From Echinarachnius parma (taxonomy: Eukaryota; Echinodermata; Echinoidea; Clypeasteroida; Echinarachniidae): DNA of 64,000 nt. This document shows positions 1 through 64,000 of this stretch, in pieces. Positions within the stretch are counted from its first letter, which is position 1. Every line of letters begins with the position of its first letter. The notes beneath the pieces are model-generated. The model was not told the origin of the DNA. It ran no database searches and saw nothing but the letters and a program-made list of their open reading frames with translations. Position numbers and translations under genes: made by a program. Where the stretch lies: the NCBI GenBank assembly GCA_037951105.1, contig JBAMJV010008219.1:49842-113841 (forward strand), given 5' to 3'.

Positions 1-1542
1 AGATAAAATGTAAAGCAGCCATCACAGATCATGAATAAAATTCAGACAGCCTAGACTTTGTTTTACAACTACAACTACAAACTACAAGTACAATAGAATA
101 GTACAAACAACAAGAAAAGTAAACTTCAATTGTGTATACACATACAGTATACTCACTGTCTCTCACACTCAGTCTCACAAGTCACAAACTTAGAAAAATG
201 CCGACCTAGGCCAATATATATATATCTATAATCATGCCGTGGTATGGGTTAAACAATGGATGTCGATGTCGACAAATTCAATATTTTCTAAGCGCAGAGA
301 CAGTCAAGACGAGTTTAGAACAAACAAATCAAATATCCATCACCAATTTCAATAGGTGGGGCAACATCGAATCTCCAAAACAAGTCTAGCTCCGCGAATG
401 CAGGACGAAATTTCACGCTTATGCGAAGGTCACGTGACACAGCATACAGCTTTCGTAGCTCATTCTAATAATTTTTCGGATTTAGCACCAACTTTGACTC
501 AAAATTTGACACATAGTTTTATTTTTGAGCCCAAATGAATTTGGTGTCAAAATTTGCGCCACGATATTGGCTTTCCAGTGCACATAAAATTTATTTAATC
601 CATGTTTAATATGGGTCAGGATCCAGCAAAGTTTGAGGGCATGCAAAATAATTTTTTTTTCAATAACCCTTCTTTGAAGCAGCATAACTTTGCACAAATA
701 CATCATATTTGGTCAGAAAATGAACGAAATGATACATTGATTATTGCTCTTCAAACTTACCATAACATTGTGTCGGCAGGAATCCCATTTTGTGTTTCAG
801 GCCACCGGTAATCACGACGTGCATATTCCACACATTATCAACATCAACGCTAGAACGCTAGAGGGCGCTATAGGGCGTTGATAATGAACTAGACGTGTTT
901 TTATTCCTCTGCTATTTGGCTGTGAGCGTCGGCTTTCCTCGCGAAAAGGACAAGCAATTGTTTAAAAACAGAATTTCACAGAAAACCGATCATTAAGTAT
1001 GTATCTTCTTTGAAATGCGTATCAATAATGTTTTAGCCATTACACGTCCACCCTCGCGTTTTACTACGACCTGCAGCCCCCATCTGTATGTCGCTGCATA
1101 TGATTCGTGGGGCAATCGTTCCCAATCTACCGTAACATTTTACACCACTGCCAATAAATTAACGCGATCTGCGTTGGCCGCGCTTGACCTCGCAGTAATA
1201 AAACGTATATCACTGGTTCCCTCGACGAGTGACCTCCCCTTTTCTTGAAGTAACGAAACCTTTCCTTTACTACAATTAAAGGCACTTTCACATGGTTGTG
1301 GTTGGGTTAATTTTCAAAGATGTAATATTTCCAGGTTCTCAGCACGACACGTGAGCGCGTGAGTGCGCGCTTGCGTGCGTGCGTGCATGCAATCAAGCGT
1401 TTCATTATTAGTTTAGTTGTATCTAATTGCATATAGTTATTGGCAGCGTATAGGAATGTGTATCAGATTATGCACGTTATTTCAATGGATTTATGTGTAT
1501 GTACAGCGGAACTATCACTGTTCAGCCACGTACGATTTTCTA
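1..1542. other. No gene recognised
   Basis: No domain-bearing ORF is seen; the longest frames are under 80 codons without recognisable motifs. Positions 829-886 hold a small imperfect inverted repeat (ATTATCAAC ... GTTGATAAT) around GAGGGCGCTATAGGGCG. Positions 1350-1390 are a short GTGCG-rich low-complexity stretch. A host regulatory role cannot be excluded. Confidence 0.5.
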
Positions 1543-2537
1543 TACTCCGCAAAAAAAGAAACTGGACACTTGTATAAGTTGAACTATTTCATATTAAAGT
1601 ACGATAAAGTGTAGATTATCATATATCAAATTAAAGGGAATTTAGTCCTCTGCAGGCAGGGTATAAATTAAAGGTGTAATCGTTCATGCATGAAATGCCA
1701 TGGTCAATTAACAATAGCAAGGTCTGTTTTCAAAAATAGCAAAAACAATGGAGGACCACACCATTCGACTGAAATGATCAGGATGATAGTAAGCGTTTTA
1801 CTTAAAACAAGATGTGCGGGGCAAGTAAATTATGACATTATTTAACTTTATTGTTATGAACAAACTCTGAAAATACAAATTTGTCAATAAAACAGGACCA
1901 GGTTATGAGAGCATCATCATACTGGTCAGTATTATAGAGGCATGAAGCTTGTCTGTTTGAGTGTGTCCCCTGCAATTTTAACCATATTTACCTATAGAGA
2001 AATGTCTGCCCAACTGTTTGACCAATGGTGACATCAGGTTTTGAAGATCTTTGGACTACGGTAAAATTCTTGAGAAGAATTTATACCATTTTTCATGCTG
2101 AAATAAGGGCACAAACTGTGGTTTCGACTAATAAAACCTTTGCCATGGAATTCCCCATTTTGTTACTTTTGGATGAAAATAAAACCTATAATGTTCACAA
2201 TTTGTCTTCATTCATACTTTTTATTGAGATGAAGATAGAAAAGGTCACATTTGTATTAAAAAATTATGTCATGTCATAAACATAGCGTTTTATATTATGC
2301 TTATCAACATTTATATGGTTGAGTGGATGTTCCATTTTTGCTATTTTTGAAAACAGACCTTGCTGTGGTTAATTGACCGTGACAAGTCATGCATGAATGA
2401 TTTCATCTTGAGTTCATGCTAATATTGAAGAGGGTCGTTTTATCTTTAATTTGATATACAATATCATATATTTTATCGTAAATGAATATGAAATATTTGG
2501 TCTTATACAAGTGTCCAGTTTCTTTTTTTGCGGAGTA
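1543..2537. mobile_element. TA-flanked element with ~210-bp inverted repeats
   Basis: The sequence TACTCCGCAAAAAAAGAAAC at 1543 is mirrored by its reverse complement ending at 2537. The arms continue inward for about 210 bp (1543-1760 and 2330-2537), including GGTCTGTTTTCAAAAATAGC at 1721 and its complement near 2345. TA at both ends fits a Tc1/mariner-type target duplication. The roughly 570-bp centre has no recognisable transposase, only an 84-codon frame (2025-2279) without motifs, so the element is non-autonomous. Arm mismatches of about 10 percent suggest moderate age. The superfamily is inferred only from the TA flanks and terminal repeats. Confidence 0.75.
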
Positions 2538-3726
2538 CATGCATTTGTTGAATGTATTCATCAATATAGAATGTAATCGTTACAATAGAAATAACTCTGT
2601 TCTGGAAAATTGTACACGGCATTTTCCTTTAAAACACAGTTACTTACTATACCCTGTAATTATGTTCCTTTTAGTGTGCTAGCATGGTTACCAGCCGCTT
2701 TGACTTATTTTCTTTTGCGCTACGTATAACGCGTGTTTATTGTATTCATTCGGCCCTTCGATAATCTGAATTCTGAAGATAATATAAATGCATGGCGAGA
2801 TTGGAGGTAGGCTACACTGCAACGTACGGGACACGGTTCATTCACCCTGCTAGTATTAGACCTGATGTACTAAAATATTGTTTTACATGAGTGTATCATT
2901 GAGAAGAAATACAATACTGCCTTGAAGCAAGGTCAGGTGGAGATTTGTTTCAACCCAGCCATCGCCTTGTGAGATTATTGTGTTTCATTCTCTTAATGCC
3001 TCGTGCCATCAATCACCGCGTGTACACTCCACGGACTTGATGTTCCAATTGCGCATCGTTAACCCTTCGCGTGTTTCTGTTCGCTGCTTCACAAGGTTGT
3101 ATTACATGTGTTTAACAGTGCAATACACGATCGTAAACGTGTCAAAGTGGGGATCAGTGAACATCGCTTTGAGAGTAAATTTGAACCGGTCGTATAGGGT
3201 CTAGGTCGGTTTATATTTCACATCCATTTACGAGTTGACCCTAATAACCCTCAAAAAGGCCAACTGAAGATTTAACTCTACAGGTAAAAATCGAATACAA
3301 AATAACTGCACAGACCTGTTGTTTATTGTGTCAGCAGCACGTAATATATAGAGGATTCAGACACGGAATTAAACCTTCCCTCAATACCATATATTTGTGT
3401 CACAACAACAACCTAAATACATGATTACTATATCCCGTTAAACTGTTTCGTACAATTGGTAATTCAAATCCAAATCATGGAAATAAATTGTCGCAGCAAT
3501 CTGTTTAACACCATCTATACATAACAAATTTTGAATGGTTGACGAGGGTCTATATTTTTATTACAAGATGATAAATATAAAAATGAGTGTATTTTGGTAC
3601 AATCTGGTCAAAATATTGTTGTTATTGAGCTTGATTAATAACCTTTCACTTGGTGAAATTGATACACTACAATTCAGCATTAAAATAGGTAACCTCCAGA
3701 AAGAAAGATGCTTGTATTACATTTGA
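2538..3726. other. No gene recognised
   Basis: AT-rich single-copy-looking DNA. Short frames (for example 2980-3204 and 3535-3726 on the plus strand) have no recognisable domain. I see no repeat structure. Confidence 0.45.
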
Positions 3727-4480
3727 TTAAAGTGATCCATTAACCAGTCAGGACCACTTTCGCAAAACCGCTATCGGCCAAAATAGCGGAAAAGCACTAT
3801 TCCGCGGTTATCACGTGACACGCAGTAATATGCGTCATTTTCGGTTCCACGTGTTGTGGCAATGGGGATATTTGTGCAACGACTACATTCAATTAAACTA
3901 CATTTATTTTCGCCCAATGTTCTGGACAGATTATCTAAATAGTAAATGTGTAGCATCCTTGATAATTAAACTAATGGTGTGTAGTTTGTCTAAATGATCT
4001 GGCCAAAACATTTTAAGAAAATCTTGCTCGATTATGCGGGTTCGTTTTTCAAATAAACGGTTGATTCGCGCATAGACTTACGCGACAGGTGTTTGATGCC
4101 GTACGAAGCCGCATATATGTAAAACACAGCTGTACACAATTCTATTTTGTTTCGATCACCGATAGTATCGCATGGTACTATCGCCACGATATATGCGCCA
4201 TTTAGCGACATTGATTGGAGAATAGTGGGAAACCGATATTTTCACGATAGTGGAAAAGCGAAAGTGGTCCTGACTGTTAACTTTACAATTTGTTTTTCTT
4301 CCAAAAGTACTATTTCAGACTTCAATCATATACAAAATTATTTTTAAGGTTCTTGAGAATGATATGTGAGATTCTCATTAAATAGACTAATGTTTACCGA
4401 CTGCGAAAACAGAGAAAATCTATGCCTGGTTTTATTCCGATCGTTTGCGTGAAGTACACGAATTCGAATACTATAATTGT
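3727..4480 (-). mobile_element. T3-family TTAA element, interrupted
   Basis: It starts TTAA-AGTGATCCATTAAC at 3727, the same terminus as complete copies at 27698 and 48484. The terminus is split at 3744 by a CAG...CTG element. T3 sequence resumes at 4277 with TTAACTTTACAATTTG and runs through the family segments AGACTTCAATCATATACA and GAATTCGAATACT. It breaks off near 4480. More T3-like interior follows inside the palindromic region at 4790-5060, so this copy was further rearranged. It has no coding capacity. Confidence 0.7.
3745..4276. mobile_element. hAT-like element, 5-bp duplication TTAAC
   Basis: Terminal inverted repeats CAGTCAGGACCACTTTCGC (3745) and its complement (ending 4276) are flanked on both sides by TTAAC (3740-3744 and 4277-4281). 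Removing the element and one TTAAC restores the uninterrupted T3 terminus seen in other copies, which proves the boundaries. CAG...CTG ends suggest hAT. A 5-bp duplication fits the hAT5 subgroup, though TTAA-targeting piggyBac or Kolobok is an alternative if one C is assigned to the element. The 532-bp length has no transposase ORF, so it is non-autonomous. Confidence 0.75.
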
Positions 4481-4499
4481 TAAATGGTGAATGGTAAAT

Positions 4500-5110
4500 T
4501 CATAAATTAACAAAGTAGTTTATATTTGACTAGGTTTATTTTACGTCTAAGTACTCCATATCGCCTCAAATTTAACCAAAATCACTTGGAGCGTTCACAC
4601 TTCTCTTGGCTGGGTTTTGGTTCAGTCAGTTTTTAGTCAGTTCGCTGGGTGTAGGTTCAGTCAGTTTTTAGTCAGTTGGCTGGGTATAGGTTTAGTCAGT
4701 TTTTAGTAAGTTGGCTGGGTATAGGTTTAGTCAGTTTTTTTCAGTTGGCTGGGGATAGGTTATAAGTCAGTTATATGGGCGATTGCGTATACGAATTCGG
4801 ATAATATTGACTACGGTAGAAAGCATCCATTCAAGCGTTCGAAGTAAATCTCAATAATCAGGAAGACATTGAAAGAAAAGAAAAAAACTGACTAAACCTA
4901 TCCCCAGCCAACTGACAAAAAACTGACTAAACCTATACCCAGCCAACTGACTAAAAACTGACTAAACCTAAACCCAGCCAACTGACTTCATTCTTTTGTT
5001 ACCATAACCCAAACAACAAGGTACAAGAGAAGTGTGAACGCTCCAAGTGATTTTGGTAACATTTCAGGCGGTATGGAGTACTTATAAACTACTTTGTTGT
5101 TTATGAATTG
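4500..5110. mobile_element. Fold-back palindrome with tandem repeats in the loop arms
   Basis: The left arm (about 4500-4607) and right arm (about 5023-5110) are imperfect reverse complements, sharing ATCACTTGGAGCGTTCACAC on the left. Between them, a unit of about 38 bp (GGCTGGGTATAGGTTTAGTC plus TTTTTAGTCAGTT) repeats about four times at 4607-4770. It recurs in inverted orientation about three times at 4886-4988. The middle (4790-4870) is T3-family interior sequence. The structure would fold into a long hairpin and looks like a fold-back derivative of a T3 copy. Confidence 0.65.
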
Positions 5111-5115
5111 ATTGC

Positions 5116-5676
5116 TTAAAGGGATAATTGAGTTTTGGTAGAGAGAGTACAGTTTTAGTCAAACTTAATTTTAGTAACCAAAACCTGCACCATTACATTA
5201 CAAACTAATAATTATAACTCCACCATGCTCAAAAGGAATACCAAAACTACAAACGACTAAGTAAAAAGCCTGTTATCATTTTTAAAAAGAGCTGTTTAAA
5301 CTAAGGAGGGCGCTTTCAAAAAACGCATTTGTTTAAACCATTTTAAATAAAATATTGTGCATGTGATGTTTTGTTGAAATAGTGATTAGATAGAGAGATA
5401 ATCAACAACTAACTAAAAACCTCTTTTGAAAATTTTGGAAGGAAGCATTTTAAAACGAATTTTAACGGCTGGTTCAAAATTATCGAATACTTGTGGGGCC
5501 CCACATTTATTACAAATGGTTATGTTTATGGATATTTCAGCCGTTTCTGAACCGATTTTGATCAAATAAAGTTTATTCTGCCATTAAAATTGTACGCTCT
5601 TTCAAATTTGACACGCAGTTTTTCATTATCTCACAAACAAATTATTTTGTGAAGCGCCCTCTCTACCAAAACTCAA
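5116..5676. mobile_element. T2-family TTAA element, 5' part (split by retrotransposon)
   Basis: It begins TTAA-AGGGATAATTGAGTTTTG at 5116. Its far end reads CTCTACCAAAACTCAA at 5661-5676, the complement of its start, but stops abruptly at the retrotransposon tail. The missing terminus TATCCCTTTAAG lies at 13143. It is related to copies at 39986-40520 and 46072-46580 (shared GGTAGAGA, GCGCCCTC and AATCGAC segments). No transposase ORF is visible. Confidence 0.8.
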
Positions 5677-5699
5677 CAATGTTCAATGTTCAATGTTCA
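5677..5699 (-). repeat. Retrotransposon 3' tail, (AACATTG)3
   Basis: On the plus strand the 7-bp unit CAATGTT is repeated three times at the junction with T2 DNA. In sense orientation the element ends in AACATTG repeats instead of poly(A). Short tandem 3' tails of this type are typical of CR1- and L2-group LINEs and serve as the reverse-transcription start. Confidence 0.75.
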
Positions 5700-6537
5700 A
5701 TTTTATTTCATTTTCAACATGAAGGTACATATATTTACAATGAATAATTCACAACAACATTTGTGAAAGTATAAACAATAAATTATAAACATTGGCAATC
5801 AAAATGTATGTTGATATAATAATTGATTAAAATATAATGAATTAAGATACTACGAAATTTTTATATTTTTAAACAAGGTACAATTCAATTTTGACATTTA
5901 GAAATAATCATATTATAAAAGCGGAAACAGAAAGTAAACGAATGTTGCTGTATGTTTAAATTTCAAGTGAAAATGGAGGGATCCACTAAAAAGCATGGCT
6001 TGTAGAATGTGGAATCCCTCAAAAATTAATGTTTTACAAAGTAATGAAAGTATCAAATACGGAAAAAAATACGAAAAATCAAATACGGAAAAATTGTGAA
6101 TAATAGAAAAAAAAACAAAAAAACAAACAAGATAGCAAATATTATACAGTGTAGTATTACAAAAAAATGTAATTATTACAAAACTGTTTGATAAGAATTC
6201 AAAATAGTGTTGTGCCTACGGAGACTACTGAAGAGAACATGAATGTATGAACAAATAAGACGCAGTGTGGAAGCATACATGAACAAGAAGATGCTGTACA
6301 AAAGATAATGAAAATATAGAAAATATGAATGGATTGAGAAGGTATGGAATGAGAAGGTATGGACCTGCAAGACTAAAAGAAAATGTATAAAATAAAATAA
6401 AAACAAAAATTTCATACAAATTAAGAGAATAAGAAATATTATTTCATTAAAATAGCGGCGCAATTTCCAGAATAAGCAACAATAATAATAATGAAAGGTT
6501 TTTTACGATGACCCTTTTTCATTACCAAACAATTAAG
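5700..6537 (-). other. Retrotransposon 3' UTR
   Basis: 838 nt follow the ORF2 stop. It is AT-rich and contains only low-complexity frames (for example 6176-6463 on the minus strand, Phe/Leu/Ile-rich), which I take as spurious. No second domain such as RNase H or esterase is seen. Confidence 0.65.
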
Positions 6538-9500
6538 TTAACTAGTACCATAACGTTGTAATAAATATAATTTAAGTTTTCTTTTGAAAGAATTAAGTGA
6601 AGGTACATTTTTCATACCTATATCAAGAGTGTTCCAAAATTTAGGACCATCATAAATAAACGTATTCTGAGCTAATAAAGTTCTTAAAAGGGGTAAATGA
6701 AATTCATTTGACTGTCTAGTTGGGTAATTATGAACCGATTGATTTTTAAAAAACATAAAATCAAAAGCTGAAGGTAATGAATTATTATCATATTTATACA
6801 TAAATTGACCTAATTGGTATAAGTACAAGTCATTAATTTTTAATAATTTATTATTAAAAAATAAAGGGTCTGTATGGGAGCGTGCAGTGGAATCACAAAT
6901 AATACGAATAATCCTTTTTTGTAACAATAATAGCCTATCTAAAAACAATTGATGCGTGTTCCCCCAAGCAAGAAGGCCATAGTTTAAGTACGGCAATATT
7001 AAAGATGAGTATAACATAAACAAAGAATTCATTGGGAGACAAGTTTTTAACCGTTTTATAACTCCAATATTACGCGAAATAGTTTTACAAATGCTATCAA
7101 TGTGACATTTCCATGAAAGTTTATTATCAACAATTACTCCCAAAAATTTAATAGAAGGCACATTTTCCAATACATTATTATCAAAAACAATATTTGAGGG
7201 CAAAGAATCTATTGATTTACTAAAAAGCATAAATTTAGTTTTCTGAAAATTTAAAGATAATTTATTAGCTCTTATCCACTGGGAAATCTTAAATAACTCA
7301 ATATTAATCGTTTCTACTAGAATATGTGGATTTCTGTGAGAAAAAAATAAATTAGTGTCATCAGCAAATAGTATGAATGACAATATATCGGAAGATTTAC
7401 AAAAATCATTTATATAAATAATAAATAAAAGTGGACCCAATAAGCTTCCTTGGGGAACGCCGCAAGTGACATAACGAAATTCGGAATTAACATCATTTAA
7501 AGAAACATACTGCTTTCTATTAGAAAGATAGCTCCGGAACCACTCCAAGGCCTTCCCACGTATACCATAATGAGAAAGTTTATAGAGTAAAATATTGTGG
7601 TTAATCGTGTCGAAGGCCTTGGAGAAGTCAAGGAAAATTCCTACTGTGTGTAATGATTTATCAATAGCATGTGCCACCTTATCTACAAAAGACAATAAAG
7701 CATGAATTGTGCTATGTTTTTCCCTGAATCCAAATTGAAAGTTAGAAAAAATATCATTATTCTTAAAGAAAGAAATAGTACGAGTATATATAATTTTTTC
7801 TAAAACTTTAGAAAGTGTGGACAACAAAGAAATTGGACGATAATTACTAACATCTAGTTTGTCACCTTTCTTAAAGAGGGGGACGACCTTAGCAATTTTC
7901 ATTATATCCGGGACTTGACCATTTAATAAAGATAAATTAAAAATATGAACGAGAGGATCAACTATAGAAACAATAATACCTTTTAATAAAAAGTTATTTA
8001 CACCATCGTAGCCTGAACTTTTCTTATTATCTAAATTAGAGACTATATCCAAAATCTCATTTTTATGAATAGGTACAAAAAAAATCGAATCAGGATTGGG
8101 AGTACTTAAAAAATCAACAAAATGTTTATCTGAAGCAGGAATATTTTGAGCAAGATTTTCTCCAATTGAAGAAAAGTATATATTAAAAATATTACTTATA
8201 TTACCAGGATCATCAACCATCACATTATCCTGTCGAATTCTAGTTATATTTGATTTATTTTTATTTAAATTCATTGCTTGTTTAATAATCTTCCAAGTTG
8301 TTTGCATGTCATTTTTAGATAATTCTAATCGATTAACAAAATACCTTCTTTTTTCCAAACGTATGAGTTTAATAAGTATATTTTTATAAGAAGTATATTT
8401 TAATTTAAGTTTATCAGTACCTTTTAGTTTATATTTATAATACAAGTTATTTTTTCTATTTATCGATCGTAATAAAGATTTAGAGATCCATGGGAGTCTT
8501 GGAGACGTTTTATAATTACAAGATTTATCTCTTTGTTGTGGGATATCAATATCTAATTGACAATTAAAAATATTTAAAAATATATCGTAAGATGAATTTA
8601 CATCATCATTATCGTACACAGCAGACCAATCAGTATTATCCAGACTAGCGCCAAGACGTGCTACATTATCATGCGTTACTTTACGAATTAAACGGGGAGG
8701 GCCACCAATTTTTACCACTGGAGCTACATTATATTGGGTTAAAATGGGATAATGGTCAGTAATATCAGAAAGAACAATATAAGAATTCGGGTGAGGTATA
8801 ACATTACTAAAAATATTATCAATAAGGGTGGCAGAAGAATCTGCAACACGAGTGGGTTTAGAAACAAGAGGGAGAAAAGAGGCCGACAAGAATATTTCAA
8901 GAAATTCATGTGACACATTATTATCAGCATGTTTCAATAAATTTATATTATAATCTCCCATTAAAAAGCAATCTTTATTCTCAAAAAGGGGGTTCTTAAT
9001 TAAGTCAGTTACATAAATTAAAAAATCTTTTAAACTAGAATTTGGAGGTCGATAAATAACACCAACTAATATATTTTTATGACCCGGTATTATAATTTCA
9101 ATGAATAGGGACTCTATTAAATCGTTAATTAATGAAATATTTTCATGAACTACATAATTATACCGTTTTAATACATACATAGCTACACCACCTCCTAATC
9201 GATCTTGTCTATTTTTATAAACAAACTCATAATCATTAAGGGCATGTGATGAATCTACATCTTGAGTTAACCAAGTTTCAGTCAAACCAATTATAGAGAG
9301 GGGTGTTTGAGAGGGGACATCTAACAATAATTGCAAATCATCAAAATGTTTATTTAAGCTTCTAATATTCAAATGTAATAGCGAAAAAATATCATTACTA
9401 TAATCTTTGACCACATCATGAAACTGTTTGTTTGTTATATAACTAGTGAGAGCTTCTGCTGCTGGGTCATCAAAATGAAAATCGAGGTTTAATTCCTCTG

Positions 9501-9651
9501 ATAAAGCATTAAAAGTATCACCCACAGAAGCATCATATTGTCCCACTGGATCATTATTAATATCAATATTTCCTAAAGCAGGTCTTAATAAATCAAAAAG
9601 GTCATCGTTATTTAATGAATTGAATGGAACGTGGTTATTTAAGTTAGCCAT
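6538..9651 (-). CDS. ORF2: endonuclease and reverse transcriptase of non-LTR retrotransposon
   Basis: A 1,037-residue replication protein that nicks target DNA and reverse-transcribes element RNA at the nick. An endonuclease/exonuclease/phosphatase domain spans about 88-305: HLNIRSLN (93-100), TETW with Glu125, GDYNINLL (232-239) and SDITDHYPI (295-303). The reverse transcriptase spans about 525-800: YRPISLLS (604), FLDFSKAFD with Asp675 (673-681), GVPQGSLLGPLLF (731-743) and FADDTNLFF with Asp764/Asp765 (762-770). A thumb and C-terminal region follows, with SWKCH near 846. All expected catalytic residues are present and there are no stops or frameshifts. No RNase H is visible. The ATG overlaps the stop of a 134-codon frame upstream (ATGGCTAA), which could matter for reinitiation. 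The family is sure; the clade (CR1/L2/Daphne/Jockey group) is inferred from motif style. Confidence 0.95.
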   Translation of the reverse strand: MANLNNHVPFNSLNNDDLFDLLRPALGNIDINNDPVGQYDASVGDTFNALSEELNLDFHFDDPAAEALTSYITNKQFHDVVKDYSNDIFSLLHLNIRSLNKHFDDLQLLLDVPSQTPLSIIGLTETWLTQDVDSSHALNDYEFVYKNRQDRLGGGVAMYVLKRYNYVVHENISLINDLIESLFIEIIIPGHKNILVGVIYRPPNSSLKDFLIYVTDLIKNPLFENKDCFLMGDYNINLLKHADNNVSHEFLEIFLSASFLPLVSKPTRVADSSATLIDNIFSNVIPHPNSYIVLSDITDHYPILTQYNVAPVVKIGGPPRLIRKVTHDNVARLGASLDNTDWSAVYDNDDVNSSYDIFLNIFNCQLDIDIPQQRDKSCNYKTSPRLPWISKSLLRSINRKNNLYYKYKLKGTDKLKLKYTSYKNILIKLIRLEKRRYFVNRLELSKNDMQTTWKIIKQAMNLNKNKSNITRIRQDNVMVDDPGNISNIFNIYFSSIGENLAQNIPASDKHFVDFLSTPNPDSIFFVPIHKNEILDIVSNLDNKKSSGYDGVNNFLLKGIIVSIVDPLVHIFNLSLLNGQVPDIMKIAKVVPLFKKGDKLDVSNYRPISLLSTLSKVLEKIIYTRTISFFKNNDIFSNFQFGFREKHSTIHALLSFVDKVAHAIDKSLHTVGIFLDFSKAFDTINHNILLYKLSHYGIRGKALEWFRSYLSNRKQYVSLNDVNSEFRYVTCGVPQGSLLGPLLFIIYINDFCKSSDILSFILFADDTNLFFSHRNPHILVETINIELFKISQWIRANKLSLNFQKTKFMLFSKSIDSLPSNIVFDNNVLENVPSIKFLGVIVDNKLSWKCHIDSICKTISRNIGVIKRLKTCLPMNSLFMLYSSLILPYLNYGLLAWGNTHQLFLDRLLLLQKRIIRIICDSTARSHTDPLFFNNKLLKINDLYLYQLGQFMYKYDNNSLPSAFDFMFFKNQSVHNYPTRQSNEFHLPLLRTLLAQNTFIYDGPKFWNTLDIGMKNVPSLNSFKRKLKLYLLQRYGTS

Positions 9652-10170
9652 TTAATAACAAAAACCATATCCCAAACAGGATGAACGTAAGTACAAAAGT
9701 TTCTAAATAATAATAGAGTGTACATTTTTGCGCTTTTGCATGACAAAAAGATCCGGTCCAAATCGGAGAAGACAGTGAGGAATGCATAGAATGGTCAGTA
9801 GAGTACAACAGTAAAAACAAGGTGATGGAAATACCTACATGTGGACAGAATTGAAGGAATACACATGAACAATTACACGAAAAGAACACGGGAGAGGTCT
9901 CCGTAGGCAACACAGACAAAGTCAGTTGGGCAGTCGGACTACGAGAACGCAACATTACTGGATGAGTCAAACGAGATCCCTGCATATAACAATTATAAAC
10001 AAATAAATCTCTGGTAAGAAATAGTGGGATATAGTAAGGCTGAAACAAGAAAAGTGAATAACAAGTGAAAATAAGAATTAAAAAGAATTAAAAAGACATG
10101 AGCGACAGAGCTATACTATAAAGAAACATGGCGAATAGCAAAGATACAAATATATAATTATAGAAGTACA

Positions 10171-10690
10171 TGATATATAGATAGAACGCGGTGACAACCC
10201 AGGACTGAATCATATTGAACTTGAATAAGGCAATTTGAAAACCGTATAAATAAATGTTAGCGAAAAACTGTCGAATAACTGTCGAATTGGGTCAGTGCAC
10301 CCGGGTCGCACCGTGTCTACCTGTACATGTGGAGGATAATCTGTACAATTAATGGAGGAAACAGATAAGGGGGAATACGGATCTGTATAAAATAGTTATT
10401 TAGCTGTATAACTTGAGAAATACCAATTTAAATAGAACATACACGATAAATAAGTAGGACGCGGTGAACGGCCCGGGATCGAATCATTGGGTAGTATTTA
10501 AACATGAATAATATAAAGAAAATCCTATACACAATGTCAGCGAACAGAGAATTTGTAGAATTGAGTCAATGATTCCCAGTCGTACCGTGGTCTACTTGTA
10601 CAAAAGAGGATAACACAAGGGTAAAAGCGGATCAGGATTAAGGGGCCTATACAAAAGGGTTATTTAGCTGCATAACATGGAAAATACTGA
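10171..10690 (-). repeat. Diverged tandem duplication in inter-ORF spacer
   Basis: Copy 1 (about 10171-10428) and copy 2 (about 10440-10690) share ordered blocks: ACGCGGTGA, GAATCAT, GTCAGCGAA or GTTAGCGAA, GAATTG(G)GTCA, CGCACCGTG or CGTACCGTG, CTACxTGTAC, AGGATAA and GTTATTTAGCTG. The offset is about 273 bp. Divergence is high, around a third of sites by eye, so the duplication is old or under weak constraint. Confidence 0.7.
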
Positions 10691-11455
10691 ACGGTTACAA
10701 ATAGAGCGCTTAAACAAATGTAGCACGTGTGAATTCAACCAGAAAAAGTAAACAAACATATACGCATATAATATAAACACGTGTATAAAAGAGAAGTTGG
10801 TTGATGGTAGAAAGAAAATCAAACAGACGAAAAGGAAGCATAAATCAAGCATTTAGATGTTTGCATACACGTATGTGAATATAACACAGTTGAGGTAAAT
10901 AAGGTAAATTTGTGGCATAAAAGCAATCATGCATAATGTGCTGAACAAATTGTAAATTGTCGAAGGTGAAAATGGTGATTGCAGACAATTGAACAACAAA
11001 TAAGTTAAAATGTGAGGCAGTAATAGGTTTGCCATATAAAGTCATCACATAATACAAGATTAATAATAGAAGCCTACATTATATTGAATCAGGAAGTTAT
11101 AACAGTAGAACAGAGCATCGATAATCGTGCAGACAATTATAGAGATCAATGCAAAAAGAGTATGAGCGAATTCACCAAAAAAGAAAAGAAAAAAAAGAAG
11201 AAAAAAAAAGAGCATGCACTATAAAAACACAAATATAAAAGAAACACGAAATTCAAGAACAAGTTTATAAAGGGTATAGTCAGTAGCAAAAGAAGCAATA
11301 CAAAATAAACCAAGCAGAACAAGAATAAAAGCACAAAAGGAGAGATAGACAGGATATGAAAATGAATATAATAAGTGGAACATAAACATCAGTCAGGTTG
11401 CCATAGGTCCTTTTTCTAAAATAATAAAATGACATATGAAAAGCAATAGTTAGCA

Positions 11456-11607
11456 TTTTTTTTTTTTTTTTACATAGTTTCTTATAATGTTCACCTAATG
11501 GTGAAAACTGCTGTTTTCCTACAGTTAAGGAACAAAAGCTATAGAAAATTGTATAATTTTTTTTTTTTTTTTTACCAAGTTACTTATAATGTTCACCTTT
11601 CGGTGAA
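11456..11607 (-). repeat. Paired hairpin plus oligo(A) units
   Basis: Two similar units occur about 102 bp apart. Each has a run of 16-17 T on the plus strand (11456-11471 and 11557-11573), then CTTATAATG and a short hairpin, TTCACCTAATGGTGAA (11490-11505) or TTCACCTTTCGGTGAA (11592-11607). The loop changed while the stem stayed the same. In sense RNA each hairpin precedes an oligo(A) stretch, like the end of a polyadenylated or terminated transcript. Confidence 0.7.
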
Positions 11608-11918
11608 ACTTTGCATTTATTGTACAATTATAGAACACAAAATGCAAAGAAGAGACAAAAAATAGTTTTAGACATAAACAGCATATCAAATGTTTGATAA
11701 AAACAAAATAACGTGAGGCATATTAAGTATAACATTGTAATCATATTTGTGATGTTTATCCTCAAATAAGCTTTTGCTGTAATTTAAAATTGAATTTTGT
11801 CTCAAATTATCAACGACTTATAAAACGTACAGAAAAAAAAAAAAAAAAAATCTCTCATGAAGAAAATAAAGGTACAGGAGAAATATTGTTCTATTGTTCT
11901 TTTTAGAGTATTGTCATT

Positions 11919-13037
11919 TTAGTGAGAAAAGAAGGTAATGACATGAAATGTCAAGGTATGAATAGTTACTCTTTCCAATTGGTCCAGCTTGTCGGGGGTG
12001 CACCATTCTGCAGATGTTTTCTCGTCTGAAGGTACCTTGGTGCCACTAATGCGAATTCTGGTGGCAAACTGTTTTTGTCGAAGCTTGTATGCCAGCTCAG
12101 CCAGTCGGCCTCGTTCGCGCTTCATGCTGACTGGAAGATCACTCCGTATGGTTACGCGTGTGAAGCTCTGGACAGGTGCTGTTGCTGCAACACTGCTGTA
12201 CGTAAGTTGTGGCTCACCTTGTTGTCTAGGCAGTTGAGCAGGTTGCGGGGGCTCTGCTCGATCGGCATCTCTGGTGCGGGTCGTCTGTTGACCGGTGGTT
12301 GCGGAAGATGCAGTAGGGTTGCGGCGAGGCTGCTCGAAGGCTCGGAGCAGGTTGTCACGATCAGCCATGTTGGCGAATCGAACGATGATCGCTCGAGGAC
12401 GAGCTCCATCTGGTTGATTTCCGGCCTGGGGGGCTGGGAGGCGGTGTGTGTTGACGATGGATACGTTGTTAGCAAACTCGCGGCTGAGGAAGTGGGCCAT
12501 GACGTCCTTTGCGGTTTCATAAACATTCTCGTTTTTTCTCTCGGAAACACCATATATAAGCAGGTTTTGCTTGCGTTGGTGAAGTTCAAGGAGGATCAGT
12601 TTGTCTTCTAATTCATCATTTTTCTTGGTGAACTGATCGTGCAATTTTGGAATAACTTCTTTCTCCAGTCCTTTTAGTTTATTATCATTAAATTCCACAC
12701 TCCTCTCCAAATCAATCACTGCATTTTTGGTAATGTTCAACTCACGTTTGATCGCGTTGATATCAGCAATTACAACGTCGAATTTAGAGTTCATTTGCAC
12801 AGATAGATCATTGAACATAGTCCGCATTTCGGTAAGAATGGTGGCGTGTTGTATCGGGCTTTGTTGATCGGCGGGCAGCAGGGTCACGTGATCCCCGTTC
12901 CCGGGGTTTATGACCGGCTGCGATGCTAGGTTGGGCGTGTTAGACATTTTGCTGGTTATTCTGCTGGTTTTTTTGCTGGTAATCTCACTTGGTTTGCAAC
13001 TTGATCTGGCTCTCAGGTTATAGGGAGCTTTGCTCAT
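11919..13037 (-). CDS. ORF1: coiled-coil RNA-binding protein of non-LTR retrotransposon
   Basis: 372 residues. A basic Ser/Thr-rich N-terminus (1-35) is followed by a predicted coiled coil at about 65-155 with regular hydrophobic heptads. An RRM-like domain at about 156-240 includes RKQNLLIYGVSE (155-166), NTHRL (196-200) and RAIIVRFANMADRDNLL (215-231). A Gln/Pro/Thr-rich linker covers about 241-285. A C-terminal domain at 291-352 includes FTRVTIRSDLPVSMKRER and LAYKLR. This is the order of L1 ORF1p-like (type II) proteins, which trimerise, coat element RNA and act as chaperones in the RNP. The long linker between RRM and CTD is unusual. The start codon is the first ATG after a leader of about 105 nt. 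Pairing with a CR1/L2-style ORF2 is noteworthy, since many CR1 elements carry an esterase-type ORF1. Confidence 0.9.
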   Translation of the reverse strand: MSKAPYNLRARSSCKPSEITSKKTSRITSKMSNTPNLASQPVINPGNGDHVTLLPADQQSPIQHATILTEMRTMFNDLSVQMNSKFDVVIADINAIKRELNITKNAVIDLERSVEFNDNKLKGLEKEVIPKLHDQFTKKNDELEDKLILLELHQRKQNLLIYGVSERKNENVYETAKDVMAHFLSREFANNVSIVNTHRLPAPQAGNQPDGARPRAIIVRFANMADRDNLLRAFEQPRRNPTASSATTGQQTTRTRDADRAEPPQPAQLPRQQGEPQLTYSSVAATAPVQSFTRVTIRSDLPVSMKRERGRLAELAYKLRQKQFATRIRISGTKVPSDEKTSAEWCTPDKLDQLERVTIHTLTFHVITFFSH

Positions 13038-13142
13038 GTCTTAATGATTGCAGTGTAAAAACAGAGATTTACGGCACATTATATGTTGAAGCAGGAGCTC
13101 TCGCGAGACACGTCCGATCCCTAAGGCTGCATAGTATCGATC
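13038..13142 (-). promoter_or_regulatory. Retrotransposon 5' leader and presumed internal promoter
   Basis: 105 nt from the mapped 5' end to the ORF1 ATG; in sense it begins GATCGATACTATGCAGCC. A full-length LINE must carry its promoter at or downstream of its own start, so this leader is the likely place. No canonical core element is identified with confidence. Confidence 0.45.
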
Positions 13143-13153
13143 TATCCCTTTAA
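13143..13153. mobile_element. T2-family terminus, 3' remainder
   Basis: TATCCCTTTAA is the complement of the T2 start at 5116 (TTAAAGGGATA). It is the displaced end of the T2 copy interrupted at 5676. With one base missing, the two parts rejoin to a complete TTAA-flanked terminus. Confidence 0.8.
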
Positions 13154-15699
13154 GTCATTTACCATTTAACAAATCATGGCATTTGAATTAATGTAAGCGG
13201 ATCTGTAACGTTTATAGTGTATGTTTTTTGTTTGTACAAGTGCTTATTTGAAACTTAAAACACAAATGCTGAAATTCACAAAGGGGGTTTCCAAAAAATA
13301 GCCCACGGTCGTTCATCTCTTATTTTCGAGAAGAAAAAAACGAATTCTATGAATAACAATTTATTAAATATTTTAATTTTAAGACACATTTTGTTTTGTT
13401 TTGATGCTTCTAACGGCTGCATTAGTTTCCTTATTTTGGTAGTGAGAGATGAACGAGCGACACTTCATAAAACCAGGTGCATTGTAAACCGTAGTTTACG
13501 TATAGACCATCTTTGTAAATGCAAGGAATTTTGCTTGACATAATGCAAAAGGGGTTGTTGTGAAGGGCACAGTTACGTCCGTATTAAAACTGCGTATTAC
13601 AAATCTTCAATTTAATACTTACATTTTTGAGGCGTGATTTTGTTTGTTGTTGCAATTTTAGTGCAGCAAAATATATTACTTTGACATTTATAGTACGAAA
13701 CGTACAAACTAGTATTGCGTGTATGCATGTCACTGGAGCAGTGGTTTACACATTTGTTCGGCCTTTGTTTGGCAAAGGGGTGCATTATTTCGAAAAATGG
13801 GCCATTTTGTTTTTTGTTTTTTCTATATTTGCGGTTTTTTTAGGTCAAAATGGTTGGGTTTTAGTTTTCGAGATATCAGGGGCCCTCGGCACCCAATCAT
13901 ATAATTTGATTGGTAATTTGTATGGCAAAAAGATGTATCTATAGATACACAGTTGTTCGCGCTGGATCAGTTGAGTACAGTAACTGCGCCTCAGTCACAA
14001 TGGTATATGGTCAGAAATCGACCAATGCCGTTCCTTTGTGTTAATATACGCGCTCTAAACTAGTTCATGAAGCATTACCATAATATAGGTTAGATCTATT
14101 CATTTGTTAAGGATAAAGGTAAATACTGCATGATAATGGTTTACGTAGTGTATACACTTAATCGATTATTGTATCGCTCCAAATTTGGACTAGTTTGCTA
14201 TTAAGAATGTTAACAATTTTGTTTAAACGATTTTAATATTGGTAATACATTTTTTATTTAAAATATTACTACTTCTGCTACGAAGACATGCACAGTTTGT
14301 TATAATAAGAATTAGTATAGTTTCAAGCAAAACTTGTATTTGTTCAAACCCCTGCCATATATACAGATAGCGACAGATTTCCACCCACCATCCTTCTCTC
14401 CCCATCACTCATTTCATAATCAACCAACTCACGCACTTCCTCAAGAAAACCCGATATGGAAGGATTCCGCTAACGTCTAATGGAATCCGACGACGCGACG
14501 GTAGTTGACATCATAATGATATCGATAGGGCCTCCGCACATAAGTAGCCCAAATGAGGAATTGATTTTCTCACCCCGGATGCCGTCCCCCATCCCGCCGG
14601 AAACTGGACCAAGGGAGCAAGGCATGAAGAGAACATCTTGCGATCCGGGGCGGTAGCTAGGGTGTTTACGTACGGAGGGGAGGGGGGGGGGAGATGGGGT
14701 TAAAGGGGGGGGGGGGAGGTGATGGATTCAACTACGGGAGCAACATCAGCTATTTGCGTACAAGGTGGAGGCCTAGGGTGCTGGCCTCCCGAAATTTCTT
14801 AAAACACCAATATTCGCGAAAAAATTGTAAATTTTGGTGCAAAATAAGTGCAGGTTTTAATTTTTTTTTGTGAAAAAAACACCTCATATTTGGGGAAATA
14901 CATTTTGGTCTCATTTTTCGGGCAAAATACAGTAATTTGTGTTGGAGAGGTGGCTAGGGTAAACTCAACCTGGAGGGGGGGGGGGGGGGGGGGCGCAAAC
15001 AGATGGGGGATGAAAAAAGTGGGGATGAAAAAAAAAATCACTTTTTATCTTTGGAGTAAATAAACGTCGTATCTGGCCGAAATCAACTCATATTCTGCAT
15101 TAGTTATGTTTCGGGCATACTCATAGCATTTTTAAAGGACTATTCTGGCAAACGTATTAATACTTCGCCAGTGAGCCCATCTGATCCCAAACGTAAGCGC
15201 ATCGTTATATTATATAGTTTCTTTCTTTTCTTTTCTTTTTTGTTTGGGGGGGGGGGGGGGGGGACAAAAATGGGCCACAAGGAGGGGAGACATTGTATAA
15301 AGGGAGCCAAGTTAAACCCCCTTGCATCACGATTTCTACGCCACTGATATTAGGCAAAAAGTCTTGCGATCGTATTCCTGGCTACTTTACCTTCCACCGG
15401 AGTCTATGATAACAACCTGTCAATGTACGCCGTATAAGACTTCATAAGGGGTAAATGCACTTACCGCCCATTTGGGGCTTGCAGCCCAGGGAGCGTTTGG
15501 AAGCGCGTATCATTTGCATTGTGACCGACTCGTTTTTGATTCCCAGCCCCGCTGGACTTTGATGGCGATGTATAATACGAAAGTTTTTTTTTTTATATTT
15601 GTGTGTTTTATTATAATACGAAAGTTTCCCTCCCTTCATGTATATATTTATTTAACGTCTCTCATAATTTAATTTCTTTACAAAGCGTAGTACCTTTGC
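13154..15699. other. No gene recognised; G-tracts
   Basis: Short frames only (105 codons at 13627-13944 is the longest), without motifs. Purine/G-rich low complexity lies at 14675-14720. Pure G runs lie at 14975-14993 (19) and 15246-15263 (18). The segment 15290-15350 (CTACGCCACTGATATTAGG) resembles edges of CAG...CTG elements elsewhere, but no partner terminus is seen. Confidence 0.45.
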
Positions 15700-16086
15700 A
15701 TTTTCCCAAAAGAAAAATATGACACTTCAATTATATACCAATTTCATCGTTAGGTTCTTGTAAAAGATATGTAAGATTTTCATAGAAAATGAATATTGTT
15801 TACCTAGTAAAAACAGAGAAAATCATTGTCTGATTTTATCCCGATCGTTCAGGTGAAATATCCTAATTTCGATACTATTGGCGATCGGGGACCCGAATTC
15901 GGATACTTTGGACTACGGTCGAAAGCATTCATAAACGCTTTGAAATTCCACCCTTAATATCTCCATAAATAGAGAGACATTTGAAAAATCTAAACCCATT
16001 TCAATCTTCCGTGACCAAAAAGCCAAATAGCAAAGCACAAGAGAAGAGTGACAGAGCCAAGTGACTTTAGTTTAATTTTACAAAGA
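15700..16086 (-). mobile_element. T3-family element, decayed
   Basis: It carries the ordered T3 blocks ACACTTCAATTATATACC, TTTTATCCCGATCGTTC, GAATTCGGATACTTTGGAC, ATTTGAAAAATC and GCACAAGAGAAG ... CCAAGTGACTTTAG. The order and orientation match the copy at 27698-28108. Both termini are eroded; no TTAA-AGTGATCC is left. Confidence 0.65.
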
Positions 16087-16091
16087 GACAC

Positions 16092-16788
16092 AAGATTTGT
16101 TGTTATAGTAACAGCAAATTTTACTGTATATTCAGATCTAAAGTAGATCATGTGTATGTAAATTGTACGTGCATTGAAATTGGATGAACAAGGAATTCCA
16201 AACATTGAAACGAAAGTAATAATACGCATGAGCACATAATATTGAACACACAGTCGCATGCACACAAAAACGACATAATGATACACGTTTTAATACACAC
16301 ATATACTGTCTTACACACTCACACGCACACATACTTACACCCACACATACACACACACACACACACGCACACACGCACACAGTTATACAAATGTCAATTT
16401 GTAAGCATTCTTTTTTTAACATGAAGACATTAAATTGTTGCTATAATAACAGCAAATTTAATAGTATGTTTCGATCTACCGTAGATCGTGTATATATATA
16501 TGCACAATATGTACAGTATATTGAATTCGGATGCTATATAATATTATAAGGAATTCCAATTTTTGGAAGGAAAGTAATAAAACACACACAAATCAGACGC
16601 ATACATACACTCTCACATTATGCACACACACATATACACACACACTCACACACACACAAACACATTCACACATACATATACGCACTTACACACATAGACA
16701 CACCCACACGCACACACGTGCACATACACACGCACACACACACATACACACACACGCACACACACACGCACACACACACACACACACA

Positions 16789-16834
<46 letters not shown>

Positions 16835-16850
16835 TGCACGCATACATACA
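16092..16850. repeat. Tandem duplication carrying two (CA)n arrays
   Basis: Two diverged copies begin GTTGTTATAGTAACAGCAAA (near 16100) and GTTGCTATAATAACAGCAAA (near 16436). Each continues through a TAGATCRTGT block, an AAGGAATTCCAA block and GAAAGTAATAA, then into a CA-rich array: about 16243-16382 in the first and 16584-16840 in the second. The period is about 340 bp. Both copies expanded CA at the same relative position. The long frames here are translations of CA repeats, not genes. Confidence 0.75.
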
Positions 16851-17100
16851 AATGTCTTCCGAAATAAGAGTTTATGCGGTTGTATAGGACGGTATTTAAA
16901 GGGCTGTATAGTATAACTATGTCTGAATTGAAACAAAATCAATTGCATAAGTGTAGTTCATCTCATGCCTTTTTAATATTACTATTACAAAATATATGAA
17001 TCTAGTTAAGTTTTATGGAATGTGTCTTTTTTATTGAGACATTTGTGATTTTATTTGAAAAAACCTCCTTAAGACCAATTTAACTGTGCAAAATTCTATA

Positions 17101-17129
17101 AATAATAATAATAATAATAATAATAATAT
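17101..17129. repeat. (AAT)n microsatellite
   Basis: About nine uninterrupted AAT units. Confidence 0.9.
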
Positions 17130-18420
17130 GAATTACTTTGATATAATTTTCACGCATCACACGGTGGACGAACTAGATCACATGATACACATGTTATCAT
17201 CCCTTTGTAATTTGTTGCCATAATGAACATAGTTGTTAGATCCCTTTAAGGTATCAACTGTTTTTGTTTCATATAACCGGTTAACGTACCGTATGTAGTA
17301 TCAAAGCATTAATATAATATAACGAAAATAGGCTTGCGGAACTCGTCTCCAGGAATAGATCAAAACAATCGCATTTTGACCGTGACCTTGACATTACTTA
17401 GCCAAGTTAGATTAGGCTAGGATGATCAAAGCACCACATAATGACCAGAAAACGGGTACTCAACGATTCTGCATTATTAGCGTAATAAGGTTGACCCCTG
17501 ATTGGAGTAACCGGGGCAGCGATTCCTACTAAATACGACTTTTGTAACGCATCGGATTCACTTTTCTTACCAAATTGTACCATAATAATGTCAACTTTTT
17601 CTTTTTGACTAGATATTTCTTTTGAAACGCATTGTATTCCTATTCCTTACCAACTTGCAAAATAATACTGTTAGCTCGTTTTTTCCATAATAATTATGAT
17701 GTGTGCTGCTTTCTCTTCGCAAATAAATAAGGATTGCTGGATTTATTAATGGTATATTATGTATACATATGAAGCTCTGTATATACGAAGTAAACAGCGT
17801 GGATATAGGTCGAAATACCGTCTAAATAGTGATCAGCAATGCGGAATTCTTGGACATTGATACTAGTTACACTATGCAACATAGTTATGTGCTTATCGGC
17901 ACACAAAGCACAATGTTTTTCTTGTTTCCATTTTCTTTATAATATTGCTTCCATTTGCCTTCAGTACTTAGTAACTTGGTCAGAGAACAGAAAGCAAATC
18001 AGTTTAAAGGGAGTGTCCGCTTTTTGCAAGCCAGATTTAAAAAGTTGCGAGATTTTGTTCTTATATGGAAGAAAATGTAACTTTAGAGCTTGCCTGACAA
18101 AATTACGGCTTGACATTTTCCTTTTCGTGTAGTTATATTGATTGTAAGAACTTAAAATAATAAAAGCGACATACCGTCGTTATGCAATTTGCTTATCCAA
18201 ATCTAATCCCCTCGCCAGACTTTCTCATTAGAGAGTTGACTGGTTCCCTATTTAAAAGGAGTGGGTTCGTTTTGCACATGTATACGTGCACTCTTATCAT
18301 GGGTAAACAAATACATTTTAACCAAGCGACTGAGGTCCTACTTCTCAATTTACAGCTACAAAGCAACCCCAGCTGCCCGAAAATTATACAATGTGATAAT
18401 ATTTAGTCAAAAATGTCACG
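17130..18420. other. No gene recognised; one weak signal-peptide-like frame
   Basis: AT-rich. A 97-codon plus-strand frame at 17839-18132 starts with a hydrophobic stretch (MRNSWTLILVTLCNIVMCLSA) followed by several cysteines, reminiscent of a small secreted protein. There is no homology I recognise and no supporting gene structure. Confidence 0.3.
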
Positions 18421-18630
18421 AATTGGCCTGGATATGACATAGTTTCGGCTGGGAAATGCGTGATTTGCCCTACTATTTGCCCTAAATTTGATGAGCCTAA
18501 AATTACATGATTTTGCCCGAATACGACATGCGTTTGCTCGAATATGGCATGAGTTTGCCCCACAATATAATACGCTTTGGTCGGAATATATTAAACTTTG
18601 CCAAACTTTGAGGTGCCCTTTGGCCAAATA
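18421..18630. repeat. Degenerate short tandem repeats
   Basis: Imperfect units of about 25-30 bp around TTTGCCC-GAATATGACATG are repeated roughly seven times (TTGCCCTA, TTGCCCGAAT, TTGCTCGAATATGGCATG, TTGCCCCACAATAT, TTTGGTCGGAATAT). A similar degenerate pattern, partly in the opposite sense, occurs at 20270-20610 (GGGCAAATGACAT, GGGCAACTC, GGGCAAAGTCAT). Confidence 0.55.
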
Positions 18631-18839
18631 TGGACGTTTTCAAAAAAAATTCTCGGAGGCTGTTTACCCCTAACCCCCGGCTCGTACGCATTTGATCCTC
18701 ATTCCCGAAGATTCCGCCTCACGTTTTTGTCGTAATAACATAATGTGTGTTTATGGAGATGGTCAAGCATCATCAGCGTCAAGAGTGTAAACAGCGTAGA
18801 ACCGAAGGTGAACAATTACAGTTGGCTTAGCATGGATCA

Positions 18840-19085
18840 TACGATAGACGGGTATACTGTGGTGGATAGGGGAACGAAATAGAGAGAGTGGGAATTAGGG
18901 TGAGAGTAGATATAGACGGGGGGGGGGGGGGGGGGTGGGGGGGAGAGGGGAGAATGCGTGAGAGGGAAAGGGGGGGGGGGCTTTTAGTGATGAGAGAGGG
19001 GGGAAGAGAGAAGAGGGGGAACAGGGGGATGGGGGAAGGAAAGTGAGAGAGAGGGGGAGAGAGATATATTGTTAGAGGGGAGGGG
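18840..19085. repeat. ~240-bp purine-rich tract with G18
   Basis: The plus strand is almost all purine (GGGGAGAG-type motifs) with an 18-G run at 18918-18935. It is low complexity and capable of triplex or quadruplex structures. The proline-rich frame on the other strand is an artefact of this composition. Confidence 0.8.
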
Positions 19086-19099
19086 GCATGACCTTCTAA

Positions 19100-22000
19100 T
19101 AGCTTGAGCCAAGTTAACATAACTATATTATTATCATTATTTTCCACACACATGGGACGGCAGGGAGGGGAAAGGAACAATCCACGGGGGTATAAATTGC
19201 CACCTCTACCCCCACTCTAACCTTCATCTGACACGACTGAGCATGGTTAGAGTGACTGCTTTTTGCAGTTATGCATGATAATTTACAGTAGTACGGAAAA
19301 GGGTGCAAAACTCAAAAGAAATAATACAAAAGTGTGCTGAATCAAGAAATAACATAAGCCTTTCAAGTATCGTACAATTGGCTCTGTCATACACACAATA
19401 TAAATGTAGTTTGTTTGTGTTTTATATTAAGTAAATACAATTTTTAGTAGCTTAGTTTATATTAAAAAAAGAGTTTCGACACATGATTATAGATTTCATA
19501 AATATTGGATGACGTGTACATACCGGGGAAATGTGAGCGATCTTATGATATACGTTTATTGTTTGAATTTACAATTTAATTGGAGCCACTTATATCTAAA
19601 TCAAGGTATACGAAGATTCATTCGTAAGAAAAATTGAAGACAGTATTAAGAATATTGAATATACCATAGGCCTATTTAGTTACCCAAGCGCTTTAGAAAA
19701 ATCTAAATAGAAAAAATAGACTGATATACTCTCTTTTCAAGTGGGACATAACTATCAAGCGAACATCAGGACAAAATTAGGACTAATTTGTTGTATGAAC
19801 CTTATGTCAGACGTAAATAAATAACAAACTACACTTTTACGGTGAAACTTTTTAGAATAAAAACTTGAAGATTGATTTCCAATAGTTGTCTACGACGGTG
19901 CAAATTCTTACGTACGATTACTAATATTACTCCAAAATTGTTAAAGGAAATGCAGTATAAACATTTAAATTCCACTTTATTATGATCAGTATTGTTACGT
20001 AACATTTTAAATGTCCGGCTCTGTAATCAAACAGTTGTGTATATTATTGCATATACATGCATTTCAGAAACAAACAAAATAGTCATTATGTCAATCCATG
20101 TGCAATAAATCGAAATTCAAATTCTGAGAAGGAGAAATGTTGGGTTCAAAAAGATCAAATAAAATACTCTGAAAAAAAGTCAATGTCATCCCGGAATCAT
20201 TAGGTAAACACTCTATAGCCTAAGGTATGACGTAATGTCAATTTTAGATCACAGACGGGGTTATTATCGGCGTGGGGCTTTGAGCTGTTGCAGCAGTCAT
20301 CCGGAGAGTTTGGGCAAATGACATCTGAAATTTGGGCAACTCTATGCAAATGTTGGGGTGTGACTGAACAATACACGCTCAGCGGGGCAATTTAACCCCC
20401 GAAATGCAAAAACGAGCCCCCGTAAATCATACAAGACCCCCAGTAAATTTGCTATAGAGTTTCGAATGCGTACTATTTTTTCTAGAGTTATTTCCGTTCA
20501 GGCAAGCTCGACAAGTAGCCCCCGACAAAATTATTTAGAGTAAAAGCATGTCATGTCATGCAAATTCGTGTAATTATCGGGCAAAGTCATAAAACTCGTA
20601 TCATTTTCGGGAAGTTATTAAAGTGTTGAAGGCACTTTTCTTTTGCTTGTTTGGTGAAAAGCAGGAAGGTTTGTTTATTTGAGCAAAAGCTCCCGCAGCA
20701 CCCCCTCTCCTCTCCTCCGGCAAAAACCTTGCCCTTTCGCCAATATATATGTGAAGTTTTAGTGGTGTTTACGATGCACAATAACGGAAGAAAACAATTT
20801 CCTTACGACTTACGATAACGAAAGAGCGTCTCGGAATTCAAATAACCGGTGGTTTCGAATCTTTTATTGCCCCTTTTCTTCTATACTTACGCACACGACC
20901 ACATTATGGAAGCCTGCAATATCATGCATTTATTAGTATGTGTGCATCAAAAGGGACAATGGGTTCTTTTCCACAATGTACCACTTAGGCTCAGGTTATA
21001 ATGTCAGATTTTTTTTCTTGAACAAAAAACCATGTCTATCTTTAATAACAGCGGGAACCATTTTATATATAAATAATCTCTATAAAAATAATTCGGAAAT
21101 GCATTTCACATCTGAATATATCCTTACAGGGATTTGCAATGATTTTTAGCCGAAATTTTGAACACGTATTGGATATCAGATACATGGTAAATAATACTTC
21201 CGACCTTGCAAAACACACTTTGATTTAAATAAAAGAACAGTTTTGCGCCTTGATTTGAATTACGTAATGGCATATCATTATTGGCAACATACGAACGTTC
21301 AACAGTACGAGATCTCCCAAGCGCTTCTCGCAAAAATGGCGGTTTGCTTCTTATGGGATTGTGGAATTTGGCTTGGTAGTATTGTGATAGAGAGTCGAGC
21401 GTTTGTTTGTTTGTTTGTTATTATTTTTTGCTGCATTGCGATAAGCAAGTCTTGAACCGTGACAGTCAAGAACACGTCAGCTTCAGTCAATGCATTCAAC
21501 TAATCACTTGCTAATTACATTGATGGTACCTGCTGCAGTAGCATGTCCATGAATTTGTTAGGGGGGTCGCCCAATATGGCTCCCCGAATTTCCGCGAACA
21601 TTGAGTACCCCTTTTTGCTGTGCAAAGAGGAGCTCCGCCTCCCACCCCTCGTCAGAAAGTGTCCCCCTCCAAAATATATCTTACAACCCTCCGCCCCCCC
21701 CCCCCCCCCGCTGGTAGATCAACCGAGGGGGAGGGATGGTTATAGGGGGTGCAATGTTTTGCCTCATGCACCTCCTTATGTGCATTTGGGTTCTTTGTAC
21801 GCGTCATTCATAATTACTGCATCTCGACCTTCACCGGCCTTCATCGTGCCCAGAGGACGAGCCGATATAGACGTAATTAGAAAGTCACGGAGGTGCAGAC
21901 AAAATTAGCCTCCCCTTATCTATTATTATGCTTGTTTTCTTATCTTTGTATATCCACTCTCTTCTGCTATACACAAAATTATATGAGATCGAAGGAATCG

Positions 22001-22858
22001 TCCTTACACGGGGCTCAATATATCAACTTTGGGAATCATTGTGGAAATTATGTTTTTGGGCAAAAATAAATTTCCTCGATCCCCTTATCATTATAATATC
22101 ATTTTCCCCCTCAATATCCCCCGTATTAATCTCATTATGCAAAACAATATTGGAGAAAGACACGTCCTTTATACACAGGGCATTTAAAGGTATACATAGC
22201 AGCTGCTTAGGATAGGTTTCAGAAATTAATACGTAATTGACAAAACCAGTTAATTCAAATAGTACTCGAAATGGTTAAGATGCCGAAATTTGAAATCTAG
22301 AATCTTTAATAACCCGTTCCCTTCAATATTCTGCCATATCCATACATCTTATACATAGCCCACCTGGTTCCAGTAGGCAAGGCCTGGGGTTCAGGTGCAG
22401 AAATATAAGGCGAAATTTTATGCAAAAATGTTCCGCGCCGATGGGACTATCATCAACGTTTCAGTCTGCACTCCCGCCTCAGCCCCACCATGTATTCGTG
22501 ACTACACGCTTAGATCACTGCGCATCAGCTGCCCACACGCTTTCCATATGCATAGGTACATTATTAACATAAGTAGCGCCGATTTATATGCAAAAATTAC
22601 ATTGATTCTCTACACAATTTGCTGTATTTCATTGGCAATGTTCGATCTAAGAGTCGTTTATCAATGGAATATGCTGGTCAAAATCAATACTATGTACATA
22701 ATTATGTCTCTCTATAGTCGAGCGATACAGCTTGTATGTAAGCGGTTAAACATGTGAAAAGGTTATCCGTGGCATTATAAAAATTTATATTGATGTTCGT
22801 TGATCGTCATGACAAAATCATCCACGTTACCTTCAGACGGTCGTAATTAATGTCTTAT
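19100..22858. other. No gene recognised
   Basis: Mostly AT-rich, single-copy-looking DNA. The exceptions are the degenerate GGGCAAA-type repeats at 20270-20610 and a C16 run at 21694-21709. Short frames (for example 21543-21908 and 22395-22757 on the plus strand) cross low-complexity sequence and show no domain. Confidence 0.4.
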
Positions 22859-23096
22859 GGCCCGGTCACATATCACCGGATAGCGTAAACGGACGCCCGA
22901 CGAAGAGCATGATTTTGTAATCCGTTCTTATGCGTTTCTTGTCCGTTCCTTGTCAGGCGATGTACGTTGTTCTATCCCGCGGAATGTGTAGTGCATGAAG
23001 CAATGGAGACGTCTTTCATCACCGGATAATTTGATTACGAACATTTTCTATCCGTCGAGCGACCGTTAAGGATATCCGGTGATATGTGACCGGGCC
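22859..23096. mobile_element. Inverted-repeat element, GGCCCGGTCACATATCACCGG termini
   Basis: GGCCCGGTCACATATCACCG at 22859 is mirrored exactly at 23077-23096, with weaker pairing inward (GTCCGTTTACGCTA-like segments). The length is 238 bp with no ORF. A degraded relative lies at 51512-51610. The target duplication is unclear, so the superfamily is not assigned. Confidence 0.7.
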
Positions 23097-24408
23097 TTTA
23101 TAAACGGCGTGGTGGCCTATGATATTTGGACATGCCAGTAACAATGGCTATTGATACAATGATGACTGTGACCGGTTCCCCGTTTCCTTCCGTTGGTTTT
23201 TGTTGTAATAACGCCCACCTAGTTTCGTCTTTGAGACGTGAGAGCCTTGCAGTAGTACAATGTGACGTCAGAACTATTAAAAGTAATTAACATCATATCA
23301 AAATCATTGTCCGAAAAAGTTTAATTTCGGGGGATGTAAATATTGAGACCTTGATCGATTTTTATTGATTGGCAGGATAAAAAGAGAACCAGATAATCAT
23401 AACTTCTTTTTATAGATCGTGCCATTTCCATCTCCCTCTCAATGATAATTGTCACAATACGTTTCGTTTATCGCAATTATTGGTAGAGTTTATATTTAAA
23501 ACGTGAGGTCTCGTGACAGGATATTGCAACGCAAAGTTGCATTGATGCAGTTTTCTCCAATTATTCTCAAGTACCACTAGACATCCATAATGATAATTCA
23601 TTGTTCTTTGTTTGTTGTTGTTGCAAGAATCCACAAGTGCAGCTTTCTCCGTCATTGTATACGTTGAACACGTGGGCGATAACGAAAGAATAATATTTGA
23701 AAAAGGCAGTATTTTCACATAATTATCATTCGTCGGGCTGACGCATATCTTGCCGTGTTTACTTGGTCCACTTTTGGGGCCAGTGAAACTTTATACGGAG
23801 GAATTATGGATTTGAGCGGGGGAAAAAAATCAGGCAAGAAGCCGCTAGAGGGAGTGGATTTCGTCCCTCGTTTTCGCTCGTTTCAAGTTCAATAAAATGG
23901 TACATTTCGACGCGTAGAGATGTAACAAAAGGGGCTGAAGTAAATCTTCGGCGACAGTTTGAAATTTTAAACTCGGCAGTGATTCTCCCCACTGTAACAC
24001 AAGAGGGATGACGACCAGCTCAGATTTCACATCTACGAGAATAGCAATCATTATGTCACCCTGAAATCGAAGAAGTAGATTAACAATAAAAACATGCTCT
24101 GTAGGTTTTTCTTGTATAACTATTTCTCTTTCAATCGCCATCGGCGAATCGCATAATTATACGAGCCTTTCATTTGTTTGTTTCTTTAGAACAACAAATT
24201 ATATTTGGTTATATCTGTTACCACCATGTTTTGCTAACTGCACGTCGTTCTATTTTGACTTCTAGGATTCATTCGTCAGTGGATATATATGGTCGACAAA
24301 TTGTACGAAATATTTGTTTGGGGAAAAACATGTTTGTTAAAAGGTGATTTGGATTCGTAACTCTTGCGAACGCCTTGCGCACGGTGCGTTATGCGCGCTT
24401 GCTCAGTG
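23097..24408. other. No gene recognised
   Basis: Short frames only; the 98-codon minus-strand frame at 23845-24141 has no recognisable domain. No internal repeats are seen. Confidence 0.4.
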
Positions 24409-24797
24409 TTAAAGGGATCTAGTAACTTTGTTGACATGTGCAAAAAGTGATGAGTGGTTGATAGATACAATGTATATTGTTGTCATCTGATATGTCCACT
24501 GGATGTTGGGTACAAATTTCAAGTTAAATGGTCGTTATATGGCCGAGTAGTGAGCAAAAATGCAAAGTGATATTCACTAACTCATTGCAATCACTTTGTA
24601 CATGGTTTGGACGATCCAGTGGACAATTCAACATAATGAACACTTCAATCGTAAATATCTTTTTAACGGAAGGGAAAAAAAAAAACGAAACCTGCCCCAT
24701 GCTGTTATTTTTAATACGAATACAGCATGGTATGAGGGAACCGCTAGAATTCCAATTGGATTTTGAGGATTTGGACAATGTTACTAAGTCCCTTTAA
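24409..24797 (+). mobile_element. T1-family TTAA element, copy a
   Basis: TTAA-AGGGATCTAGTAACTTTG at the left and ACTAAGTCCCT-TTAA at the right. The interior contains GACATGTGCAAAAAGTGATG, ATATGGCCGAGTA, GCAAAGTGATATTCACTAAC and GAACCGCTAGAATTCC. At 389 bp it serves as the reference copy. It has no coding capacity. TTAA flanks with AGGGA ends match the TTAAAGGRR signature of Kolobok/T2-type MITEs. Confidence 0.88.
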
Positions 24798-25315
24798 GCA
24801 GTGCGCACAAAGTAGCCTATACTAGTTCAAAATGGCAATCCGCGGTGTAGCATCCACAGAGTAACTATATCATCCTCACGCCTGACATTCTTTAATCATC
24901 GCGTTTCAGATCATAGCCGCTTATAAATACAGTCTTGATATAATCTTCTCAAATAAAAGAGGACATCAATGTACTAGAGGCCAAAGTCCACTCCGTGGAT
25001 GTCGTGAAGGAACCCTTTACAGGGTGGCCCAAACAAAACGGAACGGGATACTTGCCATAATGAAGAAACATGATAACTAGGTTCACGGGATAGGGCATCT
25101 GTTACGAATAAAAAATTATACCAAGAACAGTAATTTTGGTCGAGTAGTTTTTGTTTTAGGACGTCTTAAGTGAGACTATGTCAGGTTCCCATTTGTGTAA
25201 ATTTTTACAGGGTCAGTGCCTGATAAATCGCACTTACTGCCCGTCATAGCATCGAGTAACGATCAATGCGGGCACTATTGTTAGTGCGCATCCAGATGTG
25301 TAGAGAGAAGATAAC

Positions 25316-25668
25316 TTAAAGGGAGCCAGTAACTTTGTTGACATGTGCAAAAAGTGATGAATGGTTGATGCAACGTATATTGTTGTTATCTCATATGTCC
25401 ACAGGGTTTTGTGTGAAAATTTCAAGTCAAATGGACATTGTATGGCCAAGTAATGAGCGAAAATGCAAAGTGATATTCAGTAACTCACTGCACTCACTTT
25501 GTACACGGAGGAAAAACTCGCCCGGAGTTTTTCTTATCTGAATACTTCAATCATACATATCTTTGTAACGAAAGGGAAATTAGAAAAAAAATTGAAAAAG
25601 GTATAAGGGAACCGCTAGAATTAAAATTTTATTTTGAGGATTTGGACAATGTTACTAAGTCCCTTTAA
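25316..25668 (+). mobile_element. T1-family TTAA element, copy b
   Basis: TTAA-AGGGAGCCAGTAACTTTG ... AAGTCCCT-TTAA. It shares the T1 interior, but the central spacer is replaced by a strong hairpin GAAAAACTCGCC/GGAGTTTTTC near 25512-25535. The inverted copy at 35601-35986 carries the same hairpin, so the two form a sublineage. Confidence 0.88.
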
Positions 25669-25772
25669 GTATTGCGGTCATATACCACACATATCATGAA
25701 TAATGTACAGTGACAGATTAAACTTCGTATAAAGTTGCAAAATAAAGTATTCCAACCGTATAGGCAACAGTG

Positions 25773-26008
25773 TACAGTGTACCCAATAATTATTTGGACA
25801 CATTGAAAAAATCACTTTAATTTAAATGATGCTAGAACAAATTTTGAAGAAAATGTTTGGTAAAAAGCTGCCTAAAATTCATTGTATGTGTTTATTAAAT
25901 GCTGCTTTGTTGAAATCAAGATAAAATATAAGACCATTTTTGAAAAATTATCAAAATAGTTAGTTTCCTATTTTTCAGGGTGTCCAAATAATTGTTGGTT
26001 ACACTGTA
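25773..26008. mobile_element. Tc1/mariner-like MITE
   Basis: Between TA dinucleotides, CAGTGTACCCAATAATTATT at 25775 pairs with the complement of AATAATTGTTGGTTACACTG ending at 26006; TTTGGACA follows inside each arm. CAGTG ends with a CAATAATTATTTGGACA core are characteristic of Tc1/mariner termini. At 236 bp with no transposase it is non-autonomous. Confidence 0.82.
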
Positions 26009-26672
26009 TGTGTGAACCATCCGTATAGGAGAAGTAATTGGAATATAACAATCGGTTTGTAACGATAATATAGTCAATTTGTAGTTTCTTAAATTCACCT
26101 GGACCAGAACGTAACTTCCGCTTTAAAGCAGGACCATAAATTACTAAGTAACATTTCATTTATAATAATATGACGATGATATTATACACTGGGCGAACAT
26201 GAACAGTTCAGGAAAGTACATTCGCGTTGGTAAATCCGAACAACTAAAGAGTATATAGTCGGACAAATTAATTCCGTATCGTACATGCGTTTTCTTGTAC
26301 TTTTCTTCCAGTGGATTCCGAATTTGGAACAAGGATCTTAATCGTTGGGGACAGCTGTAATGACAAATGATGGAACACTTTGGTAATAATCCATCCGGAC
26401 TCATTACTCGACGACTGTGTTTCGAGTCTATATAAAAGGCTCTCTACCACGAGCAATATTGGTCATACAACCAACAGAAAGGGCATTTAGAATACAGCGA
26501 CCGTCTTTAGAAATAATTTGCACGAATATTTTAAAGGTCAGAGTTTATTGAACACTTTAAACAACAAACATTCATTGAAAATATAAAGATATAGTTATAA
26601 TCGAAAGTTGTTGGAACCAATGAAAACTTAAAGCCTTATGAAAGCAATTCCAATAAAAAAAAGTCTCCTTTA

Positions 26673-26690
26673 CCCCCCCCCCCCCCCCCC
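26673..26690. repeat. C18 homopolymer
   Basis: Eighteen consecutive C on the plus strand. Confidence 0.9.
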
Positions 26691-26939
26691 TTTAGCTCAA
26701 GAAAGAAAAAAACAGCCCCACCAAAGTACTGATCACACCGTCACACACCTAAACCGTCACACACATACCTCAGACACCCATTCCAGTATATCTGCTCCTT
26801 TTTGTTATTTCAACCTGAAGAATAATTAATTGACAATATAGAAAGCTGTCGCATTCAACTAAAGAGAGGAGAAACCCAAAACCTTAATACTAATTAGCGA
26901 GTTCTCTATAATTTCCACAAAATACAATTAATCATATTA

Positions 26940-27545
26940 CATGTATTTTATGGTGTTCCCATTTTCGCAAGTGAACCCCTACTTTACCCTTTTTAATAGC
27001 AACTTTTTGTTCTTCTTCTTCATAATCCAAAGTAATTGTTTGTATTTTTCGTACAGAAGGAAGAACACTTTTTTATTCTAGAAGAATAAATAGTATGCTT
27101 TAACAACAAAATAATAGAATTACAATATTTTACTCTATATGATCTACCTGCCAATCCTACAAACATTATTTTCCAATCAACATTCCTAATTTCAATCAAA
27201 TCAAAATATTCAATTATATCTAGCCAAAACCTTTGTACGTATAAACATTAAAAAAATAAATGTGAATATGTCTCAACCTTATTTTTTACAAAAAGAGCAT
27301 AAATTATCACTAACAAATCCAAACCTAAATAAATGTTCTTTTGTATATAAAGCCCTATGCAATAATTTATATTGAAATTCTCTCAATTTACCCCCCAAAA
27401 CTGTACTCTTGAATCTAAAACATATATTCTTCAATTCTTCATTACTATAATCAAAATTGTTATGTCCATCCCCAATACACAAATTATATTCCTTTTGAAG
27501 GCTTTTAACTAAATATTCATAATGCCTAGATTTTAAATCTACACA
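26940..27545 (-). pseudogene. Decayed LINE ORF2 C-terminal fragment (L1/Tx1-like)
   Basis: The upstream part (about 27545-27279, minus strand) reads through LREFQYKLLHRALYTKEHLF and ends SDNLCSFCKK, the Cys-containing segment near the C-terminus of L1/Tx1-group ORF2 proteins. Downstream, after stops and frameshifts, the frame resumes near 27060-26950 with LPSVRKIQTITLDYEEEEQK and GKVGVHLRKWE, again typical of that terminus. The EN and RT domains are absent, so this is a 5'-truncated dead copy. It abuts a CA/CG/C23 low-complexity array on its 5' side. Confidence 0.7.
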
Positions 27546-27607
27546 CACATACACACACGCGCGCGCGCGCACCCCCCCCCCCCCCCCCCCCCCCACACAC
27601 ACACACA
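27540..27607. repeat. Compound (CA)n(CG)n C23 (CA)n array
   Basis: ACACAC, then GCGCGC, then 23 C (27572-27594), then CACACA. Three simple-repeat types follow each other directly. Confidence 0.9.
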
Positions 27608-27697
27608 TGCCTGGATAATTATTCAGTGGAAAGCTGGTATTGCGAAACCTGTCAAATATTTATATACAACCTTTTATATAAGTACGTGCATGATTAT

Positions 27698-28108
27698 TGT
27701 GAAAGCGATCCATTAATTAATATTTTTCCCAAAATTGATATTTGAGACTTTAATCATATACCAATATCATTGGATGGTTCTTGCGAATGATATCTGAGAT
27801 TTTCATAGAAAAGGAGTAATGTTTACCTAGTAGAAAAAAAAATCGAAAATCGATGGCTGATTTTATCCCGATCGTTAAATTCGGATACTATGGAATATTA
27901 AGTGTACGAATTCGAATACTCGTTACTACGGTCAAAAACGTGTAAAGACGCTTTAAAATCCAATCTTAAATATCTTCATAATTAGGGACACATTTGAAAA
28001 ATCAGAACCCATTTCATTATTATGTTACCATAAGCCGAACTACAAAGTACAAGACAAGTGTGTAAATAATTTTGGTTGAATTTTTACAAAGTTAATGGAT
28101 CACTTTAA
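27698..28108 (-). mobile_element. T3-family element, near complete
   Basis: The left end is GAAAGCGATCCATTAATT (one or two changes from AAAGTGATCCATTAACTT). The right end is AGTTAATGGATCACT-TTAA at 28108. Interior blocks match 48677-49077 in reverse orientation: CTTTAATCATATACC, ATGATATCTGAGATTTTCAT, TTTTATCCCGATCG, GAATTCGAATACT and CAAGACAAGTGTG. It is non-coding. Confidence 0.8.
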
Positions 28109-28597
28109 GAAACGATATTAACAGTATTTGTTCAATTTGTTTAAGTCATACAACTATTTTTTTCTTTTTCGAATGCTAGATGGATGCATTTATAAGTTCT
28201 CTCAGATTTGACAAAGCTCACTTACAAGTCTATATATATGCAGTGTTCATGCATGCCCCGTTACTTTCCTCTTACTTATCATGCTTATACTATAAGTCAT
28301 ATAAGTATGAAACGAGTTTATGTTGTTAAATTAGCGCTTTGTTATTGAGATATATTAATTTAACCTGAGAAAGAAAAAAATGAGAACTATTTCTACCATG
28401 TATATGCAAACCTGTAGGCTACGTCAGTGGGTTGGCGAATGGCACTTTGCATTTTCCCTCATTTCTCGTACCATGAGTGAAACCTTCCAACATCGCTCAG
28501 TGCACATTATTACCAGATGACAGAACATACGCATAATTATACGCCCTGTGTTTGTGTTCGGTACCATTCAGCTACTATAACCCTTCAAGGTTGCTAT

Positions 28598-28962
28598 TTA
28601 AAGGGATCTAGTAACTTTGTTGACATGTGCACAAAGTGATGAGTGGTTGATACAATGTATACTGGTGTTATCTGATATGTCCACTGGGTGTTGTGTGAAC
28701 ATTTCAAGTTAAATGGATGTTATATGGCCGAGCAAAATGCAAAGTGATATTCACTAAACTCATTGCACTCATTTTGTACCCAGTTTTCGCGGTCCAGTGG
28801 ATAATTTAACATCTGAAAACCTCAATCGTAAATATCTTTTTAAAGGAAGGGAAATGTAAAAAAGCGAAACCTCTCCCATGCATTTATTGTTAATACGAAT
28901 ACAAGGTATGAGAGAACCGCTAGAATTCCAATTGGATCTTGAGGATTTGGACAATCCTTTAA
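28598..28962 (+). mobile_element. T1-family TTAA element, copy c
   Basis: TTAA-AGGGATCTAGTAACTTTG at the left. The right end is shortened to GGACAATCCTTTAA, lacking the GTTACTAAGT segment. The copy at 60340-60712 has the same shortened end, so both may come from one truncated master. Confidence 0.85.
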
Positions 28963-29223
28963 ACAAAAAATACTTTAATATCCAGTTGTCATCATCGGGC
29001 ACCTTGGTGACAAAGCTATTATAATATCATAATCTACGGTCTCCCTTCCGTTGATGGCTGAGGGATCGAGCAATGTTCATTTACCTAAAAGCAAACTAAA
29101 TCATTTGCATCTTCCGTGTCAGCTTGAGTTTTCCAACACTGATAAGCTTGAAAGGTTTGAGGCAAGTCGAATGTCGAAAAAATATATTTCCAAGCAAATG
29201 TGCCGTCCACATATATAGGTTAA

Positions 29224-29375
29224 CAGTGGCGTAGCGTGGCTGGACTGATTGGGGGGGGGGGGACGCAAATTATTTGGGGGCACACCTTATGTATTTCTTT
29301 GTTTTTTCAAAAAATCTCCCCTTATGTTTTCTATTGTACATTTTTTTTCCAAATTATTGGGGGGCTACGCCACTG
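29224..29375. mobile_element. hAT-like MITE with G12 tract
   Basis: CAGTGGCGTAGCG at 29224 and GGCTACGCCACTG ending at 29375 form terminal repeats. GGTTAA flanks both sides (29218-29223 and 29376-29381), a 6-bp duplication. The interior has a G12 run and T-rich sequence. CAG...CTG ends with a 6-bp duplication fit the hAT6 type. The length is 152 bp with no transposase. Confidence 0.75.
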
Positions 29376-29499
29376 GGTTAACTATTGGAGGAGCTGTCAC
29401 CTTGAAATGTTTGAAACAGATGAATGGCGCCATACAAGTGCTGTGAATCATTACTTAGTTATGACACCTATCGATTTCCTTTAACGTCAAATGTGACTC

Positions 29500-29660
29500 G
29501 GCTTCGTATAAAACCAGACGCGCGGTGCCATCTTGCGAACGTCTCGCGCACAGAGCGTACAAGCCATCCAAGTCATCTGCTTCATTACAAACAAACTCAG
29601 CTTTATCGATTTCCTCGTTAAAGGTGACTCGCTTGCGTAAACCAGACGCGCTTTTTGGAG
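29500..29660. repeat. Short direct duplication
   Basis: GTGACTCGGCTTCGTATAAA ... CCAGACGCG at about 29490-29522 recurs as GTGACTCGCTTGCGTAAACC AGACGCG at about 29621-29650. Confidence 0.5.
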
Positions 29661-29668
29661 ACCGGAAA

Positions 29669-29938
29669 GGTAAACTTCTCTACGTCATCAGAATTGCATT
29701 GTAGATTAATTTGGGAACTACATGAACCAATCACAGAGCAGTTCACAGTGTTGTCACCAGATCGAGGTCAAGAGAACAAGTTCATATGCATAAGTTACCA
29801 TGGATCCCATTGTTCTCATAAGCGTGATCAAATCTAGGACAGTGCGCATGAAAATAAGCGCGATAGGCTACGCGCTACATATGATGATGATTGGTCAAGT
29901 CTTTCTAGGTCAACCGCGATGACGTAGAGAAGTTTACC
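29669..29938. repeat. Inverted repeat, GGTAAACTTCTCTACGTCAT arms
   Basis: The 21-bp arm at 29669-29689 is perfectly complementary to 29918-29938. It looks like a MITE, but the outer boundaries and duplication are not clear. The inner sequence is unremarkable. Confidence 0.65.
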
Positions 29939-30107
29939 AAAAACCGCGTCACTCCGCCATCTTGCCCATGTACAAAGTCTATGTGACACGTGACTTGCAC
30001 GCGATAAGTGGGCCTTCGTTTATTCATAATTCTATGGTTCTGGTTTTGGTGTTTTGCTAAGCGCACAAACTAGCCAGTTTGAACCTGTTCGGACCTGGCA
30101 TCTGTAT

Positions 30108-30478
30108 GAGATCTAGTAACATTGTCCTCAAAACTTTATTAGCAATCTAATGGTTCTCTCATACCTTGTTGTATTTGTATTACCAACAGAAATGTGGAAC
30201 AGTTTTTGGTTTTTCGAATTGCCTTTTCGTTAGAAAGATAATTACGATTAAAGTGTTCAGATATTTACCTATCCACTGGATAGTCATATTATGTGTCAGT
30301 GCAATAACTTTTTATAGCACATATAACTTTGCATTTTTGCAAATTTGTCGGTCACATGACATTCGTTTACCATGGCATTTTCACACATTACTCAATGGAC
30401 ATATATCAAATAAATGCACATTTTATCAACCATTTCCCAGTTTTGGTACATGTTAACAAAGTTACTGGATCCTGTAAT
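30108..30478 (-). mobile_element. T1-family element, copy d, eroded ends
   Basis: AGATCTAGTAACATTGTCC at the left and GTTAACAAAGTTACTGGATC at the right, with the T1 interior in reverse orientation. The TTAA-AGGG termini are mutated. The central hairpin is CTATCCACTGGATAG. Confidence 0.78.
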
Positions 30479-31082
30479 TCATATGCATGCAGATGTGTGC
30501 TTTTTCTTCAAAATTTAATCTTAAATAGATTGCTTTTGACTTAGATACGAGCGAATATATTTTAAAAAGAGGAAACAAAATAAACCCTAGCAATAACAAA
30601 AACAGCACTAACAAAATTATAAACAAGATCAACATTAGTAGCGTTGAATTTACCTCACTTTTCCTGAATATCTATTCGCACATGATACACTTAATAAATG
30701 CACACACACGTTACCATAATAGTACAATATGTCACGTGTGACAGAATCATTACAGAATCTAGGATAAATGTTAATCAAGGAAAAAAATAAGAGGAAATAA
30801 TACGTTTTTGTCGTTCTAATCACTGATCATGCTGATTGTATGCGCCCCTTCGCATGTAAGTAATTAGAATCATGATCGCGGACAGGAAAATGTGGGTTTC
30901 CGTGCCGTATTAAGTGAAAACTCTTGCGAATGCATGTTCTGTATAGGCCCTAGGCGATTCGGGTATATTATGTACACTATGATGTTTACTTCAACATCAT
31001 CATTAACTATTTCAGCAATACGCTTCTAAACACCTGCCTAATTTTACTGTTCCTGATTTTAGGGGTAAATACCTTTTTTGTC

Positions 31083-31475
31083 TTAAAGGGATCTCGTAAA
31101 ATGTGTTGATATGTGCAAACAACTGACGAAGTTTTAATAAAATGTGTATTCCCGCAATCTGATATGTCTACTGAGTGATGTCTGAAAATTCCATGGTAAA
31201 TGAATCTCATATGACCGGGTAATGAGCGAAAATGCAAAGTGATATTTGCAAACTCATTGCCCCGACTCTGTACACAGTTGAAAGTCTCCACTGCAGACTT
31301 TCAAATCATATAACTTAAATCATACGTATCGTAATAACGAAGGACACGTTTATAAAAGAACATATAAACAAATTCCATGCTTCAATTGGTAATACGAAAA
31401 CAAGAAGGTGCATGAGAACCGCTATAGTTCTAAATAAGTTTGGTGGATTGGAACAATGTTACCAGATCCCTTTAA
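31083..31475 (+). mobile_element. T1-family TTAA element, copy e
   Basis: TTAA-AGGGATCTCGTAAAATGT ... TTACCAGATCCCT-TTAA. The central hairpin is GAAAGTCTCC/GCAGACTTTC (about 31280-31303), different from those of copies b, d and g. Confidence 0.85.
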
Positions 31476-31506
31476 ATGATAAGCATCCATCGCATACCGT
31501 ATAGCA

Positions 31507-31747
31507 TATGAAGAGCTTAATTCCAAAAGGCGCTAAATCCACTTTTTCAACTTTCCAGGAAAACAGGTTTCTTTGCCCAGCTTTGTACACATGCCTATGG
31601 AAATATATGAAAATGGAAAGCTCCATATTTGTTATTTTTATTGTGTAATTTGTCCTAAAAATTTGGATTTCTAGATAGCTACTCATATCGTTACCTCAAT
31701 TTGTATGGAAAGTGGATTTAGCGCCGTTTGGAACTAAGCTCTTCATA
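31507..31747. mobile_element. G-family MITE, copy 1
   Basis: TATGAAGAGCTTAATTCC at the left is mirrored by GGAACTAAGCTCTTCATA at the right, with GGCGCTAAATCCACTT and its complement next inside. TA lies at both ends. The length is 241 bp with no ORF. The other five copies are at 38161, 44195, 47946, 49262 and 55990. Confidence 0.82.
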
Positions 31748-32789
31748 ATAGAGGAAGGTGCAGGAAACTAAGCCACTTTGTAGGATGTCGATCAGTCGAT
31801 GTATTTATCCGAGGTCGACAAAAATATCCTTCTTGTCACAGGTGCTTGCAAATAAAACAACGAAGCATTAAATCCAACCATTAATCATAATAGTAAACAC
31901 GTGCACGTGTATAAATACGACCAATCATACAATCAATTAAAATGGCAGATTAAAGCTTACCGTTTTGTATTTTGGTTGAAGTTCGCATGCAATGACATAT
32001 ACCTAGTGTCACATTATGATATAATTATGTTAAAACTTCACCTGCCAAATTTCACTGTTCATTTTATGAATAGATACATATTTTTTTCTGATGTAATTAA
32101 CAAACATCGAACATAGCAATAAATTAAAATTATGCTACTTTATAAGATGTCGATGCATTAATTTTTGAAATTGGTTTACCTTTATTCCACTACAACGAGA
32201 GAGGAACGGTGGTTATTTTGTATTTGGATGAAGTTCGCATTCAATTGCATACATTGACATTCGAAAACAAAATGCCTTAAATGTTCACCTTGAGATATAT
32301 ATTAAATAGATAAAACTCTATATAACCATAGACGAACGGACAACCTTTTTTCTATGGGGCAGATCAATTTTGCACGAATGTCATCATTCCCGCATTCACC
32401 GTTATAACATTTCGAATTTGCCTCAAAATTGAAAGAGTTCTCTCCAAAATATTATTTTGAGCAAGAATTGGGTGATTTCGCCAAAATATGAGATATCTAT
32501 CGAATATCTACACGTTTACAGTATGTTTGCTTTTTGTTTAACTTATCGGGGTTGCAGTTATTTCGACCCCCTCCCCCTGCCACCCAACAATTTTCTTTGT
32601 AATTGAGTCACCAGCGATAAATTAAGTTAATGTTCGGATGTTTTGATAAATCTACTTTCCCCAAACCGTAAGCGCATTCATTGGAGCAAGTTAAGATCAC
32701 GGAGATGGCTCATTGTATCGCATTTTAATGGTGTTGACCTGGTGCGAATTATACACACCATAACGGGGACCTGGGGGTGTTTCACAAAT

Positions 32790-32835
32790 TCAATTCAATT
32801 CAATTCAAATTTTATTTAATTCAATTCAATTAAGA
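32790..32835. repeat. (ATTCA)n-type minisatellite
   Basis: AATTC/AATTCA units are repeated in two clusters around ATTTTATTT, inside the left arm of the surrounding element. Confidence 0.75.
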
Positions 32836-33110
32836 TCATGAAGTTGATCCTAAGTTGAACTTAACCCTAAGTTGGACCTAACATCTATGGAAAGCAGATT
32901 CTCTTTGTACATTTGTTAAAAAGAGTTCTTTAAACATGCCTGCAATGTCGATAAAACAAAACATTAAACGGTTCTTTTATCATGATAGAGGATTCAAGTT
33001 TTTGATGTAAAATTTTGTAAAAATTGTAAATATTCAAATGTTTTGTACTTGAATTTTTCTTATTCCGAAGCTACAAATGGCTTTCCATTATGTTTTAGTC
33101 CAACTTAGTG

Positions 33111-33540
33111 TTAAAGGGTACCACCACCCAAAAATAATATTCTTATAAATGAAAGGTAACATCTTTAGTATTCCATTCCATCAACAAAGTTCACAAAAAT
33201 ATGTTTCCAGAAAAAATATATATTATATAATTGGAAAACGCATCACCATTCTAAAGCGTGCGTTCATGGGTCTGCATGTACAAGACTACTTGTCCAGAGC
33301 GAACGAATCGCCCGGGATTCTATTGTCTCCAAACGTACGCGTGAAAAGCATTGGCGCACTCGCAAATGTTTGGCCCGTACGGAACCAGGAAATAGTAGTG
33401 GTTCCGTAAGTGGTGGAAATTAATTGCTGTGTTTATGAATTACACAACCCTTTGCAAAATGTTGGGTATCTATTTGATATCACAAAACGGTACCAAAACA
33501 TATAATTATGTGTTGTTCTTTGCCTGGTGGTCCCCTTTAA
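33111..33540. mobile_element. T4-family TTAA element, copy a
   Basis: TTAA-AGGGTACCACCACCC at 33111 and GGTGGTCCCCT-TTAA at 33540. It shares ATTCTTATAAATGAAAGGTA, GTCTGCATGTACAAGACTA and CAAACGTACGCGTGAA-like blocks with the inverted copy at 46733-47294. Similar 60-80 codon frames appear in both copies because the DNA is similar; they are not convincing genes. Confidence 0.82.
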
Positions 33541-33575
33541 GTTTGACTTGGGATCTTTGTGAAACACCCCCCTAT

Positions 33576-33897
33576 ATAGTCTAGTACGTAGGTGTGCATG
33601 CCTTCATGATTCATAACATTATAAACCCAGTCTTGACGCCTCTATGACTGTAATTTTGCGATTGACGCGGGTAATAAACTAACAGTCCTAATTGGGGGGG
33701 GGGGGGGGGGGGGGCGCAGTCGAAAGCCATGTTTTAATGGGGGTGTCTGCCCTGGTGCGGTTAAAGTAGACCAGTACGTATAAAGTGTGCATGTATTCAT
33801 GATCCATAATTATCATATACCCCGTCTTGACGCCTTCATGACTATAATTTTTGCGATTGACGCGGGTAATTAGCTAACATTCCTGATTAGGGGGACC
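33576..33897. repeat. Tandem duplication with G21 between copies
   Basis: Two copies share AGTACGTA, GTGTGCATG, TTCATGAT, CATAA, GTCTTGACGCCT, ATGACT, TTTTGCGATTGACGCGGGTA and AACTAACA or AGCTAACA blocks, at 33580-33693 and about 33770-33890. A 21-G run (33694-33714) separates them. Confidence 0.7.
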
Positions 33898-34350
33898 CAT
33901 CATGCCATCGGACGCCGTTAGCGGATAATTAACGCCGGCAACGCCTCCCAGTCGCACACACCAGCTGGGGGTTGCTATTTTTATTATGCTTACAGACAGG
34001 AAATGAAACGAGAATAGCCAAAGACATTAAAGGCAGTCTTGAATTTTTAGCACGAAAGTCCATCTAAATTATATTGGCGGTTTATGAGAAGATAATTGTT
34101 GTTGAACGTTTTAATTCAAACATAAGCAAAAACTTCTGTATCACTTGACCATGATCCCTCGCACTCTCCCTAAGTTTATTTATAATTTAGTGGGTTTGTG
34201 TCAGGACTGTTGGCTGATGTATTATACATGTTTGTGTGCAATGAGTACCAAAATAATGCATTATCCTAAAAATGCGTACACATAGCTGCCGCATTACGGA
34301 TTTAAATTTACTAAATTATGACACAGTTTAGTGGGTTGAAGGTCATGCCT

Positions 34351-34975
34351 CCCTACCGAAAAAAAAACACACAATATGTCACAGTGTGAACGAACCGTAT
34401 TTCACAGTGTGAATCACATTGCGAACACACTGTGAAAACACTGTGCACACAATGTGAGTACATCGTAAAAACACTGTGAGCACACTGTGAACACACTGTG
34501 AACTCTGACCACACTGTGAAACACCATAATATATTCAAAGTATGATCATGTACATGATCATTGTGCATTTCAGTGTGTTCACAGTGTGCTTACAGCGTGT
34601 TCATGATTATATCGTATTTTGTTCAAAACTGATCACAGTGTGTTCACAATGTGTACTTCACAATTTGTTGACAGGGTGTTTACAATGTGTTCACAATATG
34701 TTAACAGTGTGCCCACAGTGTGATCATAGTGTGTTCACATTGTGTTTACAGTGTGCTCAATGTAAGTTCACAATATGCTAACAATGTGTTCACAGCGTGA
34801 TCACAATCATTGTGTTCACGTGCACAGTGTTGATTGTTGACACTGCGTAAAGCGCGAATTTAACATGATGTATGTGAACAATACGTCTACTTTGTGATTC
34901 ACACTTTCAAGCACAGCGTGTTCACACTGTGAACAAACAACAATACAATGTGCTCTTTCCGGTAGGGCTGTCTAA
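34351..34975. mobile_element. Fold-back element built of CACACTGTGAA repeats
   Basis: The ends CTCCCTACCGAAAA (34350) and CTTTCCGGTAGGG (34968) pair. The left part (34375-34520) repeats CACACTGTGAA-type 10-12-mers about a dozen times. The right part (34570-34935) repeats the complement GTGTTCACAGTGTG about 25 times. The whole would fold into a long stem. Many CACTGTGA motifs give short palindromes inside each arm. It is non-coding; Cys/Val-rich frames reflect the repeat. Confidence 0.8.
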
Positions 34976-35304
34976 ATAGAATCATACTGCTATAACCCCA
35001 TATTACAGCTTTAAAGAGGGCCGGGCATTATATGATTGATACGTCTTCCGACGCGGGGTTGTCGCGTATGTTGCGTAACTCATGAAGGCGTGAATTACGA
35101 CACAATTAAGAGATTACACGGAGTATATTACTCCGTTTCAAAATGAACCTTGCCAATTACGTATTCATAATCTTTAATTATATGTCATAATATCTTTACT
35201 GCCATCTATAGATGATATCCAATTAACTAATGCTTTCTGAATTCGGAATCGTTTGTGTTGAAAATAGAGATGATTTGCCTCTAGAATTACATTTACATGC
35301 CCAT

Positions 35305-35343
35305 TTTCTTGAAGAAGAAGAAGAAGAAGACGAAGAAGAATAA
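35305..35343. repeat. (GAA)n microsatellite
   Basis: About twelve GAA units, with one GAC change. Confidence 0.85.
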
Positions 35344-35504
35344 TGAAAAGGGCTTTGATTTTTAAAATATATTCATGATTGAATATTAGGCATCAGAATA
35401 TGACGATATTTATGATTGAATATAAGGAATAACAATCAATGAGCAGTAGGTGATCAAATATGGCATCTATTCTTTACTTCCTTACTTACTTACTTCAAAT
35501 AGGT

Positions 35505-36000
35505 TAACATATATGTGATTTTTTATATGAAAATATCATGACTTGTGTCATTCGGAAGAATCTAACAATGTTATTGGTATACTGGAAAATTTGTATTTGG
35601 TTAAAGGGACTTAGTAACATTGTCCAAATCCTCAAAATAAATTTATAATTCTAGCGGTTCCCTTATACCTTGTTGTATTCGTATTAACAATAAAATCACG
35701 GGACAGGTTTCGGTTTTTCAAATTTCCCTTTCGTTACAAAGATATGTATGATTGAAGTATTCAGATAAGAAAAACTCCGGGCGAGTTTTTCTTCTGTGTA
35801 CAAAGTGAGTGCAGTAAGTTACTGAATATCACTTTGCATTTTCGCTCATTACTTGGCCATACAATGTCCATTTGACTTGAAATTTTCACACAATACCCTG
35901 TGGACATATGAGATAACAACAATATACATTGCATCAACCATTCATCAATTTTTGCACATGTCAACAAAGTTACTAGATCCCTTTAATGGATCACTTTAAG
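35505..36000 (+). mobile_element. T3-family remnant hosting T1 copy f
   Basis: T3-like sequence (ATGAAAATATCATG, AATCTAACAATGTTATTGG, TATACTGG) leads to TTAA at 35601, where T1 copy f begins. After that copy ends, TTAATGGATCACT-TTAA (35983-35999) completes the T3 terminus. T1 therefore landed in the internal TTAA of an older T3 end. Confidence 0.65.
35601..35986 (-). mobile_element. T1-family TTAA element, copy f
   Basis: TTAA-AGGGACTTAGTAACATTG ... GTTACTAGATCCCT-TTAA, in reverse orientation to copy a. It carries the GAAAAACTCC/GGGCGAGTTTTTC hairpin shared with copy b at 25316. Confidence 0.88.
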
Positions 36001-38160
36001 TAGTAGAATACGAACAATCAGAATACCAACAATCAGAGGTAAACAAAATGGATATTGGGTAAGAGTAAAAATACCGGTATGATAGAAAAATTACAATAAT
36101 ATTTTATCATGACAGGAAATAGAGCTGTAGAGTAGAACCTAATAACTAATTGAGTGTCGCACGAATTTCATTTTCATCGTTCATAGTGGTTAGCGTGTGT
36201 GTGACTGGTTTAATCGCGTTAGTCTTATTCCATACATGCACTTTGGAAAGGGGTTACTGGGTTTCCAGCTACAACACGTCATCATCGTAAATTTGGGTTA
36301 ACCACGTGGAAAAACAATGCATTAGATGATTATTCAATAATTCACCCTACATTTGTAGCTTCATTTTCGTGAATAACATTCATATTAGCCTCTAAAGCTC
36401 ACATGAATCACGTTGTAAATTATAAGGCAACATTATCATGCTATGCGCCTGTCTTACTGTCGCCAGTATAATTATAGAAAACATAAACCCATGGGCTAAT
36501 TTAAACATTATTCATTGCTTGTATGTACAGAGTACCCTTTCCCCCTCAGTTGTCCAAACAATAATATGCCTCAGTAACTAATTACATCTTAGTGTTTTCT
36601 TTTTCTTCTTATTCTTATTTGAAGGTCGTTTGGACATGATAAATAAAGGCCGTATAGAAACCGCCTCTTAAAAAGAAAAACCACACGCATATTTCCTCCT
36701 CAAGTGGAAAAATTTAACATCGTACAAGACCGGAAAATACCGCCATCATTAAATTACTTTCTTGAATAAACAATACCATAAATGTGTCAAGTATACTTGC
36801 TTATTTTAAATTAAAGTGGAATAACGTTCCTTTTCAAGACGAATGTTAGTGTATACAGCTTGTACGTCATCGTGTTCATAAGGTGAGGACATTCTTACTT
36901 GATTGTAAGTTCGCGTGACATTTAGAGTTCAGGACCAGTATTCCAATAAACTTTTAATACAAGTTGCTAATAATCGAATGGTTTAATACAATCCGCATTC
37001 CATAAACTTTTTACCACGTTTTCTCACTTAAAACAAAAACCACAACATTGCACCTCGATGTAAGCGATTTTGCTTACAGATATTTTTAAGCATTTAAACA
37101 AAAATTATCATTGTGTAGGCAATATACCATATTGCTCAAACCCAGGCAAAATTGCGTGGACTTCGTGCTTATTAAACGTGTTTATGGAATACTGGTCATG
37201 GTTTGGAGGGTCGTGCTTCAAAGCAAATTTTGCGAGGTACAGAAAACCGAGTGTATAATCTGCAGGATCACATATATTTCGAAACAAAACAACGTTTCTT
37301 TTCATGATCAACATTATTTCCGAAAAGGCTGAAATGTCCACAATAAAGCAAGTAATTCAAATACAAGTCGCGCACGTCAACTTTTATTCGAGATATATTC
37401 TTAATTACTACACATTGGTGAAACTGTCCCAAAGTAGCTATCAATGTGATTCTGATAATCTCTCTATACCATGTCGACTGAATATTTTTAGAAAAGTATC
37501 CGTTACCATACGTGTACGTATTAAATATGAACTTGTAAGTCTGAAACTGTTGAACAGTCTATCAATAAATAATCAAAACAAATAACGGATTAGATTTCGA
37601 GTATATTCTACTTAAATTCTGATTAATCTTCAAATAATACTATACAATTAAATGAAACGAACATGCAAGCAAAATGAACAAACTGATATATTATAGAGGC
37701 TTGGTTTACACGTACGTGCAATCGCGCGCGTGTGATATGATCCGTCGCGCTAAAATTTGGTATTATTTAACCCATTCGGTGCCAAGTAAAATTACTACAA
37801 TCTACTTGACCACGTTCTTAACAAATCTTCGCGCGTATATAGCTTAATTATTCATTCATCAACAATGAACGTGATGAATAGATGCTTGATAATAGAAGTC
37901 AAGTGCCCAAGCGATTCATTCCATACTTACCTATCGCGTGCGTGAAGGAACAAAGTTCAATAGATCTGATTCTATGAGTATAGTGTATAAACAAACAATC
38001 CACCATGGCACGCAGAGGGTTAGATGATGTATCGGTCGTGTATATCCATCGCACGATACGAGGGTCGCCGGTATTCATTACAAACAGGGAAGAAACAAAG
38101 ACAACAAAATACTCATTTCGCAGAACTCTGTCGGTGCATCAAATTACGACCGAGAAAAGA
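36001..38160. other. No gene or repeat recognised
   Basis: AT-rich DNA with short frames (longest 93 codons at 37304-37585) lacking domains. The stretch 37690-38050 is less AT-rich with CGCG motifs and could be host regulatory or unique DNA. There is nothing firm. Confidence 0.4.
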
Positions 38161-38366
38161 TTAGTTCCAAAAAGGCGCTAAATCCACTTTCCATTAAAAT
38201 AAAAATTGAGTTAACGATATATGGGGATATCAATAAGCCACATACGTAGCTCAAACTACACGATCAAAATCAAAATATCGAACTCTCTATTCTACAATTC
38301 CCATCGCCATGCATGAGTACAAAGTTGGACAAAGAAACCTACTTTTCTCCAAAGTTGAACAATTAT
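38161..38366. mobile_element. G-family MITE, copy 2, truncated
   Basis: TTAGTTCCAAAAAGGCGCTA and AATCCACTTTCC start the element. The family interior (GATCAAAATCAAAATATCGA, TTTCTCCAAAGTTGAACAA) follows. The expected right terminus GTGGATTTAGCGCC is missing. Confidence 0.7.
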
Positions 38367-39551
38367 GCTCTTCTTTACTTGGGGGTAAAAGGTGTTTGAG
38401 ATTCGAGGTGGACTGATGCGCGCTATCTGCGGTATTATCACTGTGTTATCGTGTGATTTGAGACGAATTATAGTTTCACGCGATCGGGTTGATGAAATCC
38501 GTGCAAACACCATGATTGTGTGCAGCTGTGTAATAGCAAAAACTAAAGGAAAGAATACATGAAATATTCGTTGCAACATTTGATTATTTTTTTTCATTAA
38601 AAGGAATAGTGTTGCAACAAACTATATCTTGTCTATCAGGATACAATATTATTTTCAAAATTTTGCAAAATGATGCGATTGTGAAGTTCAGAGCCGAAAT
38701 ACAATAAAACATTTATCACCATTCTTTGAAAAGAGTTGACTTTATTTTAGTTTTGTACAATGGTTGTTTTGTTGGAAACAGTTAAGTAGTAAGTGATGAC
38801 GTGGTGATATACGTTGCAATCAATTACGAGGGACTCCCTATTACCACGTACTACCACGTTTTGGATCGTAATTATGCAGTCACGTTAAGCCTCATAGCGC
38901 CACGATGTTGTTATCGGGACACGTGGTCACAGCGTGGCAGGCCGTGGCAATAATACATATTGTTGTTATCACGTGGCAGTTACGTGCTGATTCTTGGCAT
39001 TGTGTGGATGTTTTGCCAGGGTCTGACGTGGCAATAAGGGGTTATTTCGCAGCTCTCTGCCAACTTCAAGATGCCCATTACGAGGCCCGCGGCAAATAGG
39101 GTAAAGGTTATTAAATAAAGGCAAATAAGATTTATAATTTTTTTTCTTCAAATTTCGTTTTACACAATAAAAAACAGATGTTGACAATACATTGTGTAAC
39201 GACTTTCCAGTGGTAGTTTTTGCCACGGTGGTTTCTGCAAACTTCTTCCGACTGTTCCCGTTTCAACGTTGGTGGGTTATTTCCACTTCTTGCGGAGTGA
39301 GTTGATCTGAGCAAATGGGAATATAGTTTCTACGCATTTTATATTATTTGTGTATATGCCTGATATCTCGTTTCATGCATGGTGCGATAATCATTTCCAA
39401 ATGTATATGGATGGCTTATTTTAATCATCAGTATAGTTAGTCCATTTTCAGCTGTAGTATACAAAGTTCGTATTTTGTCCAGTTCATAACGTGATTTTGG
39501 GCGGCAAAATGGTCACAATAAATGGCAAACTTATTGTTTTTATATTTTGTT

Positions 39552-39939
39552 TGAAAAGGGATCTAGTAACTTTGTTAACATGTGAACAAAATGGAAAATG
39601 GTGGGTCAAATTTAGTTTTTCTTTGATCTGATATATCCACTAAGTGATGTGTCAAAATCCCATGGTAAATAAAGGGATTATAACCGAGTAATGAGCGAAA
39701 ATGCCAAGTGATATTCACTAACTCACTGCATTGTCATTGTAAAGTTATAATTTTTCTTTAGATAACTATAAACTTTGGAACACTTCAATCATATATATCT
39801 TTATAACGGAAGAGAAATTTGGAAAATCGTAATCTGTTCCATATTTCTATTGGTAATACGAATACAATGAGATATGTGAGAACCGCTAGAGTTCCAAGTA
39901 AGTTTTGATGATTATAACAATGTTACTAGATCCCTTTAA
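39552..39939 (+). mobile_element. T1-family TTAA element, copy g
   Basis: AAAAGGGATCTAGTAACTTTG at the left (TTAA mutated to TGAA) and GTTACTAGATCCCT-TTAA at the right. The T1 interior has a TATAATTTTT/AGATAACTATA-like central structure. Confidence 0.83.
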
Positions 39940-39985
39940 TATCTAATGGTCTAGTCTGGACAGGTAAAATTCCAAAATACAAAAT

Positions 39986-40520
39986 TTAAAGGGGTAGTTT
40001 AGTTTTGGTAGAGAAGGCGCTGCACATCACAATTTTTTGTGAGGTAATGAAAAACTGAGTGTCGAATTTGAGAGAACATGCAATTTTAATGGAATAAACT
40101 TTATTTGGTCAAAATCGACTCAGAAACGGCTGAAATATCAATAAATATATCTGATCTTATATTTATTTGGGGCCCGAATAATTAGATGATTTTTTCAAAA
40201 AATTAAAAAAATGCTTGCACTTTTTCATGTTCAAAAGCGTTTTTTAAATAGTTGTTGATGATCTCTCTATTTAATAATTATTTCAATAAAACATCACATG
40301 CTTAATTTTGTATGAAAAATGGTTGAAATCAATGCCTTTTTAGAAAGCGCCCTCTTGTGTTTTAATGGCTCTTTTTGAATGATAACAGGCTTTTTACTTA
40401 GTCGTTTGTAATGTTGTATACCCCTCGAGCATCTTAGAGTTATAACTATTAGTATATAATGTTATTGTCCAGGTTTGGTTACTAAAGTTCAGCCTTACCA
40501 AAACCGTACTACCCCTTTAA
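39986..40520. mobile_element. T2-family TTAA element, copy b
   Basis: TTAA-AGGGGTAGTTTAGTTTTG and CTTACCAAAACCGTACTACC CCT-TTAA. At 535 bp it contains GGCGCTGCACATCACAA, AATCGACTCAGAAACGGCTG and AGCGCCCTCTTGTGTTT. It is non-coding and highly similar to 46072-46580. Confidence 0.87.
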
Positions 40521-41034
40521 TATAAATATAAACTCAGGAGACAATCGTACGTTATTTGCAACAACACATGGATAATGACTGTGTGGGCCTTTATAACAAC
40601 AACATAATCATAACATAAATACATAAAGACTACACAGTATTTCTTTTCGCCGCTTCTTCCGGTATCGTTATTCCGATACCGTTGACATTTCGTGATTGAG
40701 GATTATGATTTGGTACACATTTCATTGGACGTTGTGACGTTCATTCTACATGTATATGCAAGAGGGCGCTATAGTCAAACTGCAATGCTGCAGACATTGA
40801 TTTTTTGGTTCACTTTGTCCATTCTCTTTACTATATTTCTCTACATGAGAGGGCAGTAGACTTAGTAATATGTTGCCTCGAGTCCCTGTATCTGTATCAA
40901 GGGGACTCTAAATGTTGCCCAGAGCCATAGCCGCTGTATACAAAAGGTTCACAGTCTTCTTCTTCTTGGTACTGCAAACAAACTCCGCATGATGCGGAAC
41001 TGTTGCAGGCACTTGGTGGGTTTAGGTGAGCGCG

Positions 41035-41235
41035 CCTAATTGGGGAGCCCGTGGTGGGCCCTCCTAGTAAAATCTAGCATATTCATCTTACTCAAATGTC
41101 CTTGAAATGATTGCAACGATGTGGCTTGTCGTGTGTTATTTGGTAAGAGATTCCACTCCGCCAGAGTTCGTGGTATAAACGAATATTTGTAGCAGTCCTT
41201 CTTGGTTGCGAGACGTTTGAAGAAAAGAGCCAGTA
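41035..41235 (-). pseudogene. LINE ORF2 C-terminal fragment (CR1-like)
   Basis: The minus strand from about 41235 reads LALFFKRLATKKDCYKYSF, then IPRTLAEWNLLPNNT and SFQGHLSKM. The YKYSFIPRT..WN.LP motif is the conserved end of CR1-group ORF2 proteins. Only about 65 codons survive before a stop near 41040; the EN and RT are absent. Downstream (lower coordinates, 40950-41040) the former 3' UTR probably includes GCGCGCCTAATTGGG. It is not related in detail to the intact element at 5677. Confidence 0.72.
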
Positions 41236-41529
41236 CGAGACTTACACATTAATTAAATTACATGCCATTAAGTTAACCTCTTGCCTACAGGTATGTATAC
41301 AGTGGTCTATCTAAAACATTGATTGGCATTTCAGAATCTCGAAGGGAACAGATTACGGTATGCACAAAAATTATTATGATTATGAGTTGGTCATTGGTCT
41401 CAAAACCCGATTTTACCATAATATCTAAAAATTAATACAATTATGCATTGTGTTTAATTCATAAAATTCAATAGTGCTCTCCTTTTAATCCACTTGATTG
41501 AGCTGAGTTATCTAACATAACTATTTAAT

Positions 41530-41580
41530 GATAATAATACATATTTATATAGCGCATAATGCGCTTTACATACTAAATTA
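41530..41580. repeat. TATATAGCGC ... GCGCTTTACA motif
   Basis: ATTTATATAGCGCATAATGC GCTTTACA, preceded by ATAATAATA. A similar motif lies at 61764-61835 (TTTATATAGCGCCTAATATG ... CTCTAAGCGCT). This combination looks like the end of a dispersed SINE- or LINE-derived repeat; the family is not established. Confidence 0.45.
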
Positions 41581-41687
41581 AATAAACGAAATACATCCTA
41601 CAAATACAACATACGTACAAAATTACACAATTAAAGAAAAGATAAATTACTATACAGCCTATATAAAAAAAGAAAAATGAAACGTCT

Positions 41688-42052
41688 TTAAAGGTGCACC
41701 TGTAAAGTGTCTAACTCCAGTACTCCACACAAATTATTTTGAGCTTCCACATTTCTCTTCTACCGTGTTGTTTAGCTTATGGTAAGAGAATAATAAACTA
41801 GGGTTAGATTTTTTCAAATGCCCCTTTAGTATGACGATATCTATCATTGATAATCATTCAGCTCAAGAGCGTTTATAAACGGTCATAAACGTCATAAACG
41901 TCATACTGTAATTAGTTGTAAAAGCTGACGCAAATGTTTGCATTTTTAACCAGGAAAGTTGTGTTCTTTTTCAATGAAACTTTCACACATCATTCGGACA
42001 TATCATACAATGCTTTTGGGCAATATCTGACACTTTACAGGTGCATCTTTAA
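41688..42052. mobile_element. T5-family TTAA element
   Basis: TTAA-AGGTGCACCTGTAAAGTG at the left and CACTTTACAGGTGCATCT-TTAA at the right. The interior shares TGTTGTTTAGCTTATGGTAA, TTTTTTCAAATG and GAGCGTTTATAAACGG-like segments with T3, although the termini are quite different. The length is 365 bp, non-coding. Confidence 0.8.
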
Positions 42053-42103
42053 GGAATTCACACAACAATCTGTACTTATTTAAGGAACGAATATTTATGA
42101 TTG

Positions 42104-42558
42104 CAGGGTTGCCAAGTCTCACGCATTGAGCGTGTGACACACACATTTCACCCCTCTCTCACGCTCTCACGCTGATCTCTTAATATCACTCGCCTCAGAA
42201 GCATAATTTATTGAAAAAAAAAAAGCATATTAAATACGTATATTAACGTTTAGGCGTTCCGTATGTCGTGCAAATGATAATACGCGCATTTTCCCGGCAA
42301 AATCCGCCCATTACGGTGTTTAATGACTGTATATGAAATGTTATTTTACCTCATTAGGTATGCATCAGATTGCACGATTTCAAGTTCAAAATTGCAAAAG
42401 CTCCCTACCGTGGGAGGAGGGACACCCCCCTCCCACACCCTCCCCCCGTTCGGACGCTTCGCGCCCATCGCTACCGGCCCGCGCGTGCTCGGTCGCTCCA
42501 CTCCCTCGCAATGTCTCAATCTCACACACTCACCTCTGCTTCAAAGTTGGCAACCCTG
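42104..42558. mobile_element. hAT-like element, CAGGGTTGCCAA termini
   Basis: CAGGGTTGCCAA at 42104 and TTGGCAACCCTG ending at 42558 are flanked by TGATTG on both sides (42098-42103 and 42559-42564), a 6-bp duplication. The sub-terminal CTCACGC repeats and TCTCACACACTCACC also pair loosely. The length is 455 bp, without a transposase; the proline-rich frames are composition artefacts. It is the same class as the element at 29224. Confidence 0.75.
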
Positions 42559-43296
42559 TGATTGGTTTGTATGGTATTTAATATATCGGCCAGGTTAGAT
42601 GGTGAATTGATTACTTGTACCTTCTTATGGTACAACATAATTATTTTATAAATAATTATTTTTTCCACTGGAGGTATAACCAGGCATGTCAACATAGGCG
42701 TGGCAGGATATCTCCGACTGGCCGGCATGATCAGTCTCGCAGCACTGCTTTGCACTACTTGCAACTTAGTTCTCGTTGAGATCCCATGTGCTTCAATTAA
42801 AACAGAGATATGAAACTTGTGACGTCATTATACATTAATTTGTATGCACCTTCCGACAAAAAATACCAGAACATGTTCTCCCTTTCGGTTTCATGGATAA
42901 TGAGTTTGCCGCCATCTAGTGGGCTAAGGCGGTCAACTCGTGATGCGCGATATAGTCTGAGGTAGCATGGAATAAAACAACGAAGGCTTTGAACGAGGAC
43001 ACCGTTTTCTCAAATTCTAGCACGTATACCTGATTCCCATTCATAACTTCTTTGCCGAGTCACAATCAAATTATAGCTTTAACCGGTTTAGTCAAGAATA
43101 TTAACGGACGCAATATACAGAATAATTATTCAAATTGAGGAATATAGTTATTTTGCATATCCTCTTTAATTTTTGCTTCAAAGTTAGTTCAGGTTTGCTT
43201 CACATGTAATCATAGTGCATATCTGATAATTACAATGCTGGGTCAATTTACATTGGGTTTACTCACGGATGAATATTCACGATACAAATGTTGCTG

Positions 43297-43612
43297 CCAT
43301 TTCACAAAGATCTAAGATGTTTAGTTGAACTCAACTCCAAGTCGGACCTCACAATTATGGGAAGCCATTTATAGCCTTGGAATAAAACGTATTCAAAATT
43401 AAAAAGAAAAGTATTAGAAACCTCTTACGAAAATGTATATCAACATTTCCAAGGTTCCTTGTTAATAACACATTACTGATTTGCAATCAAAATATACACC
43501 TTTTAAAAACAAGTGTCCCAACACTTATTCAAAGAAACTATCGGCTTTTCATATAGTTAGGTCCACCTTGGTGTATTTCAGTTTAACTCAGAATCTTGGC
43601 AAAACACCTCCT
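43297..43612. mobile_element. Degraded copy of the GGGGGTGTTTCACAAA element
   Basis: CATTTCACAAAGATC, TTGAACTCAACTCCAAGTCG and GACCTCACAATTATGG at the left, and TTAGGTCCACCTTGG ... AATCTTGGCAAAACACCTCC at the right, match the two arms of the element at 32773-33572. It has no T4 insertion, so it shows the arrangement before nesting. Confidence 0.62.
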
Positions 43613-43687
43613 CATGCTCCCAAGCAGGTATTTAACCGTTAAATGCAGGAAAAATTACTATCTAGTGGAATAAAACTACATTAAAAT

Positions 43688-43930
43688 GTGTGAAAGGGAG
43701 ACGGGGAGAGGGGGAGGGGAATAGGGAGAAGGGGGAGGGAGAGAGGCGGAAAGGGGAAGGGGAGGGAGGGGATCGAGGGAGGGGAGGGGAGGGGGAGAGG
43801 ATGGGTGAGGGGAGAAAGAGAAAAATAGATTTATAAATAGAAGATAGATAGATAGATATAGATAGTGATAGAAACAGAAAGAGAGAGAGGGGGAGAGGGG
43901 GGGGGGGGGGGGTAGAAAGATTGAGTGCGA
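43688..43930. repeat. ~240-bp polypurine tract
   Basis: The plus strand is nearly all G and A (GGGGAGAGGGGGAGG-type, then GATA repeats, then G16 at 43897-43912). It is a second such tract besides 18840-19085. The proline/serine-rich minus-strand frame is an artefact. Confidence 0.85.
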
Positions 43931-44194
43931 GTGGGATAGGGAAGAGAAATAGAGGAGGACAAATGAAAGGGATGGAAGAGTGAGTGAACCCCGCTTCAGC
44001 TGGTCTCCGACATCGTAAAGCCTGATTTGTGATTCAATCTCAATTTCACACCCCCACGAGCACGCTGAACGATCAGACCGGAACGCCGAAGCGGAATACC
44101 CCCTTTCTGACGGTGACACACGCCGCGACTCACCCCATCGATCTGGCTCAGACAGGCGCGGATGTAGCCCACCTTCTTTGCGATTGTGGACAAA

Positions 44195-44450
44195 TAAAGA
44201 GCTTACTTCCACAAGGCGCTAAATCCACTTTCCATACAAACAATTATTTAGCAATATCGTTACATTAATAAGCTACGTAACTATCTAGAATCCAAATTTT
44301 AGAACAAATTACATAATTTAAATCAAAATATGGAGCGTTCAATTTTCATATTTCTTAAGGGATGAGGACAAAGTTTCACACAAAAACCTGCTTTACTCCA
44401 AAGGTGAGAAGAAAAAAAGTGGATTTAGCGCCTTTGGGAATTTAGCTCTA
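44195..44450. mobile_element. G-family MITE, copy 3
   Basis: TAAAGAGCTTACTTCCACAA GGCGCTAAATCCAC at the left and GTGGATTTAGCGCC ... AATTTAGCTCTA at the right. The interior matches copy 4 (TATCTAGAAT, ACAAATTACA, CAAAATATGGAGCG). Confidence 0.8.
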
Positions 44451-44669
44451 CAAAATACACAATACGTACTAAAAATACATCAAACATGTCAAATCGATTC
44501 AGTTACCTTTTCATGTTGCCTCTTTTTTTCTATATACTTCTCTTTTTTTCTTTCTTTTTTGTACTGGGTCGGGGGAGACTATCGGAATAGCGTCATCGCC
44601 AAGTACCCTCATGCTTCATAGGATTTGTAGAGATTTGCCGAGATGGAATCTAGTAGAAATAAATGTCTC

Positions 44670-45780
44670 AATATATGACGAAGAATACATGTACTTTTCA
44701 CCAGTTTTGTCTTGTCTTTGCTTCACTGTATAAAATAGCTATTCCTTGTTATTTGCGAATTCCCAGCTGCTAAGAGAAATCAAATATTTTTACAAATTAT
44801 GTTATTAGCATTATGTATTAATTTTCCGATATCACAATGCACAAACTTACAAATTGTGTAAAGTGGCCGTAAAGGAAACAATAGCAGTGGCTAACATAAA
44901 TAGCGCAATATGACGAAGAATACATGCACTTTTCACCATTTTTGTCTTGTCTTTGCTTCACTGTATAAAACAGCCAATCCTTGTTATTTGCGAATTCTCA
45001 GCTGCTATAAAGCAAAGTCAAATATTTGTTTTGTTTAATTATGTTTAATAGCATTGATTAATTTTCCGATTTAAAAACACTCTACATACAAACTGTGTAA
45101 AGTGGCCATAATAAGGAAACAAGAACAGTGGCTGAAATAGATATCGCAATATAACGAAGAATACATGCACTTTTTACCATTTTGTTCTTGTCTATGTATG
45201 CTTCACTGTTATTTATAAAACAGCCTGTTTGTCGAGAATTTCTAGTTAATATAAGAGCAATCAATTATTGTTTTAATTATGTTACTATAGTATAGGTTTT
45301 CCCGCTCAATTTTGCACTTTTTTCAATCGAATTAATTTAGGGTCATTCGAATTCGCGCGTTGCCGCGTAATCGTTGGTATCGGTCTTCCAAATTCCGAAT
45401 AAGTGCATGCGAATTCATGCATACGCACACGCTTTCGTGAATAGGCACAGAAGTTCATTTATGGGCATTCGAATTCGCGAATGTGCAGCCAACTGTCAAC
45501 TGCCCTTTCGCGAATTCGAATGACCATTGATGAAAAGGTATGCACTTTGTGCAAATTCACTTGCTCCTACGTGATTTTGAACGACTATTTACGAATTCGA
45601 ATGCTGCTTTGGTACGGCGATCGCAAATCGCGCGAATTCGTTTGCTCCTATTATCACTTCGATTGACACAATCGCGAAATTGAGCGGGAAAACCTATATT
45701 TAGTAAATTTCCATTATCAAAATACACAACTTTAAAAACTGTGTAAAGTGGCCATATGATGGAAACAAGAACACAGGATG
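44670..45780. repeat. Tandem array, three ~238-bp units
   Basis: Units start at GACGAAGAATACATG (44677, 44912) and AACGAAGAATACATG (45153). Each contains TTGTCTTGTCTTTGCTTCAC, GTTATTTGCGAATT, TTAATTTTCCGAT and TGTGTAAAGTGGCC. The third unit is split by the fold-back at 45291-45698 and resumes with AACTGTGTAAAGTGGCC near 45737. Identity between units is roughly 85-90 percent by eye. Confidence 0.8.
45291..45698. mobile_element. Fold-back element, TATAGGTTTTCCCGCTCAAT ends
   Basis: The left end TATAGGTTTTCCCGCTCAAT is mirrored exactly by its complement ending at 45698. Both arms are filled with short repeats around CGAATTCGCG and GCATTCGAATTC in mixed orientation. TA flanks are consistent with TA targeting. 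It sits inside the third unit of the tandem array. The length is 408 bp, non-coding. Confidence 0.78.
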
Positions 45781-46071
45781 TATAATCAAATTGACGTGTA
45801 TTGCAACCAGATAAAGTTGGATTGTTTACAAGGAAAACACAATGAACACAATGATGTCATATCTAAAAACAACAAGATTCAAAATGCACAAAATGGGCTA
45901 TTAAGACATTAAACATTCTAAATCATGTAGACAGGTTTACCTCTATAGGAGGGTGTAAATAACGTTGTTTTCCTCGTGTCCGAAAGAATATGTACTGAAA
46001 GGAACCTCTTCAAGGAAGGGATCACGTGTAGTGGTCCATGTATGAAGGGTGGCTGCTATAGACAAGTGGCC

Positions 46072-46580
46072 GTTGGGGTAGTTTAGTTTTGGTAGAGAGG
46101 GCGCTGCACATCACAATTTTTTATGAGCTAATGTAAAACTGAGTTTCGAATTTGAGAGAACATGCAATTTTAATGGCAGAACAAACTTTATTTGGTCAAA
46201 ATCGACCCAGAAACGGCTGAAATATCAATAAATATATCTGATCTTATAACTATTTGGGGCTCAAATAATGCTTGCACTTTTTCAATTTTCAAAAGCCTTT
46301 TTAAAATGGTTGTTGATGATCTCTCTATTTAATCATTATTTAAATAAAACATCACATGCATTATTTTGTATGAAAAATGGTTGAAACCAATGCCTTTTCA
46401 GAAAGCGCCCTCTTGTGTTTGAATGGCTCTTTTTTGTAATGATAACGGGCTCTTTACTTAGTCGTTTGTAATTTTGTATACCTTTCGAGAATGGTGGCGT
46501 TATAACTATTAGTTTATAATGTTACTTTCCAGGTTTGGTTACTAAAGTTCAGCCTTACCAAAACTCTACTACCCCTTTAA
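46072..46580. mobile_element. T2-family TTAA element, copy c
   Basis: GGGGTAGTTTAGTTTTGGTA at the left (TTAAA eroded to CCGTT) and ACTACCCCT-TTAA at the right. It is near-collinear with 39986-40520, with a deletion of about 30 bp near 46268. By eye identity is around 90 percent. Confidence 0.85.
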
Positions 46581-46732
46581 GACATGTTTGACTGTATAAA
46601 AAATATATGTAGAGCAAAGAAAAGAGAAAATAATTAATGAGTGGTCATTATTCAATATAAATTGATGAAATAACAAATTCGCTGGGCTGGCTCATTCAGT
46701 ATTTCGTATTTTTCGACACAGCTTGAGGTTGT

Positions 46733-47294
46733 TTTACGGGGACCACCACACACAGAACAACACAGTCATTACCATATGTGTTGGTACCGATGTTTGATAA
46801 CCACTTTGCAAAGAGTTGTGTAGTTCATAAACAATACAATTAGTTACCTCCACATACGGAACCAACATGGCATCATGGTTCTGTATATGTGCCAAACGTC
46901 TGGGAGTGCGCCAATTTTATTCACGCGTATGTTTGGAGACAATCGAATCACGGGTGCATGCATTCGTCCTGGACAATAGATAGTCTTCGTCTGCAGACCC
47001 ATACACACATGATTTAGGTATGGTGATGCGTCTGCCAATTACATAATTTGTCTGGAAACCTACACAGCAAAACAAAATTTAACAACTTTTTAAACAGCCA
47101 AAAACGCTGTCTTGGTTGTTCAAAATTGTAAACAATGTTGTTAGAGGGACCGGCTTAAACAGCGTTTTTGGCTGTTTAAAAAGTTGTTTAATTTTTTTTT
47201 TGCTGTGTATTTTTCTGAACTTGTTGGTAGAATGGACTAATAAAAATGTTACCTTTCATTTATAAGAATATTACATGTGGGTGTCGTCCCCTTA
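46733..47294. mobile_element. T4-family element, copy b, with nested hairpin
   Basis: TTTACGGGGACCACCACAC at the left and GGGTGTCGTCCCCTTAG at the right, in reverse orientation to copy a (TACCTTTCATTTATAAGAAT near 47250). It is split by a TA-flanked palindrome at 47061-47209. Without the insert it is about 413 bp, matching the 430 bp of copy a. Confidence 0.8.
47061..47209. mobile_element. TA-flanked palindromic MITE, ACACAG ends, copy 1
   Basis: TACACAGCAAAACAAA at the left and TTTTTTTGCTGTGTA at the right. Arms AACAACTTTTTAAACAGCCA AAAACGCTGT pair with the other side. TA duplication suggests Tc1/mariner-type targeting. The length is 149 bp. A longer relative lies at 56172-56484. Confidence 0.82.
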
Positions 47295-47945
47295 GTTGTA
47301 CAAATACTCTTTGTTAATGATTTCTAACCATTTAAAAAAAAAGTAAATATACACACACAAAAAAAACATCACAGTCACGTTGATCACGTAGAGGAAAGTA
47401 GACGGTGAATCGTGAAAAAATAATGAATACTGTACTTTAGAGTTGATTTTAAAATGTTAAAATATGATGTCAATGTCGGGAGCGACTAAGTGGTAGGGCG
47501 GTAATACGTAGACAAGTTGATTACGATGAGGCAGAAGACGATGTTCAATACGCGAATGAAAATGAAAACAAAACATGTAATAGAGATGTTTGTCATGTTA
47601 TGTTGGCAATGGCGTAGCTATATATTTATTGCTAGTAGGATAAAATCAATACGCATATCTATTTAATATTTCAGTAATTTCGTATTTAATACAAACAAAA
47701 ATATATGAACTCCGTAAAGTGCCATGGCTGTGCATGCACGCACAATAGAGTACTTGACCATGTCCATTGTATTGTGCGATGGCCTATTGTATGCATAATC
47801 ATGATAAGTGGCTCTATTGTATGTACACCCCCTTACATAAGTGGCTCTATGTACGTACGCCCACTTATCTGCAGGCTTGGGGTATTTGCCTTTCAATAGA
47901 ATTCCTTTCAAACCCCTCTTCCAATTAATGTGGCAAGGCTAAAGG

Positions 47946-48197
47946 TGAAGAGCTTAAATCCAACAGGCGCAAAATCAACTTTCCATACAAATTGAGTTAA
48001 CGATATCATCACATTAATAAGCTACGTAGCTATCTAGAAATACAAAATTTAGGTCAAATTACGCAATCAAAATCAAAATATAGAACGCTCTATTTTTCAT
48101 ATTCCCATAGGCGATAGGAATGCGTAACATTATGACAAAGAAACGTGTTTTTCTCCAAAGTTGAACAAGTGGATTTAGGGCCTTTTGGAATTCTAAA
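47946..48197. mobile_element. G-family MITE, copy 4
   Basis: GAAGAGCTTAAATCCAACAG GCGCAAAATCAAC at the left and GTGGATTTAGGGCCTTTTGG AATTC at the right; the interior is typical of the family (GAGTTAACGATATCATCACA, GTAGCTATCTAGAAATAC). Confidence 0.78.
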
Positions 48198-48483
48198 ACG
48201 ATGACACGGGAAAAGGACATGGATAATATGAAAGTCATGTTTAATGATGCTGGTAATGACGAGCGTATAGCTGCTGCAGCTGCTCAGGTCTGATCATTTC
48301 TACTACGCATATTCAATTGTCTACTGATTCCGTATCCAATAAAGATACAAGTAAACAGGAAACGATACCAAAAATCTATACTATTTTTGATCAAAGGAAT
48401 GCACCTGTTTGTATTAAGAATGTACGCACCAGGAAGAAGAAAGGAAGAAGAAACGAGTAGTGTATCACAATTCCGAAAGGCTC

Positions 48484-49077
48484 TTAAAGTGATCCATTAA
48501 CTTTGTACAATAGGCCGCTTCTGTAATGTATGCAAATAATATACGTATGGCAAGCTTAACAATAGTAACTAGGTCCGGCAAGCTCCGGCAAACTTAGCTT
48601 GCCGGACCTAGTTACTATTGTTAAGCTTGTCTTACGTCATATGCATATTATTTGCATACATTACAGAAGCGGTCTATTCCAACCAAAATCACTTGGAGCT
48701 TTCCAACTTCGCTTGTACCTTGTTGTTTGGCTTATGGTAACAGAAGAATTAAATAGGTTTTGATTTTTCAAATGTCTTCATACTCATGGATATATTTCAG
48801 ATTGAATTTGAGAGCGTCTATAGACGGTTTCAGACCGTAGTCCAGAGTAACTGAATTCGGATATCAATCGTCCATAGTGTCCGAATTCGGATACTTCACG
48901 CGAATAATCGGGATCAAATCAGACATTGCTTTTTTCTGTTTTCATTTAGTAAACTTTATTCCTTTTCTATGATATTCTCACATATCATTATCAAGAATCT
49001 TACAATGAAAGTGGTATATGATTGAAGTCTCAGAATAGAACTTTTGGGAAGAAAACAAAACTAATGGATCACTTTAA
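48484..49077 (+). mobile_element. T3-family TTAA element, complete copy
   Basis: TTAA-AGTGATCCATTAAC at 48484 and GATCACT-TTAA at 49077. The interior contains AAATCACTTGGAGC, CTTGTTGTTTGGCTTATGG, GAATTCGGATATCAATCGTC and TTCTCACATATCATTATCAA. It carries a nested palindrome at 48511-48676; without it the length is about 428 bp. The adjacent tandem copy shows the empty target GGCTCTTAATC at 49190-49200. Confidence 0.87.
48511..48676. mobile_element. TA-flanked palindromic MITE, GGCCGCTTCTG ends
   Basis: TAGGCCGCTTCTGTAATGTA at the left and ACATTACAGAAGCGGTCTA at the right, with TA at both edges. The arms pair almost completely (AAGCTTAACAATAGTAACTA, GGTCCGGCAAGC), leaving a loop of about 10 nt. 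The length is 166 bp. Confidence 0.83.
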
Positions 49078-49261
49078 TCTAATTTCCATTTGAAAAAAAT
49101 AGTTATGAATATATGACATGTGAAAATAAGCGAAATCGCAAGCTTTAAAACCAGGTAGAAGAAGCGAGTATTGGATCTCATTTCTAAAAGGCTCTTAATC
49201 AAATTTCCATTAAAAAAAAATAGTTATGAATGCATGACATGTGAACATAAGCGAAATCGCA

Positions 49262-49435
49262 AGCTTTAAATCCACATTTTAAGACAGATTACACAATCCA
49301 ACACACAAGTATGTGCATTCCATTGTCATAATCCATGTATGTAACTAGGTATGCAAAGTCAGACAAAAGACAAATAAACGCACATTTCTCCATATTGTAA
49401 TAACATGGATTTAGCGCCTTTTGGAATTAAAGGTG
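49262..49435. mobile_element. G-family MITE, copy 5, partial
   Basis: AAATCCACATTTTAAGACAG to GGATTTAGCGCCTTTTGGAA TTA. The right terminus is interrupted by AAGGTGCACCT (T5-like end) followed directly by the CCCAGCTAGCC element. Confidence 0.65.
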
Positions 49436-49440
49436 CACCT

Positions 49441-49615
49441 CCCAGCTAGCCACCTGATGTCGGGCCGATGTCGGAATTTGGTTGCCGGATGTCGGCATAT
49501 CGCCGTTGGCTCGAGGTTAAAATGTCCGCCAGCCCAACATCGTCACGACGTCATTTTTGTGATATATTGGCATAACGTCATTTTCCGACAATGGCCCAAC
49601 ATCATCTCATGACAT
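49441..49615 (+). mobile_element. CCCAGCTAGCC element, copy 2, right end lost
   Basis: CCCAGCTAGCCACCTGATGT onward is nearly identical to the complement of 53518-53709. I count about five mismatches over roughly 165 aligned bases. It stops at CATGACATGA without the final AGGTGGCTAGCTGGG. Confidence 0.8.
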
Positions 49616-49619
49616 GAGT

Positions 49620-50372
49620 GGGGGTTTCACAATATAGAGAAAAATAATTACTAAAATGTTTTAAAATAAACAAAATATGTTTGGGTCAAATAGTTTACAA
49701 ATAGTTGATGTGTACACTAATAGAGATGAACAGAAGATAACATGCGTTTAGTTTGCCTGGCCACTTTAAGGGTTTCGTGCCATTTTTGTTTTTGAAGGTG
49801 AAATTATAATAACATGACATAAATAATATTTCCAAACTTTGAAGCTATGGATGAGACAAGCGTATTTAAACGAACATAATTATTAGTGACACCTAGTATT
49901 ATATATACAATGAGTAAAATATGTGGTCATTTTGTATATTCAACAAGTGTGACAGAGGTTTTAATATTTACATTGAAGCTAGTTATAAATGAAAAGTGTA
50001 ACATGTTGGTGTGGTTGTGCTTCATAATTCACACTTATTTTCACATAATAAATTACTATTTTCAAAAAGCAGATTTAAAAATTGTGAACAATTCTACAGA
50101 TTTAATGCAGTAATTAAGTAATTTTACCTGTTTGAATGAAAACAATGGTGCGTGGCTGTCTTTTCACAAATCTATTTTGATCATCATTAATTTGTTGGTA
50201 AAAATATTTCCGTTCGTGTTTGCTGTCCTTGATATAACGAAGCCATTCAAATGATTACGATTTCTTGTCAAATTTGTAATGACGTCACTCGAATCGATTA
50301 AACATGATGCAAATCAAAGATAATGGGATGATTAACACAATGAACGTTAATTACGTTTAGAAATGGAACCGA
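49620..50372. other. No gene recognised
   Basis: AT-rich; a 75-codon frame (49886-50113 plus) shows no domain. Confidence 0.4.
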
Positions 50373-50429
50373 CATGATGATGGTGGTGATGATGGTGATG
50401 ATGATGATGACGATAATGACGATGATGGC

Positions 50430-50474
<45 letters not shown>

Positions 50475-50729
50475 AATGATGATGGGGATGATGGTGGTGA
50501 TGATGATGAGGATGTTGAGGAGGGTAATGGAGATGATGATGGTAATGATGATGGCGATTATGATGATGATGATAATGGTGATGATGATGATAATGATGGT
50601 GATGATGATAATGATATGGACAAATATGAATGATAAGGATGATGGTGATGATGACGATAATGATGATGATGATTATGATATACGATGATAAGGATGATGA
50701 GGAAGATGATGACTATGATGGGGATGATT

Positions 50730-50792
<63 letters not shown>
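50373..50792. repeat. (GAT)n compound microsatellite, ~420 bp
   Basis: ATG/GAT/GGT trinucleotides with interruptions. Long open frames of Met or Asp result from the repeat and are not genes. Confidence 0.92.
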
Positions 50793-50794
<2 letters not shown>

Positions 50795-51225
50795 AATTTC
50801 GATCCTAGCAGAATCTTCTTCAGAGGTTTAAATAGTCAATTAATGGCCGGAAATTTCGATCCTATCATAATCTTCCAAAAAGGCTAAAGGCTTTTCTTTT
50901 TTTCTACCGGGATACAGACAACTAAGCAAACAAACCGGCCATTCACCTTATGTCGTGCTCCTCATGGGTGTTGCATTCTAGATAAACATGAACAAAAAAA
51001 CACACACAAAGCCGTGAATGAAACGGCCACAAACATGAATTCAACAATAGCATATCACCGCACCCTGTGTCAGTTGACAGTCTTTTTAAAATCAATTTCC
51101 GACAAAACCAAAAGGTGCAACAGGGTATATCAACAGAATGTTTAACGAACCCACAAGAGGGGCAATGTTATACGCATTATACGTGCGCAGTTTCAGGACT
51201 GGTCCCGATTATATACTCGGGCTGT

Positions 51226-51420
51226 GGACTATGGAGAACGCATGTTATTCCAAAATCAGTTAGTATTAAATAATATGTTAAAAAGTATTACAATGTACTT
51301 TTATGCTACATACCATATTGACAGTTTAGGGTTAGGGTTAGGGTTAGGGTAAGGGTTGTGATCTATGGAGAATGCATGTTATACCAAAGTCAGTCTTGAA
51401 TGGGTTAAATATTACTTCTG
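51226..51420. repeat. Direct repeats around a short TTAGGG-like array
   Basis: CTATGGAGAACGCATGTTAT (51229) recurs as CTATGGAGAATGCATGTTAT (51363), with CCAAAATCAGT or CCAAAGTCAGT following. The spacer ends with GTTAGGGTTAGGGTTAGGGT (about 51325-51357). Confidence 0.75.
51323..51357. repeat. Interstitial telomere-like (TTAGGG)n
   Basis: About four to five units of GTTAGG, one changed to GTAAGG. It is very short and internal, so it is not a chromosome end. Confidence 0.8.
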
Positions 51421-51511
51421 CGTTGCTTCTTTGTTGTTAGTCTGCCATAGTTCTGAAGATAATCATAGGTGGCGCTGCGCTGTGCACAATTTGCCGACGC
51501 ATGCAACTCAA

Positions 51512-51612
51512 GCCCTTGTCACATATCCACCGGACAGCTCAAACGGACGTCCGACTCCGACAGATAACAACATTGCGATATCAAATTATCCGGTGGTGAA
51601 AGTTGTCTCTAT
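51512..51612. mobile_element. Fragment of the GGCCCGGTCACATATC element
   Basis: CCCTTGTCACATATCCACCG GACAGC, AAACGGACGTCCGACT and ATCAAATTATCCGGTGGTGA correspond to segments of 22859-23040. The termini are lost. Confidence 0.55.
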
Positions 51613-51701
51613 TTCCGCATGCACAATTATACTTCCCGCCGGATTAAACGATCGTGGCTGGGACCGAGACCACTTATCATGCTGATTGAGTCGTGTAAGC
51701 A

Positions 51702-51726
51702 GGGGGGGGGGGGGGGGGGGGGGGGG
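51702..51726. repeat. G25 homopolymer
   Basis: Twenty-five consecutive G, the longest such run in the window. Confidence 0.92.
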
Positions 51727-51729
51727 TCT

Positions 51730-52660
51730 AAGTGTCTGCTAATAACAAAGGCGGTAATAAGCATGCACTCACCTTTCAAGATTCACACAAATACAACTTA
51801 GAAGGGTAACAACCCCAGTGATTGATTTTGCATCTGTGTATTAAGCATCCGACAGGCCGGGACAATTTTTTTGCGCCTTGGGCTTTGACTTTGTCCTTTC
51901 CCAACATCCGCGTTATCTTGTTAGATATGCTAAAACGCCCAAGGTATTTGCATTTTGTGCAAACTACACGGTATTTCTTGGAAAATTTGAGAGTTGACGG
52001 TTAGATCGGTGATCCCACGGTAAGGAATATGATCACTTACCATCTTACAAAGACGTTTCTTCGTTAAACATGGGCATTTCTGTTTAGAAATGAAATTTTG
52101 ATTCAGATGCATACATTCCCCTTGTTTGACATGAAAATGATGTATTAACAAACTTTCATCAATGATTAAAAAACATAATAATTGAACGATAATTTAGGCG
52201 CGGGTATTTATGAATTATCAATATGGTAGTCGGTATATTCAGACAAAACTTGTCTGATCACACCAGTAGAAGTTTGGCATAATTATAGATATTAAAAATA
52301 AGCAGAACTTTAAAGTAAAACAAGTCCATTTATAGTTGGTTATTACTTAAATGGAACTACCCTGCTTCATAACATACCTTGAATAAGCAAATAAATACAT
52401 AAAATCGTACTTGAGTATATGAATAAAAAAACTTGTTTAGTTAATTAATGCATAACAAGTAAGTTTTTTAAGAAATATGTAAAATTAAGAAAAACAAAAT
52501 TTAATAATTAATTAATTAATAAACAAATGCATGAAAAGCAGTAGAATGATAGAATATATCCGTTACTCGTTCATGTGGGCATTATTGCCACAACTAATTT
52601 ACCTTTTATACACTCTAAAAAATAACTAGTCAAAACAAAATGTTTGAAACTTGTAGGTGT
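51730..52660. other. No gene recognised
   Basis: AT-rich; short frames without domains; a few TTAATTAATTAATTAA stretches near 52505. Confidence 0.4.
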
Positions 52661-52663
52661 CTG

Positions 52664-52840
52664 GAGGGCACCCTCTTGTGTTAATGGCCGCTTTATGAAT
52701 GAAACAGCCCTATAACTTAGCCTTGGTTTTAACTACCAAACATCATTCAATTTCAACTATTGCATTTTAATGGTAACTAACAAGTTTTAGTTACTCACAT
52801 TCAGTTTGACCAAAACTGTACTATCGTTTGTAATTTAAAA
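52664..52840. mobile_element. T2-family fragment
   Basis: GGCACCCTCTTGTGTTAATG GCC, GATGAAACAGCCCTATAACT-like segments, GGTAACTAA and GACCAAAACTGTACTATCG match the right half of the T2 copies. The left half and TTAA end are missing. Confidence 0.6.
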
Positions 52841-53517
52841 AGCTCTGATAAAAAAATAGATGACTTGAATTTGTGAAGGGTTGTTCATAATTCTTCAATG
52901 TATATGGAGCATGATCACTGAAGTAGCGTTCGACGGGGATATCAAACGTGATAGATAAGACTCTTAGAATACTCGTAACGTCTCATAGTATAGAAATATA
53001 TTTCCGTCTTTACTCAAACTGACAGATGGAATGGTACACTGAAAGAGATATCAATCACCAAAGAGTCTATTTCAATACCTGTTATCCTCATCTCGGTGTT
53101 CTTTTTTTCTGTTGTAAATTTTCAGCGCGAGTTGTGATCAATGGAACAGTACTCTGTATACCGTGAAAATAATAATCAAAGATGAATTCGCTATGAATAC
53201 CAGTTGCATTTCGCCGTTGGCAATCTTGCAAATTAATATAGTAACTTTATTCCTATTGCTGCTCTCTACCGTCCTACCCGAGAGTATGAGTGGGTAAGTC
53301 GGTCGGGTGTTAATTAGCTTGATGCGCCAATATGGTTGCTCGCGGCTACTTCATGTACAGTAGTTGAGAAGGTGCACCCGATAATTATGCGGGTTTTGAA
53401 ATTATCCCAAACGAGCAAGGCCAAGATAAGTAATTGTGTCAGATGAGTGACATATATGTGCGCGTTAATATGCAGTATAGAATTATTATTATTATCATGA
53501 TTGTTACTATTATTATA

Positions 53518-53709
53518 TACCCAGCTAGCCACCTGACATGACATGATGTTGGGCCATTGTCGGAAAATGACCTTATGTCAATATATCACAAAAATGACGT
53601 CGTGACGATGTTGGGCTGGCGGACATTTTAACCTCGAGCCAACGGCGATATGCCGACATCCGGCAACCAAATTCCGACATCGGCCCAACGTCAGGTGGCT
53701 AGCTGGGTA
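53518..53709 (-). mobile_element. CCCAGCTAGCC element, copy 1, complete
   Basis: TACCCAGCTAGCCACCTGAC at 53518 and its complement CAGGTGGCTAGCTGGGTA ending at 53709. TA at both edges. The 192-bp interior has GTTGGGC/GATGTCGG repeats. There is no ORF. Near-identity with 49441-49615 points to recent spread. Confidence 0.85.
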
Positions 53710-53835
53710 CCTATATCATACTATATTTAATATATTTATCACTCCGAATGCAGCAACGTCGAATCTCTTGAGGACAACCCGCAGCGTTCATTACTATTTC
53801 CTGCGTAGTTGATACAGCACGATTGCGATAGTGAT

Positions 53836-54343
53836 ACTGATGATGATGATGATGATGCTGCTGCTGCTGTAGCCTTTAGTCAAGGCTCTATATGGCTTGG
53901 AGATTCTCTATGCGATCGCGAGCTAGCTATAACTGTGACAGAGCTATACGGCACGGGGTCAGCGAGCGGGACTAACTGGCAAGCGCTCGATGTGTTCGCA
54001 TCGCTCACGATGCTCGCTCCGCTCACGTAATTGTGCATATAGCGCAAGAGTCTTGACGAAAGACTACTGCTGCTGCTGCTGCCGATGATGATGTTGATGA
54101 TGATGGTGATGGTGATGATGATGATGATGATGATGATGATACTACTTATGATGATGATGATGATGATGATGGGGATGACGATTAAGATGGTGAAAATGAC
54201 ATTCATGTTGAATGTGATAATTATGAAAATAATTATGAAGATAAAAATAACTTATATTATGATATCAATTGTACGGTTTGTGTTGTTAATATGTACCGAT
54301 GATGATTATCATTTGGATTATGATTTGTATTATGATGATGGTA

Positions 54344-54384
<41 letters not shown>

Positions 54385-54425
54385 AATGACGATGATGATG
54401 ATGATTTGTATTATTATGCTGAAGA
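53836..54425. repeat. (ATG)n/(GAT)n arrays flanking a GC-richer island
   Basis: GAT/GCT repeats at 53837-53868, then about 190 bp of CpG-containing sequence (53880-54060), then GCTGCTGCTGC and ATG/GAT repeats at 54068-54175 and 54330-54415. Long Asp/Met frames are artefacts. Confidence 0.8.
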
Positions 54426-55126
54426 AGATGATAATAATTCTGCTGATGCCAATGATGATAATAGTGACAAATTATCTCTATATATTATGGAGACTTCAAA
54501 AGAAGAGCCATGAGAAGAGAGGTGTGATGGTTTTAAGGACCTGCTCTTGAGCAGAATAACCAGATGAAGAAAGAAGACAGTAACCTAGCTACGAAGGCTA
54601 AAGGGCATGATGGGTTTACACGTGTCCCCCAATAATGTAACCAAACCCCACAAAAGAGCAAGCAAAAGAAAATGCTTATTAGTGCGAACCCCATAAGTGA
54701 CTTGCCCTGCCCCTTACCAAAAAGCCTTTATGTTTTGCCGCTTAATTTAAAGGATTATATTGTCCATGGTAAAGGTTTGGGTCGTTGTATTTGATTAGAT
54801 TATAATGATTTCTTTCGTATAATATAGATTTCACAATCATGTATATGTGGAATCAATACATGTGCAATATTACTTGCATGTAAAACAATAATGTTGTAAC
54901 TTGCTTCGCTTCAACCTACAATCAAATGTATTATCATGTTCCAATGTAAAGGTCCCTAACATCTATCTGACTTGGTTATAAAGTAAAAGAAAAAAAAAAC
55001 GGAAAGGCTTTAATGGTGCGTCTTTATGTTCTAAAGAAAGCTGAGATGAACGCTGAAGTCTACTCTTTATTCTTTTTTTTATTTTATTTTTAATTCCTGC
55101 TTGGGTTTTATAATGTCAGTGATAAT
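54426..55126. other. No gene recognised
   Basis: AT-rich with no domain-bearing frame. Confidence 0.4.
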
Positions 55127-55686
55127 TTAAAGGCATCTAGTATATATGTCGGCCACGGAAAACGAGTACAGGGTTAATAACACATATATATATCAATGTG
55201 GTTGTAACGTATGACGAATGAAGTGTGAAAGCTGCATAATGAAGGTATGTCATCTGGGCCCCGTTGCAGAAAGAGATACAATCGATTGTAAGTTACGATT
55301 GATCGTAAGTCAGAAAATTTACGCGTTTCAACCAATCAGATTTGCGCATCTAGAACACGTGATCTGACTTACGATTAATTGCAACTTACAATCGATTGTA
55401 TTTATCTCTTTCTGCAACGGGCTCCTGGTCGAGTAATTAGCGAAAATGTATAAATAAATAATATTTGCTGATCCTTTGCAATGAGTTTTGTATACAGTTG
55501 AAACAAAAGACAAGTTCAAGTTATATCATAATTTATCTTTTAAACAACGCAATAGAAATTAGACAAGTCAAGATTGATTTCACACTTCCACTAGTATAAC
55601 AGGGAACAAAATAGCGAGGCATGAACGAACCACTAGAGTTGAGAGTGACATTGGTCGATTTGGACAAAGTTACAAGATCCCTTTAA
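55127..55686 (+). mobile_element. T1-family TTAA element, copy h, split
   Basis: TTAA-AGGCATCTAGTATATATG at the left and AGTTACAAGATCCCT-TTAA at the right. It is interrupted at 55255 by the hairpin at 55256-55425. Without it the copy is about 390 bp, exactly T1 length. The family interior resumes as GGTCGAGTAATTAGCGAAAA. Confidence 0.8.
55256..55425. mobile_element. Palindromic MITE, CCCGTTGCAGAAAGAG ends
   Basis: GGGCCCCGTTGCAGAAAGAG at the left is mirrored by CTCTTTCTGCAACGGGCTCC at the right. Inner arms ATACAATCGATTGTAAGTTA and complement pair as well. The length is 170 bp. It lies inside T1 copy h, apparently with a duplication of one or two bases. GGGCCCGTT-type ends recall ISL2EU/Harbinger-like MITEs of marine animals, but this is tentative. 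Confidence 0.82.
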
Positions 55687-55989
55687 GAGGATTTATTTGC
55701 ACGGTGCACCTGTTCTCGATATGTGATCTTCCCTCGCAAACAGACAACCTTTTTGTGCATCTTTATTATTATCTATAAATATATTATAGAAATAGAATAT
55801 CTCATCCTCAATATTCTTCGCCTCCCGGATTTCATGAACCCGTTTTTTTTTTTGTATAAATCAAATCGCTTTATTTAATAATGTCTACTTATATGTCACC
55901 ATGATCATGGCATCCAGTTACAATCATGATCTGTACATTTCAGGCTGTTCAAGGATAAGCGGGGGTGGAAAAGTATTACTGCAATATTT

Positions 55990-56527
55990 GAATAGCTTAA
56001 TTTCAAAAAGGCGCTAAATCCACCTTTTCAACTTAAGAGATAAGCAGGTTTCTTCCACCAAATGTGTACACATGCCTATGGGAATATGAAAATGGAGCGT
56101 TCCATATTTTTATTTTGGGAGTATATTTGTTACGAAGCGTATTAATGTACTGAAATCGATAGCTAAATTTGTACACAGTAAAAACAAATTAAACAACTTT
56201 TTAAACAACCAAAAACGCTGTTTAAGCCGGTCCCTCTAACAACGTTGTTTAAAATTTTGAACAACCAAGATCTGGTTGTTCAAAATTTTAAACAATGTTG
56301 TTAGAGGGACCGGCTTAAAAAGTCAAAAATCCTGTTTAAGCCGGTCCCTCTAACAACATTGTTTAGAATTGTGAACAACCAACATCTTGGTTGTTCAAAA
56401 TTTTAAACAACGTTGTTAGAGGGACCGGCTAAAACAGCGTTTTTGGTTGTTTAAAAAGTAGTTTAATTTTTTTTTTACTGTGTATAGGAAGTCGATTTAG
56501 CGCCTTTTTGGAACTAAGCTCTTCATA
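55990..56527. mobile_element. G-family MITE, copy 6, with nested palindrome
   Basis: AATAGCTTAATTTCAAAAAG GCGCTAAATCCACC at the left and TTTAGCGCC ... GGAACTAAGCTCTTCATA at the right. It is split by 56172-56484. Without the insert it is about 225 bp, matching copy 1. Confidence 0.8.
56172..56484. mobile_element. TA-flanked palindromic MITE, ACACAG ends, copy 2 (double hairpin)
   Basis: TACACAGTAAAAACAAATTA at the left and TTTTTTTACTGTGTA at the right. The interior has GCCGGTCCCTCTAACAACGT and its complement alternating twice, so two large hairpins lie in a row. The copy at 47061 is 149 bp with only part of this arrangement. Internal duplication of the hairpin is the simplest explanation. Confidence 0.83.
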
Positions 56528-56634
56528 ATAATATACCTGCAATATGTAGATGTGCTTCTCCGGATCATTCGTATGTATCAGTTTTCATTTTATAGACCGG
56601 AGATAAAACTGTCCATTGAATTAACCCGATCACT

Positions 56635-56662
56635 ACGGGGACCGAGAATTCTCGGTCCCCGT
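56635..56662. repeat. Perfect 28-bp palindrome
   Basis: ACGGGGACCGAGAA followed by its exact complement. A second, imperfect palindrome (GGAACCGAGA TT TCTCGGTTCC, 56681-56702) follows 18 bp later with the related core ACCGAGA. Similar AATTCTCGG cores suggest common origin. Confidence 0.85.
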
Positions 56663-56702
56663 TGCGCCTACTCATATACGGGAACCGAGATTTCTCGGTT
56701 CC

Positions 56703-57876
56703 GAGCAAGGGCTATATTAATTGCATAAACATACATGTATGCATCTTGTAAGTACAATATAATTTGGCTGAATACAAAGATTGAACCCTTGGCTACATGT
56801 ATATCAAGTTTCCCCGACTCTAGTTGCGTGATTATTGTTTTATTACAATTTTATCATGGTAATACACAAGTCTAATTTCAGGATATTCGTATACAAACCC
56901 ATACAAGCCAGAATCATAGTTTTCGCATAGAATTTCACTTCGCTGACCCTATACCATGCATATCGATCGCCTCTATTGTGTGAACTACTTGACCAGCGAA
57001 CTCACGATAGGTTGAATAGAAGCGAATACAATGCCATGGTCAACCAGATATCGATCGGTTCTTTTGTGCGCACCCAGTGGGGTAACTCGACCGGTCCGTA
57101 AAATAATCTCGTATATAGCTATTGAAGCAGTATATCAAATGGCGTGGTAAAAGGGTTAAGTAAGTAATACCTGATATGACGTACGAACCTTACTCTCATC
57201 GGATTAAAAATGAATGTGATATTAATATTATTACCACAATTTGCTTTGCGTAAAAGATTTCGTACCTGAAAACATAACCTTTTTAAAAAGTTATATTTTA
57301 AGGAACGACATATTTTAATACAAGGGCAAATGAGTGGATCTGCATTACTTTACCTTCAAATTATTTAGTGATATACTGTATGTGTTTCAATTTTCATCTT
57401 AACCACGAAAATATATTTAATCAATGTTGAAAAATAAAACTGACATACAAAAAAAAAAACGCGTGCATACTAGAAACGCAGCCTCGTCTATTAATAATAC
57501 AACATAACACAAATCTATCATTTTATATTTTTAGTTATTCGAGTGATGAAAAGGGTTTCATGGGAACGTACCATTTAAGGGTATTTGTGGCGCGATGGTT
57601 GAGCACCGGTCTCTCCTTCAATTCCTGGCGGAAACCTATTTTTTCTTAGCTCATTTTCATTTAATTGTATATATTGTTTAATGTAAAGTACATCAGCGGA
57701 AAGATGTAACTTTATATAAAACTCCATTCATTGAAAGTTCAGTATTTTGTTATGCCGCAAAGCCTTTTACATGACTTTGTTGTTCGGTGCAGACAATTTA
57801 AACCAGCCTCGCGGCATTTAATCAGTAGTCGATCATTAATCAAATGATGTCGGCACTTGATATTTCATAATAATGT
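56703..57876. other. No gene recognised
   Basis: AT-rich. At 57588-57640 a stretch GTGGCGCGATGGTTGAGCAC CGGTCTC resembles a tRNA-derived SINE head (box A-like), but no proper box B or fold follows. Confidence 0.4.
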
Positions 57877-58110
57877 TTAAAGAGATCTAGTAACTTATTT
57901 GACGTGTGTCAAAACTGAAAAAAAGGTTGATAAGTAATAAACGAAAATGCTAAGAGGTAAAAGCTAAATCATTGCACTGACCTTGTACAGTTATAATTCT
58001 CCCTATAGAGAATTTAAAATCTGAACAATTCATTCATACATGTCTCTCGGATGAGACATTTGAAAACCGAAACCTGATAAAGGCGTTTGAGAGAACCGCT
58101 GTTTTCGTTG
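57877..58110 (+). mobile_element. T1-family element, copy i, truncated
   Basis: TTAA-AGAGATCTAGTAACTTAT at the left. The interior (GACGTGTGTCAAAACTG, CATTGCACTGACCTTGTACA, GAGAACCGCT) follows. It is cut near 58110 before the right terminus, with a TG array just beyond. Confidence 0.75.
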
Positions 58111-58154
58111 TATTCACTATTATACAAACAATTTATTTTCCCAACATAATGGAA

Positions 58155-58159
58155 TGTGA

Positions 58160-58206
<47 letters not shown>
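58155..58206. repeat. (TG)n microsatellite
   Basis: About 24 TG units. Confidence 0.9.
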
Positions 58207-58210
<4 letters not shown>

Positions 58211-58291
58211 CGTTTTTTTTTGTGGGTACTTTTGATTGTTTACGGGAGAGGGTGAACTATTGTCTCACAAAAGACAAAAAAAACATCCCCA

Positions 58292-58313
58292 CCCCCCCCC
58301 CCCCCCCCCCCCC
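58292..58313. repeat. C22 homopolymer
   Basis: Twenty-two consecutive C. Confidence 0.9.
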
Positions 58314-58356
58314 TGATGAAAAGACATTCCTGCAGATCGATCGACGACACCCATTA

Positions 58357-60045
58357 CATTATTAGTGTCCATTCCGGGATCTAATGATCGTCATCAGCAT
58401 AAGATATGAACGCACTATTAGCGGCCAAGCGTCAATCCGCGACGCCGTGCGTGCGCGCATAAGATCCTGTATATGGTAGTCGCTCGCGCTCTGAGTCTTT
58501 TTGATGAGCAAATCATCGCATTATTATTATCCATTCCTGGATCTGATGATCGACATCAGCTTAAGATATGAACGCACTATTAGCGGCCAAGCGTCATCCG
58601 CGATGCGTGCGTGCGCGCAAAAGATCCCCAATACGGTAGTCGTTTGCGCTCTGAGTCTTTTTGATGAGCAAATCATCGCATTATTAGTGTCCATTCCGGG
58701 ATCTAATGATCGTTATCAGCATAAGATATGAACGCACTATTAGCGGCCAAGCGTCAATCCGCGACGCCGTGTGTGCGCGCATAAGATCCTGTATATGGTA
58801 GTCGCTCGCGCTCCGAGTCGTTTTGATGAGCATATCATCGCATTATTATTATCCATTCCTGGATCTGATGATCAGCATAAGATATGAACGCACTATTAGC
58901 GGCCAAGCGTCATCCGCGATGCCGTGCGTGCGCGCAAAAGATCCCCAATACGGTAGTCGTTTGCGCTCTGAGTCTTTTTGATGAGCAAATCATCGCATTA
59001 TTAGTATCCATTCCTGGATCTGATGATCGACATCAGCATAAGATATGAACGCACTATTAGCGGCCAAGCGTAACTCCGCGACGCCGTGCGCGCGCGCATA
59101 ATATCCTATACACAGTAGTCGCTTGCGCTCTGAGTCTTTTTGATGAGCGAATCATCGCATGAAAAACTGTCACTCACATGATCATCATCAGCATAAGATA
59201 AGAACACACTAGTTGCCAAGCGTCAATCCGCGACGCCGTGCGTGTGCGCATAAGATCCTGTATACAGTAGTCGCTTGCGATCTGAGTCTTTTTAATGAGC
59301 GAATCATCGCATAAAAACTGTCGCTCACATGATCATCATCAGCATAAGATATGAACACACAAGTTGCCAAGCGTCAATCCGCGACGCCGTGCGTGTGCGC
59401 ATACGATCCTGTATACAGTAGTCGCTTGCGATCTGAGTCTTGTTGATGAGCGAATCATCGCATAAAAAACTGTCGCTCACATGATCATCATCAGCATAAG
59501 ATATGAACACACAAGTTGCCAAGCGTCAATTCGCGACGCCGTGCGTGTGCGCATTTTAACTTGCATACAGTAGTCGCTTGCGCTCTGAGTCGTGTTTGAT
59601 GAGCGAATCATCGCATAAATATCTTTTGCTCACATGATCGTCATCAGCATTAGATATGAACGCACCAGTGGCCAGACGTCACTCCGCGGCGCCGTGCGTG
59701 CGCGCATAAGATCCCGTATACAGTAGCCGCTTGCGCTCTGAGTCCTTTTGATTAGCATAAATAGTTGTCGCTCACAGTGGCCAAGCGGCACTCCGCGGCG
59801 CCGTGCTTGCGCGCATAAGATCCCGTATACAGTAGCCGCTTGCGCTCTGAGCCCTTTTGATTAGCATAAATAGTTGTCGCTCACAGTGGCCAAGCGGCAC
59901 TCCGCGGCGCCGTGCTTGCGCGCATAAGATCCCGTATACAGTAGCCGCTTGCGCTCTGAGTCCTTTTGATTAGCATAAATAGTTGTCGCTCACAGTGGCC
60001 AAGCGGCACTCCGAGACGCCGTACGTGCGCGCATAGGATCATGCG
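58357..60045. repeat. Tandem satellite with A/B alternating units
   Basis: Units begin at 58368, 58530, 58690, 58852 and 59007 (periods about 162, 160, 162, 155). Units 1 and 3 share CATTCCGGGATCTAATGATC and ATCCTGTATATGGTAGTCGC. Units 2 and 4 share CATTCCTGGATCTGATGATC and GATCCCCAATACGGTAGTCG. This is an A-B-A-B higher-order pattern. Then come four units of about 153 bp (TCACATGATCATCATCAGCA, AACACACAAGTTGCCAAGCG) at 59150-59650, and units of 109 bp at about 59762, 59871 and 59980. The common core is GCCAAGCGTCAATCCGCGAC GCCGTGCGTGCGCGCATAAG ATC. It is rich in CpG. No protein is credible here. Confidence 0.9.
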
Positions 60046-60051
60046 CTGGTT

Positions 60052-60215
60052 TATAGTAGCCGAATTCGGATACTTCTTGGGTACGATCGGGGATAAAATT
60101 TCGCTTTTTACACTAGGTAAACGTAGTATCACGTAGTATTAAGTAAAAGTTAACAATGATATCGGTATAATTATAATTGAAGTCTATGACTTTTGGTAAA
60201 ATCTACTTTAAAGTC
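60052..60215 (-). mobile_element. T3-family fragment at the satellite edge
   Basis: ATAGTAGCCGAATTCGGATA CTTC, ACGATCGGGGATAAAATTTC and AATTGAAGTCTATGACTTTTGG match T3 interior. The TTAA ends are gone. It marks the end of the satellite. Confidence 0.6.
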
Positions 60216-60339
60216 AAAGCAGTGTTTTCTCTTACTAGCTGGTTTTATTATTGCAAAGTCGTTGCAAAACTACGTAGGTTTTATTGTATGGATAATTGGG
60301 AAGTGTTATGGGGAAAACGCTGCTACTTTATTTTGTTTG

Positions 60340-60712
60340 TTAATGGGATCTAGTAAACTTTGTTGACATGTGCAAAAAGTGATAGGTGGTTGATACAATG
60401 TATATTGTTGTTATTTGAAATGTCCACTGGATGTTGTATGAAGATTTCAAGTTAAATGGACGATATATGGCCGAGTAATAAGCAAAAATGCAAAGTGATG
60501 TTTACTAACTCATTGCACTCACTTTGTACACGGTTTTGACAGTCTAATGGATAATTTAACATCTGAACACTTCAATCGTAAAATAATATCCTTTTAACGA
60601 AAGGGAAAAAACGAAACCTGTTCCATGCTTGTATTGTTAATACGAATACAACAAGGTATGCGGGAACCGCTAGAATTCCAATTGGATGTTGAGGTTTTGG
60701 ACAATCCTTTAA
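60340..60712 (+). mobile_element. T1-family TTAA element, copy j
   Basis: TTAATGGGATCTAGTAAACT at the left and the shortened GGACAATCCTTTAA at the right, as in copy c. The interior is close to copy a (GATACAATGTATATTGTTGT, ATATGGCCGAGTAATAAGC). Confidence 0.86.
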
Positions 60713-61446
60713 CATTCGTTAGCAGAGAAAAGACACTATACATTTATTTACGGAAATATGGAAGATAGGGATATTGATTAATGCATATTAATGCGTCTTG
60801 TTTTTAATTGAACTCTTAATTTCAATGACGTCACGAGATTCGATTTAGGCACGTCACGCTGTAATTAGAGCTATGTTGATCATGTAACACATAATGAGAG
60901 TAATTGCCAAAGCTATAAATGCCCATTATGACTCTTACGAAATAGATAATATGGCATGTCCTGATTAAAACACATGCTCACTGCGTCGGGTTGTTAATGG
61001 AATTAATTATTCCAATGTCGTGACGGAATTTAAAGGAGGCACGTCACGCTTGCCGTTTTCGCTTAAATAAGCATGTAAGAAAATATAATTTATTTGAGTA
61101 CCGGGAGTTGTCTGAATTATTAATGTCCATTAAAGTACCTGAGCGAAGGTTTAAAAATGCTTGTAACCTAAATTATGTTGGCATCATTGCAAAGGAAATG
61201 TTACATTCTTCCTAATAATTCATATATATTTTTCCAAAATTGATTAATGACGATTAATGACGTATCTAGTGGGGCGAGCGCATGAGAGCGCTCCCAAGCC
61301 TGTCGGCTTTGAGTACTGTAGGTGTATGTGTAAATACCACTCGAACGCTAAGTATCTCATCACAATGTCTGATCTTGAGGAGGAACTACTAAAAGGTAGA
61401 CAAAGTTGATGCAAACAGCTCCACAAAATATAGTGTCAGTAGTATA
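60713..61446. other. No gene recognised
   Basis: A pair of diverged segments is present: TTGTTTTTAATTGAACTCTTAATTTCAATGACGTCACG and GTTGTTAATGGAATTAATTATTCCAATGTCGTGACGG, each followed by GGCACGTCACGCT (60860 and 61040). This suggests a 180-bp duplication. There is no domain-bearing frame. Confidence 0.45.
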
Positions 61447-61512
61447 GTGATAGTGATGATGATGATGATGATGAAGATGATGATGATTATGATGATGATG
61501 ATGATGGGGATG
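61447..61512. repeat. (GAT)n microsatellite
   Basis: GATGAT with AAG and TAT interruptions. Confidence 0.9.
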
Positions 61513-61763
61513 TAGGAGGGATAGAAGGAAGAGGACGAGTCGGAAAATACCATGAATTCGTTCTTCAGTAAAGTCACTAAAAAGACTTTTCTACTACTAG
61601 TACTATTTACTATTTACCAGTGAATATCAATTACATATGCACCGTAAATTTAACTGCATGACCGTCATGTCTTTATGTATACGCAGAACTATACTAGTCA
61701 GCAACAATTACTCTGCGCTGCCAGGCGGCCCGTTTACGAAAAGATCTCGGGAAATTACACGAC

Positions 61764-61840
61764 ATAATAATAATAATAATATTTTCGATTTATATAGCGC
61801 CTAATATGATTGATAATAATCTCTAAGCGCTGAAGGATAT
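61764..61840. repeat. (AAT)n with TATATAGCGC ... AAGCGCT motif
   Basis: ATAATAATA, then ATTTATATAGCGCCTAATAT, then CTCTAAGCGCTGAAGG. It is the second example of the motif at 41530. Confidence 0.5.
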
Positions 61841-62015
61841 AGAAGGACATAGAAGTATATTTACATAAATCTGTTTGCATGATTCAATATTATATATTAA
61901 TACGCAATATTAAAATGTAATTAGCTGTTTTCGAGAGATTTTTATTCCACTTTCATCATCAGCTGGCGTAAGTCCGAGTCATGTGAAGTCAGGATTATAA
62001 ACCCCTCACAACAAG

Positions 62016-62520
62016 TTCCGCAATTCTAGTTTGAGCGTTAATATCTCCCCTATTACTTTATTACCGTTCATAAATTTGTTATCATTGGAAAGCTCGTATT
62101 CTCCCCTTCACGATGATTTGACATTTGCTATGAATATGTTATCATGGAATGTGCATTTCACCCGAATATGGGGCAAAGTCAAAAGTAAAATGTTGCAAAA
62201 TGCATTGATATTGTCAACAGTGTACCCTCCTTTTGTTGTGAGAATAAATTGTTCTGAATGATGTTCAGTCGGTCATGCGTGCATGTCGATGTTGTTCACT
62301 TTTTTGGAGGATGAAATATGCCTTTATGATGTTGAGGTGGTGCAAACAAGTTTTTGTATATTGTTTGGAATATTTTTTGTGTTTCATTGACTAATTGAGA
62401 AATTATAATTATGTTTTATTTGTACACAGAATTTTGCAAAAAGTTCAGCGATTCAAGTTTGAGCGTTCATATCTCTCCTATGACTTTATTACTGTTCATA
62501 CATTCAAGTCCAGAAATGTA
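62016..62520. repeat. Dispersed ~60-bp direct repeat
   Basis: AGTTTGAGCGTTAATATCTC ... ACTTTATTACCGTTCATA (62028) recurs as AGTTTGAGCGTTCATATCTC ... ACTTTATTACTGTTCATA (62455), about 427 bp apart. Confidence 0.65.
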
Positions 62521-62835
62521 AGACACGAAAGTTGGTATCGATTAGTATCGTTTCAAACGCCCTCACTCGGTAGAACCGCGTTTAGTCTCCATTATTTCCC
62601 ATAGACGCGTGTACAAACGCCATAACATTTCACTTTTTAAAGTATAAAAACTACTTTAAATGAAAAAATACAAGATGGGGCGGTCATACAAATTTGATAA
62701 GCTATCTTATTATGCCATTCGCCTAATTTATACTTCATCACACAGAGTTCCCACAGAAGTGATTTTGGGCGATTTTTTGTCAGTCTCTCCATAGACTCAC
62801 GTGTTAAAGACACGAGTAGACCTACTTTCGTCCCC

Positions 62836-62859
62836 GGGGGGGGGGGGGGGGGGGGGGGG
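62836..62859. repeat. G24 homopolymer
   Basis: Twenty-four consecutive G after TCGTCCCC. Confidence 0.92.
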
Positions 62860-62899
62860 TCACTCTCAACATGACTGGCTACGCACCCGCGTCACAAAA

Positions 62900-63100
62900 A
62901 AAACGTCGAAAGGGTATCATTTTCAGCTATACGGCGTCGTCGCCGTTTTCCTTAAAAAGGGGTGTTTTTCAAGCACTGATCGCACAAAAACCTAAAAAAG
63001 GGTACCTTTTCAGGTTCACAGGTTTCGACGTTTTTCTTTAAAAAGGGTACCTTTTTAGGTGCACAGGTTTTCGACGTTTTTCTTTAAAAAGGGTGCATCT
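62900..63100. repeat. Minisatellite with AAAAAGGGTACCTTTT units
   Basis: Units of about 45-50 bp (TTAAAAAGGGTACCTTTTCA, GGTTCACAGG, TTTCGACGTTTTTC) are repeated two clear and two degenerate times between 62903 and 63100. Confidence 0.75.
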
Positions 63101-63109
63101 TTTGCGGGA

Positions 63110-63370
63110 TCTTTTGTAACAAAAATCGCATTTCGTATGATGGAAACACCATCGCGATCGAACCCGCCCGGTCACGAGCGCGCGCGAGCGTACGTACGTG
63201 AATAACATCGATGCATTGTGCAGATACGAGTCTAGTCAGACCATCGATATACATATCGATGAGTCAGAGCCGTATAATACTAGTCAGAGCCGTATGTGTA
63301 CGCGCACGTCCGCCGCCATGTTAGAAAGTCCCGAGCGCGCCCATGAGTGTGTTTAGTCTTTCATCAAGGT
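63110..63370. other. CpG-rich stretch
   Basis: Local GC and CpG rise (GCGCGCGCGAGCGTACGTAC at 63178, GCGCACGTCCGCCGCCATG at 63301). GAGTCAGAGCCGTATAAT and TAGTCAGAGCCGTATGTG form a short direct repeat, and ATCGATATACATATCGAT is a palindrome. The GCCGCCATG at 63310 looks like a start context, but its frame is only 12 codons. It could be a promoter or first exon of a gene beyond the window; this cannot be shown here. Confidence 0.35.
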
Positions 63371-63624
63371 GTCCACACTATATGTAGGAAAATACGTTAG
63401 CGCAGTGAACATGGTAGGTGAAGCGATTAGCTCGAGCACAAAGCGCGATGATTGTCAGTCAACGCCATTGAGTACTAAATATTGTATCGCAGTCAGAATT
63501 GGACTAACTGCTTCTTTTTATCGGAGATAGCCAAGCTAGCTCGGGTAGAAATTAGAATTCTCAGTCATACAGCCTTGAATGGAGGCTAGCAATTTTGTCC
63601 CAAAGATGTTTGTTATGAACTTTC

Positions 63625-63795
63625 TGATCCTGTCTGAGCTGAGGTAAATGCTATGTAATATGCATATTTCGAGTTATTGAGCTTTTGAATGATTTATTGT
63701 GGTTTTCAATGATGCTGTCTGAGCTGAGGTAAATGCTATGTAAATACATCTTTCCAGTTATTGAGCTACTGAATGATTTACTGTCGTTTTTAATG
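63625..63795. repeat. 85-bp tandem duplication
   Basis: CTGTCTGAGCTGAGGTAAAT GCTATGTAA at 63630 and 63715, each followed by AGTTATTGAGCT...TGAATGATTTA. Identity is about 90 percent. Confidence 0.8.
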
Positions 63796-64000
63796 AAATA
63801 ACGTTCACTTCAGTCCCGCGTGTAGCATTCTGTGTTATCACGTTTGACAATATTGTCCAAGTACTCACATCTACAAAGTATATGGTCCACTCAGGTGGAC
63901 CATTTACGCGCAATATATGGTAATACACGGGAGATTACCATACTGCCTATTATATTATACTGTACCGTTCATCAGTTGAACGTTGTGTGTTAGGATGCAT

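Follow-up and report, generated by a model that had tools for sequence, protein, structure and literature searches.

In a 64,000-nucleotide stretch of the Echinarachnius parma genome (hereafter referred to as the window), the TTAA element T2 breaks off at position 5676, and a first-pass annotation made from the sequence placed its missing end at 13143, beyond a LINE (non-LTR retrotransposon). Does this split mark both ends of a full-length LINE, and how did the LINE come to lie within T2? Here we compare both elements with their other copies in the genome (1.2 Gb, 14,790 contigs).

The larger part of T2 occupies 5116–5676 on the plus strand, starts with a TTAA (5116–5119) and ends at CTCAA. 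The proposed break is borne out: the last 11 bp of the element, TATCCCTTTAA, lie at 13143–13153 on the plus strand, include the right-end TTAA (13150–13153), are the complement of the first 11 bases of T2 and complete it. The ends of T2 are inverted, with a perfect match over 18 bp as far as the break. TATCCCTTTAA occurs exactly twice in the window, once at each T2 end; with one mismatch there are 16 matches (2.35 expected), several of them at the ends of dispersed repeats. Of six inspected T2 right ends, three finish in CCCTTTAA (window positions 40520 and 46580, and locus L029); L011 and L012, which are one locus or a duplicate, read CCCTTAAAA, and L021 diverges after CTCAACTAT. The interrupted T2, the copy at 39986–40520 and the T2 in L029 carry TTAA at both ends, and the copy at 46072–46580 lacks it at one end. 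The program-made list of open reading frames (ORFs) holds none of at least 140 amino acids (aa) in T2.

The LINE fills all 7,466 bp between the two T2 parts (5677–13142) on the minus strand, an extent supported by the family ends and the full-length copies. All of its parts lie on this strand: a 105-bp 5′ leader beginning GATCGATACTATGCAGCC (13038–13142), ORF1 (11919–13037; 372 aa as read), an inter-ORF spacer of about 2.3 kb (9652–11918), ORF2 (6538–9651; 1,037 aa) and a 3′ tail of (TTGAACA)3 plus TTG (5677–5700). No Rfam matches were found in the window.

Ends of the LINE in other copies

Twelve loci were retrieved for comparison of whole copies. Four are full-length and closely similar to the window LINE, namely L029 (99.3% and 99.6% identity, in two pieces), L030 (98.6%), L031 (98.5%) and L032 (97.4%), and L035 is 98.3% identical and begins at LINE base 107; the remaining seven have interruptions, are incomplete or have diverged further. 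The spacer is 98.4–99.8% identical in the five closest copies. This closeness to other copies indicates that the window LINE is young.

We searched for 3′ ends with window 5600–6200, which gave 1,842 candidates, and scored 40 of them, including the window. Among these 40, 38 of the 39 other places stop at query base 71–90, and 23 of the 38 stop at base 78 (window 5677), the point at which the query passes into T2. The thirty-ninth, C2870, continues into a T2 of its own. We read the 3′ flanks of all 39 (35 and C2870 in short stretches, three within longer loci), of six further copies and of the window. These 46 ends represent 44 distinct ones, with identical flanks shared by L051 and L052 and by L030 and L057. 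The (TTGAACA)n tail closes the match in all 46, although the query itself holds the tail, so that copies with other tails would be missed. The tail comprises one to seven full units, or one unit with one substitution, with three full units in 27 ends; past these stand 0–6 bases of another unit and then other sequence, specific to each locus save for duplicated loci and repeats. The earlier placement of the 3′ end in heptamer repeats is therefore upheld, and other copies extend beyond it solely by further tail units. A candidate hairpin stem, TCACAA/TTGTGA, precedes the repeat unchanged in six of six aligned copies, three of which belong to one subfamily, so that covariation is absent, and the region is no more stably folded than shuffled sequences (z = −0.96; 32 of 200 shuffles as good).

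The 5′ query (window 12900–13400) gave 28 matches: the window, 17 LINE 5′ regions (L002–L018) and ten further rows, which are second pieces of two of these loci (L020 and L028) or short flank matches (eight). Of the 17, the starts of 16 fall by alignment at LINE base 2–11, in agreement with a LINE end at 13142, and L010 starts at base 107. L011 and L012 have identical flanks here and may be one locus counted twice. Comparison of 300-bp flanks in ten copies revealed an identical 5′ flank in L038 and L039 (one locus or a duplicate) and no other matching pair; in 5′ copies outside this set, 45 flank bases were inspected. L002 and L018 carry extra, broken pieces of the first 20-odd LINE bases ahead of the normal start, as if the 5′ end of the RNA had been copied repeatedly. 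The reading of the LINE as full length, within a TTAA element that marks both of its ends, survives these comparisons as far as they extended, and the other copies agree with it.

Coding regions and spacer

ORF2 matches the Pfam reverse transcriptase RVT_1 (E = 2 × 10−39) and endonuclease Exo_endo_phos (E = 9.5 × 10−8) domains, and its best relative of solved structure is LINE-1 ORF2p (E = 6.2 × 10−18). A reverse transcriptase and an AP-type endonuclease in one ORF, and likewise the constant 3′ end, mark the element as a non-LTR retrotransposon, as judged from its sequence. Both ORFs had been described as intact. This stands for ORF2, which is open over 1,037 aa, a length shared by three of nine other aligned copies (L031, L038 and L039); its dN/dS is 0.18 between the window and the diverged copy L038, and its dS is 0.011 between the window and L031. 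It does not stand for ORF1, in which a short deletion near 12.03 kb shifts the frame; all eight copies covering the site lack it (L034, itself deleted there, was excluded). Because of this deletion, ORF1 reads 372 aa as compared with 357 in L029 and L031: 37 out-of-frame residues replace a 22-residue ending that is common, with one substitution, to L029, L031, L032, L035, L038, L039 and L040. A separate frameshift lies further up in ORF1 of L030. In the 328 codons before the deletion, the window differs from L031 by one synonymous and four non-synonymous changes. Given the frameshift, either the change postdates the insertion or another copy supplied the proteins for making this one.

Comparisons of ORF1 with LINE-1 ORF1p gave weak matches. 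PF02994 scores 18.2 bits (E = 0.0032), below its cut-off of 22.4, and a profile match to LINE-1 ORF1p has an E value of 0.012. A single-sequence structural model (pLDDT 46.7) contains a predicted helix at residues 61–157, and its best fold match is LINE-1 ORF1p (2ldy; E = 0.04), in a model too poor to weigh.

A small ORF of 113 aa (9644–9985) precedes ORF2 and overlaps its start by eight bases. It has the same length in the window, L029, L030, L031 and L035, measures 92 aa in L032 and, with the same end position, 103 aa in L038–L040, and is broken in L034. Its dN/dS between the window and L038 is 0.38 over 72 codons, which does not indicate a gene, because the next frame, which contains stops, gives 0.41. 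Separately, dS between the window and L038 is 0.19 in ORF2, and the portion of ORF1 that is in frame gives 0.54, with an uncertain alignment over the variable start of ORF1; this contrast is only a lead that subfamilies may have exchanged an ORF2 module.

Target site and order of events

The site reads CTCAA, LINE, TATCCCTTTAA. We consider it very probable that target-primed reverse transcription placed a copy of a CR1/L2-like LINE in the right terminal repeat of T2, a reading that draws on the split of T2, the LINE ends, the tail, the youth of the copy and the absence of a long target duplication. By analogy with the LINE mechanism, the LINE endonuclease would have nicked the strand reading ...ACCAAAACTCAA(C), and the 3′ end at the nick would have served as primer for reverse transcription of the LINE RNA, starting at its (UUGAACA)n tail. 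The cDNA would then have extended to the 5′ end of the RNA and been joined to the far side of the break, altering the target by at most one base.

There is no target duplication at the window site, as the first-pass annotation had stated for long ones. In ten copies, the longest direct repeat between the flanks measures 3–7 bases, whereas mismatched flank pairs average 4.4, and L035 and L040 carry candidate 7-base target duplications. The further suggestion that one target base was lost is not established by the sequence. Such a deletion, a sub-case of target-primed insertion and not an alternative to it, is possible but doubtful: the literal join of 5676 to 13143 is one base shorter than the T2 right end present in L029, which reads CTCAACTATCCCTTTAA, but the missing C is also the outermost plus-strand LINE base at both 5677 and 13142, so that no change or a one-base duplication would leave the same letters. 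Because the C of CTCAACTATCCCTTTAA can be assigned to either LINE end, −1, 0 and +1 target bases fit equally well. Similarly, the LINE in L029 cleanly interrupts a different T2 after its base 190, with one base assignable to either side. An empty allele was not found in a genome search that skipped very common words, in which no match spans the first ~190 bases of the right flank. For the filled sites in the window and in L029, sister T2 copies nevertheless show what the empty form looks like, and these bound the target change, here to at most one base.

The position within T2 could also reflect a preference. If the LINE endonuclease favoured the sequence of the T2 terminal inverted repeat, the position would be non-accidental, an abundant DNA-transposon family would serve as a semi-specific LINE landing site, and the C2870 junction would be its first sign. 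We regard this as improbable. The idea was raised by C2870, where a LINE 3′ end abuts a second T2, with different flanks, at the T2 position seen in the window, give or take about one base. In total, T2 is the sequence joined directly at three of the 44 distinct 3′ junctions (the window, L041, which is the C2870 locus, and L029), and among the 17 other 5′ ends, two are inside T2 or no more than about 20 bases away (L002, which is L029, and L008, which is L036). However, the query was taken from the window copy itself, and the 77 T2 bases that the query contains favoured C2870; without these two, T2 is joined at one of 42 distinct 3′ junctions, as compared with a T2 share of 2.1% in 10,251 flank bases at the 41 other loci. 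Moreover, L029 and, apparently, L036 entered other T2 positions. The C2870 LINE can be traced to its base 2298, twice interrupted, and neither BLAST nor an exact motif search found the other T2 end beyond it, although a diverged end of ~11 bases would escape both. Once the query bias is considered, the preference is thus unsupported, and we retain target-primed insertion without it.

That mis-assembly or rearrangement, and not insertion, brought T2 and the LINE together is highly implausible: the junctions are known from one assembled locus, but both LINE ends match the family ends and the remnant completes T2.

The claim that the LINE postdates T2 holds for the window copy, as the nesting indicates, but not for the two families overall. 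In L033, a T2 starts at a TTAA within a LINE copy that is 96–97% identical to the window LINE; this T2 is itself truncated at a later point, and the remainder of the LINE was not found in the retrieved stretch. Nesting in both directions, the reverse one seen at the one junction in L033, shows that the LINE and TTAA families were active in overlapping periods.

Relation to known elements

T2 resembles piggyBac-like miniature elements (MITEs), short inverted-repeat elements that target TTAA, in its TTAA at both ends and its inverted ends. However, T2 starts with AGGG after the TTAA, whereas piggyBac ends start with CC.

We file the LINE as CR1/L2-like by its tail, its two-ORF layout and its protein motifs, which we take to point to CR1/L2. 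The 2.3-kb spacer seems long for this lineage. Like CR1 and L2 elements (Jockey superfamily), the LINE has two ORFs, an endonuclease with a reverse transcriptase, and short tandem 3′ repeats as opposed to poly(A). Passages of PMC3747384 and PMC8665684 describe L2 and CR1 elements with short-repeat 3′ ends, including TGTAA repeats at the end of eel UnaL2 (PMC3747384) and an 8-base 3′ repeat with a hairpin in avian CR1 (PMC8665684 and PMC4316615); the heptamer TTGAACA differs from the repeats cited there. We did not meet this LINE family in our literature search, which is no claim of its absence from print.

ORF1 weakly resembles L1-like (type II, Transposase_22) ORF1 proteins: a long helix is predicted ahead of a region with weak similarity to the RNA-binding domain of L1 ORF1p, and its matches to this type are weak or below the curated cut-off. 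PMC4120745 reports L1-like ORF1s in several L2 and CR1 subgroups. Collectively, the locus supplies the ends of a LINE family for annotation, and its insertion is an ordinary one that fits the known mechanism, a clean case without target duplication.

Small ORF and spacer of the LINE

A small ORF (window 9644–9985) precedes ORF2 of the window LINE and overlaps its start by 8 bases. This ORF is open at 103–113 amino acids in eight of ten copies, with 92 amino acids in the copy at locus L032 and a broken frame in that at L034, and translation of ORF2 might be coupled to it. A comparison of the window copy with L038 over 72 codons gives a dN/dS of 0.38 in the frame of the small ORF and of 0.41 in the neighbouring frame, which contains stops, and so does not establish it as a gene. 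Within the LINE spacer, two T runs at window 11450–11620 lead into stretches that resemble each other (TTATAATGTTCACC...GGTGAAA), an arrangement that looks like an old internal duplication.

Divergence and 5′ ends among LINE copies

The copies at L038, L039 and L040 represent a LINE subfamily diverged from the window copy, with a dS of 0.19 in ORF2 and of 0.54 in ORF1, both obtained against L038 and the latter over the in-frame part of an ORF1 whose variable start is aligned with uncertainty. The contrast between the two ORFs possibly reflects an exchange of modules. L038 and L039 have nearly identical ORF2 sequences and share an identical 300 bp preceding the LINE, and differ from each other beyond it, a pattern that would point either to a break within a duplicated locus or to an effect of the assembly.

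At two other loci the normal 5′ start is preceded by additional tandem copies, themselves broken, of the LINE's first 20-odd bases, located just before base 454 in L002 (also listed as L029) and before base 513 in L018 (also listed as L037). These extra pieces look as if the 5′ end of the RNA had been copied repeatedly.

TTAA elements and neighbouring repeats

In the window, the LINE lies within T2, a short TTAA-flanked DNA element; L033 shows the reverse nesting, in which a T2-family element (4454–4899) starts at a TTAA within ORF2 of a LINE copy. Directly adjoining T2, before its start, window 4509–5098 contains long inverted repeats, one with 108-base arms at 94% complementarity and one with 61-base arms at 93%, accompanied by 35-base tandem units, and looks like a foldback element. 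Several occurrences of GATCCCTTTAA in window 24409–39939, at or close to the ends of dispersed repeats, perhaps represent a second TTAA-type family.
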